DNA from: Methanoplanus limicola DSM 2279
Lineage (GTDB): Archaea > Halobacteriota > Methanomicrobia > Methanomicrobiales > Methanomicrobiaceae
Assembly (NCBI RefSeq): GCF_000243255.1
Contig: NZ_CM001436.1
Span: forward strand, 2,196,957-2,260,956
Direction: 5' to 3'
DNA length: 64,000 nucleotides
Below are positions 1 through 64,000 of this stretch, piece by piece. A program made the position numbers and the translations under genes. Under the pieces are notes generated by a model. The model searched no databases. It saw only the letters and a program-made list of their open reading frames with translations, and was not told the DNA's origin. Position 1 is the stretch's first letter; each line of letters starts with the position of its first letter.

Positions 1-223
1 AAATTGTTGTATCATAAGTATTATACTTCACATACAACTATATAATAATTACAGAAAGAAAGAAACTGAAAGCCAATAGCAGATATATTAAACAATTCAA
101 AATATTAGCCAGAGCCAATTAATAATAGGCAAATCCAAAACATCTCAGGAAACTGCCATTAAAAACCCCAAATGATCACCATTATTATTCACCCTCTCCA
201 ATTATATTAAAGAGGCTGAAATA

Positions 224-3200
224 ATGGCAGATTCTGACAACAAAATATCCCTTTTATACGTAGACGATGAAGCCGTGCTGATCGATATAATGAAGGCATT
301 CATTCAGCAGTACAGTGAATTTACCCTTGACTCAGCCAATTGTGCAGCAGAAGGCCTCATAAAATTAAACACAAACCACTACGATGCCGTAATCTCAGAC
401 TACCAGATGCCGGAGACGGACGGAATAGAATTCTTAACAGAAATCAGAAATACCGGCAATGAAATACCCTTCATCCTCTACACCGGAAAAGGGCGTGAAG
501 AAGTCGCAATAAAAGCGCTCAATGCCGGTGCCGACTATTACCTCCAGAAAGGCGTAAACCCGAAAGTCAGCATCACAGAACTCGTAAATTTTGTCCGCCA
601 TGCAGTAGCAAAAAATAAGGCAGAAAAGGCCGTCAGAGAACAGAAAAGCAAAATGGCGGACGTGATGAACTTCCTGCCGGATGCCACCTTTGCTATTGAC
701 AATTCAGGAAAGGTAATAGCCTGGAACAGGTCAATGGAGAAGATCACCGGTATTTCAGCCGGAGATATGCTTGGCCGGGAAAGCTATGAATATTCCCTCT
801 CCTTCTACGGGAAAAAAAGACCATTCCTGACAGATATAGTCTTAAACAAACATCTGGTCCGCGACTCTGATTATTTCATCCTCTACCCCGACGATGAAAA
901 GCTGATAGCAGAGACCTTTGCACCGGAACTATACGGAGGAAAAGGGGCATATATCCGGTGCACAGCCTCGGTACTGTACAACTCATCCGGAGAGATTACA
1001 GGAGCAATAGAGTCAGTCAGGGATATATCAGATGAAAAATCGGCTGAAAAGGAAAGATCTGAACTGATTAAAAAACTCCGGGAGCAAAAAAGCCTCATAG
1101 ATGCAGTCTTCGACGTAACACCGGTAAACTTCTATGTCTATGAAAGGGACATGAAATTCCGGTATGTCTGCACAAAAGGAGCAGAACAAATCGGCATGAA
1201 ACCGGAGGAGATGACCGGCAGGACCTGGCGTGAACTGAATATGCCGGCTGAACTCTTAGAGCCGCTTGAAGAGAAGATAAAAGAAGTATTTGAAACGGGG
1301 GAAGTATTCTCAGCCTATACGACCTACCCGACTGTACTTGGCAACCGGTATTACCAGTATGAATTAAGCCCGATTAAAGATGTCAACGGCGGGGTTGACG
1401 CCGTAGTCTCCACAGCCATAGATATCACAGATATAAAAGAAGCAGAAGAAGCACTGAGACAGAATGAAATCCAGCTCAAAGAGATAATCGACAATATCGA
1501 AGACATCTTTTACCGGACAGACAGTTCCGGAAAAATCACCCATATCAACAGTTCAGCACACAAAATACTTGGCTACAGTTCTCCTGATGAAATAATCGGC
1601 CTTCAAGTTGAAGAACTGTACGCCAGTCCGGAAAAAAGAGAAGAATTAAAATCCCTGCTGGAGAAGAACGGTACAGTAAGCGACTATGATGTCTGTTTCA
1701 GGAATAAAGACGGGACCCTCATTGACCTATCAGTCAACAGCCACCAGATATATGACAGATATGGGCAAATCTGCGGCGTTGAAGGGATAATCAGGGATAT
1801 TTCCAGCCGGAAATCTGCCGAGAAAGAGACGGTCAGAATAATTGAAAAACTCAGGAATAAAGACTGCCTGATAAATACGGTATTTTCTGCATCCCCGGTA
1901 TACTACTATGTCTATGACAGGGACCTTAATTTTGTGTACGCATCACCAGGAGGTGCAGAGGTATTAGGTGTAACACCTGAAGAGATAATAGGCAAAAAAA
2001 AGTCTGAAAACTCACGAAATGTGGATTTTGCCGGAATTTACGACGACAACCTCAGAAAAGTATTTGCAACCGGGAGAAAAATCAGCGGAGAGGCGACATA
2101 CTCCTCAGCAGAGGGAATCAGGCATTTCATCTATGAGTTATCTCCTGTGACCGGTAAAGACGGATTAAATGAGTTTGTTGTATCAACTGCCATAGATATA
2201 ACAGGATATAAAGAAAAAGAGGACTTATACAAAACCATATTTGAAAATACCGGCACTGCAATGGTATTCATAGACGAACACGCCATCCGGGACTACAATG
2301 AAGAGTTAAAGAGAATATGCGGTTATGACGATGACACTCTGAGAGAATGCAGTGATCTCCGGAGATATATCCCGGAAGAAGAACTGAAGAAAATAAGAGA
2401 ATACTATTCCCTCCGGCTCACTGATCCGGCCAGCGTCCCTGACAGCCATGAATTCAGTTTCATTCACAAAAACGGCGAGATCAGAGATGCTGTTATAAAT
2501 ATTGGCATAATCCCGGAAACAGAAAAAACAGTCGTCTCCATCCGCGACATAACCAGGGAGAAGCAGTCTGAAAGGGAGCTAAGAGAGGCCAGAGAGACTC
2601 TTAATTTCGCAATCGACGGGACAAATCTGGGACTATGGGATCGAGACCTCATCACAAATAAGGTATTTCACAACGACAACTGGGCCGATATGTTTGGATA
2701 TTCATCCTGTGAAATTGAGGATGACTTCAGATTCTGGAAAGAAAACATCCACCCGGATGACCTCCCTCTTGTCTACCGGGCACATAAAGATCATCTCTCA
2801 GGAAAGACTGAGATCTTTGATATTGTCTGCCGGATGAGGCACAGGAACGGTTCATGGATATGGATCAATTCCAAAGGGCGGGTTGTTGAATGGGACAAAA
2901 ACGGGCATGCCCTCCGGATGGTCGGCTTAAATATGGACATTACCCGCCTCAAAGAGACAGAAGAGGCCCTGCGCCAGGCAAATGACAAACTGAGCCTCTT
3001 ATCCTCGATTACAAGGCATGACACATTCAATAAGATCACCGGGATTCTCCTCTCTGTCGATCTCCTGAAAGAAAGTCTTGCAGGCACTGATATGGTTTCA
3101 AATCTGGAATATATCGAAGGCCTTGTCGATGCCATATCTGAAGAGCTTGAATTTGCAAGGGACTATGAAGATATTGGAAGTCTGGACCTGCTCTGGCAGG

Positions 3201-3607
3201 ATTTTGCAGGTTACCTCTCAAATGAAAAAATTCCACGGGGGATTTTTGTAAGTGCGGATTTTTCCGGAATTGAAATCCTTGCCGATCCAATGCTTGGCAA
3301 GGTTGTGCATAACCTGATTGACAATGCCGTCCGGCATGGCAACGGAGTCACAGAGATTACGGTAACTCACAGGTTTACTCCGGAAGGTTTCATGATAATC
3401 TGGGAGGATAACGGCACAGGTATTTTAGAGGGTTTGAAAGAGAGAATTTTTGAGCGTGGGTACGGTACAAACACCGGCCTTGGGCTATTTCTGGTCAGGG
3501 AGATCTTATCAATATCCGGAATTACCATCCGGGAGAACGGTGCCAGGGGAAGTGGTGCCAGGTTTGAGATTTTAGTTCCGGACGGTTACTACAGGCAGTC
3601 AATATGA
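224..3607 (+). CDS. Response-regulator/multi-PAS sensor histidine kinase
   Basis: Predicted soluble signal-transduction protein of 1127 aa. An N-terminal receiver domain (about residues 8-125) has the acidic pair in YVDDEA, the phospho-acceptor Asp in VISDYQMP and the conserved Lys in LQKG. It is followed by about six PAS/PAC units, several ending in the typical DITD/DISxRKxAE linker, and a C-terminal kinase. The presumed His box is in LLSSITRHDTFNKI, and the HATPase has N-box NLIDNAVRHG and G-box motifs WEDNGTGI and GTNTGLGLF. No membrane segment or signal peptide is seen, so it should be cytoplasmic. GAGG stands about 9 nt before ATG 224 and a TATA-like stretch lies near 200. The ligand and cognate output are unknown. 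The same kinase C-terminus recurs at 61100-63355 and 63460-64000, so these are paralogues. Confidence 0.93.
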   Translation: MADSDNKISLLYVDDEAVLIDIMKAFIQQYSEFTLDSANCAAEGLIKLNTNHYDAVISDYQMPETDGIEFLTEIRNTGNEIPFILYTGKGREEVAIKALNAGADYYLQKGVNPKVSITELVNFVRHAVAKNKAEKAVREQKSKMADVMNFLPDATFAIDNSGKVIAWNRSMEKITGISAGDMLGRESYEYSLSFYGKKRPFLTDIVLNKHLVRDSDYFILYPDDEKLIAETFAPELYGGKGAYIRCTASVLYNSSGEITGAIESVRDISDEKSAEKERSELIKKLREQKSLIDAVFDVTPVNFYVYERDMKFRYVCTKGAEQIGMKPEEMTGRTWRELNMPAELLEPLEEKIKEVFETGEVFSAYTTYPTVLGNRYYQYELSPIKDVNGGVDAVVSTAIDITDIKEAEEALRQNEIQLKEIIDNIEDIFYRTDSSGKITHINSSAHKILGYSSPDEIIGLQVEELYASPEKREELKSLLEKNGTVSDYDVCFRNKDGTLIDLSVNSHQIYDRYGQICGVEGIIRDISSRKSAEKETVRIIEKLRNKDCLINTVFSASPVYYYVYDRDLNFVYASPGGAEVLGVTPEEIIGKKKSENSRNVDFAGIYDDNLRKVFATGRKISGEATYSSAEGIRHFIYELSPVTGKDGLNEFVVSTAIDITGYKEKEDLYKTIFENTGTAMVFIDEHAIRDYNEELKRICGYDDDTLRECSDLRRYIPEEELKKIREYYSLRLTDPASVPDSHEFSFIHKNGEIRDAVINIGIIPETEKTVVSIRDITREKQSERELREARETLNFAIDGTNLGLWDRDLITNKVFHNDNWADMFGYSSCEIEDDFRFWKENIHPDDLPLVYRAHKDHLSGKTEIFDIVCRMRHRNGSWIWINSKGRVVEWDKNGHALRMVGLNMDITRLKETEEALRQANDKLSLLSSITRHDTFNKITGILLSVDLLKESLAGTDMVSNLEYIEGLVDAISEELEFARDYEDIGSLDLLWQDFAGYLSNEKIPRGIFVSADFSGIEILADPMLGKVVHNLIDNAVRHGNGVTEITVTHRFTPEGFMIIWEDNGTGILEGLKERIFERGYGTNTGLGLFLVREILSISGITIRENGARGSGARFEILVPDGYYRQSI

Positions 3608-3852
3608 GCCATTCCCTTCGTACTTTCCGGCAGATGAAAACGAACTGTCAGATAAAGTCAAAATAAGAGATGAATAACATACTGCTGCTTTTTTCAGCCG
3701 GCCGGATGTGAAAAAAACGATATTAGCAATGCAATATTGCAAATAAGCAATAATACGCCCCTTTTTTCCTATACACAAACAAATATATCCTCAGGGGATA
3801 ATGTCTGATTATTCCGGTGTTCAGATAAAAGATCTCCGGTGAAGGTGTATTT

Positions 3853-4752
3853 ATGGACGAAATAAAAGAAGGATATATAGATATTTCCGGATTAAAACTC
3901 TGGTATGGCATCGCCGGGGATGATAAGGAAGGCACCCCCCTATTATGCCTTCACGGCGGGCCCGGTGCTCCGCACGACTACTTAAAACCGCTTGAGAAGC
4001 TTTCGGATGAGAGGCCGGTCATCTTTTATGACCAGATCGGCTGTGGTAACTCGGACAGACCGGATGATCTGAGCTATTTTACGGTTGAGAATTATATTGA
4101 CGAGCTTGAAACCGTCAGGGATGCCCTGAATCTCACACAAGTCCACATTATGGGCCAGTCCTGGGGTTCTACACTCGCAGCTTCCTACTATCTTGACAGA
4201 AAACCTGCCGGTGTCAGTTCGCTCACCTTTTCAGGGCCTGTTATGAGCATGAAGATGTTTGAGAAGGACGTCAGAAGGCTGCTTGAAGAGATGCCGGATG
4301 ACCTGAAGGAGATAATCTATGACTGTGAGAAATCCGGAAATTTTTCAGACCCTGACTATGAAAATGCTATGGAGGTTTTTTACAGCCGGCATGTCTGCCG
4401 CATGAAACCATGGCCGGACGAGATGACCAAAACAATGGAAAAACTTGGCCATGAGGTGTATGAATATATGCAGGGGCCAAGCGAGTTCACAGTAACCGGG
4501 ACCTTAAAAGATGTTGATCTTACTGACCGGCTCTCTGAACTCGACCTTCCGGTGCTGTACACCTGCGGTGAGTTTGACGAATGCACGCCGGAGACGACAA
4601 AATACTACCATAAAAATACTCCCGGCTCTAAGATGGCTGTCTTTAAGGGGGCATCCCACGAGCACCATCTTGAGAAGCAGAACCAGTATCTGGCGGTATT
4701 GAGTGAATTTTTAAGCAGAACAGATAAGAGAGATAATTCCGGAATAAAATAA
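3853..4752 (+). CDS. Alpha/beta hydrolase, prolyl aminopeptidase-like
   Basis: A 299-aa alpha/beta-hydrolase of the proline iminopeptidase (peptidase S33) group, which removes N-terminal proline from peptides. Visible hallmarks are the oxyanion-hole motif LHGGPG (residues 33-38), the nucleophile elbow GQSWGS with Ser103, a plausible Asp242 in GEFDE and His269 in GASHEHH. Length and motif spacing fit the family. No signal peptide is present, so it is probably cytoplasmic. It stands alone on the plus strand between the kinase and the helicase, with an AAGGTG-like ribosome site just before the ATG. Substrate is inferred from family only; related hydrolases act on other amides or esters. Confidence 0.88.
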   Translation: MDEIKEGYIDISGLKLWYGIAGDDKEGTPLLCLHGGPGAPHDYLKPLEKLSDERPVIFYDQIGCGNSDRPDDLSYFTVENYIDELETVRDALNLTQVHIMGQSWGSTLAASYYLDRKPAGVSSLTFSGPVMSMKMFEKDVRRLLEEMPDDLKEIIYDCEKSGNFSDPDYENAMEVFYSRHVCRMKPWPDEMTKTMEKLGHEVYEYMQGPSEFTVTGTLKDVDLTDRLSELDLPVLYTCGEFDECTPETTKYYHKNTPGSKMAVFKGASHEHHLEKQNQYLAVLSEFLSRTDKRDNSGIK

Positions 4753-4903
4753 GTTATACCTGCCGGCGGACAACATATTATTAATTGTTCAGCTGAACTG
4801 ATCCGGAGATGGGCATATTACAGGCAGTAACAGGATAACATTTGAATATAAAAGGGGGACGGGCAATCCTGTCATAATATTCCACATAGATTGTCTGGAA
4901 TAT

Positions 4904-7471
4904 ATGATAGTCCCGGCTGATGCCATTGATTTAATAGCCGGAGAGATGGACAGGATTACTATATGGAAGGGTTCAAAAAAGCCGGGCTTTATAATCCGTG
5001 AGAATAACAATATCGGGATCCATCTCAAAGAGATGGTATACAGGGCAGATGAAGAGAGCCTCCGGGCAGCTGCGGAAAGGTTTAGATCAGTTCAGAGCGA
5101 TTCAAGGATAAAAGAGGCTGTCAGGAAAAATAAAGAGGCTGAGGAGAGAGCCAAAAGAGAGAAGAAGAAGAGAAAAGAGAGGAGAAAGCCGGAGAATGTA
5201 AATATCCGGCCCGGAAATATCAGCGATGCTATCACTGCCCTAAAGAAAAATCCGGGATTTAAACGCGGTATTGTGGCAGAGAAGGTTATTGAAGAGAAGG
5301 CTCCGTCGTACAGAAGTCCACATGGTGTGGAGATGGGGATTTATGAATTTCTCAAAGATAACAGTATAAATCTCTACTCACACCAGACCGAAGCGATAGA
5401 ATATGCCGTCAGTAAAAAAAATGTCATCATCACTACACCAACTGCAAGCGGAAAGACTCTGGCATTTCTGATACCAGTACTGAATTCGATAATTAAAAAC
5501 CCGGCATCAAGGGCACTTTTAATCTACCCGACAAAGGCCCTGATTTCTGACCAGCTAAAAGCCATACGTGAGATTGCCCAAAAAATCCTGCCCGGAATTT
5601 TTGTTGAGAAGTATGACGGTGACCTTAACAGTGATGAGCGGAGACGCATCCGGCAGAGAAGACCATCAATAGTAATTACCAATCCGGATATGCTCAATGC
5701 CGCAATTCTGCCCCATCACCAGAGCTGGAATTTTCTCTTCTCCAGCCTTGATTATGTGGTTATGGACGAGGCCCATACATACAGGGGTGTTTTCGGGTCA
5801 CATATCGCCCTTCTTACGAGAAGGCTTAGGCTTATATCAGCTAAATACAGGTCAAATCCGGCATTTATTTTGTCTTCTGCAACAATAGCCAACCCGGTTG
5901 AGCATGCAAAAAACCTTACAGGCGGGGATTTTGTCATGGTGAATAAGAGCGGATCTAAGCAGAATGAAAAGAGGTTTATCTTTTTTAAGGGGGGAGACCG
6001 GATTTCTCCGGTTGATCAGACGGCACAGATGCTTGCTTTCCTCTCTCTTGCCGGAATCCAGACTTTATGCTTTGCAAGGACGAGAAAATCAACCGAGCTT
6101 ATAGCAGATGCAGCAAAGCAGGAGATTAGGAAGAGAAATTACGGTTCAAAGCCGGAGATTGTATCGTACCGTTCCGGCTACCGGTATGATGAGAGAGCGA
6201 GGATAGAATCGGATATAAAATCCGGCCGTGCAGCAGGGGTATGCTCGACAAATGCCCTTGAACTCGGGATTGATATCGGCTCACTGGACTGTGTGATAAT
6301 CTCAGGCTATCCGGGTTCTGTCATGTCAACCTGGCAGCAGGCGGGGCGGGCCGGGAGAAAGGACAGTCCGGCCCTTGTTATTTTTATGGGATTTAACAGC
6401 CCGCTTGAGAGGTATATACTTGAAAATCCGGATGAGTTCTTCACTAAGTCAAGTGAGTATGCCGCTATAGATGCCTCAAATAAGTATATCCTGTATGACC
6501 ATCTGGTCTCTGCGATGAATGAGTATGGTTATCTTTCGTCTGAACATGACAGGACCTTTGGATGCGATATTGACAAGGCTTTAACCAGTGCTTCCCGTTC
6601 GGCATTTTACAGCCATCTGATTGTCAGATCCGGAAATATCTGGAAGCCGGCCGTCAGAGAGTATGTGCAGGGCAATATCAGGATCAGGAATTCTTCGCAT
6701 GAGGTCTATACTGTTAAATGCAGAGGCTGTGTTATTGAGACGCTCTCTGAGGATCAGGCTTACAGGGAAGGGCACAAAGGAGCGATTATTCTTCACGGAG
6801 ATACCCGTTACCGTGTCAGGATGCTGAATACTCCGGATAAGACCGTAACTGTGACTGAGGAGAATACTGAGAATTACACTTTTGCGTCAAGTATTACCAC
6901 AATTAAAATTTCAGGGGACGGAACTGTTGTCCCTGCCGGAAGTCTGCATATACGGTTTGGGAGCATGATCGTTCAGGAGAAGTTTTTCAAGTATTCCGAG
7001 TATGACGGCCGGGGAAAGATCCGGGAGGAGGAGCTTGATTTAAGGCCTATTAACATTGATACAAGGGGGCTATGGTTTACTGTCCCAAAGATGACGGATG
7101 ATGAAGAGGTGAAGTTTTCCGGCGGTCTTGCCGGTCTTTCCAATATTCTCTCTGTTGTTGCCCCCCATTTTGTGCTCTGTGATCCGGGTGATATGAAGTG
7201 CGTTGCTTATAGTGAGTTTGAATATACAGATGGTGCTCCCACGGTTGTTATTTTTGACAATTTCATGGGCGGCGTAGGGCTTTCTGAGAAGGCAAGGGAT
7301 ATTTTATATGATATTTTTAAGATGGCATTTGAGATTGTGACAAAATGCAGGTGTAAGAAGGGGTGTATTTCGTGTGTTTATTCGCACCGGGATAATGACG
7401 AAAGGGAGCCGGATAAGGAGATGACGGTCAGGATTCTAACAAGGCTTATGAAGGCGTACAGAACGGGATAA
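4904..7471 (+). CDS. DEAD/DEAH helicase with C-terminal DUF1998 cysteine motif
   Basis: A superfamily-2 helicase of 855 aa. Walker A is TPTASGKT (residues 178-185), the Walker B box is MDEAH (about 287-291), motif III is SSAT and motif VI is QQAGRAGR. Near the C-terminus CRCKKGCISCVYSHR gives the four-cysteine DUF1998 (MrfA-type) metal site. A lysine/arginine/glutamate-rich segment (about 70-97) links a small N-terminal domain to the core. Family members act in DNA repair, so a repair role is inferred. ATG 4904 is the first usable start. The frame stays open upstream to a TGA at 4799 and reads like protein, but that stretch holds no ATG, GTG or TTG, so the annotated N-terminus may be short. 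A TATA-like sequence occurs near 4845. Confidence 0.92.
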   Translation: MIVPADAIDLIAGEMDRITIWKGSKKPGFIIRENNNIGIHLKEMVYRADEESLRAAAERFRSVQSDSRIKEAVRKNKEAEERAKREKKKRKERRKPENVNIRPGNISDAITALKKNPGFKRGIVAEKVIEEKAPSYRSPHGVEMGIYEFLKDNSINLYSHQTEAIEYAVSKKNVIITTPTASGKTLAFLIPVLNSIIKNPASRALLIYPTKALISDQLKAIREIAQKILPGIFVEKYDGDLNSDERRRIRQRRPSIVITNPDMLNAAILPHHQSWNFLFSSLDYVVMDEAHTYRGVFGSHIALLTRRLRLISAKYRSNPAFILSSATIANPVEHAKNLTGGDFVMVNKSGSKQNEKRFIFFKGGDRISPVDQTAQMLAFLSLAGIQTLCFARTRKSTELIADAAKQEIRKRNYGSKPEIVSYRSGYRYDERARIESDIKSGRAAGVCSTNALELGIDIGSLDCVIISGYPGSVMSTWQQAGRAGRKDSPALVIFMGFNSPLERYILENPDEFFTKSSEYAAIDASNKYILYDHLVSAMNEYGYLSSEHDRTFGCDIDKALTSASRSAFYSHLIVRSGNIWKPAVREYVQGNIRIRNSSHEVYTVKCRGCVIETLSEDQAYREGHKGAIILHGDTRYRVRMLNTPDKTVTVTEENTENYTFASSITTIKISGDGTVVPAGSLHIRFGSMIVQEKFFKYSEYDGRGKIREEELDLRPINIDTRGLWFTVPKMTDDEEVKFSGGLAGLSNILSVVAPHFVLCDPGDMKCVAYSEFEYTDGAPTVVIFDNFMGGVGLSEKARDILYDIFKMAFEIVTKCRCKKGCISCVYSHRDNDEREPDKEMTVRILTRLMKAYRTG

Positions 7472-7516
7472 GTATGGCCATTAATATTATATGATCATAA
7501 AGAGAAATAATGAAAC

Positions 7517-7783
7517 ATGCAGGCAGATTCTGTAAAATATGCAGGTTATGATGCTCTTTTGCTGATTGAAAACTTTATCCGGACAAAAGGGGGAGAATAC
7601 ACAAAGGAAGAGATCCGCAGAAATTGCAGCACCAATATTGATTATCAGAAGTTTGAGGAGATATTTACTTATCTGACTGAATCAAAAAAAATTGCAGAAG
7701 ATTCAAAAGGTCATATATGCTGGATATACAATCCGGAACTGGTAAAAAAATACCTTGACTCTGATGAACTTCGGATCATATGA
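7517..7783 (+). CDS. Small helical protein, probable antitoxin partner
   Basis: An 88-aa protein of no clear family. It is mostly helical, with a winged-helix-like pattern at about residues 25-70. Its stop overlaps the start of the next gene (ATGA at 7780-7783), so the two are translated as a pair. The downstream protein resembles RelE/HigB-type toxins, and an upstream small DNA-binding-like partner is the usual place for an antitoxin; that role is inferred from arrangement only. It follows the DUF1998 helicase after about 45 bp and could be transcribed with it or alone. Confidence 0.6.
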   Translation: MQADSVKYAGYDALLLIENFIRTKGGEYTKEEIRRNCSTNIDYQKFEEIFTYLTESKKIAEDSKGHICWIYNPELVKKYLDSDELRII

Positions 7784-8106
7784 AACGCAGGATATATTTT
7801 ATTGAATCTAATCTTTCGGAAAATTACAATAATCTTAAATCAGGATCATATGAAGAGAAGGAATTATATAATAATCTTCAAAAGGCATTCCATATTATTT
7901 ATGAAAAACCCCTGAAAGGTGTTCAGATCCCGTATTCACAGATACCAAAATATTATATAAAGAAATACGGTATTGACAACCTCTGGAAGTTTGATCTTCC
8001 TCATGGATGGCGCCTTGTTTATTCTTTTGCTTCAGACGGTGATGAAATCTGCCTCATTGTCGAATGGTTTTCACATAAGCAGTATGAGAGACGGTTTCAT
8101 TACTGA
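7780..8106 (+). CDS. RelE-like toxin family protein
   Basis: A basic 108-aa protein with the general build of RelE/ParE-superfamily toxins. It has an N-terminal helix pair, a middle strand region with GIDNLWKFDLPHGWRLVYSF and a C-terminal strand ending IVEWFSHKQYERRF. The phrase L-P-x-G-W-R-L-x-Y is like that of archaeal mRNA-interferase or RelE-type proteins. It is coupled to the preceding gene by an ATGA overlap, which supports a toxin-antitoxin module. Ribosome-dependent mRNA cleavage is what the family does; for this member it is inferred. Convergent with the next gene, with only 50 bp between stops. Confidence 0.62.
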   Translation: MKRRIYFIESNLSENYNNLKSGSYEEKELYNNLQKAFHIIYEKPLKGVQIPYSQIPKYYIKKYGIDNLWKFDLPHGWRLVYSFASDGDEICLIVEWFSHKQYERRFHY

Positions 8107-8156
8107 AAATAAAGATATTCACCCAAAACCATAATAAATCAAAGACCATTAAGATA

Positions 8157-8885
8157 TTATTTTATCCTCTTTTCTAAGCCCTGTTTATGAGGAATTCTCT
8201 TCAGTGAAGTTATAACCCCGTGGCATTTGCAGGCGGTTGCAACCCGGACTTTTGGCAGGGTTTTGGCTTTTGCTATGGCGAAGCGGAGGTCTTCTGAACT
8301 GATGTAGCCAAGTCCGGGGCCATACTGACGGGACGGGATGACTATTGACGCTGTATTGTTTATCTGATCTTTCCGGCTCAGGTAATCTTCAAGAACTGAC
8401 CATAAGGGTGTTTCACGCCTCTCCTTCGTTACCGGGCAGACGGGAGGTTCCGGGCAGTCTTTCAGGCAGGCTTTCTTTGGGTTTAGTGAGCAGTAGATGT
8501 TGGCGCCGTCTCTGCCGGTCACCAGATTTTGGGGAAGTTTTTTTATGATCTCTTCTGCTCCGGCAGGACCTGGAATAAATCCGGCAATTTCTGCTATGAT
8601 TCCGGCTGACACATGCACAGGTGCTGTGGGAAAGATTCTCTCGATACAGGGATTTTCCCGGATTATTTCAGCAGCCTCCCTAATGCCGCCTTTTATAAAA
8701 TATTTTCCGGCAGGATTGTCATTAATAATCTCTCTTTGCAGATTTCCGGAGATGACTGTCAGGTTATACTTCTGGCAGGCTTTGCAGTCCGGATTTTCGT
8801 CTATTACGATTACGGGCCGGTTTTCTCTTATTAGTTTTTTTAGGGCGGAATTTCCGTATTCTCCGCCTCCGATTATTATGTCCAG
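8157..8885 (-). CDS. Rossmann-like unknown protein with probable CTG start
   Basis: Unrecognised 242-aa protein. The start is unusual. The frame opens after a TAG at about 8919 and has no ATG before residue 90. A strong Shine-Dalgarno (GAGGAGG) sits 7 nt before a CTG at 8885-8883, giving an N-terminus LDIIIGGGEYGNSALKK, a Rossmann-type nucleotide-binding strand-loop-helix. A second strand IVIDENP with CKAC follows. The middle holds a cysteine-rich piece (CSLNPKKACLKDCPEPPVC) that may bind metal, and later CKCHG. A GTG at 8618 would give only a 153-aa C-terminal part and would discard the Rossmann motif. Function unknown; a nucleotide- or NAD-binding redox role is a guess. Confidence 0.72.
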   Translation of the reverse strand: MDIIIGGGEYGNSALKKLIRENRPVIVIDENPDCKACQKYNLTVISGNLQREIINDNPAGKYFIKGGIREAAEIIRENPCIERIFPTAPVHVSAGIIAEIAGFIPGPAGAEEIIKKLPQNLVTGRDGANIYCSLNPKKACLKDCPEPPVCPVTKERRETPLWSVLEDYLSRKDQINNTASIVIPSRQYGPGLGYISSEDLRFAIAKAKTLPKVRVATACKCHGVITSLKRIPHKQGLEKRIK

Positions 8886-9120
8886 TTTTTTGCCTCCTCT
8901 GCTCTGTGATAACTGCTATTATTCAGTTTTTTATCGTACTTTATGGTTCTGTTCTGGCAGAGGTTATAATTTTATGACCTTTTCCGTCTGGTCTCAGATT
9001 ATGTTTCTGAACGGTTGATTAGAGAAGATTTAATCTGAGATTATACTTAAAAGTATAAAACTCTAAAGTACACAAATATGTCCGGTTCATCCTTCTCTGG
9101 CAGACAGTATGAACTGTCAT

Positions 9121-9261
9121 CTATGACCAGCAGGTGAAAAGTGTTGCAGATATCTCTTCACTTTCAACGACATCATTGAGAATATATTTGCATATCTTAA
9201 GTTTAGGATTATTTTTCCCAGGCATTAAATCTATTAAGAAAGTTGAATCAAAAATAATCAT
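9121..9261 (-). pseudogene. Truncated VapC-type PIN-domain toxin
   Basis: Directly downstream of the VapB-like gene, with an ATGA overlap at 9258-9261, is a frame beginning MIIFDSTFLIDLMPG. This is the diagnostic N-terminus of a VapC PIN ribonuclease, including its first catalytic Asp. The frame ends at TAG 9121-9123 after 46 codons; complete VapC in this window has 137 aa. The remaining catalytic acidic residues are absent, so it cannot be an active nuclease. It is interpreted as a decayed toxin left beside its intact antitoxin. Confidence 0.7.
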
Positions 9262-9455
9262 TCTCTAATTTCCTGTTTCAGTCTTTCCCCCTCTTCTTCA
9301 GTAAGATCATATTCAGATCCCTCAAGAATTTTTGAAATATCACGAAACTTAGGCAGGACTCTTAATATTACAGATGAATAACTTTCATCTTCTTTTTTCC
9401 ATTTGTTTAACCTTTCAAATGCTTCATCGGAGAGATTGATGGTATTACTGGACAT
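9258..9455 (-). CDS. VapB-type antitoxin (DUF217-like)
   Basis: A 65-aa antitoxin of the archaeal VapB/DUF217 group. It has the N-terminal strand-helix-helix pattern TINLSDEAFERLNKWKKEDE, then SSVILRVLP and an acidic tail rich in Glu. This matches the other VapB-like proteins at 11958 and 54949. The family binds DNA as a dimer and neutralises VapC. The partner here is only a 46-codon stump, so this antitoxin is effectively orphaned; it may persist as a repressor or by cross-acting on other VapC proteins. Confidence 0.8.
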   Translation of the reverse strand: MSSNTINLSDEAFERLNKWKKEDESYSSVILRVLPKFRDISKILEGSEYDLTEEEGERLKQEIRE

Positions 9456-9498
9456 GTATATAAGATTCTCATATGGAGTAATATAACTTTGTCAACTT

Positions 9499-9828
9499 CT
9501 AAATATCAGGTTTATTGTTTAGCAGGAAAATATTTTTCTCAAAGCCGCCGCGTATCTCTCTTTTTTTAAGCCGGATCTCTTCAAGCTCTTCTTTTGTAAT
9601 GCCTTCAGACTCTGCAAGACGATAAACGACTTCAATTATGTCTGCAAGCTCTTCCGGGCATGGTTCTGACAGATATTCTCCGACTTCTTCGGTCAGCTTC
9701 TCCTTCATCGCCTCATAGAAGAGCGGTTCGCTTAATGTTTCTATCCGGCATTCTTTACCGGAATTTCTGATGATCTTTGGTATTTTATCCCGGACTGCTT
9801 TTCCGGGTGGAAGTTTTTTGTTTTTCAT
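9499..9828 (-). CDS. MazG-like / phosphoribosyl-ATP pyrophosphohydrolase-like protein
   Basis: A 109-aa all-helical NTP-pyrophosphatase-like protein. The N-terminus has PGKAVRDKIPKIIRNSG. The metal-binding Glu/Asp set is visible as EKLTEEVGEYL followed by CPEELADIIEVVYRL, the EExxE...ExxD pattern of the MazG/HisE superfamily. Family members hydrolyse nucleoside triphosphates to monophosphate and pyrophosphate (house-cleaning). The close paralogue at 14967-15311 is very similar over its whole length. It is separated from VapB by about 43 bp; co-transcription is possible. Substrate unknown. Confidence 0.78.
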   Translation of the reverse strand: MKNKKLPPGKAVRDKIPKIIRNSGKECRIETLSEPLFYEAMKEKLTEEVGEYLSEPCPEELADIIEVVYRLAESEGITKEELEEIRLKKREIRGGFEKNIFLLNNKPDI

Positions 9829-9907
9829 GTAAATATTTTCAGGACATCTAATTAGTCAAAAGGTCTGCAAAAGTATATACATCAATTGTATTCAATCAAA
9901 GTGAATA

Positions 9908-10753
9908 TCACATCCATTGATCAAGAGTTCTGAAAGAATTATCTTTAGGCAAAATATCTGAATTCATATCCGGATAATAAAGCCCAATTATTAACCACGT
10001 AGGCTGTAAAGAATGCATCCCCATAAAGAAGTAGAGATCTCTTTCTTTCATGAAACTGAACATTTTATCATAAAGCATCCTCCAGAGTTCTTCAGTATTA
10101 CTACACCTTTTCCAGAAATTTCTGTATGCTTCAAATATTTCCCAGTCCTCACACATAATATTATGATATTTTCCGTTTTTATTGCAGGGTTCCAGGCCAA
10201 AACAACCCTCACAAAAAAATTTATACGCAAATATATGTGGGATATTATCAATTACAGGGATTTTACTGTCGTCAAAGAGATTTCCCTGGTAATATTTTGC
10301 TTCAGGAGGGGTCATTAATTCTTCTTTGGTATAAAAATCAAGAATTTCTTTGGCTTTAATTAGTCCTAAAGAAGTCCGGTCCTCTTTGAAAGCATTTTGA
10401 AGATAACTTATTGAAGGTGATACTTTATCGAGAATAATTTTATTTCTCTCATCCCACGGAGCTTTTCTTTTATAAACTGATAAAGAGCGGTCAATTATTC
10501 TTATTGATTCTTCCCTGACCCTATAACTCTCCTTTCGGTTTAACTTTTCATCTGTGGCTTTTTTGCATTCTACCTCAATCCAGTCATATTTTTTTATTTT
10601 AACCTAACCAAAATATATTCTTGTATTTATTGGATAAAGCCTTATGAATTCCCCTTCATCAGTAATTCCGGCTGTACAGACAACATCCCCATGCCTTCTG
10701 CTATGCTCCGGATATGCCTTGACTGTGATTAAAACCCTCTTATTCTCCCACAT
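9908..10753 (-). pseudogene. DUF488-partner gene interrupted by one in-frame amber codon
   Basis: One reading frame of 282 codons, open except for TAG at 10606-10604 (codon 50). It begins MWENKRVLITVKAYPEH with an ATG that overlaps the stop of the upstream DUF488 gene (TAATG), which fixes the start. It reads coherently on both sides of the amber: DEGEFIRLYPINTRIYFG before it and VKIKKYDWIEVECKK after it. A downstream ATG at 10315 would give only the last 135 aa. The C-terminal part contains EGCFGLEPCNKNGK and C-rich stretches and ends FRTLDQWM. Function unknown; it pairs with DUF488 in an operon. TAG serves as an ordinary stop elsewhere here, so a nonsense mutation is likelier than pyrrolysine. 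Confidence 0.75.
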
Positions 10754-11577
10754 TATACATTCTCCACACAAAAACCATCACTATGAAGTTTTTTCCCAAT
10801 AACTCCACGGTGGCAGAAATTTGAATCCTTTTCAAAACACATCAGGGCAATTTTTTTATCCTTTCCAAGTTTGCGAAGAATTCCAAGTTCGTTTTCTCTG
10901 TTAATCAGATCAGATTCATATTCTGAAAAAAGAGCAGCATAATCTTCCGGCTTTAGATTTTTCCTCTTTGAACTCTCTATGCCCAAACCGGGAATGTGTA
11001 TATATTCAATACCTATCTCCTCAGAATAACCTGAGATCTGTTTCTTTGAAAAACCGTATTTCATGCTGAAAGGGTTTTTTCGTACATCAACCAGAATACT
11101 AACCTTGTTTTTAATGAGGTTCAAAATAAAATCATCGACACTTCTGCCTTCATATCCTATTGTGAGAATGCCATTTTCATCCCTGACATAGGATTCTTTC
11201 TTTTCAGTCTTACTGAAAATTGTGTAAAACGGATAATTGTCATAGACATATCTTCTGATAGTTTCTCCATCCTCTTCTCCAAAAACAGATATGTGATAAT
11301 TTATTGCCCTCCGGGGGCCTACTTCAGGTTCCGGAAATTTATCAGATATTAGCTTTACATAATCGTCATCTGTCTCTATAAATCCATTTTTTTCAAGATG
11401 GTTCAGATCATGATACAACTGAAATGAGAAAGGACTGGATTTATAAGGTATATAATCATATATTCTGCTCGCCTGCGAAATTAAAAAGGTGCGTTTAACA
11501 AGCTCAATCTTATTTATCTTTTTAAAATATCTGATTAAGTACAGTAATGCCCTTTCATTTTTTCTAATCATAACCAT
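10753..11577 (-). CDS. DUF488 family protein with N-terminal winged-helix-like region
   Basis: A 274-aa protein. The C-terminal half (about residue 135 on) is DUF488: ILTIGYEGRSVDDFI, then LVDVRKNPFSMKYGFSK, and finally IALMCFEKDSNFCHRGVI with the conserved Cys and CHR. The first 100 residues look like a winged-helix module (DLNHLEKNGFIETDDDYVKL). DUF488 proteins are of uncertain biochemistry but often travel with mobile or defence DNA. The ATG at 11577 or the one two codons later could be used. It overlaps the start of the amber-interrupted gene by TAATG, so both form an operon. No signal peptide or membrane segment. Confidence 0.82.
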   Translation of the reverse strand: MVMIRKNERALLYLIRYFKKINKIELVKRTFLISQASRIYDYIPYKSSPFSFQLYHDLNHLEKNGFIETDDDYVKLISDKFPEPEVGPRRAINYHISVFGEEDGETIRRYVYDNYPFYTIFSKTEKKESYVRDENGILTIGYEGRSVDDFILNLIKNKVSILVDVRKNPFSMKYGFSKKQISGYSEEIGIEYIHIPGLGIESSKRKNLKPEDYAALFSEYESDLINRENELGILRKLGKDKKIALMCFEKDSNFCHRGVIGKKLHSDGFCVENV

Positions 11578-11717
11578 CTAAGAATTCACCGATTGCCAGT
11601 ATAATATTTATCTATAAAATATGATAGTTTTTATCATTGCACAACTCTCTATGTATCGGGAGAACTAAATACTTCGGACTTTTTTTTAAGATTTCGTAAC
11701 GATTCATCCTATAAATT

Positions 11718-11900
11718 ATCCTGTCCGGAAGAAAATTCAGCCCATTTCTTCAAAAGGCCCTCTTCTCCGGAGATGAATGCCCCGAAGTATTCAAAGACTG
11801 CTGCAAGTCCGGCTGACATCGTGAAACAGCCGCCAGAACGGACAAGTTTGCTTCTGTCTTTTGCATGCTCTTTTTTTATTGCCGGAATTTTCTCTGGTAT
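11718..11900 (-). pseudogene. Fragment of the HNH-protein gene (copy 1)
   Basis: This stretch of the roughly 380-bp intergenic region is a partial, diverged copy of the middle of the HNH gene at 17311-18531; it aligns to about 17795-17966. Both contain the block starting CCTGTCCGGAAGA, then CTTCTCCGGAGATGAATGCC and TTGCATGCTCTTTTTTTATT in the same order and spacing. No complete frame survives. It shows that this segment was duplicated and then lost its ends. The remainder of 11578-11957 shows nothing else recognisable apart from AT-rich sequence before the next gene. Confidence 0.75.
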
Positions 11901-11957
11901 CGACTCACGTAATGATTAACATAACATTTATTTCACATTACACATATAGAGGCAAAT

Positions 11958-12140
11958 ATGCCAACTAAAACTGTAAACCTCTCAGAAGAAGCATATGAAC
12001 GCCTTAAAACATGGAAAAATAATGATGAAGAAAGTTTTTCAAGTTTAATACTAAGAATCCTTCCAAAACACCGGACAGTCAGAGAAGCCTATGAAGAATT
12101 TCATAGTAAGCATGAGGGCCTGACGGAAGAAGAAGCTTAA
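11958..12140 (+). CDS. Orphan VapB-type antitoxin
   Basis: A 60-aa VapB/DUF217-like protein (KTVNLSEEAYERLKTWK, then SSLILRILPKHRTVREAYEE) with an acidic C-terminus. It is closely similar to the antitoxins at 9258 and 54949. No PIN-domain toxin follows: the next 130 bp hold only the tail of another frame. The antitoxin is therefore solitary. It may repress its own promoter or be the remainder of a decayed module. Confidence 0.72.
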   Translation: MPTKTVNLSEEAYERLKTWKNNDEESFSSLILRILPKHRTVREAYEEFHSKHEGLTEEEA

Positions 12141-12277
12141 GTTTTTAGGTCAAAAATTACTGCGATTAAGTGGGGGTAAGGATGCAGTACCTAACTGTTC
12201 CGGAACGGTAGAACGGCATAACGATCTGCACTTTAAGCTTGAGGAGAAGAGGAAGGCAGGGAAAGAGGCAGAGTGAG

Positions 12278-13309
12278 ATGGAAATCGTAGATACAAAAGA
12301 GTACAATGAGCTTATTTATGAAATAAAGTCCATTGTCCGGACATCAAGGACACAGGCAGTAGCTTCTGTTAACCGTGGGTTAATCAATATGTACTTCTGG
12401 ATTGGAAAGAACATACTCTTAAAACAGGAGAAAGAAGGCTGGGGAAAATCGGTTGTTGACTGTATTTCATCAGATCTGCTGAGAGAATTTCCGGAAATGA
12501 AAGGATTTTCTGCAAGAAATCTATGGAGAATGAGGCAGTTTGCACGAGTGCATATAAAGTTTACTGATCTGCCACAGCCTGTGGCAGAAATTCCCTGGGG
12601 CCACAACATGGTGATAATTGAGAAAATTAAATCCACAGACGAACGGGAATTCTACATAATAAAGACGATTGAGAACGGCTGGTCAAGAAATGTCCTTATC
12701 CATCAGATTGAGAGTGATTTATACTCAAGAACGCTCAATGCCCAGAAAAAGAGTGTGAATAATATCAGGAGTACACTGCCGGAAAAACAGTCTGAACTTG
12801 CAGTCTCGATTATGAAAGACCCTCTCTGCCTTGAATTCCTCGGAGTCTCTGAAGATGTAAAGGAGAGAGAACTTCAGAGATCATTAATCTTTAGACTGAA
12901 GGATTTCCTCATCGAACTTGGAAAAGGCTTTGCATTTGTCGGCAGTGAATACAGGTTGTCAGTTGGTGGCGAGGATTTTTTTATTGACCTTCTGTTTTAC
13001 CATACGAAACTTCACTGCTATGTGGTAATAGAACTGAAGATTGATAGTTTTAAACCGGAATATGCCGGAAAATTAAATTTCTATCTCTCTGCCGTTGATG
13101 ACCTGTTAAGAGATATTCCGGCTGACAATCCGACAATCGGGCTGCTACTCTGCAAGGAGAGAAATGATATTGTTGCTGAGTATGCACTCCGGGATTTATC
13201 AAAACCTATGGGAATTTCAACATATTACCTGAAGACACCTCCGGAAGAGATGGAAAAATTACTTCCTACTGTTAAAGAGCTGCAGGGTATAATTGAAGAT
13301 GATGAATGA
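12278..13309 (+). CDS. DUF1016 (YhcG-type) PD-(D/E)XK nuclease family protein
   Basis: Predicted DNA nuclease of 343 aa. The N-terminal DUF1016_N region runs YNELIYEIKSIVRTSRTQAV through NLWRMRQFA to WGHNMVIIEK. The C-terminal nuclease domain has the restriction-like core FIDLLFYHTKLHCYVVIELK, with the Asp and the ExK signature. Members occur beside restriction systems and mobile DNA. ATG 12278 is preferred over the TTG at 12239 because the homologous region starts there. A TGA just before it (12274-12276) ends a short upstream frame whose last codons read HNDLHFKLEEKRKAGKEAE. That looks like the tail of a lost upstream gene, so this gene may once have been part of an operon. Confidence 0.85.
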   Translation: MEIVDTKEYNELIYEIKSIVRTSRTQAVASVNRGLINMYFWIGKNILLKQEKEGWGKSVVDCISSDLLREFPEMKGFSARNLWRMRQFARVHIKFTDLPQPVAEIPWGHNMVIIEKIKSTDEREFYIIKTIENGWSRNVLIHQIESDLYSRTLNAQKKSVNNIRSTLPEKQSELAVSIMKDPLCLEFLGVSEDVKERELQRSLIFRLKDFLIELGKGFAFVGSEYRLSVGGEDFFIDLLFYHTKLHCYVVIELKIDSFKPEYAGKLNFYLSAVDDLLRDIPADNPTIGLLLCKERNDIVAEYALRDLSKPMGISTYYLKTPPEEMEKLLPTVKELQGIIEDDE

Positions 13310-13359
13310 TTGTATCTTTTAGGTTTTTAGTTTTATGAGTGGGGATTTCGGGGAATATT

Positions 13360-13506
13360 ATGTCCGGACTTAGGGTATTGGAGTATATTGACGAAACAGA
13401 GGCGGAAAATCCAAAGAGATTCTGGATGATAACTTACCCTTTGGTTTTTGTTGCTCCGTTTTTTTTCGCACCCGGGTTATATCTATTATTATCAATGCCA
13501 GTTTAA
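13360..13506 (+). CDS. Small putative single-span membrane protein
   Basis: A 48-codon frame beginning MSGLRVLEYIDETEAENPKR and followed by one hydrophobic segment of about 24 residues (ITYPLVFVAPFFFAPGLYL and on) that would span the membrane. It ends with TAA at 13506. No homologue is recognised, and no clear ribosome site is seen. The acidic N-terminus plus one hydrophobic helix is reasonable for a real microprotein, but chance cannot be excluded. It occupies the gap between the DUF1016 gene and the HicBA pair. Confidence 0.38.
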   Translation: MSGLRVLEYIDETEAENPKRFWMITYPLVFVAPFFFAPGLYLLLSMPV

Positions 13507-13640
13507 TATTCCTCAGTATCATCAGTTTATATGACAGATCAGCAGAAGGGTTATTTATTATCAGGACTAAAAAGAGATATATTCAAAGTAAATTCCAATA
13601 TTATAGTCTGATTTAAAGGAAAAGAAGGAGATGAGAAATT

Positions 13641-13868
13641 ATGAAGAATATACACTTTCCAATTATAATTGAAACTGATGAGGATGGGGTATTCATTGCG
13701 AGCTGTCCTCAGTTTAAAGGGTGCCATACCTACGGAAGTACAGTTGATGAGGCAATAGAAAGGATTAAAGAAGTAATAGAACTCTGCCTTGAAGATTCCT
13801 GCGCTGATTCAGAATACATTAATAAATTTGTTGGTTTTCGTGAAGTAGTAGTTCAGATTGATGCCTGA
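13641..13868 (+). CDS. hicB: HicB-family antitoxin
   Basis: A 75-aa HicB antitoxin with a degenerate RNase-H-like fold: N-terminal FPIIIETDEDGVFIASCPQF, then GCHTYGSTVDEAIERIKEVI. It neutralises the mRNA-cleaving toxin HicA encoded directly after it. The order hicB-hicA is the reverse of the classical one but common in archaea. The stop and the next start overlap (TGATG at 13866-13870), so they are translationally coupled. AAGGAG lies close before the ATG. A second intact pair is at 53579-54018. Confidence 0.88.
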   Translation: MKNIHFPIIIETDEDGVFIASCPQFKGCHTYGSTVDEAIERIKEVIELCLEDSCADSEYINKFVGFREVVVQIDA

Positions 13869-14110
13869 TGCTTCCGACATTGAAATCCAGGGAGTTAATT
13901 AAATTCCTTGAATATCTGGGTTTTAACATAATCAGGCAGAAAGGTTCCCATATCAGACTTAAGTCAGATGATGGCAGATTTACAACAGTTCCCTTCCATA
14001 GCAATCAGGATATTCCAAAAGGACTTATCAGAAAAATAATTCGTGAAGACCTTGAAATGACATACGAAGAATTTAATGAGCACTTTGCCCGCTTTAGTAA
14101 AATAAAGTGA
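13868..14110 (+). CDS. hicA: HicA-family mRNA interferase toxin
   Basis: An 80-aa HicA toxin with a double-stranded-RNA-binding-like fold. The catalytic His lies in the family motif QKGSHIRLK (about residues 27-35). It is followed by TTVPFHSNQDIPKGLIRKI, which matches the usual V-P-x-H-x-x-x-x-x-x-G-T/L motif. HicA cleaves mRNA when HicB is lost. The motifs and full length suggest it is active. Coupled to hicB by TGATG. Confidence 0.87.
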   Translation: MLPTLKSRELIKFLEYLGFNIIRQKGSHIRLKSDDGRFTTVPFHSNQDIPKGLIRKIIREDLEMTYEEFNEHFARFSKIK

Positions 14111-14123
14111 CTACTTTTATTGA

Positions 14124-14302
14124 TTATTTAACAGGAATTTTTGTTATCGGGGTTATCGTCATTTCGTCTTTGGTGACTGTTTCAGATGACCATTCATAAA
14201 TATGTCTTTCATTTCCTAATCTGAAACTTTGGAACTCTCCGGAAATGACCATAATATGCACCAATAAGGTCGTTTTCAAGCTCTTTTAACTGATGAGTGT
14301 AT
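14124..14302 (-). pseudogene. Unidentified broken reading frame
   Basis: The 14111-14966 interval has no intact gene. On the minus strand two overlapping frames look protein-like and continue each other. The first reads HQLKELENDLIGAYYGHF. The second, from ATG 14252, reads MVISGEFQSFRLGNERHIYE and ends KIPVK with TAA at 14124. A single indel between them would give one coherent sequence. The family is not recognised. Further left (14310-14480) nothing is supported apart from AT-rich sequence. Confidence 0.3.
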
Positions 14303-14670
14303 AGGAGAACTGATTCTTACGTTTGGATGTCTGAGATATATATGCCTGAAACAGGAATATGTGAATCAGAAAAAAAGATATCCTGCACATTAGCTGACAA
14401 ACCAAAAAGTCACTCATGTGCCGGCAGTCTGCATGCACACGGATAATAGAGAAAATATTCAGGTGCGCCGGGATGTGAATTTTCATGGAGAGGTTTCAAA
14501 AGTACAGAATCGCTGAAAATATGTATTGAGATAAATGAAAAAAATATTTGTGAATATATATATTTTTTTTGAAATTCCGATTAATTTTTGGATTTATAAT
14601 GTTATACCTGAAGAGTAGTTCATGTAAATTATTTAACTTTTAAATGAAATTTACACAGGGATTTATACTT

Positions 14671-14894
14671 TTATGCCGGCTTTACAGGAGCATCTTTTAT
14701 GGAAACTAATTCCTCTCTGATCTCTCTGAATTCTTCAGGATCTTCTGCAACAATTCTGACTTTGTCATCAGCAATATTTTCGACATAGCCCTTAATATCA
14801 ATGCCAAAGGTTTCCCTTTCAACCAGATCCCTATAGCCCACTTTCTGAACTTTGCCGCCAACTATAACATGAATCCTTTTAATTCAACTCTCAT
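14671..14894 (-). pseudogene. Acylphosphatase, frameshifted near the start
   Basis: A 224-bp frame clearly derived from an acylphosphatase, the enzyme that hydrolyses acyl phosphates. After a short start MRVELK (ATG 14894-14892) the frame shifts by one at a run of four A. It then continues HVIVGGKVQKVGYRDLVER, GIDIKGYVENIADDKVRI and EDPEEFREIREEL, ending at TAA 14671. GxVQxVGYR is the phosphate-binding loop with the catalytic Arg, and the Asn in VEN is the second catalytic residue. One extra A in the run would restore a normal 74-aa protein. It may be a recent inactivation or a sequencing error. Confidence 0.78.
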
Positions 14895-14966
14895 TATGGA
14901 CTGAAACCTTAAATAACTTATTATGCAGGCTTTTTAATGAGTATTTACGGACCGAACAACTTTATT

Positions 14967-15311
14967 TTACTCTGATTCTCCCGGAGAGCACAAAAAGACA
15001 TTCCCCTCAAAACCACCACGTTCCTTTCTCTTCCTGAGCCGGACCTCTTCAAGTTCTTCTACGGAAATTCCCTCATGTGCTGCTAAGCGGTAGATTACTT
15101 CAATTATATCTGCAAGCTCTTCAGGACATGGATCTGCCAGGTACTCCTCAACTTCTTCAGTGAGTTTCTCCTTCATGACCTCATAAAAGTCTTCATCGCT
15201 CAGGACTTTAGTTTGGCATTCCTCACCGGAATTCCGGATAATTTCCGGTATTTTATCCCGGACTGCTTTTCTGGGCGGTAAATCCGGACCATTCGGATTC
15301 ATATTAGCCAC
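14967..15311 (-). CDS. MazG-like / phosphoribosyl-ATP pyrophosphohydrolase-like protein (paralogue 2)
   Basis: A 114-aa paralogue of 9499-9828. Shared features are PPRKAVRDKIPEIIRNSG, the Glu pair in EKLTEEVEEYL and CPEELADIIEVIYRLA, then RKRKERGGFEGN. These are the metal and substrate ligands of the MazG/HisE-like all-alpha pyrophosphatases. Like its twin it sits near a copy of the HNH gene, suggesting the two travelled together. Predicted cytosolic hydrolase of noncanonical NTPs; the substrate is not known. It lies about 70 bp upstream of the acylphosphatase pseudogene on the same strand. Confidence 0.78.
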   Translation of the reverse strand: MANMNPNGPDLPPRKAVRDKIPEIIRNSGEECQTKVLSDEDFYEVMKEKLTEEVEEYLADPCPEELADIIEVIYRLAAHEGISVEELEEVRLRKRKERGGFEGNVFLCSPGESE

Positions 15312-15339
15312 ATATATATAATTACCATTTTTTCATCCG

Positions 15340-15374
15340 ATCATCTGTGAGCCATTGCTCATGAGTGATTTTTT
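15340..15374 (-). repeat. Dispersed hairpin element, copy C
   Basis: On the minus strand this reads TCACTCATGAGCAATGGCTC and continues ACAGATGAT. It matches copies A (18596) and B (22396) outside the stem. The central inverted repeat GAGC-AATG-GCTC replaces GAACC-AGCC-GGTTC of copy B: the stem sequence changes while pairing is kept. It lies just upstream of the MazG-like paralogue 2, on the side of its promoter. Confidence 0.55.
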
Positions 15375-15435
15375 ACTGACATATATATAACATACTCACA
15401 AAAGTTAAAATAACTTTTTCAGACCTCTCAATGCC

Positions 15436-16012
15436 GGTTAATTTTACCGGTTTCCCCGGATTCACTGCTATTTTGGCATATATCCGGAAATCACCGGATT
15501 ATCCTTCAAAAAACTCAAACCCTCTTATTTCAGTAAGGTACCCGCAGGTCTCAGCAAGGAAGATTACTGCATCTTCTCTCCATTCCGGACCGGAATTTTT
15601 CATAAGAGATACTGAGATTTCCTTTTCAAACCTGACCGGTATTTCTCATGGAGAATATCCCAGTAGCCGGTTATTGCATCTGATCTCTTCTCAATGAGGG
15701 CCGGAGACGGGATCTTGTCACTTTTTTTGGAGTTTACAGAGTTTAAAGCCGGAAGGAGATTCCAGAGGTCATTATTCTTCCAGACAGAGAACGGGATCAT
15801 ATGATCCACTGACATTGATTCTATGTCAGGAATTCTTCGGACCACACACATTCAGGCTTATATCCGTTTTCAAAGAGAGAATTATATGTATTTTTGGCTT
15901 CATTTACTGCCCTTTCAGTTTCAGGTGATACTGTCAGCACTTCAAGGACCACCGCTTCATTGACAAGTCCGCTTTTATCCTGTCCGGAAGAGAATTCAGC
16001 CCATTTTTTTAA
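15436..16012 (-). pseudogene. HNH-protein gene, truncated and frameshifted (copy 2)
   Basis: This is a second, broken copy of the HNH gene at 17311-18531, covering its 3' half plus downstream flank and aligning to about 17247-17833. The HNH core survives in pieces (SVDHMIPFSVWKNNDLWNL, then NSVNSKKSDKIP). One G is missing from a GGG near 15640, which shifts the frame at HEKYRSGLKR, and other indels lie near 15830. Similarity stops abruptly at about 16012 inside the gene, so the N-terminal half is lost. It is not expected to make an active nuclease. Confidence 0.8.
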
Positions 16013-16019
16013 CAGACCT

Positions 16020-16185
16020 TCCTGACCGGACCATCTTCATCAAGGCCAAGTGACCCGACAATGTCAGGCTGTGTCCTGTCCAGGAAATCCCGGTGCTGAA
16101 CGAGATCAACACATTATTCACGGTCACAATCTGTCGGGATTCCGCATATCCAGCCTGCACCATATACTGCCGGTCTTTCGGCCAC
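16020..16185 (-). pseudogene. Remnant of an unidentified gene
   Basis: Joined directly to the truncation point of the HNH copy is a minus-strand frame that reads sensibly but contains a stop: YGAGWICGIPTDCDRE, stop, then CVDLVQHRDFLDRTQPDIVG and SLGLDEDG. The family is not recognised. It appears to be a fragment of a gene brought next to the HNH copy by rearrangement. Another frame over the same bases is open for 63 codons but looks like a shadow. Confidence 0.35.
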
Positions 16186-16245
16186 ATTTTCCGGCTGATG
16201 ATTCTTCAGTCATATCTTAGGTATTTTCTGATGTAATATGCAATT

Positions 16246-16896
16246 TCATTTATAGCATTGGAGTGTATAACCCATTTTTTTGAGCGGTATAGTGATATGT
16301 TTCATTACCCATTCAAACTGTTCATCATCATCAGATTGCCAGATTATCATCCCGGACTCATCTGATGAATTATTGGACATGGATTTCTGGAAAACAAGTT
16401 CCGGACCTCTATTGTCGTAAGAATTATCATAAACTGACACTTCATCTGCAATAAGAATCATTTCAGGCAAAAAATAAACAGAACGTTCATAGCGTCCTCT
16501 TATTTTCTCTTCGGGAACATCATGACCACCCTGTAAAAAACGTGAATGAACTCTGGCAACGTTAATATCCGGATTTTTAGTTGCAACATAAATAAGATGG
16601 ATAATATATCCTGCTCGTTTTGCATGAGCCATTATTTCCAGGCGGCTTTCATGAGAAAAAACTGTTTCCCAGGCAAAGGAAGAACCTGACAAAATCATCT
16701 CCATTAATTTTCTCTCTGTTTCCTTTTGTGCCCTTAATGATTTATCCAGACCTTCGGGCATCTTTGAAATTTCCGGATCTGTTCTTGCACAGTAATCTGC
16801 GTTTAAAAAGGTTAAATCATTCTGCTGAAGAAGTGGACCCATTAATGTAGATTTCCCTGAGCCATTCGGCCCCGCGAAAAGAAAGAATTCTTTCAT
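16246..16896 (-). CDS. Zeta-toxin-like P-loop kinase
   Basis: A 216-aa P-loop protein of the Zeta-toxin-like/predicted ABC-type ATPase group. Walker A is AGPNGSGKST (residues 8-17). A conserved Asn-Ala-Asp follows (TFLNADYCA), and FAWETVFSH and RVHSRFLQGGHDVPEEKIRGRY match the substrate-binding and lid arginine motifs of this family. Zeta toxins phosphorylate UDP-N-acetylglucosamine; the archaeal substrate is unknown. Its start overlaps the stop of the preceding gene (ATGA 16893-16896), so the small upstream protein is the likely partner or antitoxin. Confidence 0.82.
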   Translation of the reverse strand: MKEFFLFAGPNGSGKSTLMGPLLQQNDLTFLNADYCARTDPEISKMPEGLDKSLRAQKETERKLMEMILSGSSFAWETVFSHESRLEIMAHAKRAGYIIHLIYVATKNPDINVARVHSRFLQGGHDVPEEKIRGRYERSVYFLPEMILIADEVSVYDNSYDNRGPELVFQKSMSNNSSDESGMIIWQSDDDEQFEWVMKHITIPLKKMGYTLQCYK

Positions 16897-17153
16897 CGAT
16901 CGCTAAATTCTGATTTTTTATAGGTCTTTTTGGCAGCCCTCATCAGAATTTCGTCAGTAATCTTAAAAGAGGGAACAAAACCATTCTCACTCCATTTCGT
17001 TGTGTTAAATATCTGAAAACTTGCAGATGACATTTTGGCTATCAGCCTTTTCTTTTCTGACTCATCAATAGGAGTGCAGACATATTTTCCTTTATTATCC
17101 TCTTTCAGAGGATTGACCGGAGATTTTTTTGAAATTGATTTTGTTGAATCCAT
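16893..17153 (-). CDS. Small basic protein paired with the Zeta-like kinase
   Basis: An 86-aa protein of unknown family, lysine-rich, with a Ser/Lys-rich first 25 residues (KSISKKSPVNPLKEDNKGKY) and a helical C-terminus (FKITDEILMRAAKKTYKKSE). It is translationally coupled to the Zeta-like gene by an ATGA overlap. It could be the antitoxin or a targeting subunit. The assignment rests on gene order alone. Confidence 0.6.
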   Translation of the reverse strand: MDSTKSISKKSPVNPLKEDNKGKYVCTPIDESEKKRLIAKMSSASFQIFNTTKWSENGFVPSFKITDEILMRAAKKTYKKSEFSDR

Positions 17154-17310
17154 AATACCGGCTACTCGTTTTTAGATAAATATGATCTGAAATAATATAG
17201 GTTTTACCCTCTTTACAGGAATTAAATGTTTACTCACCTCGGTAACAGTTAATTTTCATCCGGTTCTCCGGGTTCACTGCTATTTTGACGTATGTCCGGA
17301 GATCCCCTAA

Positions 17311-18531
17311 TTATCCTTCAATAACTTCAAACCCTCTTATTTCAGTAAGATACTCACAGGTATCAGCAAGGGCAGTTACACCATCGTCCACCCAGTCAGG
17401 TCCGGAATTTTTCATCAGGGCTACTGAGATTTCCTTTTCAAATCTGACCGGGTATTTCTCATGGAGAATATCCCAGTAGCCGGTTATTGCATCTGCCCTC
17501 TTATCAATGAGTGCCGGAGACGGGATCTTGTCACTTTTTTTGGAGTTTACAGAGTTTAAAGCCGGAAGGAGATTCCAGAGGTCGTTGTTTTTCCAGACAG
17601 AGAACGGGATCATATGATCCACTGCCATTGATTCATTATCGGGGATCACTTTTCCGGACCACACACATTCCGGTTTTAATCCGTTTTCAAAAAGTGAATT
17701 GTATGTATTTTTGGCTTCATTTACTGCCCTTTCAGTTTCAGGAGATACTGTCAGCACTTCAAGGACCATTGCTTTATTTACAATCCCGCTTTTGTCCTGT
17801 CCGGAAGAGAACTCAGCCCATTTTTTTAAAAGGCCTTCTTCTCCGGAGATGAATGCCCCGAAATACTCAAAAACGGCTGCAAGTCCGGCTGACATTGTGA
17901 AATACCCCCCTGATCTTACAAGACGGCTCCTGTCCATTGCATGCTCTTTTTTTATTGCCGGAAGGGGCCTTAAAGGTGTGAATACCGAGTAATATTCACT
18001 GCTGTATGATCTGCCAAGGTATTTCATAGGCTGATCTGCGATTGTTTTTCTGATGTCCTTTACCAGGCTTAAGAATACCGGAAATATCTCATCCGGAATT
18101 GTGCCGGCACTGTAATCTCTGTAAAAAGCTGACAGGCCTCCTTTACTTTGGTAATATTCTGTAAGTTTTTCAAACTGCGGCCTGAAGAGAAGGGCATGTT
18201 TGCCATCCGGTTCTCCTCTCTTCTGCGGGATGAATACCTCATTTTCAATTAATGGATAATAGTAAAGAATCCATTTCTCTATCAGAATTCCGATTGGAAT
18301 AGTTACCCCACCGCAGTCGATCTCCTCACATTTCCCCCCCTCACAGTTGATTTCTGCAAAGGAGTTTTCCGGATAATCACCAGTTGCATTTGTTATAACA
18401 AGATTCCTGTTCTTCTGGCAGGTATCGACCACAGCCCGGAGAAGTGCATATTTGTATGTTGCATCTGTCCTGTCATGCTCGATTATTGAGTTAATCTTAG
18501 CAAGTTCGGAGATGTCTATTTCCATTGCCAT
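17311..18531 (-). CDS. HNH endonuclease-domain protein
   Basis: A 406-aa protein whose C-terminal third carries an HNH nuclease core: CVWSGKVIPDNESMAVDHMI (the DH pair), WNLLPALNSVNSKKSDKIPS (central Asn and the following Lys), about residues 285-345. The first 270 residues are unrecognised and may bind DNA or sense a target. They include a Cys-rich hairpin INCEGGKCEEIDCGG. Solitary HNH proteins of this size are often defence or mobile nucleases; that role is inferred. Two partial copies lie at 11718-11900 and 15436-16012, and homology with copy 2 runs past the stop codon, so the duplication unit included downstream DNA. Confidence 0.8.
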   Translation of the reverse strand: MAMEIDISELAKINSIIEHDRTDATYKYALLRAVVDTCQKNRNLVITNATGDYPENSFAEINCEGGKCEEIDCGGVTIPIGILIEKWILYYYPLIENEVFIPQKRGEPDGKHALLFRPQFEKLTEYYQSKGGLSAFYRDYSAGTIPDEIFPVFLSLVKDIRKTIADQPMKYLGRSYSSEYYSVFTPLRPLPAIKKEHAMDRSRLVRSGGYFTMSAGLAAVFEYFGAFISGEEGLLKKWAEFSSGQDKSGIVNKAMVLEVLTVSPETERAVNEAKNTYNSLFENGLKPECVWSGKVIPDNESMAVDHMIPFSVWKNNDLWNLLPALNSVNSKKSDKIPSPALIDKRADAITGYWDILHEKYPVRFEKEISVALMKNSGPDWVDDGVTALADTCEYLTEIRGFEVIEG

Positions 18532-18595
18532 TGATAAAGAGTAATTTGTTTTAGAGAGTGTATAATATTTTTGTGGGTTTATCAGATTCCAAAAT

Positions 18596-18660
18596 ACTCA
18601 CTCATGAACCAGCCTGTTCACAGATGATAAATTAAACAGTGTAATGTGTCATAGGAGGAT
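18596..18660 (+). repeat. Dispersed hairpin element, copy A
   Basis: Reads CACTCATGAACCAGCCTGTT then CACAGATGAT, followed by a looser AT-rich part ending GTGTCATAGGAGG. It is about 80% identical to copy B at 22396-22458 and matches copy C at 15340-15374 in the outer arms. A short stem (GAAC/GTTC) can form. It lies in the 288-bp gap between the HNH gene and the thioredoxin-like gene; the rest of that gap shows nothing recognisable. Confidence 0.6.
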
Positions 18661-18819
18661 TGTTCAGGTTAATATAATTATATTTACTCCAAAATTACAT
18701 GACAGGCAGATTATGAATAGCAGAACTCAATGACACCACATTTAATAATACACCAAATCTGACATACATGTCGGAATGCCACTTTAAGAGAATACCAAAA
18801 TACCTAAAAAAAAGAGATA

Positions 18820-19176
18820 TTATTCAGTTATCTCAAGCAGAAGATCAACACTCCCCTTTTTGCTCTCCCCATAAAGCCTGATCCGGTAACCATCACCACT
18901 GTCCGAATTTCTCTCAATGGCATAGCTGCATAATATTCCACCGACAAGAAATGACGGTACAACACTAATCCTGCTTCCTTCAAGCAGTTTTTCATCCTCA
19001 TCAGAATAGACATCAAGCAGTTTTACTTTCCCGGAAGCGATATAATCCTCAAGTACCCTTTCCATAACAGTACATGCCAGACAGTTGCACGAATGACAGA
19101 GATAAATCTCAGGCAACCTATCAACATCTGCCACAGAAAAAACCAAATGTCCGTTTTCTGATTTTTTTTCAGGCAT
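18820..19176 (-). CDS. Thioredoxin-like fold protein
   Basis: A 118-aa protein with a thioredoxin-like arrangement. The N-terminal strand ends IYLCHSCNCLACTVMERVLE, giving Cys27, 30, 32 and 35; C32-x-x-C35 is in the position of a redox CxxC. It is followed by VKLLDVYSDEDE and ISVVPSFLVGG with the cis-Pro equivalent Pro74. The extra cysteines could bind metal instead. It starts 6 bp after the stop of the HEAT-repeat gene, with a GGTGATG ribosome site, so the two are one operon. A disulfide- or metal-linked role with that partner is inferred. Confidence 0.6.
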   Translation of the reverse strand: MPEKKSENGHLVFSVADVDRLPEIYLCHSCNCLACTVMERVLEDYIASGKVKLLDVYSDEDEKLLEGSRISVVPSFLVGGILCSYAIERNSDSGDGYRIRLYGESKKGSVDLLLEITE

Positions 19177-19182
19177 ATCTCA

Positions 19183-21504
19183 TCACCTGATATTCCCTGA
19201 CGAAAATCTCCTTAGACGGCGGGATCTGTTCTGCACCCTGACAGTTTTTCCGGACGGAAGAATCTCACAGCCGCCATCATCTTCCGAAGGCTTTGTATCT
19301 GTGGCATGATTAAACCGCGGGATGCTTTGCCAGTCATCACATCTGTAAGTTCCTTTAGGGTAGTGATTCCATGAAATCCGGTCATCTTCCATAGCCTTCA
19401 GTGTTCGGCGGAGAGATGCCTGCACTCTCTTATCCTTCTCTCCTTTAAGAAGCTGCTTTAAAGTCGTCTCTTTATCGGGATCATCACTGCCATTTATAAC
19501 TTTGACCATGTCCATTTTCATATCCGGATTTTTGTCCGAAAAAACGGCCTGTATCCTCTCCCAAAGATATTTCCTGTTGATCCCGATAATATCGCTGTAA
19601 ATTGGATATTTCTCCATATGTTCGCAAATGTCCCTGTTTCCAAAATAACCTGCCCGGTCACTGGTGGATGAATATGACATCCCTGACAGAATTCTTACAG
19701 GCAGCCATGAACTGTCGGGGTCTGCGGATTTAAGAACCTCCATGCAGTGGTCGATTAAAAACTGCGCCTGAAAATCTCTTAGAATCTCAATCACCCTCTC
19801 CCTTACAAACCGGCATTCAGTGTAAGCAAGGGCAAAGGCATTTTTGCAGATCTCAGCAGAGTTATCCCTGAATACTTCTTCCATATAATTCAGGTTCTCC
19901 TCTGCATCTACAGGACTAACGCTTATTCTCTCAAGACCCCGGTTGTAAAGCTCCTTTAGGGCACTCAGTGCAGCAAAGCGGATTTCAGGAGATTTATGCC
20001 CTATCAGAGGTGCAGTTTTTTCGACATCCGGTGATGAACCGCAGCTGGCTATGACTTTCAGTACCGCTTTTAAGGTATCCGGGTCCTTTGATTCGAGGAA
20101 CGGGTGAAGCCTGTCTATCTCAAAAATTTCATTTAATTCTGCAAGTGAAAGGAGGATTTCCCGCTTTACTTCTTCGGATTCTCTTTTTGACTCAAGCACA
20201 GGGAAGATGTAATCGTGTAAATGCTCACAATTCCCAGGTCCCGTCCTGACCATAGCCTGGAATATCACTCCAAAATCTTCCTTTCCGGAATCTACTTCCA
20301 TTAAATATCCCTCAATGTATTTGTACCCGTCAGGATGGCCGATCTCACCTATGAACCTGATATATTTCAGCGAAATTTCCTCTCCGTTTTTCATATTGTA
20401 CTGACCGTCAAGCAGGACATCGCCAAGCAGATATGTTACCTCCTTTGGGCAGTGCCTCTTAACTTCCCTGATCAGAATTGACCAGTTCTGACGGCTGTAC
20501 CTGTCCGGGTCAGAGAACAGGACCAGCAGTTCGGACAGACTTTTTTCCTGTATCAGTTTCTGTGCAGCAAGGCAGGATATCCCCTCATCTTTATGCTCTG
20601 TCAGATCTGAGAGGACTTTCATGTCCGCTGAATTACAGGGCATTCCCAGGATACGCACTGCTGCTTTATGCGATATTTCTCCACTGCCGGATTCTGCAAT
20701 CATTGCAAGGGTTTCAATGTCTTTTGAAATTCCGAGGACATCAATTAAGCTGCTAAGCTTTTGGTCAAGGTACCTGACCACCCCAGGTTCAGGGTCTTTT
20801 CTGTGCCTGAGAATGGCCCTTATTTCATCTCTTTGGGAGAAGAATGACCGGCACACTGAGATCTTCTCAGCCGCAAGAAGGCGTATTAAGCTGTCCTCTT
20901 CATTCAGGAGAAATAAGAGCTGTTCTGTGCTCTTCGGGTTTTGGATTACCTGAAGTTTGTCCCTTCTGCCCGGAAATCCGGTCACTTTTTTCTCTGCCTC
21001 TTCTGTACGGCAGAGGGAGGGAGGGCAAAGGTAGGGGAGGGTGGTCCACCCCCTGCAGATTATTTTTCTGGCGGAAACTGTGGTTCCGTCTTTTTCGTAA
21101 GATATAATGAGGTTGTTTTCTGGGCTGTCTGTGCCTTTTATTACAATTTTTCCGGTCTTTTCTGTTTTAATGAGGAGGTTTCTGAGCTGTATTCTCTCTG
21201 TCTCAAGGAAGTTTCCGTGAAGTGATGGTGTTAAAAGCCCTTTTAGCGGTGCTGAGATGTAACTACCTGTGAGGCTTTCATCCGGCACCCAGATGAGGAG
21301 GGTATCAGGATCTGATATGTCGTCTGATATGAGGTCTGGTGTGAATGTCCTCATCTCAGTGCCTTTTTTTTCCGGGAGATCTGACCGTCTGCATTCCATG
21401 AAGCAGATGGAATTCCCGTTTTTGTTGTTGATTAAAAGTTCTGCAAATTCCCCAACGTTGATTTCAGCTATTGTCCAGGTCTTTGGGTATGTATGCTGTA
21501 TCAC
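19183..21504 (-). CDS. Large HEAT-repeat protein
   Basis: A 773-aa protein built mainly of HEAT/PBS-lyase-like repeats from about residue 200 to 700 (recurring patterns such as KAAVRILGMPC, SCLAAQKLIQEKS, RFAALSALKELYN). The first 190 residues form a separate, possibly beta-rich domain. GTG 21504 is preferred over the ATG-like TTG at 21549, because GGAG lies 8 nt before it. HEAT arrays act as protein-binding scaffolds. It is co-oriented with the thioredoxin-like gene and divergent from the caspase/CHAT-like gene 204 bp away. HEAT proteins beside CHAT peptidases are a known pattern in prokaryotic immune or death systems; here that is inference. No catalytic motif is seen. Confidence 0.72.
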   Translation of the reverse strand: MIQHTYPKTWTIAEINVGEFAELLINNKNGNSICFMECRRSDLPEKKGTEMRTFTPDLISDDISDPDTLLIWVPDESLTGSYISAPLKGLLTPSLHGNFLETERIQLRNLLIKTEKTGKIVIKGTDSPENNLIISYEKDGTTVSARKIICRGWTTLPYLCPPSLCRTEEAEKKVTGFPGRRDKLQVIQNPKSTEQLLFLLNEEDSLIRLLAAEKISVCRSFFSQRDEIRAILRHRKDPEPGVVRYLDQKLSSLIDVLGISKDIETLAMIAESGSGEISHKAAVRILGMPCNSADMKVLSDLTEHKDEGISCLAAQKLIQEKSLSELLVLFSDPDRYSRQNWSILIREVKRHCPKEVTYLLGDVLLDGQYNMKNGEEISLKYIRFIGEIGHPDGYKYIEGYLMEVDSGKEDFGVIFQAMVRTGPGNCEHLHDYIFPVLESKRESEEVKREILLSLAELNEIFEIDRLHPFLESKDPDTLKAVLKVIASCGSSPDVEKTAPLIGHKSPEIRFAALSALKELYNRGLERISVSPVDAEENLNYMEEVFRDNSAEICKNAFALAYTECRFVRERVIEILRDFQAQFLIDHCMEVLKSADPDSSWLPVRILSGMSYSSTSDRAGYFGNRDICEHMEKYPIYSDIIGINRKYLWERIQAVFSDKNPDMKMDMVKVINGSDDPDKETTLKQLLKGEKDKRVQASLRRTLKAMEDDRISWNHYPKGTYRCDDWQSIPRFNHATDTKPSEDDGGCEILPSGKTVRVQNRSRRLRRFSSGNIR

Positions 21505-21708
21505 ATGATCATCTCCATTTTGTAAAATTGTAACAATTGCATACAACAATGTTTAAAACACAAATTTACAAAAATACATATGACAAACAAAGATATAATT
21601 GTTTGGATCTCTGAATTTTCTGATAAAAGAGGTTGCGGGCCATAAATGAAGTTTTCAAATAGACAGATTCCACTGCCGGAGAATTAGGTCTTTGGAGATG
21701 ATAAAGTT

Positions 21709-22329
21709 ATGGAGGTATTGAATTACCGGACTTTTGAGGTCGGGAAAAGAGGAATATTTATAGCTTTTAAAAATATAACGGAAAATATGCGAGATCTACT
21801 TTTTATCGAATGCACTCCGAAAAAAGATGATATACGGGAAGGTATTGTTCTGCATGAATTTTTAAACATGACAGATACAGGCTACAGGGGCCGTTTTGAA
21901 CTGCATGAGATTAGCAGTAAAAATAAGCTGATCTCATTGCTGGAAGATAAGGAATATCTGAAGAGTTTTAAGGGAATTCATCTGAGCGGACACGGAACTA
22001 ATGAAGGGGGAAGACTTGGGTTTAAGCTGCCCCATGGAGTCCTCCATCCGGATGAATTCCCCAGGGGGTGCTTCAATGATAAGATTGTCGGTTTTTCGGC
22101 CTGTGATCTTGGAAAAATTGATTTTTGCCGGAATTTACTGGGAAATACCGGTTTTAAGTGCTTCATTGCTCCGCAAAGGGGGGTAAAATTTATGGATGCC
22201 GCCATCTGGTTCCTGACCCTGTATTACCTTTATGTCGGGTGCAACAAACAGATCTGGACTGCCTACAATGAGACGAACGAGAAGTTTAACGCCCTTGTAA
22301 AGGGTGCATTTCAGTATTATGAACCATAG
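21709..22329 (+). CDS. Stand-alone caspase/CHAT-like peptidase domain protein
   Basis: A 206-aa protein with the two landmarks of the caspase/CHAT fold. A strand ends in His-Gly (IHLSGHGTNEGG, His95), and 36 residues later a strand ends in Ser-Ala-Cys (IVGFSACDLGK, Cys132). The preceding strands (GIFIAF, LLFIECTP) and the basic-to-acidic loop fit a single-domain CHAT core with almost no extra sequence. A Cys peptidase activity is predicted from these residues only. It has a GGAGATGATA region before ATG 21709 and ends with TAG. The neighbour on the opposite strand is the HEAT-repeat protein, a plausible partner or target. Confidence 0.6.
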   Translation: MEVLNYRTFEVGKRGIFIAFKNITENMRDLLFIECTPKKDDIREGIVLHEFLNMTDTGYRGRFELHEISSKNKLISLLEDKEYLKSFKGIHLSGHGTNEGGRLGFKLPHGVLHPDEFPRGCFNDKIVGFSACDLGKIDFCRNLLGNTGFKCFIAPQRGVKFMDAAIWFLTLYYLYVGCNKQIWTAYNETNEKFNALVKGAFQYYEP

Positions 22330-22395
22330 ATGCTAAAGGGAGAGTGACCGTTGGAGTTGTCTGGAAGAATATTTGGGAATCGGAATTTAAAAAAA

Positions 22396-22458
22396 AGTCA
22401 CTCATGAACCAGCCGGTTCACAGATGATGAATGAAACTGTGCACTGTTTCATAGGAGT
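22396..22458 (+). repeat. Dispersed hairpin element, copy B
   Basis: Reads TCACTCATGAACCAGCCGGT then TCACAGATGATGAAT. The stem GAACC-AGCC-GGTTC is perfect, flanked by TCAT/ATGA. It lies between the convergent caspase/CHAT-like gene and the 317-aa gene, near both stop codons, so a terminator or RNA-processing role is possible. Copies A and C lie at 18596 and 15340. Confidence 0.6.
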
Positions 22459-22470
22459 ATTCTTCCGGGA

Positions 22471-23424
22471 CTAAAACACCTGTCCTCTTGAGAGGTCGTA
22501 TGAGAGTTTTATCTCGTCTTTTATGAATTCTTCCATATCAGATGGAGGATATTGGTCAAAGTTTTTCCGGTAATTATTTACAACGTATCGCTCCGGCCGG
22601 AATTCCGACTCAGAGGCTATGAAGAGCGGTTTCCACCCGAAGAATGCCTCACCTTTTGCCATATTTTTCTCTTCCGGATCGTGAGGTACCAGACCGTATA
22701 TATTATCTACCGATGCCATCATCATGAAGAAGGGACGCCTGATGCCTCTTTTTTCGGTGTAGAAGGTTATGACGTAGGTCGGGGCACCTATAATGCCTTC
22801 GCCGGTTGTATATTCATATTTTACAAATGTTACATTTTCAAAGGATTCACGCAAGAACCTGATGAGTTTTGTGATGGTGAGTTCTGATTCTTCCACACTG
22901 TCACCAGTCGGGAAGAAGTACCTCACCCTGCCGCCTTCGATGAGATCCTCCTCAAACCTTTCCAGTTTTGTATGCAGGAACTGGTTGTTTGCTTCGTAGT
23001 AGTTGAGCAGTTCCTCGATAGTGTCATTGATGGAGTCGCTTCCGGATTTGAATGTTTTTAGCCGGTTTATTGCCGTCTGCCTGAGCCTCACCATTGAGTA
23101 ATTGGGTCTTCTGCCTGTGCTGAGTCCGCCAGGTCCTCTGGACATCCTTCTCCTGTTTTCGTTATCCTGCTCTCTTAATTCTTCCCTGTTTAATCCCGAC
23201 CTGTTCATCCCAATCCGGGTTTTACTTCTGTTTTCGCTTCTGGTTTCATCTCTGGTTTCACTTGAGGTTTCATCTCTGGTTTCACTTGAGGTTTCATCTC
23301 TGGTTTCACTTCTTTCTTCACTTAAGATATCACGCTTGGTTTTACTCCCGGCTTCACCTCTTGTTTTTCTCTCCGGTTCCGGGTTTTCGATAATTTTTAT
23401 TTCATCATTTTCTTTTTTTGCCAT
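22471..23424 (-). CDS. Unknown protein with charged tandem-repeat N-terminus
   Basis: A 317-aa protein of unknown family. Residues 1-100 are highly charged and disordered-looking (Ser/Glu/Thr/Arg), and include a repeated block ETRDETSS encoded by a 24-bp DNA tandem repeat. After RPNYSMVRLRQTAINRLKTF comes a folded domain (about 115-317) with a coiled-coil helix (NYYEANNQFLHTKLERFEED) and alternating strands including YVITFYTEKRG and FFMMMASVDNIYG. The RLRQTAINRL part resembles a ribbon-helix-helix or short DNA-binding segment, but this is weak. Convergent with the caspase/CHAT-like gene, 141 bp apart. The 270 bp upstream to 23698 show no gene. Confidence 0.6.
   Translation of the reverse strand: MAKKENDEIKIIENPEPERKTRGEAGSKTKRDILSEERSETRDETSSETRDETSSETRDETRSENRSKTRIGMNRSGLNREELREQDNENRRRMSRGPGGLSTGRRPNYSMVRLRQTAINRLKTFKSGSDSINDTIEELLNYYEANNQFLHTKLERFEEDLIEGGRVRYFFPTGDSVEESELTITKLIRFLRESFENVTFVKYEYTTGEGIIGAPTYVITFYTEKRGIRRPFFMMMASVDNIYGLVPHDPEEKNMAKGEAFFGWKPLFIASESEFRPERYVVNNYRKNFDQYPPSDMEEFIKDEIKLSYDLSRGQVF
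23243..23311 (-). repeat. 24-bp in-frame tandem repeat
   Basis: Nearly three exact copies of a 24-bp unit (on the plus strand GTTTCATCTCTGGTTTCACT followed by TGAG) at 23243-23266, 23267-23290 and 23291-23311. Being 24 bp long, each unit adds eight residues (SETRDETS-type) to the N-terminus of the 317-aa protein without shifting frame. Shorter related units flank it. Such repeats expand and contract by slippage, so length variation between strains is expected. Confidence 0.85.
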
Positions 23425-23698
23425 ATTTTCTCTCCCTTACTGTTTTTTATAAAGTCCCTTTGGTCCAGGTTAAATTATGATATATCTGCTAAAAAAACAT
23501 TGCAAATTCCGATAATAATTATTTGCTGTAATATGGTATTTTCTTTACTATTAAATTATGTATAAAATGTAAAATGTGTATCATAAAATCATTCTGACTG
23601 TCATAAAAACCAAGGTTTTTGTTAATTAGCTTAAAGGAACATTTAACATCGATTCTAAAAAAAGATTTACTATTTAAAAAACAAAGGCTAATAAAATA

Positions 23699-24004
23699 TC
23701 AACACTTTCCAATTTCATTAATGATTTCACAGAGATCATTGAAATAGTAAATCTTCCGCCTGCCATCTGACTTTTCACGCTTAGATTTAATCCAACCTGC
23801 CTTCACCAACTCAGGCAGAACTCTGCCAGCATATGACTTAGTTATACCCAAAATTTCCTGTGCTTCTTCATGAGTAAATGAATTACCATTTGTTTTATTA
23901 TATAGTTTAGATAACTTTTCAAGTAAATGTTTAGGGATAGCTTCAGCCATTTCTTCATGAATGTGGATTAAAAAAATATTTATAGCCATAAGTAGTCTAC
24001 TCAT
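23699..24004 (-). CDS. Winged-helix transcriptional regulator of the island
   Basis: A 101-aa (or 83-aa) winged-helix protein: EEAQEILGITKSYAGRVLPE is the helix-turn-helix and WIKSKREKSDGRRKIYYFND the wing. The longest start is ATG 24004. An ATG at 23950 (MAEAIPKHLLEKLSK) fits the domain better and would leave room for a divergent promoter. It is encoded opposite the first gene of the Dpd-like operon, only 25-80 bp away. A perfect inverted repeat sits in that gap, so it probably represses itself and the operon. This is inferred from arrangement; the ligand is unknown. Confidence 0.78.
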   Translation of the reverse strand: MSRLLMAINIFLIHIHEEMAEAIPKHLLEKLSKLYNKTNGNSFTHEEAQEILGITKSYAGRVLPELVKAGWIKSKREKSDGRRKIYYFNDLCEIINEIGKC

Positions 24005-24015
24005 TTAGTAGACTA
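23993..24015. promoter_or_regulatory. Probable operator: perfect 8-bp inverted repeat in the divergent promoter
   Basis: TAGTCTAC-(7 nt)-GTAGACTA is a perfect palindrome with a 7-nt spacer, between the winged-helix regulator and the transglycosylase gene. A TATA-like AAATATTTATAG lies about 10-20 bp to its left and can be read on either strand. The GGAGG ribosome site for ATG 24030 is at about 24020. The palindrome would overlap the transcription start of the operon, a normal place for an archaeal repressor site. Confidence 0.65.
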
Positions 24016-24029
24016 ATTTGGAGGAATAA

Positions 24030-25058
24030 ATGGGAGAATTAAAAAGTATTATTACAAGAACCAGGGAGTTGGAAACACCTGCATTTTTTCCGGTTCATAA
24101 CTGCGGAATTAAAGGTGATGGCAATTCCCCAAAATATTGGGAAGAAATTCCGGATATGAAAACAATGATGGTAAATGCTCACTACATTAACTCAACGGCC
24201 TTCTATGAAAGATTAAAAACTCAGAAATTACATGGCAAATATGTTAAAGATGGCGTGTTTTTTGCAGACAGTGGAGGATATCAACAAAAAACAGACAACA
24301 TAACATTAGATCCAGTCCAGATCCTAAGAGTTCAGGAAAACATAGGAGCCGATATTGCTGCTACACTGGATGTACCAGTTTTTCAGGAGGATGACATATA
24401 CTACAGAAACCATTCAGATTCCATAAAAAAAAGTGTAAAAAATGCATTATTAGCGCTTGAAAAACGGGAACACGAAGATATGCTGATATATGCCACCATA
24501 CAGGGAAGCAATATAAAAGTTATGATGAATATGCTCGATTATCTGATGAAAAGAGGAAATTTTGATGGTTTTGCAATAGGTGGTCTTGTATCAAAAAAGT
24601 CAAATTATAGGGCAGTAATTGACACAATTTTTGCCATCAGGAAAAAAATTGGAGACCTCCCATTACATATTTTCGGATTGGGAGGTCCAACAATGATTCC
24701 TTTAATGGTTTACATGGGTGCCGACACTTTTGACTCATCAGCATTCTTAAAAGGAGGATCAAGCAGGTTATATTTCCTGCCAGAAGGTAATACTATTGAA
24801 TTTCAGAAGATGAAAGTAACGAAATACCTTCCCTGCATCTGTCCTGTCTGCTCAAATCACAAATTTGATGAAATACGCAATGAGAGAAAACTGATTGGTT
24901 TACATAATTTGTGGATCATAAACAATGAAATAAGAAAATTAAAAGTCTCTATTTTAGAAAATGACGTTGAAAGATATCTGGATAAAAGATTTTCAAATAG
25001 TATAGGAATAAAAAGTTCATATAGATATGCCAAATTAAAAAAGAAGGGCCTAGTATGA
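24030..25058 (+). CDS. TGT-family (tRNA-guanine transglycosylase-like) base-exchange enzyme, first gene of Dpd-like operon
   Basis: A 342-aa TIM-barrel transglycosylase. TGT landmarks are all present. FADSGGYQ gives Asp80 (general acid/base), the substrate loop has IGGLVSKK, and GADTFDSS gives the nucleophile Asp235. A zinc site is formed by C269-x-C-x-x-C274 and H292 in LHNLW. TGTs swap guanine for a 7-deazaguanine. It lacks the PUA and C-terminal domains of archaeal tRNA TGT (about 500-650 aa), so DNA is the likelier substrate. It opens the operon behind a GGAGG site, and its stop overlaps the next start (ATGA). A second family member is at 47554-49248. Which of the two is the true DpdA equivalent cannot be decided by eye. 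Confidence 0.82.
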   Translation: MGELKSIITRTRELETPAFFPVHNCGIKGDGNSPKYWEEIPDMKTMMVNAHYINSTAFYERLKTQKLHGKYVKDGVFFADSGGYQQKTDNITLDPVQILRVQENIGADIAATLDVPVFQEDDIYYRNHSDSIKKSVKNALLALEKREHEDMLIYATIQGSNIKVMMNMLDYLMKRGNFDGFAIGGLVSKKSNYRAVIDTIFAIRKKIGDLPLHIFGLGGPTMIPLMVYMGADTFDSSAFLKGGSSRLYFLPEGNTIEFQKMKVTKYLPCICPVCSNHKFDEIRNERKLIGLHNLWIINNEIRKLKVSILENDVERYLDKRFSNSIGIKSSYRYAKLKKKGLV

Positions 25059-25897
25059 GAAAAAGTATGCGTCCGGTTTCACTTAGCCGGGTTGTAGAAG
25101 TTGCATTGATTGCAGAGAAGGAAGAAGAAATTAATTATGAGAATCTAAGTGAAAAACTGAATATTTCCATCCGTAGATCCAGAGAAATAATTAATGAAAT
25201 GGATGTTATGAATCTTCTTGAAAATGATGAACAGAAATTTATTCCGACTCAGGAATGTCGAATATTTAACAGAGCTGTTTTGGAAGAAGACTGGGAATCA
25301 ATTCACTCCGTTTTGATGAATTATCCATTTTACAGCCAATTTTATAATTATATTGACAGAAACGGACCTGTTGAATTATCCAACCTTGAAAGTGGAATGA
25401 AAAATTCAGAATATCTTTTTAATAAGACATCCATCTCCATAATATCAGACTGGACTCTAAGGATTGGCCTGATACAGAGAAATGTATTCAATGATCACTA
25501 TTACAGCATTAATTCTGATTGTATAAATTTTCCGGATTCCTTTGCCAGAAATTATTCATCACTTGACACAGATGAATCAGGTTTCATGAAAAAAAGATAC
25601 ATTTCAATACCTAAATTGAGGGAGTTTACATGCGAAAATTTAAAAATTAGCAGGATTTTTTTTGATAAATCACTTATTGAACTTTACAATAAAAACATTG
25701 GAATTATTGAATTTTCAGGTGCACCAGTAACAACAAGTGCAAAAAAAAGCAAGAAAAAAATAAAATCAGCTGTTTTTTCAAACATTCCAGAATGGACCGG
25801 TGTTGAACTTAGGTCTGACAAGTATCTTAGTGGAATTAAAATTGGGAAGAAAGAATTCATATATGTAGCAATTCACGGGAGTATAAACAATGAGTAA
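25055..25897 (+). CDS. Winged-helix-containing unknown protein of the island
   Basis: A 280-aa unrecognised protein. The first 70 residues form a winged-helix-like domain (LSRVVEVALIAEKEEEINYE then LSEKLNISIRRSREIINEMD). The remainder is helical with a beta-rich end (LRSDKYLSGIKIGKKEFIYV). It overlaps the transglycosylase upstream (ATGA) and the ATPase downstream by 8 bp, so all three are made together. It sits where bacterial Dpd islands carry modification accessory genes, but it does not resemble DpdB (ParB-like) or DpdC as far as can be seen. Possibly a DNA-recognition subunit. Confidence 0.6.
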   Translation: MRKSMRPVSLSRVVEVALIAEKEEEINYENLSEKLNISIRRSREIINEMDVMNLLENDEQKFIPTQECRIFNRAVLEEDWESIHSVLMNYPFYSQFYNYIDRNGPVELSNLESGMKNSEYLFNKTSISIISDWTLRIGLIQRNVFNDHYYSINSDCINFPDSFARNYSSLDTDESGFMKKRYISIPKLREFTCENLKISRIFFDKSLIELYNKNIGIIEFSGAPVTTSAKKSKKKIKSAVFSNIPEWTGVELRSDKYLSGIKIGKKEFIYVAIHGSINNE

Positions 25898-27062
25898 CCT
25901 GGAGATTAATCTATCAGATCTGGACTATTCCAGATTAAACCTGACCGGAAATCCATTCCCTTATTCAGGTATTCCGGAGCAGACACCTGAAATATACGTT
26001 GGGCAGGAAGATGTACTGAATAAAATCAGCAATGTGCTGTCTCCGGTTATTAAATATGGCCGATCAAGCCATCTGATAATATCAGGTTCCTACGGGAATG
26101 GTAAAAGCCATACTCTCAGATATATCCAGTCACAGATAAAAAAGCAGTTTGAAAATTCAGAATTAAATAAACCGGTTGTAGGTTATATCGGACAACCCGG
26201 TGAAAGTATGTTGGATATTTACCGTGATTTTATCTACGATATTGGACCCGACTACCTAAAGAGTAATGCCCAGAAGTATATCGGGAACTGTGCTGTCCAA
26301 CTGTCCCGCGAAGGTAAGATAGAAGAAGATATTAAGAACAATGAGGGTTGGAATTCTATTGAAAGCGGAGATGTACTGTTATCAGACGTTATTCCGGAGG
26401 CTATGATAAAATTATCTGCAAAAACCAAATTTCCTGATTTTTCAAGGGCTTTCCTTAATCTGGCCTACGAAGAGAACTCCATTACATCCTGGGAATGGAT
26501 AAGTGGAGAATCTATTGAATATTCACGACGAAGAGAAATTAATCTCACAACCAATATTGGGAAAAGATTGTCCCAAAGAGCCTTTTTAGCTTTGAAAAAT
26601 ACTCTTGAATTAACAGACAACACCCCTCTGATATTATTAATTGATGAATTTGAATATATTGAAACACTTCAGACAAAAACCAAACAGAATATGCTTAATT
26701 CGATAAGACATCTAATGGATCTAAATCCATTTGGACTTTCAATTGTTATGGCCTGTGCGCCCGAGGTCTGGGAGAAAATAATATCTGAATATCATGCATT
26801 CTCAGAAAGAATTGGTAAAGAAGTAAATTTAAAACCCCTTACAAGAGAAAATGTTGGAGAATTTATTATATCTTATCTCAATTTAAAAAGGAAATTGGGG
26901 AGTGATTCACTGGGCCCCTTTACAGATTCAGCTATTGATAAAATATTTGTTCAGGGTCAGGGCAATGCCAGACAGATCATTACAATCTGCAGCAATCTTT
27001 TGGATTTATCAATAAAAGAAGGAAAAAAAATAGATGAAGATTTTGTGAGTAATTTATTATGA
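25890..27062 (+). CDS. AAA+ family ATPase (Orc1/Cdc6- or BrxC-like core)
   Basis: A 390-aa ATPase. It begins with LNLTGNPFPYSGIPEQTPE and YVGQEDVLNKI, the entry motif of several STAND/Orc-like ATPases. Walker A is GSYGNGKSHT (about residues 65-74), Walker B is LILLIDEFEYIE (about 246-257), and a sensor-like LSIVMACAPEVWE follows. The C-terminal part reads like a winged helix or lid (GNARQIITICSNLLD). It overlaps the previous gene by 8 bp, and its stop overlaps a 20-codon frame. DpdB in the bacterial system is reported to use ATP; this protein could play the equivalent part, but that is inference from context. Confidence 0.72.
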   Translation: MSNLEINLSDLDYSRLNLTGNPFPYSGIPEQTPEIYVGQEDVLNKISNVLSPVIKYGRSSHLIISGSYGNGKSHTLRYIQSQIKKQFENSELNKPVVGYIGQPGESMLDIYRDFIYDIGPDYLKSNAQKYIGNCAVQLSREGKIEEDIKNNEGWNSIESGDVLLSDVIPEAMIKLSAKTKFPDFSRAFLNLAYEENSITSWEWISGESIEYSRRREINLTTNIGKRLSQRAFLALKNTLELTDNTPLILLIDEFEYIETLQTKTKQNMLNSIRHLMDLNPFGLSIVMACAPEVWEKIISEYHAFSERIGKEVNLKPLTRENVGEFIISYLNLKRKLGSDSLGPFTDSAIDKIFVQGQGNARQIITICSNLLDLSIKEGKKIDEDFVSNLL

Positions 27063-27121
27063 ATTTCCTCAGGATAAAATCAAAAAATATATTAAATATT
27101 AATTTAAATCTAAATTTATGA
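27059..27121 (+). CDS. 20-codon linker reading frame coupled at both ends
   Basis: The stop of the ATPase gene and the start of this frame share ATGA (27059-27062); its own stop shares ATGA with the next gene (27118-27121). The frame encodes 20 residues (MNFLRIKSKNILNINLNLNL), rich in Asn and Leu from AT-rich DNA. The double overlap would let ribosomes pass from the ATPase gene to the next gene without a gap. A regulatory or coupling leader is more likely than a functional peptide. It may also be chance. Confidence 0.4.
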   Translation: MNFLRIKSKNILNINLNLNL

Positions 27122-28008
27122 AGTTTGGGGAGGTTAATTCATATATACAGGATATTATCAGAAATAATAACTATTTAATCATAATAGATACTCAATCATC
27201 ACAACCCTTTGGTTCCCTTCGTTCAGTACCTCTTTTACATGAGATTTCAGGATGTATGGATTTGAGTATTTTTGATCCGGAAGCAGCTATCAGCAGGAAT
27301 TTTCCATTAAAATTAATACAGGATATTTCTTTTCAGGACCTTAGCAATTGTTCTGATAAGGGCAGTCTTCTCTCTTTGATAATTCTTAATTCAGGATATG
27401 AAGAAAAGACTGGATATGTTTCTTCAATAATTGAATCAAATACACCAAAAATATTTGTTGGGGATTCTATCGGTTTTACTCCTAAAAACTGGAGATACTC
27501 CGGGAAAAGCATAGAGGAAAAATCAATACAGATTCCTTTAAACTATAACAGGGTTTACTCTAAATTTATTGAGGATAACTGTTTACAGGAATTCCAATTT
27601 AAAACAACTAAAAACGTCTTCTTTAATAATCTTTATAGACTGGAATATCGACTGTTGGGTAAAAAATCAGCTCAAGTCTCTGATCTTTTTAATTTTGGAG
27701 AGGAAATACTCGCGATTACACCAATATGGGATATTCTGGTAGAATTGTTAGGTAATATTAAATCTTCAAATGATAAGTTCAATGATATTTCCATTTCTCT
27801 TAAACCATGGATTGAAGATGAAAATGATGTTAAATCTGTTTCTGAGAAACTATACAATATTTTGAACGAGAATGATTTTGATCCATCTTTAATTATTGAA
27901 ACCAGAGATGGATACATAAGCAATAATCATGAAAATTTTCTGCAGATTTGTGAATCCTGTAAAGATAATGATATTCAGGGCTATATCTCAGAAATTATTG
28001 GGGAATAA
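27118..28008 (+). CDS. Unknown island protein
   Basis: A 296-aa protein of no recognised family. It starts YIQDIIRNNNYLIIIDTQSS, continues with an alternating strand/helix half (PKIFVGDSIGFTPKNWRYSG) and a helical C-terminal half (WDILVELLGNIKSSNDKFND). No catalytic motif, membrane segment or signal is visible. Together with the two genes before it, it makes a block that is not part of the familiar DpdG-K order. It lies 2 bp before the DpdG-like gene. Confidence 0.62.
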   Translation: MKFGEVNSYIQDIIRNNNYLIIIDTQSSQPFGSLRSVPLLHEISGCMDLSIFDPEAAISRNFPLKLIQDISFQDLSNCSDKGSLLSLIILNSGYEEKTGYVSSIIESNTPKIFVGDSIGFTPKNWRYSGKSIEEKSIQIPLNYNRVYSKFIEDNCLQEFQFKTTKNVFFNNLYRLEYRLLGKKSAQVSDLFNFGEEILAITPIWDILVELLGNIKSSNDKFNDISISLKPWIEDENDVKSVSEKLYNILNENDFDPSLIIETRDGYISNNHENFLQICESCKDNDIQGYISEIIGE

Positions 28009-28010
28009 TT

Positions 28011-28805
28011 ATGGCAGTAGATATTTTAGATCAACCAAACGGGGGCATTCTTGAATCCCTGTGTCAGTATATTTCAACAACTGACGGAAGCGTAAATAAA
28101 AAAGAATTGTTATCCAAATTTACTTCAGGAAATAAAAATTCAATTGAGGCTCATTTAAAAATTCTCGATGCTCTGGATATAATCATAAACTCTGAAAATG
28201 ATATAATACTCAGGGATTGTAAGTATCTTGATATATGTGATCCCTATTCTGAGAATTTTTCATTACATTTCAAGAGCCAGTTATTATATTCAATCAGAAA
28301 CTCAGACGAAGAACATATTAATTACTTTTCTCATTTTTTAGGAGAGTTATTTGCTAATCCGGTCATTAATGAAAACAGTCTCGAAGAATATTTAATTCAT
28401 GCCAGAGGAAAATCAGGAATTATTGACCCGTCTGGTGAAAGGTTAGGTGGCAAGGTTGACTTTTTAAAGCAACTACTTACATACTTCAACTTTATAACAA
28501 AACTTGATGATAGAAGAATAATGATTTCCTTTCCCCTGGATTTGTTTGAAACAATAGTTAATCTGTTACTAAAAGATTCAGAACCAAAAGATATCTTCTC
28601 CGGGTTTTTGCCTTCTCTTGAATCAGAATTCTTTCCGGTATTTACAGACACCGATAAGACAAAAATTCTTCCAGTACTTATGAAAACTCTCTCTCTTAAA
28701 GACGAATTATCTTCAATAGAATTTGATTATCTCTCAGATGGAGGCAGACCACTGAACATAGAGACTAACAACAAAGAATATAATTTAATCATGAGGGTGG
28801 ACTAA
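28011..28805 (+). CDS. DpdG-position protein (winged-helix-like N-terminus)
   Basis: A 264-aa protein with an N-terminal winged-helix-like region (CQYISTTDGSVNKKELLSKF, HLKILDALDIIINSENDIIL) followed by a helical body (FSHFLGELFANPVI, FLKQLLTYFNFITKLDDRRI). The family cannot be read from sequence alone. The size of about 260-300 aa and the position directly before a DpdH-like ATPase match DpdG of the bacterial restriction module. It begins 2 bp after the previous stop and ends 1 bp before the next start. Role inferred: adaptor for the ATPase. Confidence 0.6.
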   Translation: MAVDILDQPNGGILESLCQYISTTDGSVNKKELLSKFTSGNKNSIEAHLKILDALDIIINSENDIILRDCKYLDICDPYSENFSLHFKSQLLYSIRNSDEEHINYFSHFLGELFANPVINENSLEEYLIHARGKSGIIDPSGERLGGKVDFLKQLLTYFNFITKLDDRRIMISFPLDLFETIVNLLLKDSEPKDIFSGFLPSLESEFFPVFTDTDKTKILPVLMKTLSLKDELSSIEFDYLSDGGRPLNIETNNKEYNLIMRVD

Positions 28806-28806
28806 C

Positions 28807-31800
28807 ATGAACATTTCAGAAATAATAAGTAAAGACTTAGTAAATCAGACATTTACAATAGAGTGTTTCCAGAAGACCGAAGAAACCTTCTTTAAAACAC
28901 ATTATCCTCTGAGTTTTTATCATAAAAACCCTGGTTCAGGAGAAATTGATAGATTAGTTTCAGAGAAGGATTTTCTTGAACAATGGGACTTTAATTTAAG
29001 TGAAAGAAAAGATAGCAGAAGTTATATCCGTCCTTATGTAATATGGGGAGCCCCAGGAACCGGAAAAACAGAATTATGCAGACTTCTGGAACTTGAAATC
29101 CCAAAAAAATGCTCCGATTACGAAACAATACGTGTTTCAAAGCGTGAACTTGCAATGGGAGGAATTCTGGGAGTTGCCGAGAGAATATCCGGAAAACAGG
29201 TTGATATTTCAGAAAAATTGCTGCAGGATCGGGGAGGAACATCAGTTTCCACATTCTACAGATTCATTTTGGGTTTAATATATGACGAAGATTCTTCATC
29301 AATCACTATTTCTGCAAAGAATGAAGAAGGACGTGCGTTTGCTTTTGAATATCTTGCAGAAAAAGTAATCTATAATATAAGAGAAAGAGTTGATAAATTT
29401 AAAAATACCGAAGATTTTTCTACGGTTGAATCATCTTTAGAATTTTTTACTTCAAAAGATAAAGTAGATTGTACAAAAGATCCTGAATTGATAAAACACG
29501 GAGTAAGCATAAATCTAATTGATTATGATAAAGTAAACAAAACATTATATAATAAATTAATTAACAACTTCTATGATACAACAAATGTTCAGGAATTAAT
29601 ATTTAAATATATCAAAAAAGCAAATGAAAATAACAAAATTCCGGTACTTATATTTGATGATGTTACTTTCCTTGGAAATCTTATTGATGAATTTATAACA
29701 GTCATTACTGATATCTCCACAGATGAAGGTTATATCTGTGATTTTATAATCGGAACAACTACTGCATTTTATGAAAACAAGATCAAAGCCAGCTTTTTTG
29801 GAACAGCTGAAGCAAGACTCCATGAAGTTAAATTAAGTCTTAGCGATTCTGAAAACAGTAAAAATGCAAACTGGCTCGTAGGTGAAAAAGGATTAAATCA
29901 CTTTTTGCATTTCACTCAGAAATATTTAAAGGCGTCATATAACCCATCATATGACAATTTAAGTGAACTTGATTTCAGAAATCAGTTCAGGGATTATTTT
30001 AAGGATAATAAATTTGTCTATTATCCTTTTTCAAAAGATTTCCTCATAAAATTATATGGGAAAATTAAAACCGATATGCTGCTTAGTAAAAATCAGAGCA
30101 TATCCCTGACTCCCAGATTTATGATTCAGATATTAAGAAATACAATTTTACAGTCATATGATAATGATTTACCGCCAAGTTGTTTTGTCGATAATTTTCT
30201 TACTCTTAATACAACTGACAATTTCTCCGGACTACTTGAAGAAGATAAAAGAAGATGGTTTAATTTCTATAATACTTTATGGTGGTATGGGAATATTGAA
30301 GGAGGAAAAGTAACTCTTAATAGCTCATTTTTATCTGAGTTGGGTGTTCATGAAATTCCTCAAAAATATATTAATGCCGATACGGTTCAGGCAAGCCTTA
30401 ATTTATCAGAATCAAATCTGAACCTCATCAGTGACGGTGGTAGTTCTGAGAGAACAAAAGTTGAAGCAATTAATCCAGTAAGACAGGAGGTTCAGCAGAA
30501 TGTAAGACTATGGTGCAAAGGCGAATCAAATGATCTTCCCCTTAATTCAATCAAAGATGGATTTAATTTAATTCTGAAAAAATTAAATGGTGACCTTTCC
30601 GGGAGTAAAAATTATAACAACCTGATAAATCGCAAATCTTCAAGAAAAGAGGGTTTAGAAATTATTTCGTATAAACCAAAAGGAAACCGGGAGTGCGAAT
30701 TTCATATTGGCGGAGATGGCAACTGGAAGAACAGAATCACAATCATTCCATCAGATCAAAAAGATTCTTTTAAAGATGAAATTTCAAGATATAAGGGATT
30801 ATTCCTTGCATTTACAGTTGATGACTTTGTAGATCTTTACGAAATCGGAACTGAAAATTCAGTTGATAATACCATTAATGAATTCCTTAGTAAAAATATA
30901 GTCAGGATTAAAAGTTGTCTGAATAATTACAATATTTCATTAAAAAAGACCTTTGAAGAAGAACTAAAAAATACTACTGAATCCTACATCCTGTCAGCAT
31001 ACATTACAGCAAATTCGCTCTTTAAATCCAAATTATTTTTAGAACCTATAATTGATGCCAAAGATATTTTAAGAATTCATGAAATAGAAAGGGATATCAG
31101 CTATAATGTATGGTCACCTGAAATACAGAGAATTTTTCTAGAAGGTACAGTTAAGCACGACAAACTACTAAAAATTGTTAATGGTCTGTTTCTCAGTACA
31201 TTTTCTATAAGAGGTTCGGGTGAATCTGCTGGAGTAATCGACTACCCTCTCCTTGAAAGGGCCTGGAAAGATATTAAGGACAATCCATATTACCCTCTAA
31301 TAAACTCAGATGTTCCAAATAAAAGATATAAAATTGAAAAAGCTGATATTGAATTTAAGGATTTATCAGCCAAATTAAAATTATTTGCAAATAAATGTCA
31401 GGGACTTTCATTTGATTCTTCTTCAGAAGATCTTTTGGAAATTGAAGATAAATTCAGCCAGATGTGTTATGGGGATAATCTGATAAAACTTTTAAATGAA
31501 TTGAGAAGCAATCTTTCAACAACACAGTATAATAATTCCATATCAAACATAATTCCAGTACTAAAAAAGCAGGATTATAAATTGTATGTGGATTACATCA
31601 TTAAAATTCAGGATGAATTATCAGACCTTGAAAACAGCGAGGTTGATATATTCTCTAAAATAAAGGAGTTCCTTGTAACTATAAACTTCAAGTACATCTG
31701 CAATCTTGATGAGTATAAGGCAATGGGATATCTTGATAGATTAGTCAGTGGTTTAGCCAGTGAAACAGATTACAAATCTCAGATTAATTATGATATAAAT

Positions 31801-31851
31801 AAAATCAGAAATTCTCTTGATGAATTTTTAATTATGGATGGTGATTTCTGA
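28807..31851 (+). CDS. dpdH: DpdH-like large P-loop ATPase
   Basis: A 1014-aa ATPase. Walker A is WGAPGTGKTEL (about residues 79-89) and a Walker B-like VLIFDDVTFLG lies at about 279-289. The remaining 700 residues are mostly helical with charged segments and no known catalytic motif. In the bacterial Dpd island DpdH is an ATP-binding protein of about this size that lies between DpdG and DpdI and is part of the restriction half; order and size agree here. It shares one base with the next gene (TGATG). The assignment comes from synteny plus the P-loop, not from a profile search. Confidence 0.68.
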   Translation: MNISEIISKDLVNQTFTIECFQKTEETFFKTHYPLSFYHKNPGSGEIDRLVSEKDFLEQWDFNLSERKDSRSYIRPYVIWGAPGTGKTELCRLLELEIPKKCSDYETIRVSKRELAMGGILGVAERISGKQVDISEKLLQDRGGTSVSTFYRFILGLIYDEDSSSITISAKNEEGRAFAFEYLAEKVIYNIRERVDKFKNTEDFSTVESSLEFFTSKDKVDCTKDPELIKHGVSINLIDYDKVNKTLYNKLINNFYDTTNVQELIFKYIKKANENNKIPVLIFDDVTFLGNLIDEFITVITDISTDEGYICDFIIGTTTAFYENKIKASFFGTAEARLHEVKLSLSDSENSKNANWLVGEKGLNHFLHFTQKYLKASYNPSYDNLSELDFRNQFRDYFKDNKFVYYPFSKDFLIKLYGKIKTDMLLSKNQSISLTPRFMIQILRNTILQSYDNDLPPSCFVDNFLTLNTTDNFSGLLEEDKRRWFNFYNTLWWYGNIEGGKVTLNSSFLSELGVHEIPQKYINADTVQASLNLSESNLNLISDGGSSERTKVEAINPVRQEVQQNVRLWCKGESNDLPLNSIKDGFNLILKKLNGDLSGSKNYNNLINRKSSRKEGLEIISYKPKGNRECEFHIGGDGNWKNRITIIPSDQKDSFKDEISRYKGLFLAFTVDDFVDLYEIGTENSVDNTINEFLSKNIVRIKSCLNNYNISLKKTFEEELKNTTESYILSAYITANSLFKSKLFLEPIIDAKDILRIHEIERDISYNVWSPEIQRIFLEGTVKHDKLLKIVNGLFLSTFSIRGSGESAGVIDYPLLERAWKDIKDNPYYPLINSDVPNKRYKIEKADIEFKDLSAKLKLFANKCQGLSFDSSSEDLLEIEDKFSQMCYGDNLIKLLNELRSNLSTTQYNNSISNIIPVLKKQDYKLYVDYIIKIQDELSDLENSEVDIFSKIKEFLVTINFKYICNLDEYKAMGYLDRLVSGLASETDYKSQINYDINKIRNSLDEFLIMDGDF

Positions 31852-32624
31852 TGTCTTTAAATTATCAGGAAGAATTAATCAAAATTACTGGTTTCCTGGA
31901 AGAAAAAAATAAATTCGCTGAAAAAAACGAGAAGATCAGAAAATTACAAAGAGAAATTTCTGATTCAAATTTAAAGAGATCATGTATTATTCAATCTAAA
32001 TTCCTGACAAAGATAAAACCAGATGAAAATGAATTAAAAGAGACCCTGAAAAATTTATATAATACCCACCAATACTTATCCCGCAAATTAAAAAACAATC
32101 AAGAAGGGTCAGTTTGCAATATAGAAGGATTGGATATAGAGGAACTGGAAAAACTATCAAATGATTTTGATACTTTCAACACTCAGGTAAGAGAACTTAA
32201 TCGCAACAACAGTAATTTAATAAATAATATAATCTCTGAACTGGACAAAAGGAAAGAAAATATTTCCGAATTTGCATCTCAGTATCCTGAACATAATATC
32301 AATCCGGATGTCTTCGATGAAACAAAGGAATATATCAGGTCAAACATTTCAAATTCAGAGGCAGCATTTCAATATTTAACAAACAATGGTTTTGATTACT
32401 CCTTAAAGGAATGGAATGAATATTTTTCAAAATGTGAGGCCGAGGAAGAGAAAACCAAAGGTCTTGAAATAAATGATGTTTCTAAAGAAACAAAAGAATT
32501 CCTTGATAGAATGAAGGCTGGACATCGGTCAAATCTACATAATATTACCACTACAATATTGTCTGAAATTAATGATAATTATCCGGATTTGGCAAGGAAT
32601 ATTTCTGTGAGGCTTAATAAGTAA
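31851..32624 (+). CDS. DpdI-position coiled-coil protein
   Basis: A 257-aa, highly charged, helical protein with long coiled-coil-like stretches (FAEKNEKIRKLQREISDSNL, LEKLSNDFDTFNTQVRELNR). There are no membrane segments and no catalytic motif. It overlaps the DpdH-like gene (TGATG at 31849-31853). Its position between the H- and J-like genes and its size fit DpdI, whose function is unknown. It may bridge the ATPase and the helicase. Confidence 0.6.
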   Translation: MSLNYQEELIKITGFLEEKNKFAEKNEKIRKLQREISDSNLKRSCIIQSKFLTKIKPDENELKETLKNLYNTHQYLSRKLKNNQEGSVCNIEGLDIEELEKLSNDFDTFNTQVRELNRNNSNLINNIISELDKRKENISEFASQYPEHNINPDVFDETKEYIRSNISNSEAAFQYLTNNGFDYSLKEWNEYFSKCEAEEEKTKGLEINDVSKETKEFLDRMKAGHRSNLHNITTTILSEINDNYPDLARNISVRLNK

Positions 32625-32744
32625 CATCATTAAAATCATATCCATAATTATCAAGAAAAAGATGAATTATCATCAAATGCACAAATAATTCAAACAAAGT
32701 TTATGAGGAATCTTATTATACAACAGGATTCGGAGAGAAAACAA

Positions 32745-35700
32745 ATGACAGATGATAAAATAAATATATTATTTCAAATTTCTAAAATTTCAAGAAATAA
32801 ATGGGCTAAAAAAGAAGATGAGATCGTCACGAAAAATGGGATAATAGAGAATATATCCAACGAGGATTTAAATAGTCATATTTCCGAACTTGAAAAAAAT
32901 GGTTGTATCTTAGTTAACGGTGAAGAAATAACAAATGAGATTCCTTTTTCTAAGATTATTGAAGAGATATTAATCAAAAATTCCAATAAAGATTTTGAAT
33001 CAGAAAATTTTAATAAGAAACTATCCAAAATTTTCGATGGTAATACAGAAACAGTTGTTGAATTATTGGAAGATTTGGGCCTCATAAAACTATCGGATAA
33101 GAAAGTAATTCTGGATTCATCGTTATATAAGGGTAAAGAAAAAAAAGAAAAGAGAAAGAGAGATGAATTATTAGATAATCTTTTAACATTTATTGAAAAA
33201 GAGGATGCTCACCAGATTCGCTATGGAATTTATGAAACCGAAATTAGAGGAAATGCTCTGTTCTGTGAATCAATTATTGAAAATGACCCGTTATTTATTA
33301 AAACAGAATATGGTTTAAGAAGTTTAATGAATGATGGCTTTCTTTTACCATTAAATAGAGAAGGAAACGTATTGGACTGGGAATTCAGAAGCCGTATCGC
33401 TGAAATCATAAGGTTGCTTAGTAAACTTCGGCAGAGATTTTGGGGTCAAAAAAGTCAAGATTCCAAAAAACTAACTCAAGGGGTTAAACTCGAAGTGATC
33501 GACAGAAAAACACCTACGAGAAATATAGACCTTGAACAACCAGTTTATGATATGCTATCTGAGTTTAAATCTTATCCATCAGGTGTAGAGCAAAACCTCA
33601 GGACAATTACTGATAATTTCATTGAAGCATTAAAAAAGAACAAATATGATCAAATTGCAGATTTTCAGTACAGAAGTTTTACCCACATATTTCAAAAATT
33701 AATAGAACAAGATTCCGGTTATAAAGGAATGATTTTAACAGCCGGAACCGGTATGGGAAAAACTCTCGCATATATAGTTCCAATTCTTTATTACATCCTC
33801 CTTAATCAGGATAAAAAAGGAACAAAATTGATCAATGTATACCCCAGAACTAAACTTGCAGAAAATCAGATTGAAACATTTATAAAAATATTATATCACA
33901 TAAACAAAAACAATGACAAAAAAATAACTATTGGAATTGATTATTCCGGAACGCCATATGGATGGACAGATTTTGGAAAAGCTCCAGAATCTGGTAAAAA
34001 AACACTCTATGAGAATAATATAAACAGATTATGGAAATATGAAAATACATCAGAAGGAGGAAAATATATATGTCCCTATGCAAAATGTCCTAAATGTGAT
34101 AAAAACCTCTTTGTTAAGATAAGGAATATTGGACAAAATTCTCCATTAACCTGTGAATGTGGAGTTGAAATAGATTATGTTAAATATAGTAAAGAAGATT
34201 TTGCGAATGAACCACCAGATATTTACATCGTTACCACAGAAAGTCTTAACTCACGTCTGATAAATACAAAATACCAAAATCTTTTTGGAACAAAAAACTA
34301 CTGTGCTCCAAAACTGATCATGGTTGATGAAGTTCATCTTCATACATCATTGAACGGTACCCAGGTGGCATATCTTATACAGCGCCTGCTCAAAAGAATA
34401 TCTCATGCACATGAGACCTCCGGTTCACCATTAGTTCTTGGACTAAGTGCGACTATTGGAAATCCAATTAAATTTTTCAGTGAATTTACCGGAATACCAG
34501 AACATAATATAGTACATGAAGAACCCAAAGACAATGAAATGAAGAAGAGTGGAGTTGAACATTTAGTATTTGTCAAACCTGAAAGTGGTGAAGATACTGA
34601 TGTTCTGTCAAACCTTCTACAGACCTGCATGTGTGTTCTTCATAACTTCTCTTATTCTTCAGGAAATAAATATAAGGCTCTTGGATTTGTAGATTCACTT
34701 GATTTAGTACAGAGATGGAAATCTACGCTCTGCGATGCCGATAATATCAAAAAGCTATATTTATTAAGAAATCCTCCTTCAATTGAGGGTCATAAAGATA
34801 TTAAGGATTATTTTGGAATTAAACCGGAAAGATGTAGTGATTGTGCAAAACAGGTAAACCGCAACTGTATCTTTTACCAACAGGGAGAATGCTGGTGGTT
34901 TATGCGGTATGGCAATCCAACAAAGAAAGATAGTCGATATATAGACAATCTCAAAATTAAATCCAAAACAGGGAAAAGTGGATATGTACCCGACAATTAT
35001 GACCTACTAATAACAACATCAGCTATGGAAGTGGGTTATGATGATCCCAACATTATGTGTGTTTTCCAGTATCAATCTCCTATGAATATTGCAAGTTTTA
35101 CACAGAGAAAGGGACGGGCCGGACGTGGTCCAGAAAACAGACCCCTCACTGTCACCGTATTAAGTCCATATAGAACTAAAGACATATTCTATTACCAAAA
35201 CCACCATAACCTTGTTGAACCTCTATTCGAAAAACCACCGATAAATACAGATAATAAAAGCATTAAAAAAATTCATGGATTTTATGGAACTCTTGATATT
35301 ATAGCCTATAAATGTAATAATGAAGCCCAGGAACTCGCTAACGAAACTTTCCCATCTCAGACAAAAAAAGACGATGCTGACAAATTAGAGATAAATGACA
35401 ATATTACAAAATATATATGCGAACTTCTTAATACTGATAAAAATGATGAAATAATTGGAAGCATTAAAAATCTCATTTCAAACTACAAAAGAAAAGCAAA
35501 AAATGATAGCCCGGACTATGGTATTACTCCTATAAAAGCCCTCCCTAATGATCTTCCAAATAATCTCTTTTCAAGTATAAATCTCCCCTCCGTTGATATT
35601 AAATATGCGGGAGATAATAGTGAACTTGATAAAAATATAGAAATAAATCTGGGACTTTCAGAAACCTCACCAGGCAATGTAACATATAGATGGTTTGGAA

Positions 35701-38468
35701 AAAAAGATGATATTTCAGCTTATTGGATCCCTGGAAGAGACAACCCCGGGGAGGATTATACAAATGCCAATATTAATCTTAAAAAGATGGATACGCGATA
35801 TAATTGGTTATATGATGATCCAATCATAACAGAAATAAAAGTAACAAATAATATTCCCAAATCATTAAGAAAATTATTACCAAATCTAGATGATAATTCA
35901 ATTTTAGAGATTATTCGCCCAAAGAGCATCAGAGTAGTATCATTTATTAGAAGAAATGAATATGATAAAAATAGAAATGGTGGGGGAGATAAGGATGGTA
36001 AGGAAGATAAAAAAGATGAGAAGTATTCGAAATGGATTTACTCTCACGATGATTCAAAATTATATAAGGATATTAAAGAGTACAAAGAAGACCATCCTGA
36101 TGAAAACACAACTTACGGTAATCTAAATACTAAAACAAAAGGTTATCCAATAACATTTTATGATGTAACATTAAAAAAAGGAAACAAAAATCCAAATAAT
36201 CTCGTAGAATATAATAAAACTTCATCAAATTACCCCCACTTTAAGAGAGCCTCTGAACTTGGAATATTTAAAGATATATTCTCTGAAGTTAACTTTGCCA
36301 ATAGCGATACCGGAGAATATATTAATGCCCAAAAGATTATTCTGGGTTCAACGGTTACATTTTCAACAGGAAAAGGTAAAAATGAAGAGATTTTTGGATA
36401 TACCAAAGGAAGTAAAGATTGTGCACTTGGATATTGTATGGAAACCGAAGGGGTTGATCTTTGGTTTGATCTATCAAATTTGGGTGATGAACTAAATATA
36501 CATAATATAAAAAAGAGGGACAGATCATTTTACAATGATCTTAAAATTAAAATCTTCAAATTTGAAGTATTCAACGAGTTTAAACTGGCAAATTCAATTA
36601 ATACATTTTCAATAAATGCCTTCTTAAATGTCTATCTATTTATATATGGCCATGAAGAAAATTTAGAAAAGCTCAACAATTATATTTATCATGAATGCAA
36701 TGATTCTCAAATTTCTGAAGAATTCAGAGAGGTTCTTGAAGAAAATTTCAATTACAATTCACTTACAGAAGATAATCTCTTTTCACTCTTAAATGACCAA
36801 AAGTTTATGAGCACAGTAATTAATTTCCATAAAACTGTTCTTTCTGGGGAAAACGAAGAATTGATAAACAAAAGGCTTGAAGATATTTATGTCCACTCTA
36901 TGAAACATGCTCTAAAATCAGCTTTCGTTATTCTTGGAGGTTTTGATTCAGAAAGGGACCTTTGTGGCTGGACATACCTAAACTATGATTATAATGATTT
37001 AGAGCGTGACAATAATGATTTAAAGCACACATACATATTTGAACATGGGATGCATGGAACAGGGGCATTCAGAAATATTTACGATAATTTTAGTCAAAAT
37101 CCTCATTTTGTATGGAATTTTCTGGAATCTCAAATAGGTGAGTGTCCAACTGCCGAGGAGGAGCATTTTCTTAGAGATATTCTTCAATTAGAAAATGACG
37201 ACCTTAAAGAATTATCAGAAAAATATCAGGAAATCATTAAATCTACAGATTCTAAGACCAAAGATATAAATGATTTAATCTCGTGGTTTAGGCAGAAATA
37301 CCATTTTGAACTTAAAGAAGAGAATATCAGAGCACTTAGTCGCCTTTTTTCCAAACCAATTGAAATTGGTGAAGAAGAAATTGAAAACCATCAAATGTTC
37401 CGTGAGTTAAATATTAGCCTTATCAACGACCTGAAAAAAGAATACGGTTGTGAGCCTACAGTTGAAGAAATTAAGGGCAGATGCTATCGTATTGTCACTG
37501 GAGGAGATGAAAATGAACTTCAGAACTGGAATAAATTTTATAAACTTCTTTCTAAAAATTTAGACTCGGATTATGAAGAAATTAAACAAATTACTAAAGA
37601 AGTTATTGATAATACAGTTTGTCTTAAGGAATTTCTTGATAAATTAACTCCTGAAAATAAGAAGCATCTACTTAAAATTTCAGAAGAAGAAAGGAACGGG
37701 AAAATACGTAAAATATTAAAATTAGAAAATTCAGAGGAGAATGATGAAATAGTTGATAAAATAATATCAGTCCTGTTTCCATATGATCACGGTAAAAATA
37801 CATATGAAATTGAAGATAAACTCAGTAAAAAGAATAAGGAACAGGTATTAAATAAGTCATCAGATAGTTCTGAAGCAAACAGAGATAAAAACGAGATACT
37901 TAAAAATAAAAAAATCATAGGATATTTAAATTCGGAATTAACCACGTTTGAACATTATTGTAATATTCACAATGGAGAAAATCTTTTCCCAGAAATCAAT
38001 AATATTTTAATAAAAAAAGCCTTTCTTGAAGAGGTTGAAAAGAGATTGTTAACCACATGTAAAGATGGTTGCCCATCCTGCTTACACACGCTTTGTGATA
38101 TTGACGGAGACCCACGAAGGAATAACATTTTATTGAGCCGTAGACTTCTTAGGATGGTAATAAAAGACTCAAAGAAACAAAATACAATAACGATTGAAGA
38201 TAGGAATATCGATGATGAATATTTTGAAAAAATTAAAAGTAGGCTTATTGCAAAATTAGAAGAAAATTACCTTGCATATGTAGTATATCCATTTAATAGA
38301 TCAGAAGATGTTTCTCAATTAATTCACCAACTAATGATAGAACGAATCGAAATTGAAGAAGAAACTTATGGAATTATGATTAATTCAGGTGGCTATCATA
38401 AAATATCAGTACATGAAAAGGATGTTTATTACGAATTAGGTTTTCATTGCAGGAGAATGTCGCTATGA
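32745..38468 (+). CDS. dpdJ: DpdJ-like giant DEAD/DEAH helicase with DUF1998 end
   Basis: A superfamily-2 helicase of about 1907 aa. Walker A is AGTGMGKT (near residue 335), the DEVH box is MVDEVHLH (near 527), motif III is LGLSATIGNP, and motif VI is QRKGRAGRGP (near 787). Inserted cysteine clusters (CPYAKCPKC plus CECG; CSDCAKQVNRNC plus GEC) probably bind metal or an Fe-S cluster. The C-terminal CKDGCPSCLHTLC is the DUF1998 motif. ATG 32745 is preferred to 32703 because GGAGAG lies 8 nt before it. Proteins of this build are DpdJ in bacterial islands, implicated in restricting unmodified DNA. The stop overlaps a 49-codon gene by ATGA. Confidence 0.78.
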   Translation: MTDDKINILFQISKISRNKWAKKEDEIVTKNGIIENISNEDLNSHISELEKNGCILVNGEEITNEIPFSKIIEEILIKNSNKDFESENFNKKLSKIFDGNTETVVELLEDLGLIKLSDKKVILDSSLYKGKEKKEKRKRDELLDNLLTFIEKEDAHQIRYGIYETEIRGNALFCESIIENDPLFIKTEYGLRSLMNDGFLLPLNREGNVLDWEFRSRIAEIIRLLSKLRQRFWGQKSQDSKKLTQGVKLEVIDRKTPTRNIDLEQPVYDMLSEFKSYPSGVEQNLRTITDNFIEALKKNKYDQIADFQYRSFTHIFQKLIEQDSGYKGMILTAGTGMGKTLAYIVPILYYILLNQDKKGTKLINVYPRTKLAENQIETFIKILYHINKNNDKKITIGIDYSGTPYGWTDFGKAPESGKKTLYENNINRLWKYENTSEGGKYICPYAKCPKCDKNLFVKIRNIGQNSPLTCECGVEIDYVKYSKEDFANEPPDIYIVTTESLNSRLINTKYQNLFGTKNYCAPKLIMVDEVHLHTSLNGTQVAYLIQRLLKRISHAHETSGSPLVLGLSATIGNPIKFFSEFTGIPEHNIVHEEPKDNEMKKSGVEHLVFVKPESGEDTDVLSNLLQTCMCVLHNFSYSSGNKYKALGFVDSLDLVQRWKSTLCDADNIKKLYLLRNPPSIEGHKDIKDYFGIKPERCSDCAKQVNRNCIFYQQGECWWFMRYGNPTKKDSRYIDNLKIKSKTGKSGYVPDNYDLLITTSAMEVGYDDPNIMCVFQYQSPMNIASFTQRKGRAGRGPENRPLTVTVLSPYRTKDIFYYQNHHNLVEPLFEKPPINTDNKSIKKIHGFYGTLDIIAYKCNNEAQELANETFPSQTKKDDADKLEINDNITKYICELLNTDKNDEIIGSIKNLISNYKRKAKNDSPDYGITPIKALPNDLPNNLFSSINLPSVDIKYAGDNSELDKNIEINLGLSETSPGNVTYRWFGKKDDISAYWIPGRDNPGEDYTNANINLKKMDTRYNWLYDDPIITEIKVTNNIPKSLRKLLPNLDDNSILEIIRPKSIRVVSFIRRNEYDKNRNGGGDKDGKEDKKDEKYSKWIYSHDDSKLYKDIKEYKEDHPDENTTYGNLNTKTKGYPITFYDVTLKKGNKNPNNLVEYNKTSSNYPHFKRASELGIFKDIFSEVNFANSDTGEYINAQKIILGSTVTFSTGKGKNEEIFGYTKGSKDCALGYCMETEGVDLWFDLSNLGDELNIHNIKKRDRSFYNDLKIKIFKFEVFNEFKLANSINTFSINAFLNVYLFIYGHEENLEKLNNYIYHECNDSQISEEFREVLEENFNYNSLTEDNLFSLLNDQKFMSTVINFHKTVLSGENEELINKRLEDIYVHSMKHALKSAFVILGGFDSERDLCGWTYLNYDYNDLERDNNDLKHTYIFEHGMHGTGAFRNIYDNFSQNPHFVWNFLESQIGECPTAEEEHFLRDILQLENDDLKELSEKYQEIIKSTDSKTKDINDLISWFRQKYHFELKEENIRALSRLFSKPIEIGEEEIENHQMFRELNISLINDLKKEYGCEPTVEEIKGRCYRIVTGGDENELQNWNKFYKLLSKNLDSDYEEIKQITKEVIDNTVCLKEFLDKLTPENKKHLLKISEEERNGKIRKILKLENSEENDEIVDKIISVLFPYDHGKNTYEIEDKLSKKNKEQVLNKSSDSSEANRDKNEILKNKKIIGYLNSELTTFEHYCNIHNGENLFPEINNILIKKAFLEEVEKRLLTTCKDGCPSCLHTLCDIDGDPRRNNILLSRRLLRMVIKDSKKQNTITIEDRNIDDEYFEKIKSRLIAKLEENYLAYVVYPFNRSEDVSQLIHQLMIERIEIEEETYGIMINSGGYHKISVHEKDVYYELGFHCRRMSL

Positions 38469-38614
38469 ATAATAATGTCCATTATTGGCATAAATTTTTT
38501 ATTCGCTATTGTGGGGCAGTTTATGATATTACCGGAAGAAAATTTCCAAATTCAGTTCAGATAAATCTTCTCCTAAAGGGAAATGATAAAAACGGAAGGC
38601 TATTGCATGAGTAA
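38465..38614 (+). CDS. Hidden 49-aa gene between the J- and K-like genes
   Basis: An ATG overlapping the helicase stop (ATGA at 38465-38468) opens a 49-codon frame: NNVHYWHKFFIRYCGAVYDI, then TGRKFPNSVQINLL and a basic tail, ending TAA at 38614. That end overlaps the PLD gene start (ATG 38607) by 8 bp. Coupling at both ends and a natural, mixed amino-acid composition argue for a real small protein. No family is recognised. It is Trp/Tyr/Phe-rich and basic, so it may bind nucleic acid or one of its neighbours. Confidence 0.6.
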   Translation: MNNNVHYWHKFFIRYCGAVYDITGRKFPNSVQINLLLKGNDKNGRLLHE

Positions 38615-40112
38615 CAGTTCAGAGAGTAAAAAAGAGCCATCATCTCAATTTATACTTAATTATCCAGAAGAAGAATCTATCTCAGAACATCTTCTCGATT
38701 TTTTTTGTGCGGAACTTATATATGCAAGGATGAAGGATAAAGATCCTAACAGTCTCTGGTTAATCAGCCCCTGGATTACAGAAAGTAAATTTTCATTTTC
38801 TTCACGTGGATGTTTTGCAGATCTTTTCCCGGGATACTCACGGGGTACCATTTATTTTAGTGAAATCCTGAATAAATTTTTGGAATACGGAACTGAGATC
38901 AATTTTGTCTGTTACCCACCTCACAAACTCGTAGATATAAAACAAATTTATAAATATCATGATTCTTTATGTAAAATCAACTCAATTTGTAAATCCAATA
39001 AAGAAAACAAAACAGAAACTGAAGACGATAAACAAAACCTGATTGAAGAGATAATTAATAATTCCAGGAAAGAATTATCATCTGCACGGGAAAAAGCAAA
39101 GGGTAAGTCCTATGTTATTTCCTTTATCAGAAAAATTGAACAGAATGCACCTCCTGAAGCAAAAATAAATATATATTATAATGAGCGTCTCCATGCAAAA
39201 ATAATTCTTGGTAAAAATGCCGCTCTTTTTGGTTCTGCTAATCTGACACACAGTGGTTTTAACTGGAATGATGAACTTTTGTCCTATGAGACAAACCCGG
39301 TAATTTTGGATAGGATGTTAAAGGTTGCCGGCAAACTTTCGAATTCCGAATATAAAGATAATAAAAAGAATAATAACGATAATAGTTCTGAAGAAAAAAA
39401 TAATGGCAATATCTGGAAATTAGCATCTGATAAATATTCTGCAAAGGAAAAATTTGAACAGATAATAGGTCATGCTAAACTTGAAAAAATAATTTCTTCT
39501 GAACAACTCCCATCTGAAATACAGGACATTCTCAAGGATTGTGGAATTTCCGGACTTGACAGAAACACTTATCAAACCTTTGAAGATGAAAATAAAGAGG
39601 ATATAATTACTGATAAAAAAGATAAATCTGAATCTGATATTAAAGAAAAAGATGAAGTACCAAAAGTTCGTTCTAAAGAATCTAAGGGACCCTCACCAGT
39701 TAACTCAAATGAATCCCACCAATCAGAAGGAAAAGAAGAAAATAAATCAACAAATTATGAGATTGGGGAATATAACGGGCATCCTTTACTAAGTTTCCCG
39801 GAAATAAAAATGAATTTTGGAAAAGCTAAATGGGAGAAGATTCTTGAGGCCTATGATGCCGGGGTACTAAATAACTATATAGAAATCAGTGAACAATACT
39901 CAAAGGATAAAATCGAAAAAGAACTTGATTCCGATGATAAAGCCAAATGGTATGTATATTATAATAATACTGGACCGGCCTTATGCATATATACCTATAA
40001 TACCTATAATACCTATAAGAAGGAAAAAAAATTCAGCTTCATGTATAAAAAAGCCAAATTTATCTTAGAGAATATCGATACTATTCGGAAATTTTGTAAA
40101 AAATCATCGTAA
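38607..40112 (+). CDS. dpdK: DpdK-like phospholipase D-fold nuclease; 3' end rewritten by an insertion sequence
   Basis: About 501 aa. ATG 38607 is preferred to 38583 because the body begins at MSNSSESKK. The N-terminal half is a PLD-fold domain with one HKD-type motif (RLHAKIILGKNAALFGSANL, His and Lys followed by the Ser/Asn pair), as in DpdK-type nucleases. A charged, low-complexity linker (about 255-380) leads to a C-terminal domain starting YEIGEYNGHPLLSF, which also exists as a separate gene at 47158-47511. Three 9-bp repeats (ACCTATAAT) lengthen that domain. The last codons (CKKSS, stop) come from the left end of an IS21 element inserted at about 40095, so the native C-terminus is lost. 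Confidence 0.75.
   Translation: MSNSSESKKEPSSQFILNYPEEESISEHLLDFFCAELIYARMKDKDPNSLWLISPWITESKFSFSSRGCFADLFPGYSRGTIYFSEILNKFLEYGTEINFVCYPPHKLVDIKQIYKYHDSLCKINSICKSNKENKTETEDDKQNLIEEIINNSRKELSSAREKAKGKSYVISFIRKIEQNAPPEAKINIYYNERLHAKIILGKNAALFGSANLTHSGFNWNDELLSYETNPVILDRMLKVAGKLSNSEYKDNKKNNNDNSSEEKNNGNIWKLASDKYSAKEKFEQIIGHAKLEKIISSEQLPSEIQDILKDCGISGLDRNTYQTFEDENKEDIITDKKDKSESDIKEKDEVPKVRSKESKGPSPVNSNESHQSEGKEENKSTNYEIGEYNGHPLLSFPEIKMNFGKAKWEKILEAYDAGVLNNYIEISEQYSKDKIEKELDSDDKAKWYVYYNNTGPALCIYTYNTYNTYKKEKKFSFMYKKAKFILENIDTIRKFCKKSS
39993..40019 (+). repeat. 9-bp tandem repeat ACCTATAAT in the dpdK-like gene
   Basis: Three consecutive 9-bp units (the last ends AAG) code for Thr-Tyr-Asn triplets. 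The duplicate domain at 47158-47511 lacks this expansion (it reads YTYQEQKFSFM), so it arose after duplication, probably by slippage. Confidence 0.8.
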
Positions 40113-40757
40113 CTGATCCACTTTTCGTCAAAAAAATCATCGTAATTGATCCACCCCCAGTAACACTGGCAGTAAATGAAACTGCATAAGACGACAAACA
40201 CAAGGTGGTGAAATCAATGTGCGATGTTAACAGGATTTATCAGCTGTACCTTGAAACACGATCAAAGAGGAAAGTAGCTGAAATAATGGGAATATCCCGA
40301 AACACTGTTTCAAAGTACCTTAATCGTATTGAAAACTGTAAAAATGGATTAACCAATGAGATCTTACCAGAAGATGAGAAAGTTGCAAGACCAAATACAG
40401 TATGCAAAGGAGAAATCAGAGATCGGATTCTCTCAATGCTTCTTGAGAATCAGGAAAAACCAAAAAAACAAAGACTAAACGCAAAACAGATATTTTCAAT
40501 TCTTGTTGGGGAAGGAGAAAAGATTAGCTATTCAACTGTTCTGAGAGAAGTTTCAAAATGGAAGGAAAGCAACTCCTTCAAAGATGTTTGCATAGCTCAG
40601 GAATATGATTCAGGCTTTAGATCAGAGTGTGACTGGGGAACCGTTGTATTAAAAATTCCAGAAGAATCAGCAAAGTACAAGCAATTTTCGACAGTTCTGA
40701 ATTATTCTCTTTATCGCTTCGGAAGAATATATCCAAATTGTATATTCCGGGTAGATC
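40095..40757 (+). mobile_element. IS21-family element 1, left part only
   Basis: The left end starts TGTAAAAAATCATCG and carries two copies of the terminal unit AATCATCGTAAYTGATCCAC (about 40101 and 40137), as IS21 elements do. It contains the first 180 codons of an istA and is cut at 40757 by IS21 element 2. The right part of element 1 (rest of istA, istB, right end) does not reappear after element 2, so it was deleted. It inserted into the 3' end of the dpdK-like gene. Confidence 0.8.
40217..40757 (+). pseudogene. istA: IstA transposase of IS21 element 1, 5' part
   Basis: Encodes the N-terminal HTH of an IS21 transposase (ETRSKRKVAEIMGISRNTVS) and the beginning of the DDE core (ECDWGTVVLKIP holds the first Asp). 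It then runs into IS21 element 2 after RIYPNCIFRVD. A GGTGGTG ribosome site precedes ATG 40217. No second or third catalytic acid remains, so it is inactive. Confidence 0.82.
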
Positions 40758-41224
40758 TGAACAGTAAGTCCGGCCAAACTGGACACCGATTCCGCTGAAA
40801 CTGAACAGTTGGTCCGCTCAAAATGAACACCCTTTCCGCAACTACTGAACAGTCTCATCACTTCCCTTCAACAACCACTATTTTCTTCGTCAGGCTCCTC
40901 TGACGAGTCGCCTTCCTCAGCTTCAGAAGATAATTAGGATAGTTTGAGATTTTGCCACGTGAAATATTCGTCTGGTGTCAAAATGATGCCAGGAATTGAT
41001 TTACCAATGGTGAATTACAAAGAAATCCTTAGACTGAATAGTCTTGGGCTAAAGAAAACGCAGATCGCAGATTCGTGTAACTGCTCACGAACAACAGTGA
41101 TCGATGTACTGAAAAGAATAGAAGAATGCGATCTCAACTGGGAAATGTCAATGACGGTTTTACATTCCCCAGTACCATCGGTTTATTATTCCCCACCCCT
41201 CTTAAATCTTTCTCTAATTTCGGG

Positions 41225-42022
41225 TCAAACATGTGGAAACCCTTCTCCTTTGATTTTTGACTGATCAATCCATAATTTATGACTCTTTCTGTCTTTCATA
41301 CGGTAACTTTCACCTCGAATATTCACAACCGTGCAATGGTGAAGAATACGATCAAGAAGTGCAGTAGCTATTACATGATCCTGAAATATCTCACCCCATT
41401 CAGCAAGCGTTTTGTTTGAGGTGAATATTGTTGATCCTCTTTCATATCTTCTTGAAATCAATTGGAAGAAACAGTAAGCTGCATCCGCATCAAATGGAAG
41501 ATATCCAATTTCATCAATGATCAGAACACCTGGTCGTGTTAGTTTTTTCAGATAGCGATCCAACTGACCAATATGGTGAGCTTCTTTTAGACGTTCAATC
41601 AGTACTGAAGCATTCAGAAAGATCACTGGGATTCCCTGTTCTATTGCAGTTACCCCAAGGCCAATAGCAAGATGAGTTTTCCCAACACCGGGGGGACCAA
41701 GGAAGACAACATTCTCACCAATATCAACAAATCTTAGCGTAGCAAGATCCCGTATTACTGTCTTGTCAATAGAGGGCTGAAATGTAAAGTCAAAATCATT
41801 TATTCTTTTGATGAGCGGAAAACCTGCATTCTTGGTACGTGTTCTTATTGTTGATGATACCTTTTCCTTCCACTCCTGCTCAAGTAAATATCCAATGGTT
41901 TCAAGGGAACTCAGATTCTCCTTCATGGCACGTTCAAGAGTTGGTTCAAGAAGTGCATCCATCGTCATTAGTTTCAATAGGATTAGCTGTTGATGAACCT
42001 GTTCAAGAAGAAGTGTAGTCAT
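41225..42022 (-). CDS. istB: IstB ATPase helper of IS21 element 3
   Basis: A 265-aa AAA+ ATPase that regulates target selection by IstA. Walker A is [11 protein letters not shown], Walker B is [13 protein letters not shown] and sensor 1 is [17 protein letters not shown]. It has full family length. The start overlaps the istA stop by ATGA (42019-42022). No damage is seen. Confidence 0.93.
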
Positions 42023-43263
42023 GAGGCATCACCTTTAAAAAGTGCATCATAATCTGCGGTGCTGCGTTTTTCTACGAGATATTGTTCTTTTTCTTCTGTA
42101 TCATCCTGCTTTCTTTTCGGACTTTTGCATGGCTCATTGAGAACTTTTTTGAGGAGTCCTTCAAAATGCTCTTTCTTCTTACTTCGCTGATTCTTTCCTT
42201 CAAGAAGGATATGTGTACATATCTCAGTATCATCAGCGAAGACTGAGATTGTGTTATCCTGAACAATAACGTCCACAATTCTTCCGGCATATTTCCAGGG
42301 GACTGAATATTGATTATTATACATAGAGATGTAACAGTCTCTCATAACCTTTCGCTGGTATTTCTTCCTGAATACGAATTGAGGATATGACGAATAAGGT
42401 CGGAAATTTTCTTTTGGAAGCCTCTCAAATGGAATTTCATAAGTTGTCCCATGAACCTTTGCATTAGCAGTATTCAGCCATCCCATTACCTGAAGATTCA
42501 GGTCATCAATAGAACTGAATTCCCTGCCATAGAGAAAATTTTGCTTTACATAGAGCACACCGCGTTCAACTTTACCCTTTGTTTTTGCCCTGTATATTCT
42601 GCAGAGGCGGGATGTGAAACCAAAATGGTCTCTGAAATTAATGAACTCAGGATGAAATTCTGAAGAGGTTGAAGGTACTTTCCGCTTCAGAACAACACTT
42701 CTCAGATTGTCATACAGGAGGACTTTTGGTACACCATTGAAATATTCAAAAGCCCCAAGATGACCCTCAATAAGAGCCTGAAGGCTCTGTGAATGAAAGA
42801 ATCGGACATATCTCATCCTGGAATAACCAAGAACCATAATGAAACCATAGACCTTCTTTTTGGTCCCGTCTGTGCATGCATAATTGTATTCAAACCAATC
42901 ACACTGACCCATTTCTCCAGGAGGTGTTTCATATCTGATCTCAGGAAGTTTGGGAATTTCAGGGCGAACTTTGGAGATATAATCACCAAGAATTGTGAGT
43001 CCTCCATCGTAACCCTGTTCTTTTATCTCTTCATAAATTCTGGTGCGTGTTAGAGAGGGATACTGCTCCAGCCTGTTTCTTATGTACGGCTTATATTTGT
43101 CAAGCTTGCTTGGCCTGTTACGTCTTCTTCTACTCTCAGGTGGCACATCAGAAGATAGATAGTGCCTGACAGTCTTTCGGTCAAAACCTGTCATACGAGA
43201 TATTTCACTGATGTTTACTTTTCCAATTGTCAATTCTTGTTCACGAGCGAGGTCTTTTAGCAT
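42019..43263 (-). CDS. istA: IstA transposase of IS21 element 3
   Basis: A 414-aa DDE transposase. The N-terminal HTH is [20 protein letters not shown]. The catalytic triad is Asp in GQCDWFEY, Asp in LLYDNLRSV and Glu in [13 protein letters not shown] 43263 is chosen over 43287 because a strong AAGGAGG lies 8 nt before it. Full length, no frameshift; coupled to istB by ATGA. Likely active. Confidence 0.92.
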
Positions 43264-43636
43264 AAAATAATCCTCCTTGTCTACCATTCTGCTTCAACCA
43301 GATACTATCTGGTAATGGACTGGGGAATTTAATTCCGACTAAAGTGAGGAATCTTATCCCGACGCAATTGGGGAGATTCTCACCGTCACAAGTGGGGATT
43401 TCTAGACCGTCATTGACAGGAAAAAGCCAATTCTCTGAGCAATGAGGAATTAGCAGATAAAATCATGCCTGCTAATAAAAGCGGTGTAACATATCATATT
43501 CCGGATTATGAATATATCCACCGCGAAATGGCGAAGAGTGGTGTTACTTTAGGCTTGCTCTGGCTCGAGTACTGTGAAGAATGTAGTGAATCTGGTCTTA
43601 TACCATATAAACACACTCAGTTTTACAAATACTATC

Positions 43637-44771
43637 GAGAATTTCGAAAAACCCCCTTAAAAAGTACTTTACCTTCTTAGAACCTATAATTATTATGAGT
43701 TCCTTTGCCAATTTTGCTTTGAAGAATGAGTATAAACAGAAAATTTCAAAAGAAGACAAATTGGCCAAAGTAAATAATAAAATTGACTGGGAAAAATTTA
43801 GGCCCATTATTGCCCCATTATATATGAACAAGATAGGGCTTGGTGGAAGGCCCAATTATGATGAAGTTCTGATGATCAAAATGCTTGTCCTTCAACAATG
43901 GTATAGCCTCAGCGATCCTGAATTAGAAAGGCAAACTTATGACAGACTTTCATTCAGAAACTTTTTGAATTATCCAGACAAAATTCCAGATCGCTCAACA
44001 ATTTGGTTCTTTAGAGAAAGACTGGTAAAAGGCCAGATTATAGATAAAATATGGGATGAATTGCTAAGACAAATGAATAACAAAGGGCTTACTATCACTC
44101 GTGGGGTTATGCAGGATGCATCATTCATCACAGCAGACCCTGGTCATGCAAAGAAGGATAAACCAAGGGGTGATGAAGCACAAACACGAAGATCAAAAGA
44201 TGGGGAATGGTCTAAAAAAGGCAATAAGTCATATTTTGGTTACAAATTGCACACATTAACGGATAAAGAAAATCAGCTTATCTATCGATTTACAACAACT
44301 ATAGCCAATGTTCACGATAGCAAAATAGATCTCTCAAAAGAAGGGGAGACAGTATATCGTGATAAAGGATACTTTGGAGTTAAACCAAATGCTTCAATGG
44401 ATAAAACGATGAAGAGAGCAACAAGAAATCATCCATTGAAAGAAAAAGATAAGCGTAGAAATAGAGCAATTTCCCGAACAAGATCAATGGTGGAATTACC
44501 TTATGCTTTCATAAAGCGTATATTCCATGGAGGACATGTTTTACAAACTACAGTTGAAAGAGTGCACGCAAAAAATATGTTTTCTTGTTTTGTATATAAT
44601 TTATTTCGACTTGATGGCTTATCGCGATAGTCCACAATAGCGACAGCTATAGAAAAAAATCTAAAATAACTCAAATATGAAGACTTTTTTAGCTTAAACT
44701 CCTAAATCATTGAGATATTTGCAGAATATTTGGCATGATTTTGAAAAAATCAAGGGTTTTTAGATAATCTC
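43637..44771 (+). mobile_element. IS5-family element
   Basis: A 1135-bp element inside istA of IS21 element 2. The imperfect terminal inverted repeats start GAGAATTTCGAAAAACCCCC on the left and, reversed, GAGATTATCTAAAAACCC on the right. A 4-bp target duplication TATC flanks it (43633-43636 and 44772-44775). Removing the element and one TATC restores the IstA frame as KYYRDFVCK, which fixes both ends precisely. It contains one transposase gene. Confidence 0.9.
43695..44630 (+). CDS. IS5-family transposase
   Basis: A 311-aa DDE transposase. The N-terminal region YDEVLMIKMLVLQQWYSLSD followed by LERQTYDRLSFRNFL is the IS5 DUF772-like segment. The catalytic acids are Asp in VMQDASFITAD, Asp in VYRDKGYFG and Glu in SMVELPYAFIKR (with the Y-x2-R-x3-E-like spacing). 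Intact, so the element may be mobile. Ends with TAG. Confidence 0.92.
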   Translation: MSSFANFALKNEYKQKISKEDKLAKVNNKIDWEKFRPIIAPLYMNKIGLGGRPNYDEVLMIKMLVLQQWYSLSDPELERQTYDRLSFRNFLNYPDKIPDRSTIWFFRERLVKGQIIDKIWDELLRQMNNKGLTITRGVMQDASFITADPGHAKKDKPRGDEAQTRRSKDGEWSKKGNKSYFGYKLHTLTDKENQLIYRFTTTIANVHDSKIDLSKEGETVYRDKGYFGVKPNASMDKTMKRATRNHPLKEKDKRRNRAISRTRSMVELPYAFIKRIFHGGHVLQTTVERVHAKNMFSCFVYNLFRLDGLSR

Positions 44772-45967
44772 TATCGTGATTTCGTCTGCAAAACTAAAGC
44801 CACAATGCATCTGGAGCATAAACCTGGTGAGATCATGGAAGTAGACTGGGCCGGCCAGAAAGTTATCATCACCGATACAGATACCGGAGAACCTGTTAAA
44901 GTCTATGTCTTTGTCTCTGTACTGCCTTACAGCGGCTATGCATATGTTGAAGGATTCCTTTCACAGAACCAGGAGAACTGGACAGTTGCTCACATAAATG
45001 CTTACAGATACTTTGGTGGTGTTACAAGGATTCTTGTACCTGATAACCTAAAAACCGGAGTAATAAAGAATACTGTCAATGAAACGATAATAAACAGGAC
45101 ATATCTGGAACTTGCAGAACATTACGGAACGGCAATTATCCCTGCACGGCCATATTCTCCAAAAGATAAGGCAACAGTTGAAAAATCTGTAAATATTGTC
45201 TCAACCTGGATACTTGCTGCACTAAGAAACCAGCAGTTTCTTTCACTTCATGAGCTCAATGAGGCGATTCATGATAAATTGGTCGAGTTCAATAACAAGC
45301 AATTCCAGAGGAAAGAAGGATGCAGAGCATCCTGGTTTGAGGAAGAGAAGAGTTACCTTCTACCACTTCCAGAGAAGCCTTATGAGCCTGCCATATGGAA
45401 AACTGCCACAGTGCAGTACAATTACCACATAACTGTTGATAACAGGAACTACTCATGCCCATATGAATATATCAGGCATAAAGTTGATGTCCGTATTACC
45501 AGGAAAATTGTGGAGATCTTTTATCAGGGCACAAGGATTGCTTCACATCCAAGACTTTATGGGAATTCTCCACGTTACAGCACAATTGAAGAGCATATGC
45601 CGCCGAATCATCGGAAATATGCCAAATGGGATGGAGAAAGGTTCCGTAAATGGGCAAGAAATATCGGCCCAAATACTTACACCGTTGTGAACTCTTTTCT
45701 TACCGGACATAAGGTTGAAGAGCAGGGCTATAAGTCCTGCATGACGCTTCTGAATATGGAGGTAAAGCACTCTCCCAAGTGCCTTGAAAAAGCGTGTAAG
45801 CGTGCATTATCATTCACTGAAAGACCAAGCCTGAAAAGCATCCGGACTATTCTAAACTCCAGACAGAAGAAATTACCGGAGAATGAACCTACAGATGAAG
45901 AAGCAGACGTTTCTTCGCAATATGCCTTTATCCGAGGCCCCGATTACTACAGGGATGGTGGCAACTG

Positions 45968-46732
45968 ATGCTGGATAAAGAGACAATCAACAAATTGTAT
46001 GAGATGAGACTTGGCGATATGGCAAAGAATTTCCGTAGGCAAATTGAAGAAAATTCCTGTGCCGATATGACATTTGAGGAGAGATTTGGTATTCTTGTCG
46101 ATTTAGAATGGCACAGACGCAGAGATAACCGAATAACTCATCTTATCAGGAAAGCAGAATATGCTTATCCTTATGCCTGCATTGAGGATATCAATTACTC
46201 ACCAAGCCGCCATCTCGATAAAGGACAGATTACAAAACTGTCGTTTTGTAATTACATTCACGAATGTAATAATGTTATCATACTTGGAGCTACAGGGACA
46301 GGCAAAAGCTATCTGGCCTGTGCACTTGGAACGGCTGCAAATCGCGATCTTTGCTCTGTAAAATACATAAGGTTGCCTGACCTCTTTGCAGAACTTGCTG
46401 TTGCACGTGGTGAGGGAAATTATCAGAAAGTCATTAAGGAGTACAAGAAGGTTAAACTACTGATCCTGGACGAATGGCTTTTACTTAAGCTGAATGAAAC
46501 AGAGGGAAGAGATCTTTTTGAGCTGATAGAAGCACGCTATAAGAGGGCATCTACAATATATTGCTCTCAGTTTGAGGTAGCCGGATGGTATCAGAAAATA
46601 GGCAATGAAACGATCGCAGATGCAATCTGTGACAGGATAAAACACAATGCATACAAAATTCTCCTTGAAGGTGAATCAATGCGTAAAGTAAATGGGCTTA
46701 ATGAAGAGGAGAATCTCTCAATAAATCCTTAA
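45968..46732 (+). CDS. istB: IstB ATPase helper of IS21 element 2
   Basis: A 254-aa IstB. Walker A is LGATGTGKSYLA, Walker B is LLILDEWLLL, sensor STIYCSQFEVAGWYQKI. Its ATG overlaps the stop of the istA 3' piece (45968). It is intact although its istA is disrupted, so it could only act with another IstA. Confidence 0.92.
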   Translation: MLDKETINKLYEMRLGDMAKNFRRQIEENSCADMTFEERFGILVDLEWHRRRDNRITHLIRKAEYAYPYACIEDINYSPSRHLDKGQITKLSFCNYIHECNNVIILGATGTGKSYLACALGTAANRDLCSVKYIRLPDLFAELAVARGEGNYQKVIKEYKKVKLLILDEWLLLKLNETEGRDLFELIEARYKRASTIYCSQFEVAGWYQKIGNETIADAICDRIKHNAYKILLEGESMRKVNGLNEEENLSINP

Positions 46733-46884
46733 AATCATCTTTTTTTAAATTTGTTATTCTCAATGCTCAAAGTGTTCACTTTGGGCGGAATGGGTGTTCA
46801 GTTTTGACGGACTTACTGTTCAGTCCTGCCGGAACGGGTGTTCAGTGTTGAACGGAACAGGTGTCCAATTCAGGCGTAATATAC

Positions 46885-47076
46885 ACGTCACTTCGTTATT
46901 TCATTAAAATATTCGATATACTGCTGAAAAGGATTTATTGGATGCAGTGTATATGTACACTGCCAGTATGTATTTCTATTCTCCACAAAAATGTCGTAAT
47001 TTTGGAAATGAAGGATTTAAAAAAGAAATTGACCAATTTATTAAGTAGTAGTGTATTAAAAACTAGCTAAATGGGT
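46885..47076 (+). repeat. 192-bp direct repeat, copy 1
   Basis: Nearly identical (187 of 192 bases, all five differences transitions) to 52526-52717. One frame reads TAEKDLLDAVYMYTASMYFY and on to NEGFKKEIDQFIK before stops, which resembles the tail of a lost protein, possibly a transposase. Together the copies bracket the DpdA-like gene and the XPB-like helicase. It starts 17 bp after the right end of IS21 element 2. The rest of 46733-47157 holds the IS end and AT-rich sequence. Confidence 0.85.
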
Positions 47077-47157
47077 CATTTCATAAAATGCAAATGAAAA
47101 TTTACTTATGCTGAGATGAGAAACGTTTGAATGTTATAAATCAATTAAGAGGTAATT

Positions 47158-47511
47158 ATGACATCTAATTTTGAAATTGGGGAATATAACGGGCATCCTT
47201 TACTAAGTTTCCCGGAAATAAAAATGAATTTTGGAAAAGCTAAATGGAAGAAGATTCTTGAGGCTCACGATACAGGAGTTCTAAACAATTTTATAGAAAT
47301 CTGTGAGCAATATTCCAAAGATAAAATCGAAAAAGAACTTGATTCAGATGATAAATCCAAATGGTATGTATATTATAATAAAAGTGGACCGGCCCTGTGT
47401 ATATACACCTATCAGGAACAGAAATTCAGCTTCATGTATTCAAAAGCCAAATTTATCATAGAAAATATTGACACTGTCCAGAAATTTGTAAACGGTGAAC
47501 TGACCCAGTGA
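47158..47511 (+). CDS. Stand-alone copy of the DpdK C-terminal domain
   Basis: A 117-aa protein about 80% identical to the last 118 residues of the dpdK-like product (FEIGEYNGHPLLSFPEIKMN, then FGKAKWKKILEAH and SKWYVYYN). It has its own GAGGT ribosome site 5-6 nt before ATG 47158 and a natural C-terminus (TVQKFVNGELTQ) that the dpdK-like gene lost to the IS. The fold is not recognised; no catalytic motif is clear. It is the first gene right of the insertion nest and 42 bp before the DpdA-like gene. It is either a paralogous small subunit or the result of a segmental duplication. Confidence 0.7.
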   Translation: MTSNFEIGEYNGHPLLSFPEIKMNFGKAKWKKILEAHDTGVLNNFIEICEQYSKDKIEKELDSDDKSKWYVYYNKSGPALCIYTYQEQKFSFMYSKAKFIIENIDTVQKFVNGELTQ

Positions 47512-47553
47512 TAAATCTCAAGAACTTTATCAATAGAAAACCAACTATTTTTA

Positions 47554-49248
47554 ATGCGATATTTCATCCCGGAGTGGGACGATCTGGTAGATCCGGATTA
47601 TGATTTCTCAACTGATACACATTCGGAGAAACATAATAACAATCCACTAATTAACGATAATTATATCTGGGATATCTTTGGAAAAGATAACATACCTTTT
47701 GATGGTTTGTTAATCTCAATTGCAACCATAAAAAACAAGATTAAAAAATTTAATCAAATTAAAGAGAAAGGTGTCCACAATTTCTTCGGACTCGATAAAG
47801 ATTTTCCGATAATGGCAGATTGTGGTGCTTTTTCATATATTAAAGAAGAAATACCCCCATATAAAACAGAAGACGTTCTCTTAATGTACAAAAACATGAA
47901 AGTTGATTATGGTGTCAGCATAGATCATCTTGTAGTTTCAGCATTTTCCGAACAAAAAGAAGAGAGAATGAATATCACATATAATAATGGAATTGAGGCT
48001 CACAAACTGTGGAAAAAACAGTACAAAGATGATTTTAAGCTCATTGTTTCTGTTCAGGGCGAAACTACAGACGATTACATAAATATGTACAATAAATTCC
48101 TGGAAAATGACATCAAAATCATGGCCTTTGGCGGACTTGTCAGATCACAGACAGAGTTTATTGTAGAATTAATTAACAGAATTATCTCTGAAATCAAAAA
48201 TTCCGGAAGAAAACCAAATTATTTACATTTCTTTGGACTCGCAAGGCCATCAATATTCATAAAGATGAAAGAACTGGAAAATCTTGGAGTAGAAGTCGCT
48301 TTTGACTCAGCCTCACCACTAAGAAGAGCCTGGCTGGCTTCAGCATCCTGCGAAAACAATTATGTTTCAAAGGAGCAGAAAGGATATTCTGCAATAAGGA
48401 TTCCACAAAAACTTACAGGAAAAAAGAAAGATCTGATTCCGGCTGATGAATATCAAATATTATCTCAGAATACATTAAAAGCAGTCCAGAACTATGGTAA
48501 AGATAAACTTGATCTTGACTCCTCAATAAAGATACTATCAGATTTTAATGAAAAGATAAATGAAAGACCACAGATACTGGAATCATACAGAAAAACCCTC
48601 AGGGATAAACCCTGGGATAAATGTGAATGCCCGATATGCAGCAGCACTGGTATAGACACAATTATTTTCAGAGGCAATAACAGAAACAGAAGGAGAGGAT
48701 TTCATAATACCAAAGTATTTTATGACCTTCTTAAAAATGAAGAATTATGGGAGAAATCATTGATGGGCAATTATATTGAAGACTTCAGTAGTTTTTCAAA
48801 AGACGAAAATGTTCTGATCATCACCAGTTGCACAAAAAATAAACTTGAAATTCCGGATGATAAGCCTGTAGCAGCAAAGGATCTCTACCTTGGAACACTA
48901 TTTGATAAAGTAAAAAAATATTCTGCCGCAATGGGATATGAATACATGATCATATCAGCTAAATACGGTCTTTTATCTCCGGATGACAAAATCAAAACAT
49001 ACAATAAGGTTTTATCCAAAAAATCTGATGCAGATGACATAAGAGATCAGGTAGAAGAAAAACTAACTCCATTACTTAATGATTATGATAAAATCCTTGT
49101 TATTGCCGGAAAAAATTACCGTGAAGTGTTAAATGGAGTAATAGATGATAGATTTTACATCCTAAAAAAAGGTGGAATCGGTGAAATGCTTCATGTATTA
49201 AAAGATTCCCTGCCTAAGAAAGACTCAGAACTAAATAAATTCTTATAA
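47554..49248 (+). CDS. DpdA-like transglycosylase with C-terminal DUF6884/YaaA-like domain
   Basis: A 564-aa protein. Residues 1-400 form a TGT-type TIM barrel. MADCGAFSYI holds Asp89 (general acid/base), FGGLVRSQT the substrate loop and EVAFDSASPLRRAW the nucleophile Asp251. The zinc site is C357-x-C-x-x-C362 with H384. From about 420, VLIITSCTKNKLEIPDD, AKDLYLGTLF and ISAKYGLLSPDDKI mark a DUF6884-like domain that in other proteins is tied to base or peroxide chemistry. DpdA exchanges guanine in DNA for preQ0. The DSGAF-like motif (here DCGAF) favours DpdA over tRNA TGT. Its stop abuts the stop of the convergent helicase. Confidence 0.78.
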   Translation: MRYFIPEWDDLVDPDYDFSTDTHSEKHNNNPLINDNYIWDIFGKDNIPFDGLLISIATIKNKIKKFNQIKEKGVHNFFGLDKDFPIMADCGAFSYIKEEIPPYKTEDVLLMYKNMKVDYGVSIDHLVVSAFSEQKEERMNITYNNGIEAHKLWKKQYKDDFKLIVSVQGETTDDYINMYNKFLENDIKIMAFGGLVRSQTEFIVELINRIISEIKNSGRKPNYLHFFGLARPSIFIKMKELENLGVEVAFDSASPLRRAWLASASCENNYVSKEQKGYSAIRIPQKLTGKKKDLIPADEYQILSQNTLKAVQNYGKDKLDLDSSIKILSDFNEKINERPQILESYRKTLRDKPWDKCECPICSSTGIDTIIFRGNNRNRRRGFHNTKVFYDLLKNEELWEKSLMGNYIEDFSSFSKDENVLIITSCTKNKLEIPDDKPVAAKDLYLGTLFDKVKKYSAAMGYEYMIISAKYGLLSPDDKIKTYNKVLSKKSDADDIRDQVEEKLTPLLNDYDKILVIAGKNYREVLNGVIDDRFYILKKGGIGEMLHVLKDSLPKKDSELNKFL

Positions 49249-52209
49249 TTATCCATAAATTTCAACAAATTTTTTAATCCTGTACTTGTTTATCAAAAGA
49301 ATTTCAATCTCAGTTCTTTCAAATTTTTTACCGTTTATATTGACTGCATTCCCTCCCGTGGATAATTCATTATACAGTTCTTTAGAATCATCCAATCTTA
49401 ATATTTCCTTTGCCAAATTAATATCAATAGGAGTATAATTCAGATTATCAAGCATAAGACATTTCTTCTTCCTTAAGAATGAACCCATTTTTATAACATT
49501 TAAACCTGAATCAGAGTCTGTTGATGTCAGTTTACTATGGAGATTAACTGCATCAATATTCCCCGGATCAATTATCAGGGCCTTTTCAATATATTCTCTG
49601 GCCTTCTGACTATTTCCTTCTTTAATAGATGTTTTTGCCTTAATAATTAAACCTATAGTACTGAACAGTTCATCATCTATATTTTCTTCATTTTCAGATG
49701 ATAATTCATTGATCTCCCCCCTGCTGAGATTAACTTTATTTTGGTTTAATATTTCATCTTCAGATAATTTATATTCTGATTTTTCACCCGGAAACACAAT
49801 GAAACCATTTTCATCCAGGCATAATTCAGGAAGTGGTTCCGGGTTTTCAATTTCATTGGACAATTTCAGATTTTTGAATAATTCTGATATTTTGTCAGAA
49901 TTGCGGTTTCCAATAATCAGAATATACCAATATTTATCAATATCCAGAAATTCTCCTTTTTTATATCTTCCATTCTGTGTTTTACTGAAATGAGCTGATT
50001 TTACAATATCCTCCCACTGTTTATCATTAATTTCCTGATCTCTGAATAATTCAAGAATATCTATAATTCTGCTTATTGATTCCGGTTCAAACTCCTCTAA
50101 AACTCTTTTAAGGTTGAAGGTTCCTATTTTTGCTTCTCCTGAATAATCATAATGACAATTACTTTTTATATAATCTTCAACATTTGATTTATACTCCAGC
50201 AATTCCCTGTCATCCCATTCAATATCCACATCAAGTTCCATCCTCAGGGCTGTGGACTGTATCCATGAGAGATCATCAGCAAACAGTTCGGTATCCATTT
50301 CATTAACATAAAACGACTGTTCCGGGATCGCAACAAACTGATAGAATATCGGTTTCTTATTACCGTCTTTTCTTAATACACGCCCCATTCTCTGAATCAA
50401 CTGCAATCTTGTCTTTGTATATGAAAGATTAATTCCAACATCCGCACTTGGAATATTAATACCTTCATTGAGCATCTGCGCTCCTATTAAAACACCATTA
50501 GGAGCTTTTTTGAACCTTTCAACTACGTTTATCGGTTCCTCTTTTATTTTTGAGTGAATAACAAAAACATTTTTAATTTCTTTCTTTAATTCATCGCCTA
50601 CATAATCACAACTGTCGGTATCCATCAGAAATATTATGATCTTATGCTGCTGGCCAAGACTTTTAGCCAGATTTAGAGCTTTTTCTAATTTTGGTCGGGA
50701 TTGGTGAATTATATGTCTTCTCTTAAAGATTAAGTTCTGTAATACTTTCCAATCCTCAGGAATCTCATATCCACTGTATTTTGCTCTCTCAATTGCCTGA
50801 ATAAAATCAAAAATACCATTAATTGTTGCATTCTGATTATTGGTAAGACTCTTTATTTTTGCAGAGTCATATTTAATGCGTGTAAATAGTTTTCTTATGG
50901 AATCAGAAACCTCTCTGAATTCATCAGCCTCAGCAATATCAAGATAAACCGGATGTGCAACCCATTTGAATTCCGGAATTATTCTGTCCCTTAATGCATC
51001 GGATATTGGATAATTAAACACAATATTACCAAAATTGCTTTCTATGATACTTCTTCTGGGGCCCTGTCCAAGTTCAGCTGTCAGTCCGAGTCGATATTTA
51101 TGAGGTGCATCTATAACTTTTCGGAATTCTCTTCCGGCTAAGTGATGAACTTCATCAATAATTATCAGATCAGCCTCAAAAGCCTGAGGATTTTTCATCA
51201 CACGCTGAATAGTATTAAAATGGACCTCAAATTTTCCAAGTTTTATCGGATGAAACGATTCAGGCTTTCTGCTATCAATCAGACCCATCTGTTTTACAAT
51301 CTCATTTCGCCACTGATTCAGAATAACTCTGGAATGACATAGAATTCTGACTGTTCCTGAACCTCTATTTCTCTTCCAGAAATCCTCAATTGCCATCATT
51401 CCAACAACAGTTTTTCCGGTTGCTGTTGCCATTTCAACAATACCAGAACTATTGTGATGTTTCCATCTAATTATGGCATTTCTCTGGTGTTCCCATGGAA
51501 TTAATGTCAATATTGGTGTTTTAACAAGACTATAAGCGTCTTCCGGAGAATAACTGTTAATATTGTCTATAAAATCATCAAGAAATTTACGATCCTTTAT
51601 CATAAAGAAGAGTTCAAGATAATATAACCCACTACCAGGATCCATTATTGAATCTACCCTCTCAATTATTTCCGGATTTACAGAATTATTATTTCTGGAA
51701 TGATTACCATTAGCTAATTCAGCAAGTATTTTCTTTAAAATTAGGCTCAAATATCCGGAATAAACATGCTGATCATTATTAGAATCAGAGTATGAATTTA
51801 GTAATAATACTTTTCTGTGAAAGTCAATAAATTTCTTTTTTATATTATCATAGTAATCCGGATCATTTTCAAGTGGATTATAAACTGACTGATATTCAAG
51901 TCTTTCTTTAAGAATATTAAAAAAATTATTTTCATACCAATACTCTAATTTTTGATGTTCTTCCCGGTAATCTCCTCCAAATTCCCCACAAAGTATAGGT
52001 TCAAAATTATGATCTTCTACATAATACTGATATTGTAACAAGGCATCATCAGCCCAGAATATTCCCGAATATGGTTCTTTAAGATAATCTTTTTTAAAGC
52101 ATTCAAATTGTACACAATTGCTTCCCCCACTCCTATGTGAGATTAAACAATCAGTACATAACCCCATATCAACAGCCTGGTTTTTATTACACTTAGAACA
52201 GAGAACCAT
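49249..52209 (-). CDS. XPB/Ssl2-like superfamily-2 helicase with N-terminal zinc finger and TPR-like segment
   Basis: A 986-aa helicase. A four-cysteine finger (C4, C7, C18, C21) starts the protein. The helicase core has the Q-motif-like LIPWEHQRNAIIRW, Walker A MATATGKT (about 255-262), DEVHHLAG (about 350), motif III LGLTAELG and motif VI QLIQRMGRVLRK (about 605). Near residue 880, AREYIEKALIIDPGNIDAVN is a TPR-like repeat. It resembles helicases such as DpdE of Dpd islands, but could equally be an independent defence helicase. It is convergent with the DpdA-like gene with zero bases between the stops. Confidence 0.78.
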   Translation of the reverse strand: MVLCSKCNKNQAVDMGLCTDCLISHRSGGSNCVQFECFKKDYLKEPYSGIFWADDALLQYQYYVEDHNFEPILCGEFGGDYREEHQKLEYWYENNFFNILKERLEYQSVYNPLENDPDYYDNIKKKFIDFHRKVLLLNSYSDSNNDQHVYSGYLSLILKKILAELANGNHSRNNNSVNPEIIERVDSIMDPGSGLYYLELFFMIKDRKFLDDFIDNINSYSPEDAYSLVKTPILTLIPWEHQRNAIIRWKHHNSSGIVEMATATGKTVVGMMAIEDFWKRNRGSGTVRILCHSRVILNQWRNEIVKQMGLIDSRKPESFHPIKLGKFEVHFNTIQRVMKNPQAFEADLIIIDEVHHLAGREFRKVIDAPHKYRLGLTAELGQGPRRSIIESNFGNIVFNYPISDALRDRIIPEFKWVAHPVYLDIAEADEFREVSDSIRKLFTRIKYDSAKIKSLTNNQNATINGIFDFIQAIERAKYSGYEIPEDWKVLQNLIFKRRHIIHQSRPKLEKALNLAKSLGQQHKIIIFLMDTDSCDYVGDELKKEIKNVFVIHSKIKEEPINVVERFKKAPNGVLIGAQMLNEGINIPSADVGINLSYTKTRLQLIQRMGRVLRKDGNKKPIFYQFVAIPEQSFYVNEMDTELFADDLSWIQSTALRMELDVDIEWDDRELLEYKSNVEDYIKSNCHYDYSGEAKIGTFNLKRVLEEFEPESISRIIDILELFRDQEINDKQWEDIVKSAHFSKTQNGRYKKGEFLDIDKYWYILIIGNRNSDKISELFKNLKLSNEIENPEPLPELCLDENGFIVFPGEKSEYKLSEDEILNQNKVNLSRGEINELSSENEENIDDELFSTIGLIIKAKTSIKEGNSQKAREYIEKALIIDPGNIDAVNLHSKLTSTDSDSGLNVIKMGSFLRKKKCLMLDNLNYTPIDINLAKEILRLDDSKELYNELSTGGNAVNINGKKFERTEIEILLINKYRIKKFVEIYG

Positions 52210-52343
52210 AATATCCCATATTGAGAATATAATTTAGGATTTTAAATAATTAACTATTTTAATTTAAAATTCTAACTTGAACCAAAGATATTTATGTTAA
52301 ACAATCATTTGATATAAAATATATCATACACCCAATTAACAAA

Positions 52344-52472
52344 GTGATTAGGTGCATAATTCATATATTATCGAACTTTGAGATTAAAGAGGCAATACTG
52401 GCTGTGACACAATGCCCAAACGTTATAGAAATAAGTCCAATATGCCCTTTAATTGGAGGCATGCATAAATAA
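52344..52472 (+). CDS. Short unassigned reading frame
   Basis: GTG 52344 opens 42 codons reading IHILSNFEIKEAILAVTQCP then NVIEISPICPLIGGMHK, ending TAA 52472. The composition is protein-like and it may be a fragment of a larger conserved archaeal gene (DUF1699-like at best). No ribosome site is seen. The surrounding 52210-52525 is AT-rich and otherwise holds only the promoter of the XPB-like helicase (TATA-like AATTATATT near 52230, minus strand). Confidence 0.25.
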   Translation: MIRCIIHILSNFEIKEAILAVTQCPNVIEISPICPLIGGMHK

Positions 52473-52525
52473 CCCAAATAGCTAAAAAAGTGTACACTAC
52501 TGCCAGTCATATTTTGAAAATATTA

Positions 52526-52717
52526 ACGTCACTTCGTTATTTCATTAAAATATTCGATATACTGCTGAAAAGGATTTATTGAATGCAGTGCATATGTACA
52601 CTGCCAGTATGTATTTCTATTCTCCACAAAAATATCGTAATTTTGGAAATGAAGGATTTAAAAAAGAAATTGATCAATTTATTAAGCAGTAGTGTATTAA
52701 AAACTAGCTAAATGGGT
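52526..52717 (+). repeat. 192-bp direct repeat, copy 2
   Basis: The same orientation as copy 1 at 46885. The five substitutions are all G/A or C/T changes. Its right end (AACTAGCTAAATGGGT) falls at the broken 3' end of the GIY-YIG-like gene, suggesting that the element it came from inserted there. Recombination between the two copies would remove or circularise the 5.6-kb DpdA/helicase segment. Confidence 0.85.
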
Positions 52718-52977
52718 AAATAACATGAGTTTGCAGTTGTAGTTCTGTCACAGCCTGAATATCTGAGAATAATGCAGAGAAAAGTAAATAAATCAGCATC
52801 AGCAACTCTGGTTCTGATTACTCCTGGAGGATTAGGCAGTTTAGACTGCACCGATTTATTTCTGAAATTTTTATGCTTAACCCAGCGGGACCACTTTAAG
52901 CCGCACCAGTCGCCGGAGAGATAATCAGGAGAAGAGTTGGATTTAGGATTACCCGGACCATCTGAAGAAAAAGTCAA
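52708..52977 (-). pseudogene. Truncated GIY-YIG-like nuclease gene paired with an XRE regulator
   Basis: An 89-codon frame. GLKWSRWVKHKNF followed by LPNPPGVIRTRVADADLF resembles the lead-in and first strand of GIY-YIG nucleases (normally PPGVYRIRV), but the YIG strand and catalytic Arg/Glu do not follow. Instead the frame runs FTFLCIILRYSGC and stops at the edge of repeat copy 2. It overlaps the XRE gene by ATGA (52974-52977), so regulator and nuclease formed an operon before truncation. The family assignment is tentative. Confidence 0.5.
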
Positions 52978-53243
52978 ACCTTCCCCCCGGGAGTGTTTTC
53001 CGGCGTTTTCTCTTCTGCCTCTACGAGTCTCTTCTCAAACTCAAGCATCAGCTCAGATGGTGCAAGACCAAAGGCTCCGGAAATTTTCAGAAGTGTAAGA
53101 AGAGTCGGATTTCGTTTCCCGTTTTCTATAAGACTTATGAATGTCCTGTCAAGTCCTGTTTTAGCTGCAAGTTTTTCCTGTGAAAGATCCCTTTGATTTC
53201 TAAGCTCCTTTACAAGAGTTCCGAAAATCAGAATTTCATCCAT
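52974..53243 (-). CDS. XRE-family helix-turn-helix regulator
   Basis: An 89-aa Cro/C1-type protein. The HTH spans about residues 8-62 (LVKELRNQRDLSQEKLAAKT, then GLDRTFISLIENGKRNPTLL), with the typical Gln-Glu-Lys-Leu-Ala and Ile-Ser-x-Ile-Glu-x-Gly-Lys-Arg motifs. It is likely the controller of the adjacent nuclease-like gene, to which it is coupled. Full family length. Confidence 0.88.
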   Translation of the reverse strand: MDEILIFGTLVKELRNQRDLSQEKLAAKTGLDRTFISLIENGKRNPTLLTLLKISGAFGLAPSELMLEFEKRLVEAEEKTPENTPGGKV

Positions 53244-53360
53244 ATGTGAAGAAATAGTTTAAAAACGGCAGATTAAGGATTATCGCAGACTATAGTCACA
53301 CATAGAAGTTAAAGCTAAAACAACAAAAACAGGTAATGTATAATTTCCTAATCGACACAA

Positions 53361-53470
53361 TTCAGAGTCATCATAGAAGAAGATGAAAACGGAGTTTTGT
53401 AGCCAAAATGTCCATTACTCCCCGGCTCTCATAACTCACAGGCAAAAAGGCAGTCATATGTCAATGCCTG
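53361..53470 (+). pseudogene. hicB remnant
   Basis: A short frame reading FRVIIEEDENGVL, stop, PKCPLLPGSHNSQAKRQ is the N-terminal half of a HicB antitoxin (consensus EEDEDGxYxAxxPxLPGC-SQG), with TAG in place of a conserved residue. No complete gene is left. It lies 110 bp before an intact hicBA pair in the same orientation. The remaining 53244-53578 shows nothing else. Confidence 0.6.
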
Positions 53471-53578
53471 TCAAAAATTTCCAATTATTACGACTAAAAT
53501 CCCTCATTAACATTGGTATTCAGTAAGGGCAGTAAGTATATTACTTCTAAAATCACATACGAATAAAGGTGAATCAAA

Positions 53579-53791
53579 GTGAAACTCGAAATCGTTCTTG
53601 AAGAAGAAGAAGATGGCACATATTCCGTTCATTGTCCTGCCCTGAAGGGATGTCATTCACAGGGAAGCACAAAGGAAGAAGCACTGCAAAATATCCACGA
53701 AGCAATTGATCTTTATCTTGAAGTAGCAAATGATAAAGCCAGAAAACTGATTAACCAGCCAAAGACCACTGTCGTTGATATTGCCGTATGA
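53579..53791 (+). CDS. hicB: HicB-family antitoxin
   Basis: A 70-aa HicB starting at GTG: KLEIVLEEEEDGTYSVHCPA, then LKGCHSQGSTKEEALQNIHE with the family motif (GCxSQGxTxEEA). AAAGGTG lies just before the start. It inhibits the HicA encoded next, coupled by ATGA (53788-53791). Its first line is echoed by several decayed copies nearby. Confidence 0.88.
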   Translation: MKLEIVLEEEEDGTYSVHCPALKGCHSQGSTKEEALQNIHEAIDLYLEVANDKARKLINQPKTTVVDIAV

Positions 53792-54018
53792 CAAACAAAC
53801 GTCTTCTTCCTGTTTCTGCAAAGGATATGATTAAAGTATTCTCCAAAATAGGGTATCAGATTGAGAGACAGAGAGGGAGCCACGTAGTTATGTCTAAAGG
53901 AGAAGAAATCCTGATTATTCCAAATCACAATCCGGTCTCAAAAGGTACTGAAAGAGAACTCATAAAAGATGCCGGCCTTACTGTTGAGGAATTTAATAAT
54001 CTTCTAAAAAAGCATTAA
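53788..54018 (+). CDS. hicA: HicA-family mRNA interferase toxin
   Basis: A 76-aa HicA: SAKDMIKVFSKIGYQIERQR followed by GSHVVMSKGEEILIIPNHNP, with the catalytic His in GSH, then the GTERELIKDAGLTVEEFNNL tail. All family features are present. Coupled to hicB by ATGA. The protein differs clearly from HicA at 13868, so the two modules are not recent copies of each other. Confidence 0.88.
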   Translation: MTNKRLLPVSAKDMIKVFSKIGYQIERQRGSHVVMSKGEEILIIPNHNPVSKGTERELIKDAGLTVEEFNNLLKKH

Positions 54019-54190
54019 TCATGAAATAACTCTCAATGCCGATTTAATATAACCCACCCGCTCAAACTTCAGGCAATAATGCCCGCATAAGAAATTTATT
54101 ATCGCAGGAACCATAGTAATACATTGCCGGAAAAATTATACTCTAAATCAGAAACTGCCTAAAAGTAAAAGAGGAGTATTAGAGATATAA

Positions 54191-54382
54191 TCAAATTCAG
54201 AATAATCACACGAAGAAGACGAAGATGGAAACTTTGTAGCAGAATATCCGTCACTTCCAGGCTCTCATAACTCATAGGAAAAACCAGAACCAAAAGCACC
54301 CGAAAACATAAAAGATGCCACAAAAGGTTATCCGGAGAGCTTAAAGAAACCTGAGCGGGCCAATTCTGCCATCGATATATGA
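54191..54382 (+). pseudogene. Full-length but broken hicB copy
   Basis: Starting at IKFRIIT, shifted by one base into EDEDGNFVAEYPSLPGSHNS, a TAG, then EKPEPKAPENIKDATKGYPE and an ending in SAIDI. The order matches HicB from end to end, but with a frameshift, a stop and many replacements. The 516-bp gap 54019-54534 contains nothing else recognisable. Confidence 0.65.
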
Positions 54383-54534
54383 AGAAACTGTAGAAATAAC
54401 AGCCTGATTTATGCTAAAATTAACTGTATTATCTTACCTTAATGTAATAAAGACACTCAATAAAAGCAGTTATAATATAGACCATCAGACCGGCACTAAA
54501 AAATATCCGGATATTGTTGATTCAGAATAAAATT

Positions 54535-54948
54535 TTAATGGTTTATTATATCTGAAGGTGGGAGAATTTTTTCAAAATCTTTACTATTGTTTGTAATGAG
54601 CTTTGCACTATTATATAATACAATTGCAGCAACAAGTTCATCGAATTTACCAATAGGCGTTCCCTTCTTCTCAAGTTCTGCCGATATTCTCCCATAAACT
54701 GTGTAATATTTTTCAGAATTTTCTATAATATCAATATCATTTAGAACTTCGTTTATTCTGTAAAGCGATCCCTCAATATCGTTTGTTCTGTAAGCTCCTT
54801 TATAAAGTTCATAAACATTAACAAAAGTTGTGCTAAAGTTCTTTTTCTCCTCAATCATCTCTTTGAGTAAATTTTCAGCTCTTTTATGCTTAACGTTATT
54901 CTGACTTCTTATTAAGTCTATCAAAAAAGTACTGTCAAGAATGAACAT
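54535..54948 (-). CDS. vapC: VapC-type PIN-domain ribonuclease toxin
   Basis: A 137-aa PIN-domain toxin. Catalytic acids are visible as Asp in MFILDSTFLIDL (residue 5), Glu in VNVYELYKGAY, Asp in IGKFDELVAA and Asp in ITNNSKDFEKI. VapC proteins cleave tRNA or rRNA. Complete. It directly follows the antitoxin (TGAATG junction), forming an intact VapBC module. Confidence 0.9.
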   Translation of the reverse strand: MFILDSTFLIDLIRSQNNVKHKRAENLLKEMIEEKKNFSTTFVNVYELYKGAYRTNDIEGSLYRINEVLNDIDIIENSEKYYTVYGRISAELEKKGTPIGKFDELVAAIVLYNSAKLITNNSKDFEKILPPSDIINH

Positions 54949-55155
54949 TCATTCCTCTTCAACAGCTTTTGTCATTATATCAGCGTCTTCATCCGAAAGA
55001 GAACCTATCCGGGAGAGTAACTCATCTAATTCTTCCGGAGTTCTGATTTTTGGAATGGCCCTTAAAATCACACTTGATAAACTCTCATCATCACTCTTTT
55101 TCCAGTTAATAAGGCGATCATATGCTTCATCTGAGATGCTCAGCGTCTTTGACAT
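54949..55155 (-). CDS. vapB: VapB-type antitoxin (DUF217-like)
   Basis: A 68-aa antitoxin: TLSISDEAYDRLINWKKSDD, SSVILRAIPKIRTPEELDEL and an acidic end (DEDADIMTKAVEEE) that probably binds VapC. It is the same family as the orphan copies at 9258 and 11958. An AATAATATGGG-rich promoter region lies upstream. Confidence 0.88.
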   Translation of the reverse strand: MSKTLSISDEAYDRLINWKKSDDESLSSVILRAIPKIRTPEELDELLSRIGSLSDEDADIMTKAVEEE

Positions 55156-55290
55156 ATTCCCATATTATCATCTATTCTCAGATAATAGTTTTCATTTCCG
55201 CAATGAAAAATTTTACAAAAAATAAACATTTAAGAGCATCATCAGACAGGCCGGGCTTAAAAAGGAAGAATTTCTGAAATAATTGTAATC

Positions 55291-55490
55291 TCAGAGCAGT
55301 TCTATAAATTCATCCGGAGTTAAACCGGCTTTTCTTATAATCGCTCTTAATGTTCCACGCGAAACTTCGTTATGGTTTGGGATTGTCAGAGGCCTTTTCT
55401 CCTAATGCCGGAGATGAATATGACTTCCTTTCTGGTCGTGAATGTAATATCCGGCATTAAAAAAGGCTTATATGACCTGATCTCCTGACA
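55291..55490 (-). pseudogene. hicA pseudogene (frameshift and amber)
   Basis: The minus strand reads GYYIHDQKGSHIHLRH, TAG (55404-55402), then EKRPLTIPNHNEVSRGTLRA and IIRKAGLTPDEFIELL, ending TGA at 55291. This is a HicA toxin with its catalytic GSH intact but a stop in the middle. The N-terminal part (EIRSYK) is in another frame. A hicB stub (CATATTCCGTTCATTG, shared with 53630) lies at about 55808. The rest of 55156-55835 shows no gene. Confidence 0.7.
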
Positions 55491-55835
55491 ATACAGGAAT
55501 TCAGTACTTTAAACTTAGACGATCATTAATATGTTCGAACCTACAATATTAAATTTAAAATACTCTCTTAAATTGTCCAAATCACAGTATTAGCCCTAAA
55601 TTCTCCGTTTTTTTGCACAGAGGTCACAAGGCACATTTTGTAAACCTATTTTGATTAACATCACTCATCCCCATTTAGGCCTCATTAAATTCTTCCATTT
55701 CTCATCGAGATCAATCTGAAAAGAGTATCTTTGAATTGAAATTGTATTGTTTCCAGTGAAAAAGTTACAAAATTATAGATAGCTACCGCTAAATCGGTCG
55801 CAGCTGCATATTCCGTTCATTGAGATGTCAGAATG

Positions 55836-56998
55836 TCAGCTTATAGCAATTTCATCAATCCTTAATATACGAAAATGAGTCATACTTTCTTCAAATATGA
55901 TGGCAAGATAATGATTTAAGGGGAATTTGTCCCTGTCTATTACTTTTGGTCCTCTCTGAATCTTTGCAAATCGCTTCCATTTTGTTAAAACCCAAAAATT
56001 CTGAATTATGCATGCAATTAGATAATAAAAAAATCTCACCACATGATCTTTGGTGGATGTTCTTACTTTGAATTTATTATTAATGACATATGTTGATTCA
56101 ATGGCAAATCTATGCCTGTATCGCTCACTAATTGATTTTGGGGAAGTATTAATTTTGTACACAACAAAAGCACGATGAAGAGCACCTTTTTTACCCTTTT
56201 TACCTTTCATGTAAATGACACGATCAACAATTTTCACCTTACATTTTAGCTTATTCTTCGATTTGGCGTTTATAACATATTCAAATGATTTTGATTTCTT
56301 TCCCTTCAGCTGCCTTTTGAGTTCATCACTGTTCTTCTTAACAGGCACTATGTGAGGAATTTCAGATTCCTTAAGGTAACTGAAGATTTCAGCAGAGTAA
56401 AACTCACGGTCAAGCATCAGAGATTTGATCTTGAATCCATATCCATAAATTAAATCAACACAATTCTTTATTGCGGTGAGGTTAGTGGAATCTCTAAACA
56501 AAGGAATAACCTGAAGTATAAGGTGCTTATCCATATTTACAACCGAGAATGTCAGGTATCCAACAAAATAATTTGTCGATGCCTTTCTTTTTCCACCTAC
56601 AATTGGAGATTTAGGATTTTTTATCCTTTTTCCCATAATATGGAATTAGCGTTATATCAATTGCAAAATCATACTCTGACCTTTCTTAAGGATTCCTTTT
56701 CCCGCTTTTAAAAGCATTTTTGGAGTATTTAGTGTCAATTCCTCCATATTAAGGCCATGAAGTTTTTTTAGACAAGTCGTATGGGACGGTAGTCCTTCCG
56801 TCATTTTTGCAAAACCGATATTGAGTTATTAGAACATGCCGTAGCGATAGCTCCCCGAATCAACGTTAGACTATCATAGTTTCTGCCACCTGTTAAGGTT
56901 ACATTCCCCTCAACAAGAGCGCATATCGGTTCAAGGTTTCCAAGCTTATTTTCTTTATTAAGCTCTGATTTGCCTATATTTTGACAATTATTTGCCAT
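55836..56998 (-). pseudogene. ISH3/IS4-like transposase with several frameshifts
   Basis: Three or four frames join into one transposase of about 385 aa: NKLGNLEPICALVEGNVTLT to SISVLQK, then MTEGLPSHTTCLKKLHGLNM to GILKKG, then EYDFAIDITLIPYYGK, then RIKNPKSPIVGGKRKAST to the end (55836). Catalytic acids are Asp in AIDITLI, Asp in LMLDREFYS and Glu in FAIESTYVINN. Two of the breaks lie in runs of A and look like single-base losses. The last 266 codons form the longest open part. The element ends were not identified. Confidence 0.75.
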
Positions 56999-57245
56999 AT
57001 GAGAGGTTTTTAGAGTATATAAACCCCACCATAAATCAGGCGTACGTCAAAAAAATAAGGTAAATTCTGGCTAAATTCTAAAAGAATTTGGCGATATTGG
57101 GGTAAACGCGCAGTATTACGCGCAGTAGTCCATGCGGTTTGTCATTAAAATAGAGAAGTACTTAACTTTCTCAAGTTGGGCAGAAATACTCTGAGCAAAA
57201 AATGGGGTTTTTCAGGAAATGTTTAAAGTACTGGAATTTTAGAAC

Positions 57246-57469
57246 TCATACATTTACTGCAACAAAAGTATCACTCATCCCGTTTGCGGGATAAAATGGA
57301 ATTCCTTCTTCTGCAAGAGATTTAAGATGAAATTCTATAGCTCCTTTTATATTCTCCTTTGCCTCTTCTTCTGTTTTTCCCTGTGAGATACATCCGGGCA
57401 GGGACGAAAACTGTCGCAGTAAACCAGCCATCCTCATTTTTTCCGGGGAAGAACTTTAAACTGAATCAT
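57246..57469 (-). pseudogene. hicB-like gene with frameshifts
   Basis: The longest open part reads FSSLPGCISQGKTEEEAKEN to GMSDTFVAVNV, the C-terminal two thirds of a HicB antitoxin. The N-terminus lies in other frames: MIQFKVLPRKK (ATG 57469) and NEDGWFTATV. Two indels are needed to rejoin them. No hicA is adjacent. The 200 bp to its right (57040-57240) show no gene. Confidence 0.7.
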
Positions 57470-57637
57470 GTTTCTTTCAAACCCCTAAGATTTATATTAC
57501 TATTAATGATCCGTATAGATATTGGACTTCTCATCCTGGTTAAGGTCAGTTATAATCCTGATTAACACTTATTTTCAGAGATTTCATCTTTGCCATTGAT
57601 AATTTTCCGGTAACCACCTTTTTTTAGACCTGTGCAT

Positions 57638-58170
57638 TTAATCCGGCTTTCTTTTTTTTAATTTCCAAATCCACCATTCAATCCCATGATACGAAATACC
57701 TGTCTCTTCGGCAATTTCATTAATACTGATATGAGGGTTACTGTTAATAAGTGAAATAATATTTTCCCGTAGTTTTTTTGATACTTACACCTGACTGACG
57801 GTATGAAAATTCAACCCAAAGTCCAATATATTCATATCGAAATACAGGCGCCGGATTATTGTTTTCCTGGCATGAACTCATTATCCGTCTGATACCACGG
57901 CCCCATGCTTCAATCATACCTGCTCTGAAAAATGCATTTGCTATGTCCGGATTATAGAGCTGAGACTGGTGATTTAAAGTCAGCCTTTCTACAGCCCAAC
58001 CTTCCGGAAGACGACCATTATTCCGGAAAAAGGGTCTTATCATCATAGACACTTATCTGAACCGGAATTCCGCCTGAATAATCCTTATGGGCAACAGCAT
58101 TAAACAATGCCTCACGAAGTGCCTCTTTTGGTACAGGATATCTCTGTATTGTCGCCAGAACATCTGACAT
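57638..58170 (-). pseudogene. AlbA_2/HATPase_c_4-type regulator, truncated and frameshifted
   Basis: The pieces in order are MSDVLATIQRYPVPKEALRE with LFNAVAHKDYSGG (58170 leftwards), NNGRLPEGWAVERLTLNHQS with NPDIANAFFRAGMIEAWGRG (57744-58052), and IISLINSNPHISINEIAEET with GISYHGIEWW (ending TAA 57638). Together they are the C-terminal ATPase-like and winged-helix parts of a RecG-like/AlbA_2 regulator. One frameshift is at about 58045, one in a run of seven A at about 57768; the N-terminal AlbA domain is missing. On the plus strand 58171-58287 a short frame (IRRDQPSKLPGEKKEINNTT) may be the tail of another lost gene. Confidence 0.72.
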
Positions 58171-58379
58171 TCATAATCAGAAGAGATCAGCCTTCAAAAC
58201 TTCCGGGAGAAAAAAAAGAGATTAATAATACAACCCTGCCCGGTATAAACGATGTCAAAGCATTATACCGGAAAGATTCAGAGTAATTTTTCCGGATTTA
58301 TATCAATACAAAAACCGGAATAAATCCCTCCTTTAAAAAACCCTAAACCACACCAAAAAAACCTTTTCTTCAGACAAAA

Positions 58380-58922
58380 TCACCTCAGATACTTTTTCCG
58401 GGCCAGAAACACCACACCATACAGACAGCCAACCATCACAATACCGATAAAGAACCCCGGAAACTCCGGCACAGGCGTACCGCACTCATCCATACAGAAC
58501 TCAATATGGCTTATATCGTAATACTTCCCGTTAGCCGGATTCACAGGCGTAGAAAGAAGTTCTAAGTCAAAGTAAACCGGCGGGTTGTAGAAGTACACAT
58601 TTGAATTCGGTCCGCCCTTAACTATCACCGCATAAATTTCAGCATTTGACGTGAAGGTGAAATGTGTGCCGTTAAACATCTCAATATCGACATAGCAGTT
58701 TGTCCCGGAAATATCATGTATTCCTCCAAAAGGACTGCCGTCAATCTTAAAACTCTCCCCCGGACATCCGCTTCCTGTACACGTCTGCGAAGTACAGTTA
58801 ATATCAGAACATTTCGGATTTCCCTGACAATAAACCGGCGTTGTTGCACCGACCAAAGCAACCAGGGCAGAGATCATCACAACGCTGTAAACCAAAAGGT
58901 CTCTCTTTTTCAAAATATACAC
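58380..58922 (-). CDS. Secreted PEF-CTERM surface protein (archaeosortase substrate)
   Basis: A 180-aa exported protein. A signal peptide covers about residues 1-32 (basic KKRD, then a hydrophobic stretch VYSVVMISALVALVG). The mature part is Cys-rich at its start (CSDINCTSQTCTGSGC) with strand-rich sequence after it. The end is PVPEFPGFFIGIVMVGCLYG followed by VVFLARKKYLR: a PEF motif, one transmembrane helix and a basic tail. That is the PEF-CTERM signal recognised by archaeosortases, which anchor proteins to the envelope. The protein function itself is unknown. The 300 bp to 59225 show no gene. Confidence 0.78.
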   Translation of the reverse strand: MYILKKRDLLVYSVVMISALVALVGATTPVYCQGNPKCSDINCTSQTCTGSGCPGESFKIDGSPFGGIHDISGTNCYVDIEMFNGTHFTFTSNAEIYAVIVKGGPNSNVYFYNPPVYFDLELLSTPVNPANGKYYDISHIEFCMDECGTPVPEFPGFFIGIVMVGCLYGVVFLARKKYLR

Positions 58923-59225
58923 CCCAATAAAAAATTAACATGCCACCAGCCAGCATGACTTATCAATGACACAGAAACAATTTTTCACATGACCTTAATG
59001 TATCTATGCACAGCATTGCATCTCCCCTGCAGCAATTATTCAGGACAACCGGGATTATTACCCGCCGGCAGGAGCAGTACAGGTCTAAACCAGCTATAAT
59101 ACAGCAGAATATGATAGAAACTTACGAAAAATAATTCCTATACAGAAAAAAGGCATTTCTGACGGCCCGGAAAAATGATGCCGGCCATCAGTATGCCCAC
59201 CCTGAACTTTATCAGATGCAATCCT

Positions 59226-60752
59226 TCAGCAGGCCCTCAGATCAGCTAAAAATTCAGTTGCTCCATCAGCATCCAAATCATATCCGTCATAGATTACTGC
59301 CGGAGCCTGCCTCACCAGCCTTACAGCTACGGCATCATCCGGAATTTCGGGAATCATTCCCGCATCGACATCCTTCTGGATGACATACCTGGCACTGTCA
59401 AGATTATGACCATAATATTCCTTAAACTCCGCTCTCCTCTCATCACTTATATCATACCAGTCCGCTACATCCGCAACTGTCAGATCGCAGGGAATCCAGC
59501 CATACCCTTCGATATAATATTCAGCCCAGAAATGAGTCCCCGGTGTTTCTTTAAGCAGCATCTGATATCCACCGGTTGCACGGGCAGGAATACCAAGCGA
59601 TCTGCACATAGCTGAAAAGAGCATGCTCTGTGTACCACAGTCCCCCCGTCCGGTTTTAAACATATACGATGATTCCGAAACTTTGGGCTTAGCCGTATCA
59701 AGGAAAAGATGCGGGACATGGCTGTAAGGATAAGTCTGAATGATATAGTCATAAATCATTATAGCCTGAAGATATGGATTTGTTTCATCGCCGACAATTT
59801 CCTCTGCCTTTGATTTAATCTCATCAGTAATCTCTATATTTCTTCCGGATTTTGTGTAAAGGAGATATTCAGGACTTTGCTTATCGTAAGGCAGTACCTT
59901 TGCAGGATCGACATCAAACTCCTGTTTGTATGACCTAAACCCGATATCAGCCGTAATTACCAGATCACCTTCTATCTCTTCTGCCGGAATTTCATAATAT
60001 ACATACCCAATCTGCCCGTCTGTAACAGGCCCTGCTTTAATATACTCACTATATGAGAGGTTCTCAACCCGGACATCCCTCTGTGAGTCTGTCTCTACAG
60101 GAAGGGGGAACCAGATATTTACCGTCCCTCCGGCTGTAAATACATCCCCTAAGATCACAAATTTTTCAGAGCCGCTGTAATTTACCGGGCTTAAATACGG
60201 TGAACCGGACCCCTGCACATCATCTTCTGTGAGATAACGGGCAAAATAGTCAAACTCTTCAGGGTCATTGATTCTTTGGAGCAGCTCATAATTCTCAAAA
60301 AGATAATTTGATGCCGTATCGGCAAAGTACAGAGTATTTCCGTCAGAAACCTGCTTCTGTGCATGACCGGAGAGCCAGGAATCTATCTCCTCATCAGTAA
60401 TCCCCGGAACTTTCTCCCTTAAAGCATCCTCTGCCTCTGTCTCATTGAGCGGATATTCATAAAAGCATCTGACAGAGGCAAAACTTCTCCTCTCAGCCTC
60501 TGACGCATTCACAAAAAGGCCTGCTTTATCATAATACTTACAGGCCTCATCATAATTTTCTGCTGCCGAATAATAATTTCCGGCCATATAATCTTCATTC
60601 CCCAACTGATAAGCAGATTCTGCCAGACTCTTATAATCCGTCAGATTATCCGGAGCCGTTACGGATGTCTCCTGACTGTTCCCGGTGCAGCCCGAAAAAA
60701 ATACCAGCAATAATACAGCTGCAAAAATACATAGCAGAATACCTGATCTCAT
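59226..60752 (-). CDS. Transglutaminase-like lipoprotein
   Basis: A 508-aa exported protein. The signal peptide has a lipobox (VFFSGC, Cys22), so it is probably lipid-anchored outside the cell. Residues 35-110 hold a TPR-like helical pair (YQLGNEDYMAGNYYSAAENY). The transglutaminase core lies at about 310-430: the catalytic Cys in GRGDCGTQSMLFSAMCRSLG, His in GTHFWAEYYIEGYGW and Asp in IPCDLTVADVADW. Archaeal members are presumed cysteine peptidases or protein cross-linkers of the envelope; the exact reaction is not known. It stands alone with its own promoter region (60753-61093 is shared and divergent). Confidence 0.88.
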   Translation of the reverse strand: MRSGILLCIFAAVLLLVFFSGCTGNSQETSVTAPDNLTDYKSLAESAYQLGNEDYMAGNYYSAAENYDEACKYYDKAGLFVNASEAERRSFASVRCFYEYPLNETEAEDALREKVPGITDEEIDSWLSGHAQKQVSDGNTLYFADTASNYLFENYELLQRINDPEEFDYFARYLTEDDVQGSGSPYLSPVNYSGSEKFVILGDVFTAGGTVNIWFPLPVETDSQRDVRVENLSYSEYIKAGPVTDGQIGYVYYEIPAEEIEGDLVITADIGFRSYKQEFDVDPAKVLPYDKQSPEYLLYTKSGRNIEITDEIKSKAEEIVGDETNPYLQAIMIYDYIIQTYPYSHVPHLFLDTAKPKVSESSYMFKTGRGDCGTQSMLFSAMCRSLGIPARATGGYQMLLKETPGTHFWAEYYIEGYGWIPCDLTVADVADWYDISDERRAEFKEYYGHNLDSARYVIQKDVDAGMIPEIPDDAVAVRLVRQAPAVIYDGYDLDADGATEFLADLRAC

Positions 60753-61068
60753 AATATATTACTATCATTCCTGGCAGGTATAAATCATGCGTAAGTCCTT
60801 TTAAAGGTCAGTTTATCTTTCCTAAAAATCATAACCGGTCAGAAATTTCCGTCTCTTAAAATCCCGGGAATAAAAAAGAAAAGATCCGGACGGCTGCGGG
60901 CGACTCCTCTTTTATAAGGCAAAAGAGCACCACAAAAGAGAGGCACAGTTCTGCCACACAGATATCATTCAGACTTTCAGAAATAATATTTCTAAAATTA
61001 AGACAAAAACGAAAATAATCCACCAAATACCCACGATTCCGGGAAATATTTTTTAGCAGAAAGATAAT

Positions 61069-61076
61069 TTATATAT
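61069..61076 (+). promoter_or_regulatory. TATA box of the 753-aa kinase gene
   Basis: TTTATATA is a consensus archaeal box A. Transcription would begin about 25 bp downstream, at 61094-61100, which coincides with the TTG/GTG start codons of the kinase. The transcript is therefore probably leaderless or nearly so; no Shine-Dalgarno is seen. Confidence 0.55.
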
Positions 61077-61099
61077 CAGATTTCAAACAATTATTGTAT

Positions 61100-63355
61100 G
61101 TGAAAAGATCCCGGAGTATAAACTCACCCATCCGTATTCTCATCCTGGATGACGGATCCATAATAAAAAAAGATGAGGAGGCGTCAATACCGGATAGGAT
61201 TTTTTCATTCACCACCTGCAAAAACAGAGAAGAGGCCCTTAAAATCCTGGCAGAGAAAGAATTCGATGCCATAATTTCGGAGATAAAAACTCCTTCATAT
61301 GACGGCCTCACACTACTTAAAAAAATCCGGGCAGAAAACATCAAAATTCCGGTAATCTTTTTTACGGAGAACAAAAACCCTGAAATCCTGGCAGAGGCCA
61401 TAAATTCCGGAGCATCCGGATATTATATTAAGAGATCCCCTCACCAGGAGATAACAGAGGAAATCCTCGAAAAGGTCATTGAATCCGCCGGAAAAACCAG
61501 ATATACAGAGAGCAATATAAGCCTTATAAGTGCCGTTCTCGATGCAGTTCCGGGCGGGATTATTGCCTCAGATACGATAACAAAAAAGTTTGTCTTTGCA
61601 AATGAGGCCATATGCCGGACTCTTGGATACAGCAGAGATGAAATCCTGAGGCTCTCCCTTGCAGACATCCATCCTGCATGGGATATGGAGAGAGTATCAG
61701 GCCTTTTCATGGACATGACCTCCGGAAAGGCCGATTTTGCCCGTGAAGTTCCTGTACAGAGAAAAGACGGCACAATATTTTACGCCGACATAAGAGGTTC
61801 AGAGATTGAACTTAACGGAAGGAAGACTGCAATAGCACTTTTCTCAGACGTTACCGAAAGAACAGAAGCAGAAAAGGCACTTGACCGGAAAAAAGAGGAG
61901 CTTGACACCTCAGAAGAGAAGATTATACAGCAGCTGCACCAGTTATCAGATGCACAGGAGATGTTTCGGGAGAGCGAGGGGCAGTTTAAGCATGTGATTG
62001 AAAATATCCCCATATCACTCTCCATCGTAACTCTGGAAGGTGACGTAGTCTATGCAAACCCAAAAGCTCATGAACTCTTCGGGTTAAATCCGGACGGGAG
62101 CAATTACAGGGGAGGTGCTCCGGTTGTCTGGAAAGAACCCTCCGGGCGTAAACTATGGCTGGACGGGATCAGGAAAAACGGAGTTATATCGGGCCTCCAG
62201 GCCGATTTTACAACTTTTTCCGGTGAGGAAAAAACCCTCCTGCTCTCCGGAATGAAGATAAATTACAAAAACCAGCCCTGCGTCCTCTCCGTTCATCAGG
62301 ACATCACTGACCGGATTTTGGCAGAAAAGGCACTTAAGGAAACAACAGACGCATTCAGAACTTATATTGACAATTCATATGATGCAGTGCTCATACATGA
62401 CACTGAAGGCAGAATTGTAGATGTTAATAAAAAAATGCTTGCCATGTATGGTGTAACCTACGAAGAGGCTCTTAATCATACAATACGGGATTATTCAGCA
62501 CCAAATAAAAATATGGATGATGTCCGGAAGATCTGGAGAGATGTCATGGCCGGAAATAACCGCATATTCTTCTGGCAGGCAAGAAGACCGCATGACGGCT
62601 CTTTATTTAATGTAGAGGTCTTCCTCACAAGAATTGAGCTTGATAACCGGACATTTGTCCTCGCAAATGTAAGGGATATTACTGAGAGAAAGAAAGCTGA
62701 AAAGGCACTTTACCTTGCCAACCGCAAGCTGAAACTGCTCTCATCTGTCACAAGGCATGACATCTTAAATCAGATTATGGTCTTCTTTGGAAACCTTGAA
62801 TTCGCCATAGAAGACTGCACTGATGAAAATATTACAGAATATCTCAGGAAGATGAAAAAGGCAGTAATGTCAATTCAGCACCAGATAGAATTCACAAAGG
62901 AGTATGACGACTTAGGATCAAAAGCACCTGTGTGGTTTTCGCCCGGAAGTCTTACCTTTAAGGACACAAACGGCATAATTCCGGTGAAAAACGAAATATT
63001 GGATGTTGAAATATTTGCAGACCCTATGATTGACCTTGCATTCAATAACCTCTATGACAATGCAGTCAGACATGCAGAAGGTGCAACGGGGATCAGAATT
63101 ACCGGCAGACCTGATAACGAGGATTATATAATAATATTTGAAGATGACGGGTGCGGAATTTTAGATGAGATGAAAGAGAAGATCTTTGAGCGTAATGTCG
63201 GGAAAAATACCGGACTTGGACTATTTCTGATCAGGGAAATTCTGTCAATTACAGGAATTACCATCCGGGAAAACGGGAACTTAAAGGAAGGGGCAAGGTT
63301 TGAGATGAGGCTGCCAAAAGGGGTCTGGAGAATGCGGGGAGATTCTCATTCCTGA
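61100..63355 (+). CDS. Response-regulator/PAS sensor histidine kinase
   Basis: About 751 aa. The receiver-like domain (about 10-125) begins IRILILDDGS. Its usual phospho-Asp position reads AIISEIKTPS, with Glu or Ser instead of Asp, so phosphorylation may be lost or mimicked. Three PAS units follow (LISAVLDAVPGGI, HVIENIPISLSIV, FRTYIDNSYDAVL) with a coiled coil in between (AEKALDRKKEELDTSEEKII). The kinase part has the His box LLSSVTRHDILNQI and the HATPase motifs NLYDNAVRHA, FEDDGCGI and GKNTGLGLF. No membrane segment. GTG 61100 or TTG 61094 is the start; both fit a leaderless message from the TATA box at 61069. Confidence 0.88.
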   Translation: MKRSRSINSPIRILILDDGSIIKKDEEASIPDRIFSFTTCKNREEALKILAEKEFDAIISEIKTPSYDGLTLLKKIRAENIKIPVIFFTENKNPEILAEAINSGASGYYIKRSPHQEITEEILEKVIESAGKTRYTESNISLISAVLDAVPGGIIASDTITKKFVFANEAICRTLGYSRDEILRLSLADIHPAWDMERVSGLFMDMTSGKADFAREVPVQRKDGTIFYADIRGSEIELNGRKTAIALFSDVTERTEAEKALDRKKEELDTSEEKIIQQLHQLSDAQEMFRESEGQFKHVIENIPISLSIVTLEGDVVYANPKAHELFGLNPDGSNYRGGAPVVWKEPSGRKLWLDGIRKNGVISGLQADFTTFSGEEKTLLLSGMKINYKNQPCVLSVHQDITDRILAEKALKETTDAFRTYIDNSYDAVLIHDTEGRIVDVNKKMLAMYGVTYEEALNHTIRDYSAPNKNMDDVRKIWRDVMAGNNRIFFWQARRPHDGSLFNVEVFLTRIELDNRTFVLANVRDITERKKAEKALYLANRKLKLLSSVTRHDILNQIMVFFGNLEFAIEDCTDENITEYLRKMKKAVMSIQHQIEFTKEYDDLGSKAPVWFSPGSLTFKDTNGIIPVKNEILDVEIFADPMIDLAFNNLYDNAVRHAEGATGIRITGRPDNEDYIIIFEDDGCGILDEMKEKIFERNVGKNTGLGLFLIREILSITGITIRENGNLKEGARFEMRLPKGVWRMRGDSHS

Positions 63356-63459
63356 GAGTTTGCAGGTATTGATAAGGGCAGTAAATCCTAAACCAGGTGA
63401 TAAACTGAGAGCTTATATTCCGGACCGAACACAGACCGGCATCTCTGCCTTTAAGAGAG

Positions 63460-64000
63460 CTAATCCTTTTTCCAGGAATCTGCCGGAACTGTGATCTCAA
63501 ACCGTGCCCCGCTGCCAAAGACCCCGCTCTCCTTTATTGAAATTCCGGTAATGGAGAGGATCTCTCTTGTCAGGAAAAGGCCAAACCCCGTGTTTTTGCC
63601 AACTCCTCTCTGAAAAATTCTCTCCTTCTCTTCATCAGGCACGCCGGTCCCGTCGTCCTCCCATGTAATGACAAGCCCCCCGTTATTGTCATGCCTGCAC
63701 CTGACATAAACCTCAGTGGCCTTCTCACCATGCCTGACCGTATTGTCCATCAGGTTTTCAAAGACTTTACTGAGCATAGGATCGGCATATATCATAATAT
63801 CTTCACAGAGGTTGTGCACCGGCAGTTTTCCAAATGACCTCCTGTCAGTTAAACCTGAAACTGAGATCCATTCAGGTGTATTGACTCCAAGCTGTTCATA
63901 CTCTTTTGTAAACAATATATTTTCTTCAATTGTACGGGCTGCACTGTCAATCTTTCCGATATACTCGGTTTTTTCCTGTTCATCCTCAAGATCATCAATT
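63460..64000 (-). CDS. Sensor histidine kinase, C-terminal part (continues beyond the window)
   Basis: The frame is open to the window edge: YIGKIDSAARTIEENILFTK leads into EYEQLGVNTPEWISV, then the HATPase domain with N-box NLMDNTVRHG, G1 WEDDGTGVPDEEK and G2 GKNTGFGLFLTREILS. It is a paralogue of the two other kinases in the window. Only 180 codons are visible, so its sensor domains are unknown. Convergent with the 753-aa kinase, with 104 bp between the stops. Confidence 0.88.
   Translation of the reverse strand, partial: IDDLEDEQEKTEYIGKIDSAARTIEENILFTKEYEQLGVNTPEWISVSGLTDRRSFGKLPVHNLCEDIMIYADPMLSKVFENLMDNTVRHGEKATEVYVRCRHDNNGGLVITWEDDGTGVPDEEKERIFQRGVGKNTGFGLFLTREILSITGISIKESGVFGSGARFEITVPADSWKKD

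What the first reader, a model, noticed from the sequence alone, without database searches (positions are those of the whole stretch)
25055..28008. Unknown wHTH - AAA ATPase - unknown block fused into the Dpd-like operon
Three genes with tight overlaps (ATGA, 8 bp, then via a 20-codon frame) connect the transglycosylase to the DpdG-K-like genes. The ATPase has clear Walker A and B; the other two have no recognisable family. They sit where modification partners are expected, so they may supply target recognition and ATP use.
Basis: partly seen in the sequence, partly recalled or inferred. Interest (0 to 1): 0.7.

Follow-up and report, generated by a model that had tools for sequence, protein, structure and literature searches.

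The report
Partner genes of archaeal DNA-marking enzyme

Summary
The three ORFs are real, but they are not one trio. The conserved unit is TGT2-wHTH-AAA: a 342-aa transglycosylase (archaeosine-TGT catalytic core, active-site and zinc residues intact, no tRNA-binding domains), a protein with two tandem winged helices, and an ORC/Cdc6-BrxD-type ATPase. All 24 intact archaeal loci examined (16 genomes or contigs, 8 haloarchaeal plasmids) have these three genes in this order, with a 4-bp ATGA overlap between the first two, plus a separate DpdA. The window's DpdA, fused to a DpdC-like domain, lies at 47554-49248, beyond an IS cluster. In 393 genomes of the phylum, the ATPase and the DpdA catalytic part co-occur in 13. 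Incomplete copies all look truncated. DpdB is absent from these islands.

The third gene (U296) is the first gene of a restriction-side operon, U296-G264-DpdH-cc-DpdJ-DpdK; it occurs in 6 of 24 loci, always with DpdH-like. The same modification block pairs with at least three different restriction cassettes.

Best reading: an archaeal Dpd variant in which TGT2 plus wHTH-AAA stands in for DpdB in site-directed preQ0 insertion. Haloarchaeal members overlap the published BRIGADE systems; I did not find this module described in the papers I could read.

The parts
23699..24004 (-). divergent MarR-type regulator (101 aa), recurrent next to TGT2
   Evidence: Pfam MarR 1.7e-5; homologues at the same place in G054, G034, G070 and in L023, L024
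23993..24015 (.). perfect 9-5-9 inverted repeat TAGTCTACTCATTTAGTAGACTA between MarR and TGT2, likely operator (inferred)
   Evidence: TAGTCTA-N9-TAGACTA also upstream of TGT2 in G034 and G070; 1 match in the window with up to 2 mismatches, 0.17 expected
24030..25058 (+). TGT2: 342-aa transglycosylase, archaeosine-TGT catalytic core without C1/C2/PUA
   Evidence: TIGR00432 3.7e-53, DpdA model only 1.6e-6; aligns to 1iq8 25-347 of 582 with D80=D95, D235=D249, C269/C271/C274/H292
25055..25897 (+). wHTH: two tandem winged helices (9-78, 85-153) plus a C-terminal part of low model confidence
   Evidence: AF2 model; VIA Z 12.1 to MarR over 70 residues, Z 10.1 to RPA32C over 63
25890..27062 (+). AAA: BrxD/ORC-Cdc6-like ATPase, 390 aa
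   Evidence: PF10923 1.5e-9, PADLOC BrxD 7.8e-11; Walker A/B invariant
27083..27099 (+). AT-rich TATA-like tract about 27 nt before U296: possible separate promoter (inferred, weak)
   Evidence: sequence
27118..28008 (+). U296: unknown protein, first gene of the restriction-side operon
   Evidence: homologues in 6 of 24 loci, all with a DpdH-like gene
28011..28805 (+). G264: protein at the DpdG position
   Evidence: gene order; 18-21% identity to syntenic haloarchaeal proteins; no DpdG family hit
28807..31851 (+). DpdH-like ATPase, 1014 aa
   Evidence: NF041065 4.6e-5, N-terminal only; syntenic homologues 1e-88 to 1e-122
31851..32624 (+). 257-aa protein, probably coiled-coil, at the DpdI position
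   Evidence: gene order
32703..38468 (+). DpdJ-like (YprA-family) helicase, 1921 aa
   Evidence: PADLOC DpdJ 4.6e-133
38583..40112 (+). DpdK-like PLD-family protein, 509 aa
   Evidence: PADLOC DpdK 5e-23
40205..46732 (.). IS-element cluster separating DpdK from DpdA
   Evidence: transposase and IstB-like ORFs, read by eye
47158..47511 (+). 117-aa ORF repeating the C-terminal domain of the DpdK-like gene
   Evidence: HMM match 3.5e-76
47554..49248 (+). DpdA fused to a DpdC/DUF6884-like domain: the first TGT of the system
   Evidence: PADLOC DpdA 2e-81, DpdC 2.9e-8; catalytic and Zn residues kept
49249..52209 (-). SF2 helicase, convergent with DpdA; membership of the system uncertain
   Evidence: PADLOC PbeA 2.7e-56; homologue in the G034 island

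Best explanation
TGT2-wHTH-AAA is the DNA-targeting part of the modification half of an archaeal Dpd-type (7-deazaguanine) modification-restriction system. Shown: TGT2 is an archaeosine-TGT catalytic core with intact catalytic and zinc residues but no tRNA-binding domains; wHTH has two tandem winged helices; AAA has intact Walker motifs; the three genes stay together and with DpdA, in islands that often also carry preQ0-synthesis genes, and without DpdB. Inferred: wHTH recognises DNA sites, the AAA uses ATP to load and distort DNA, and this presents a guanine to TGT2 (and/or DpdA) for exchange with preQ0, which the DpdC-like domain may turn into dADG. The set thus does the job of DpdB. The separately encoded restriction cassette (here U296-G264-DpdH-cc-DpdJ-DpdK) attacks DNA lacking the mark.
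For: All four genes in 24/24 intact loci. In the same 393 genomes: AAA in 14, DpdA catalytic part in 13, TGT2 in 15, 13 shared. The exceptions G174, G029 and G319 are truncated copies, two of them next to transposases. ATGA overlap TGT2/wHTH in 24/24. QueC/QueD/QueE/FolE or a queuosine-precursor transporter in many islands. DpdB model absent in 15 of 16 genomes, one weak partial hit off the island. TGT2 residues and missing tRNA-binding domains; wHTH fold; ATPase motifs. The restriction-side AAA1118 of cassette A is a reciprocal homologue of the modification AAA, E 1e-8 to 1e-20, and its upstream 268-aa partner shows weak similarity to wHTH (hhalign E 2.5e-4, prob. 43%). Near-identical modification blocks sit beside different restriction cassettes: 98.0% over 11.1 kb, G385 vs Halorientalis.
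Against: No chemistry or DNA-modification data. Two virus-like contigs carry DpdA with Que genes but no TGT2/wHTH/AAA, and a phage DpdA modifies DNA without such partners (PMC6884629), so the chemistry need not require them. In bacteria, short TGTs also occur without DpdA nearby, in Deinococcus beside helicases, so a second TGT need not be a DpdA partner there. The wHTH C-terminal half has low pLDDT. Loci are related by descent and transfer, so the counts overstate independence.
Confidence: 0.62

Rival explanations
1. TGT2-wHTH-AAA is an independent second modification system: TGT2 marks its own sites without DpdA, and both marks are read by the restriction side.
For: TGT2 is catalytically complete. 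In Deinococcus, short TGTs occur beside DEAD helicases without DpdA nearby, so a short TGT plus an ATP-driven motor can stand alone.
Against: In archaea no intact TGT2 module was found without DpdA.
Confidence: 0.25
2. TGT2 and DpdA form a mixed TGT dimer like eukaryotic QTRT1/QTRT2, one subunit catalytic and one for substrate grip, with wHTH-AAA as loader. (A sub-version of the best explanation; not exclusive of it.)
For: TGTs act as dimers (PMC6884629). 13/13 DpdA genomes of the phylum sample also have TGT2.
Against: Both proteins keep nucleophile and zinc ligands, unlike the non-catalytic QTRT2 subunit (established knowledge). No complex was modelled.
Confidence: 0.2
3. TGT2 is a tRNA enzyme or a regulator and wHTH-AAA belongs to restriction (sensing or helicase loading, as proposed for BrxD-BrxHI).
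For: The AAA is nearest to BrxD and is homologous to the restriction-side AAA1118.
Against: wHTH-AAA overlaps TGT2 in operon layout while restriction cassettes are exchanged around it. TGT2 lacks the PUA part, and the genome has another, longer TGT.
Confidence: 0.12
4. One reading: U296 is also a modification partner.
For: Adjacent and co-directional in the window.
Against: U296 is absent from 18 of 24 loci and always accompanies DpdH-like, on the opposite strand to TGT2 in G217.
Confidence: 0.03

Closest known systems
Dpd system (DpdA-K; bacterial 7-deazaguanine DNA modification-restriction)
   Same: DpdA, DpdC-like domain, DpdH-like, DpdJ, DpdK; preQ0 genes in relatives
   Different: No DpdB; a second, archaeosine-type TGT with wHTH and BrxD-like AAA; DpdC-like domain fused to DpdA; DpdG and DpdI positions filled by proteins their models do not recognise, and no DpdD, DpdE or DpdF recognised in the operon
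BRIGADE (Bell et al. 2025 preprint, PMC12458937)
   Same: 7-deazaguanine cluster with DpdJ/YprA helicases and PLD or PD-(D/E)XK nuclease; several haloarchaeal loci here fit it
   Different: BRIGADE usually has two YprA helicases and was found only in halophiles; the window is a methanogen-order genome with one DpdJ in the operon; the main text mentions no second TGT, wHTH or AAA
BREX-related capture (BRC) systems (PMC12839542)
   Same: A TGT together with an ORC/Cdc6-type ATPase and a DNA-binding protein
   Different: BRC has PglZ, DUF6079, DUF4007, STAND and HerA; none of these was recognised by the Pfam/PADLOC scans of the window operon
BrxD (BREX type 2 ATPase)
   Same: AAA fold family; suggested helicase-loader role
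   Different: Far below the BrxD equivalog cutoff (40.6 vs 350 bits); no other BREX protein recognised in the operon
Archaeosine tRNA-guanine transglycosylase (ArcTGT, TgtA)
   Same: Catalytic domain, active site, zinc site
   Different: No C-terminal C1/C2/PUA tRNA-binding domains; 180 vs cutoff 350 bits; in a defence island

Membership tests
Dpd system | DpdA transglycosylase | tested here: met
   47554-49248, PADLOC DpdA 2e-81, catalytic residues kept
Dpd system | DpdB (DGQHR domain) partner | tested here: not met
   PDLC02811 absent from the window genome and from the islands of 15 related genomes
Dpd system | DpdC domain | tested here: met
   DpdC 2.9e-8 and DUF6884-type domain fused to DpdA; activity not tested
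Dpd system | DpdJ helicase and DpdK PLD | tested here: met
   DpdJ 4.6e-133, DpdK 5e-23 in PADLOC; both below the NCBIfam equivalog cutoffs
Dpd system | DpdH | tested here: inconclusive
   N-terminal match only, 4.6e-5
Dpd system | 7-deazaguanine in DNA | not testable with these tools
   needs mass spectrometry
BRIGADE | Two YprA-like helicases in the system | tested here: not met
   One in the window operon; another YprA-like ORF at 4904-7471 lies about 17 kb upstream of TGT2
BRIGADE | Halophilic archaea | tested here: not met
   The window's order includes a Methanoregula contig; haloarchaeal relatives do fit
BREX-related capture (BRC) | HerA, PglZ, DUF6079 and DUF4007 | tested here: not met
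   no such hit among the nine operon proteins
BrxD | NCBIfam equivalog score | tested here: not met
   40.6 bits vs cutoff 350
ArcTGT | Catalytic Asp pair and zinc ligands | tested here: met
   aligned to 1iq8
ArcTGT | C1/C2/PUA tRNA-binding domains | tested here: not met
   TGT2 ends after the catalytic domain

The most novel reading that the evidence does not exclude
Archaeal Dpd systems use two different transglycosylases together. A stripped-down archaeosine TGT, aimed at DNA by a winged-helix/ORC-like ATPase pair, works with DpdA, and the restriction half uses a paralogous winged-helix/ATPase pair, so marking and cutting read related DNA sites through duplicated loaders. The marking cassette is swapped freely between restriction cassettes.
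Probability: 0.3. Interest if true: 0.78.

Novelty: new variant of a known kind. Interest (0 to 1): 0.6.

Why it matters
If right, it shows how a tRNA-modifying enzyme could be turned to DNA: lose the tRNA-binding domains and gain a DNA-binding protein plus an ATPase in trans. It gives archaeal Dpd-like and BRIGADE systems their missing modification partner in place of DpdB. It also offers haloarchaea as a testable setting, since eight loci lie on plasmids of named haloarchaea. It flags a database label too: these ATPases are annotated as 'BREX system ATP-binding domain-containing protein' although no other BREX genes are annotated in the regions read.

Tried and rejected
U296 structure: the single-sequence model failed (pLDDT 33), so no fold claim is made; no PDB sequence match and no viral relative. 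The wHTH C-terminal half: pLDDT mostly under 60, not interpreted; Foldseek gave no match at E below 0.001. The general rule 'DpdA goes with DpdB or a second TGT': on plasmids, 12 DpdA records have DpdB/DGQHR, 11 a second TGT, 0 both, 2 neither (Fisher p 2e-5, or 0.015 for bacteria only; two of the 12 are by annotation alone). I do not rely on it for bacteria, because Nostoc MS1 and two Deinococcus plasmids carry short TGTs without DpdA nearby, and the bacterial short TGTs do not group with archaeal TGT2 (long branches). BRC membership was considered from PMC12839542 and rejected. G264 vs wHTH and U296 vs wHTH homology: no support. Virus and phage searches for AAA and TGT2 found nothing. The genome-contig scan uses short patterns and missed most haloarchaea, so absence there means little.

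Full report
What is there. The three ORFs at 25055-25897, 25890-27062 and 27118-28008 exist. The TGT/wHTH overlap is ATGA (4 bp) and the wHTH/AAA overlap is 8 bp; between AAA and the third gene there is a 55-bp gap. The 20-codon frame bridging it has no support beyond being open.

Families. The TGT scores 3.7e-53 against archaeosine TGT and only 1.6e-6 against DpdA. It aligns with residues 25-347 of the 582-residue archaeosine TGT 1iq8, with D80/D235 at the catalytic D95/D249 (roles of these residues from general knowledge) and C269, C271, C274, H292 at the zinc site, and it stops before the tRNA-binding domains. The genome holds one other hit to it, a 486-aa TGT that is presumably TgtA. The ATPase is BrxD/ORC-Cdc6-like. 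The 280-aa protein has no family hit above a cutoff; its model shows two tandem winged helices, residues 9-78 (Z 12.1 to MarR, rmsd 1.3, 70 aligned) and 85-153 (Z 10.1 to RPA32C, rmsd 1.4, 63 aligned), with an unreliable C-terminal half. The 296-aa protein has no hit and could not be folded.

A second TGT. Searching the own genome with the DpdA-like protein found next to the relatives showed a DpdA-DpdC fusion in the window itself, 47554-49248, confirmed by PADLOC DpdA 2e-81 and DpdC 2.9e-8. It is separated from the operon by an IS cluster at 40205-46732. The system therefore has two TGTs; both keep their catalytic residues.

What travels together. In relatives of the same order (G054, G034, G070), TGT2-wHTH-AAA is kept at 54-65, 40-46 and 58-60% identity while U296, G264 and the DpdH-like gene are absent and a different cassette (268 aa, AAA1118, DEAD helicase, 690, PD-(D/E)XK 1062, HEAT 505) lies alongside. 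Two more (Methanoregula UBA471 and another euryarchaeon) carry a third cassette with a 983-aa ATPase and a 606/659-aa protein that I read as HerA-like by eye. Haloarchaea carry the first two kinds and some further variants. In all, 24 intact loci have DpdA, TGT2, wHTH and AAA, and the TGT2/wHTH overlap is 4 bp in each.

Co-occurrence test. In 393 genomes of the phylum the AAA was found in 14, the DpdA catalytic part in 13 (three further hits there cover only the DpdC-like part) and TGT2 in 15, with 13 shared. G174 keeps the last 56 residues of TGT2 before wHTH-AAA and has a transposase-family ORF just upstream; G029 loses everything after wHTH at a transposase; G319 loses wHTH after 54 residues at an unrelated ORF. 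These look like decayed copies. The Fisher p of 2e-23 treats genomes as independent and overstates the case. On plasmids, the 8 records with a full-length AAA match are all haloarchaeal, and all 8 also have TGT2 and DpdA.

DpdB and preQ0. The DpdB model finds nothing in 15 of 16 genomes and a weak split hit on another contig in G070, whereas bacterial DpdA loci commonly show DpdB next door. Islands often include QueC, QueD, QueE and FolE, or a queuosine-precursor transporter. The window island lacks them, but the genome has QueC elsewhere, as expected for an archaeosine maker.

U296. Homologues occur in six loci only, each with a DpdH-like gene in the order U-G-H-cc-J(-J)-K; in G217 they are on the strand opposite to TGT2. 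It belongs to the restriction side. DpdH-like without U296 occurs once (Natronosalvus).

Modularity. An 11.1-kb block from QueC to AAA is 98.0% identical between G385 and Halorientalis litorea, but the former lies beside a DpdJ/PLD cassette and the latter beside the 268-AAA1118 cassette. G335 and G419 share a 6.2-kb block at 88% with different cassettes. The modification AAA and the restriction AAA1118 are reciprocal homologues over two segments that flank an insert specific to the modification AAA, and the 268-aa partner of AAA1118 shows weak long-range similarity to wHTH. This suggests, without proving, that both halves use related DNA loaders.

Mechanism. Steps shown: gene content, intact motifs, loss of tRNA-binding domains, winged-helix fold. 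Steps inferred: DNA-site recognition by wHTH, ATP-driven presentation of the guanine by AAA, exchange for preQ0 by TGT2 and/or DpdA, conversion by the DpdC-like domain, and restriction of unmarked DNA by the DpdH-J-K cassette. A phage DpdA inserts preQ0 without such partners (PMC6884629), so the partners more likely set where, not whether, DNA is marked.

Relation to known systems. Bell et al. (PMC12458937) describe BRIGADE, Dpd-like systems of halophiles with usually two YprA helicases; several haloarchaeal loci here fit. Their main text does not mention a second TGT, wHTH or AAA; their supplements could not be read. The window, from a methanogen order, fails two BRIGADE features. The BRC systems of PMC12839542 also combine a TGT with BREX-like ATPases but have other defining parts. 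I therefore call this a new variant of the Dpd kind. That the module is undescribed is limited to what I could read: Thiaville 2016, Yuan 2018 and Gedara 2023 were not held.

Noticed in passing
L087:22630-23280, L088:14190-14849, L090:22344-23000: A CARF-domain regulator, Csa3, sits divergently just before the U296 homologue of the restriction operon on three haloarchaeal plasmids, hinting at control by cyclic oligonucleotide signalling.
   Followed up: no
window 23993-24015: Perfect inverted repeat TAGTCTACTCATTTAGTAGACTA between MarR and TGT2; the outer half-sites recur upstream of TGT2 in G034 and G070.
   Followed up: partly
window 21709-22329: 206-aa protein with motifs like a CHAT/caspase-type peptidase (HLSGHGT, GFSACDLG), read by eye; partial homologue in the G054 neighbourhood.
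   Followed up: no
window 17311-18531: 406-aa protein with an HNH-like motif (by eye); a 48% identical homologue lies beside the G070 Dpd island.
   Followed up: no
window 49249-52209: 986-aa SF2 helicase, PbeA-like, convergent with DpdA; homologues in the G034 and G343 neighbourhoods.
   Followed up: partly
window 47158-47511: Second copy of the DpdK-like C-terminal domain just before DpdA, across the IS cluster from the first.
   Followed up: no
L115:3832-9403, L116:10933-16594, L122:11974-14861: Bacterial short TGTs (about 265-315 aa) next to DEAD/DEAH helicases; in Deinococcus ficus without DpdA nearby. Possibly a separate TGT-helicase system.
   Followed up: partly
L085:11576-12049: EVE-domain protein (a type that can read modified bases) between DpdA and the winged-helix regulator in Haloarcula sinaiiensis.
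   Followed up: no
L093:869-10351: The Natronococcus CG52 plasmid carries a second, partly broken copy of the island with the same TGT2 and wHTH protein accessions as the intact one.
   Followed up: no
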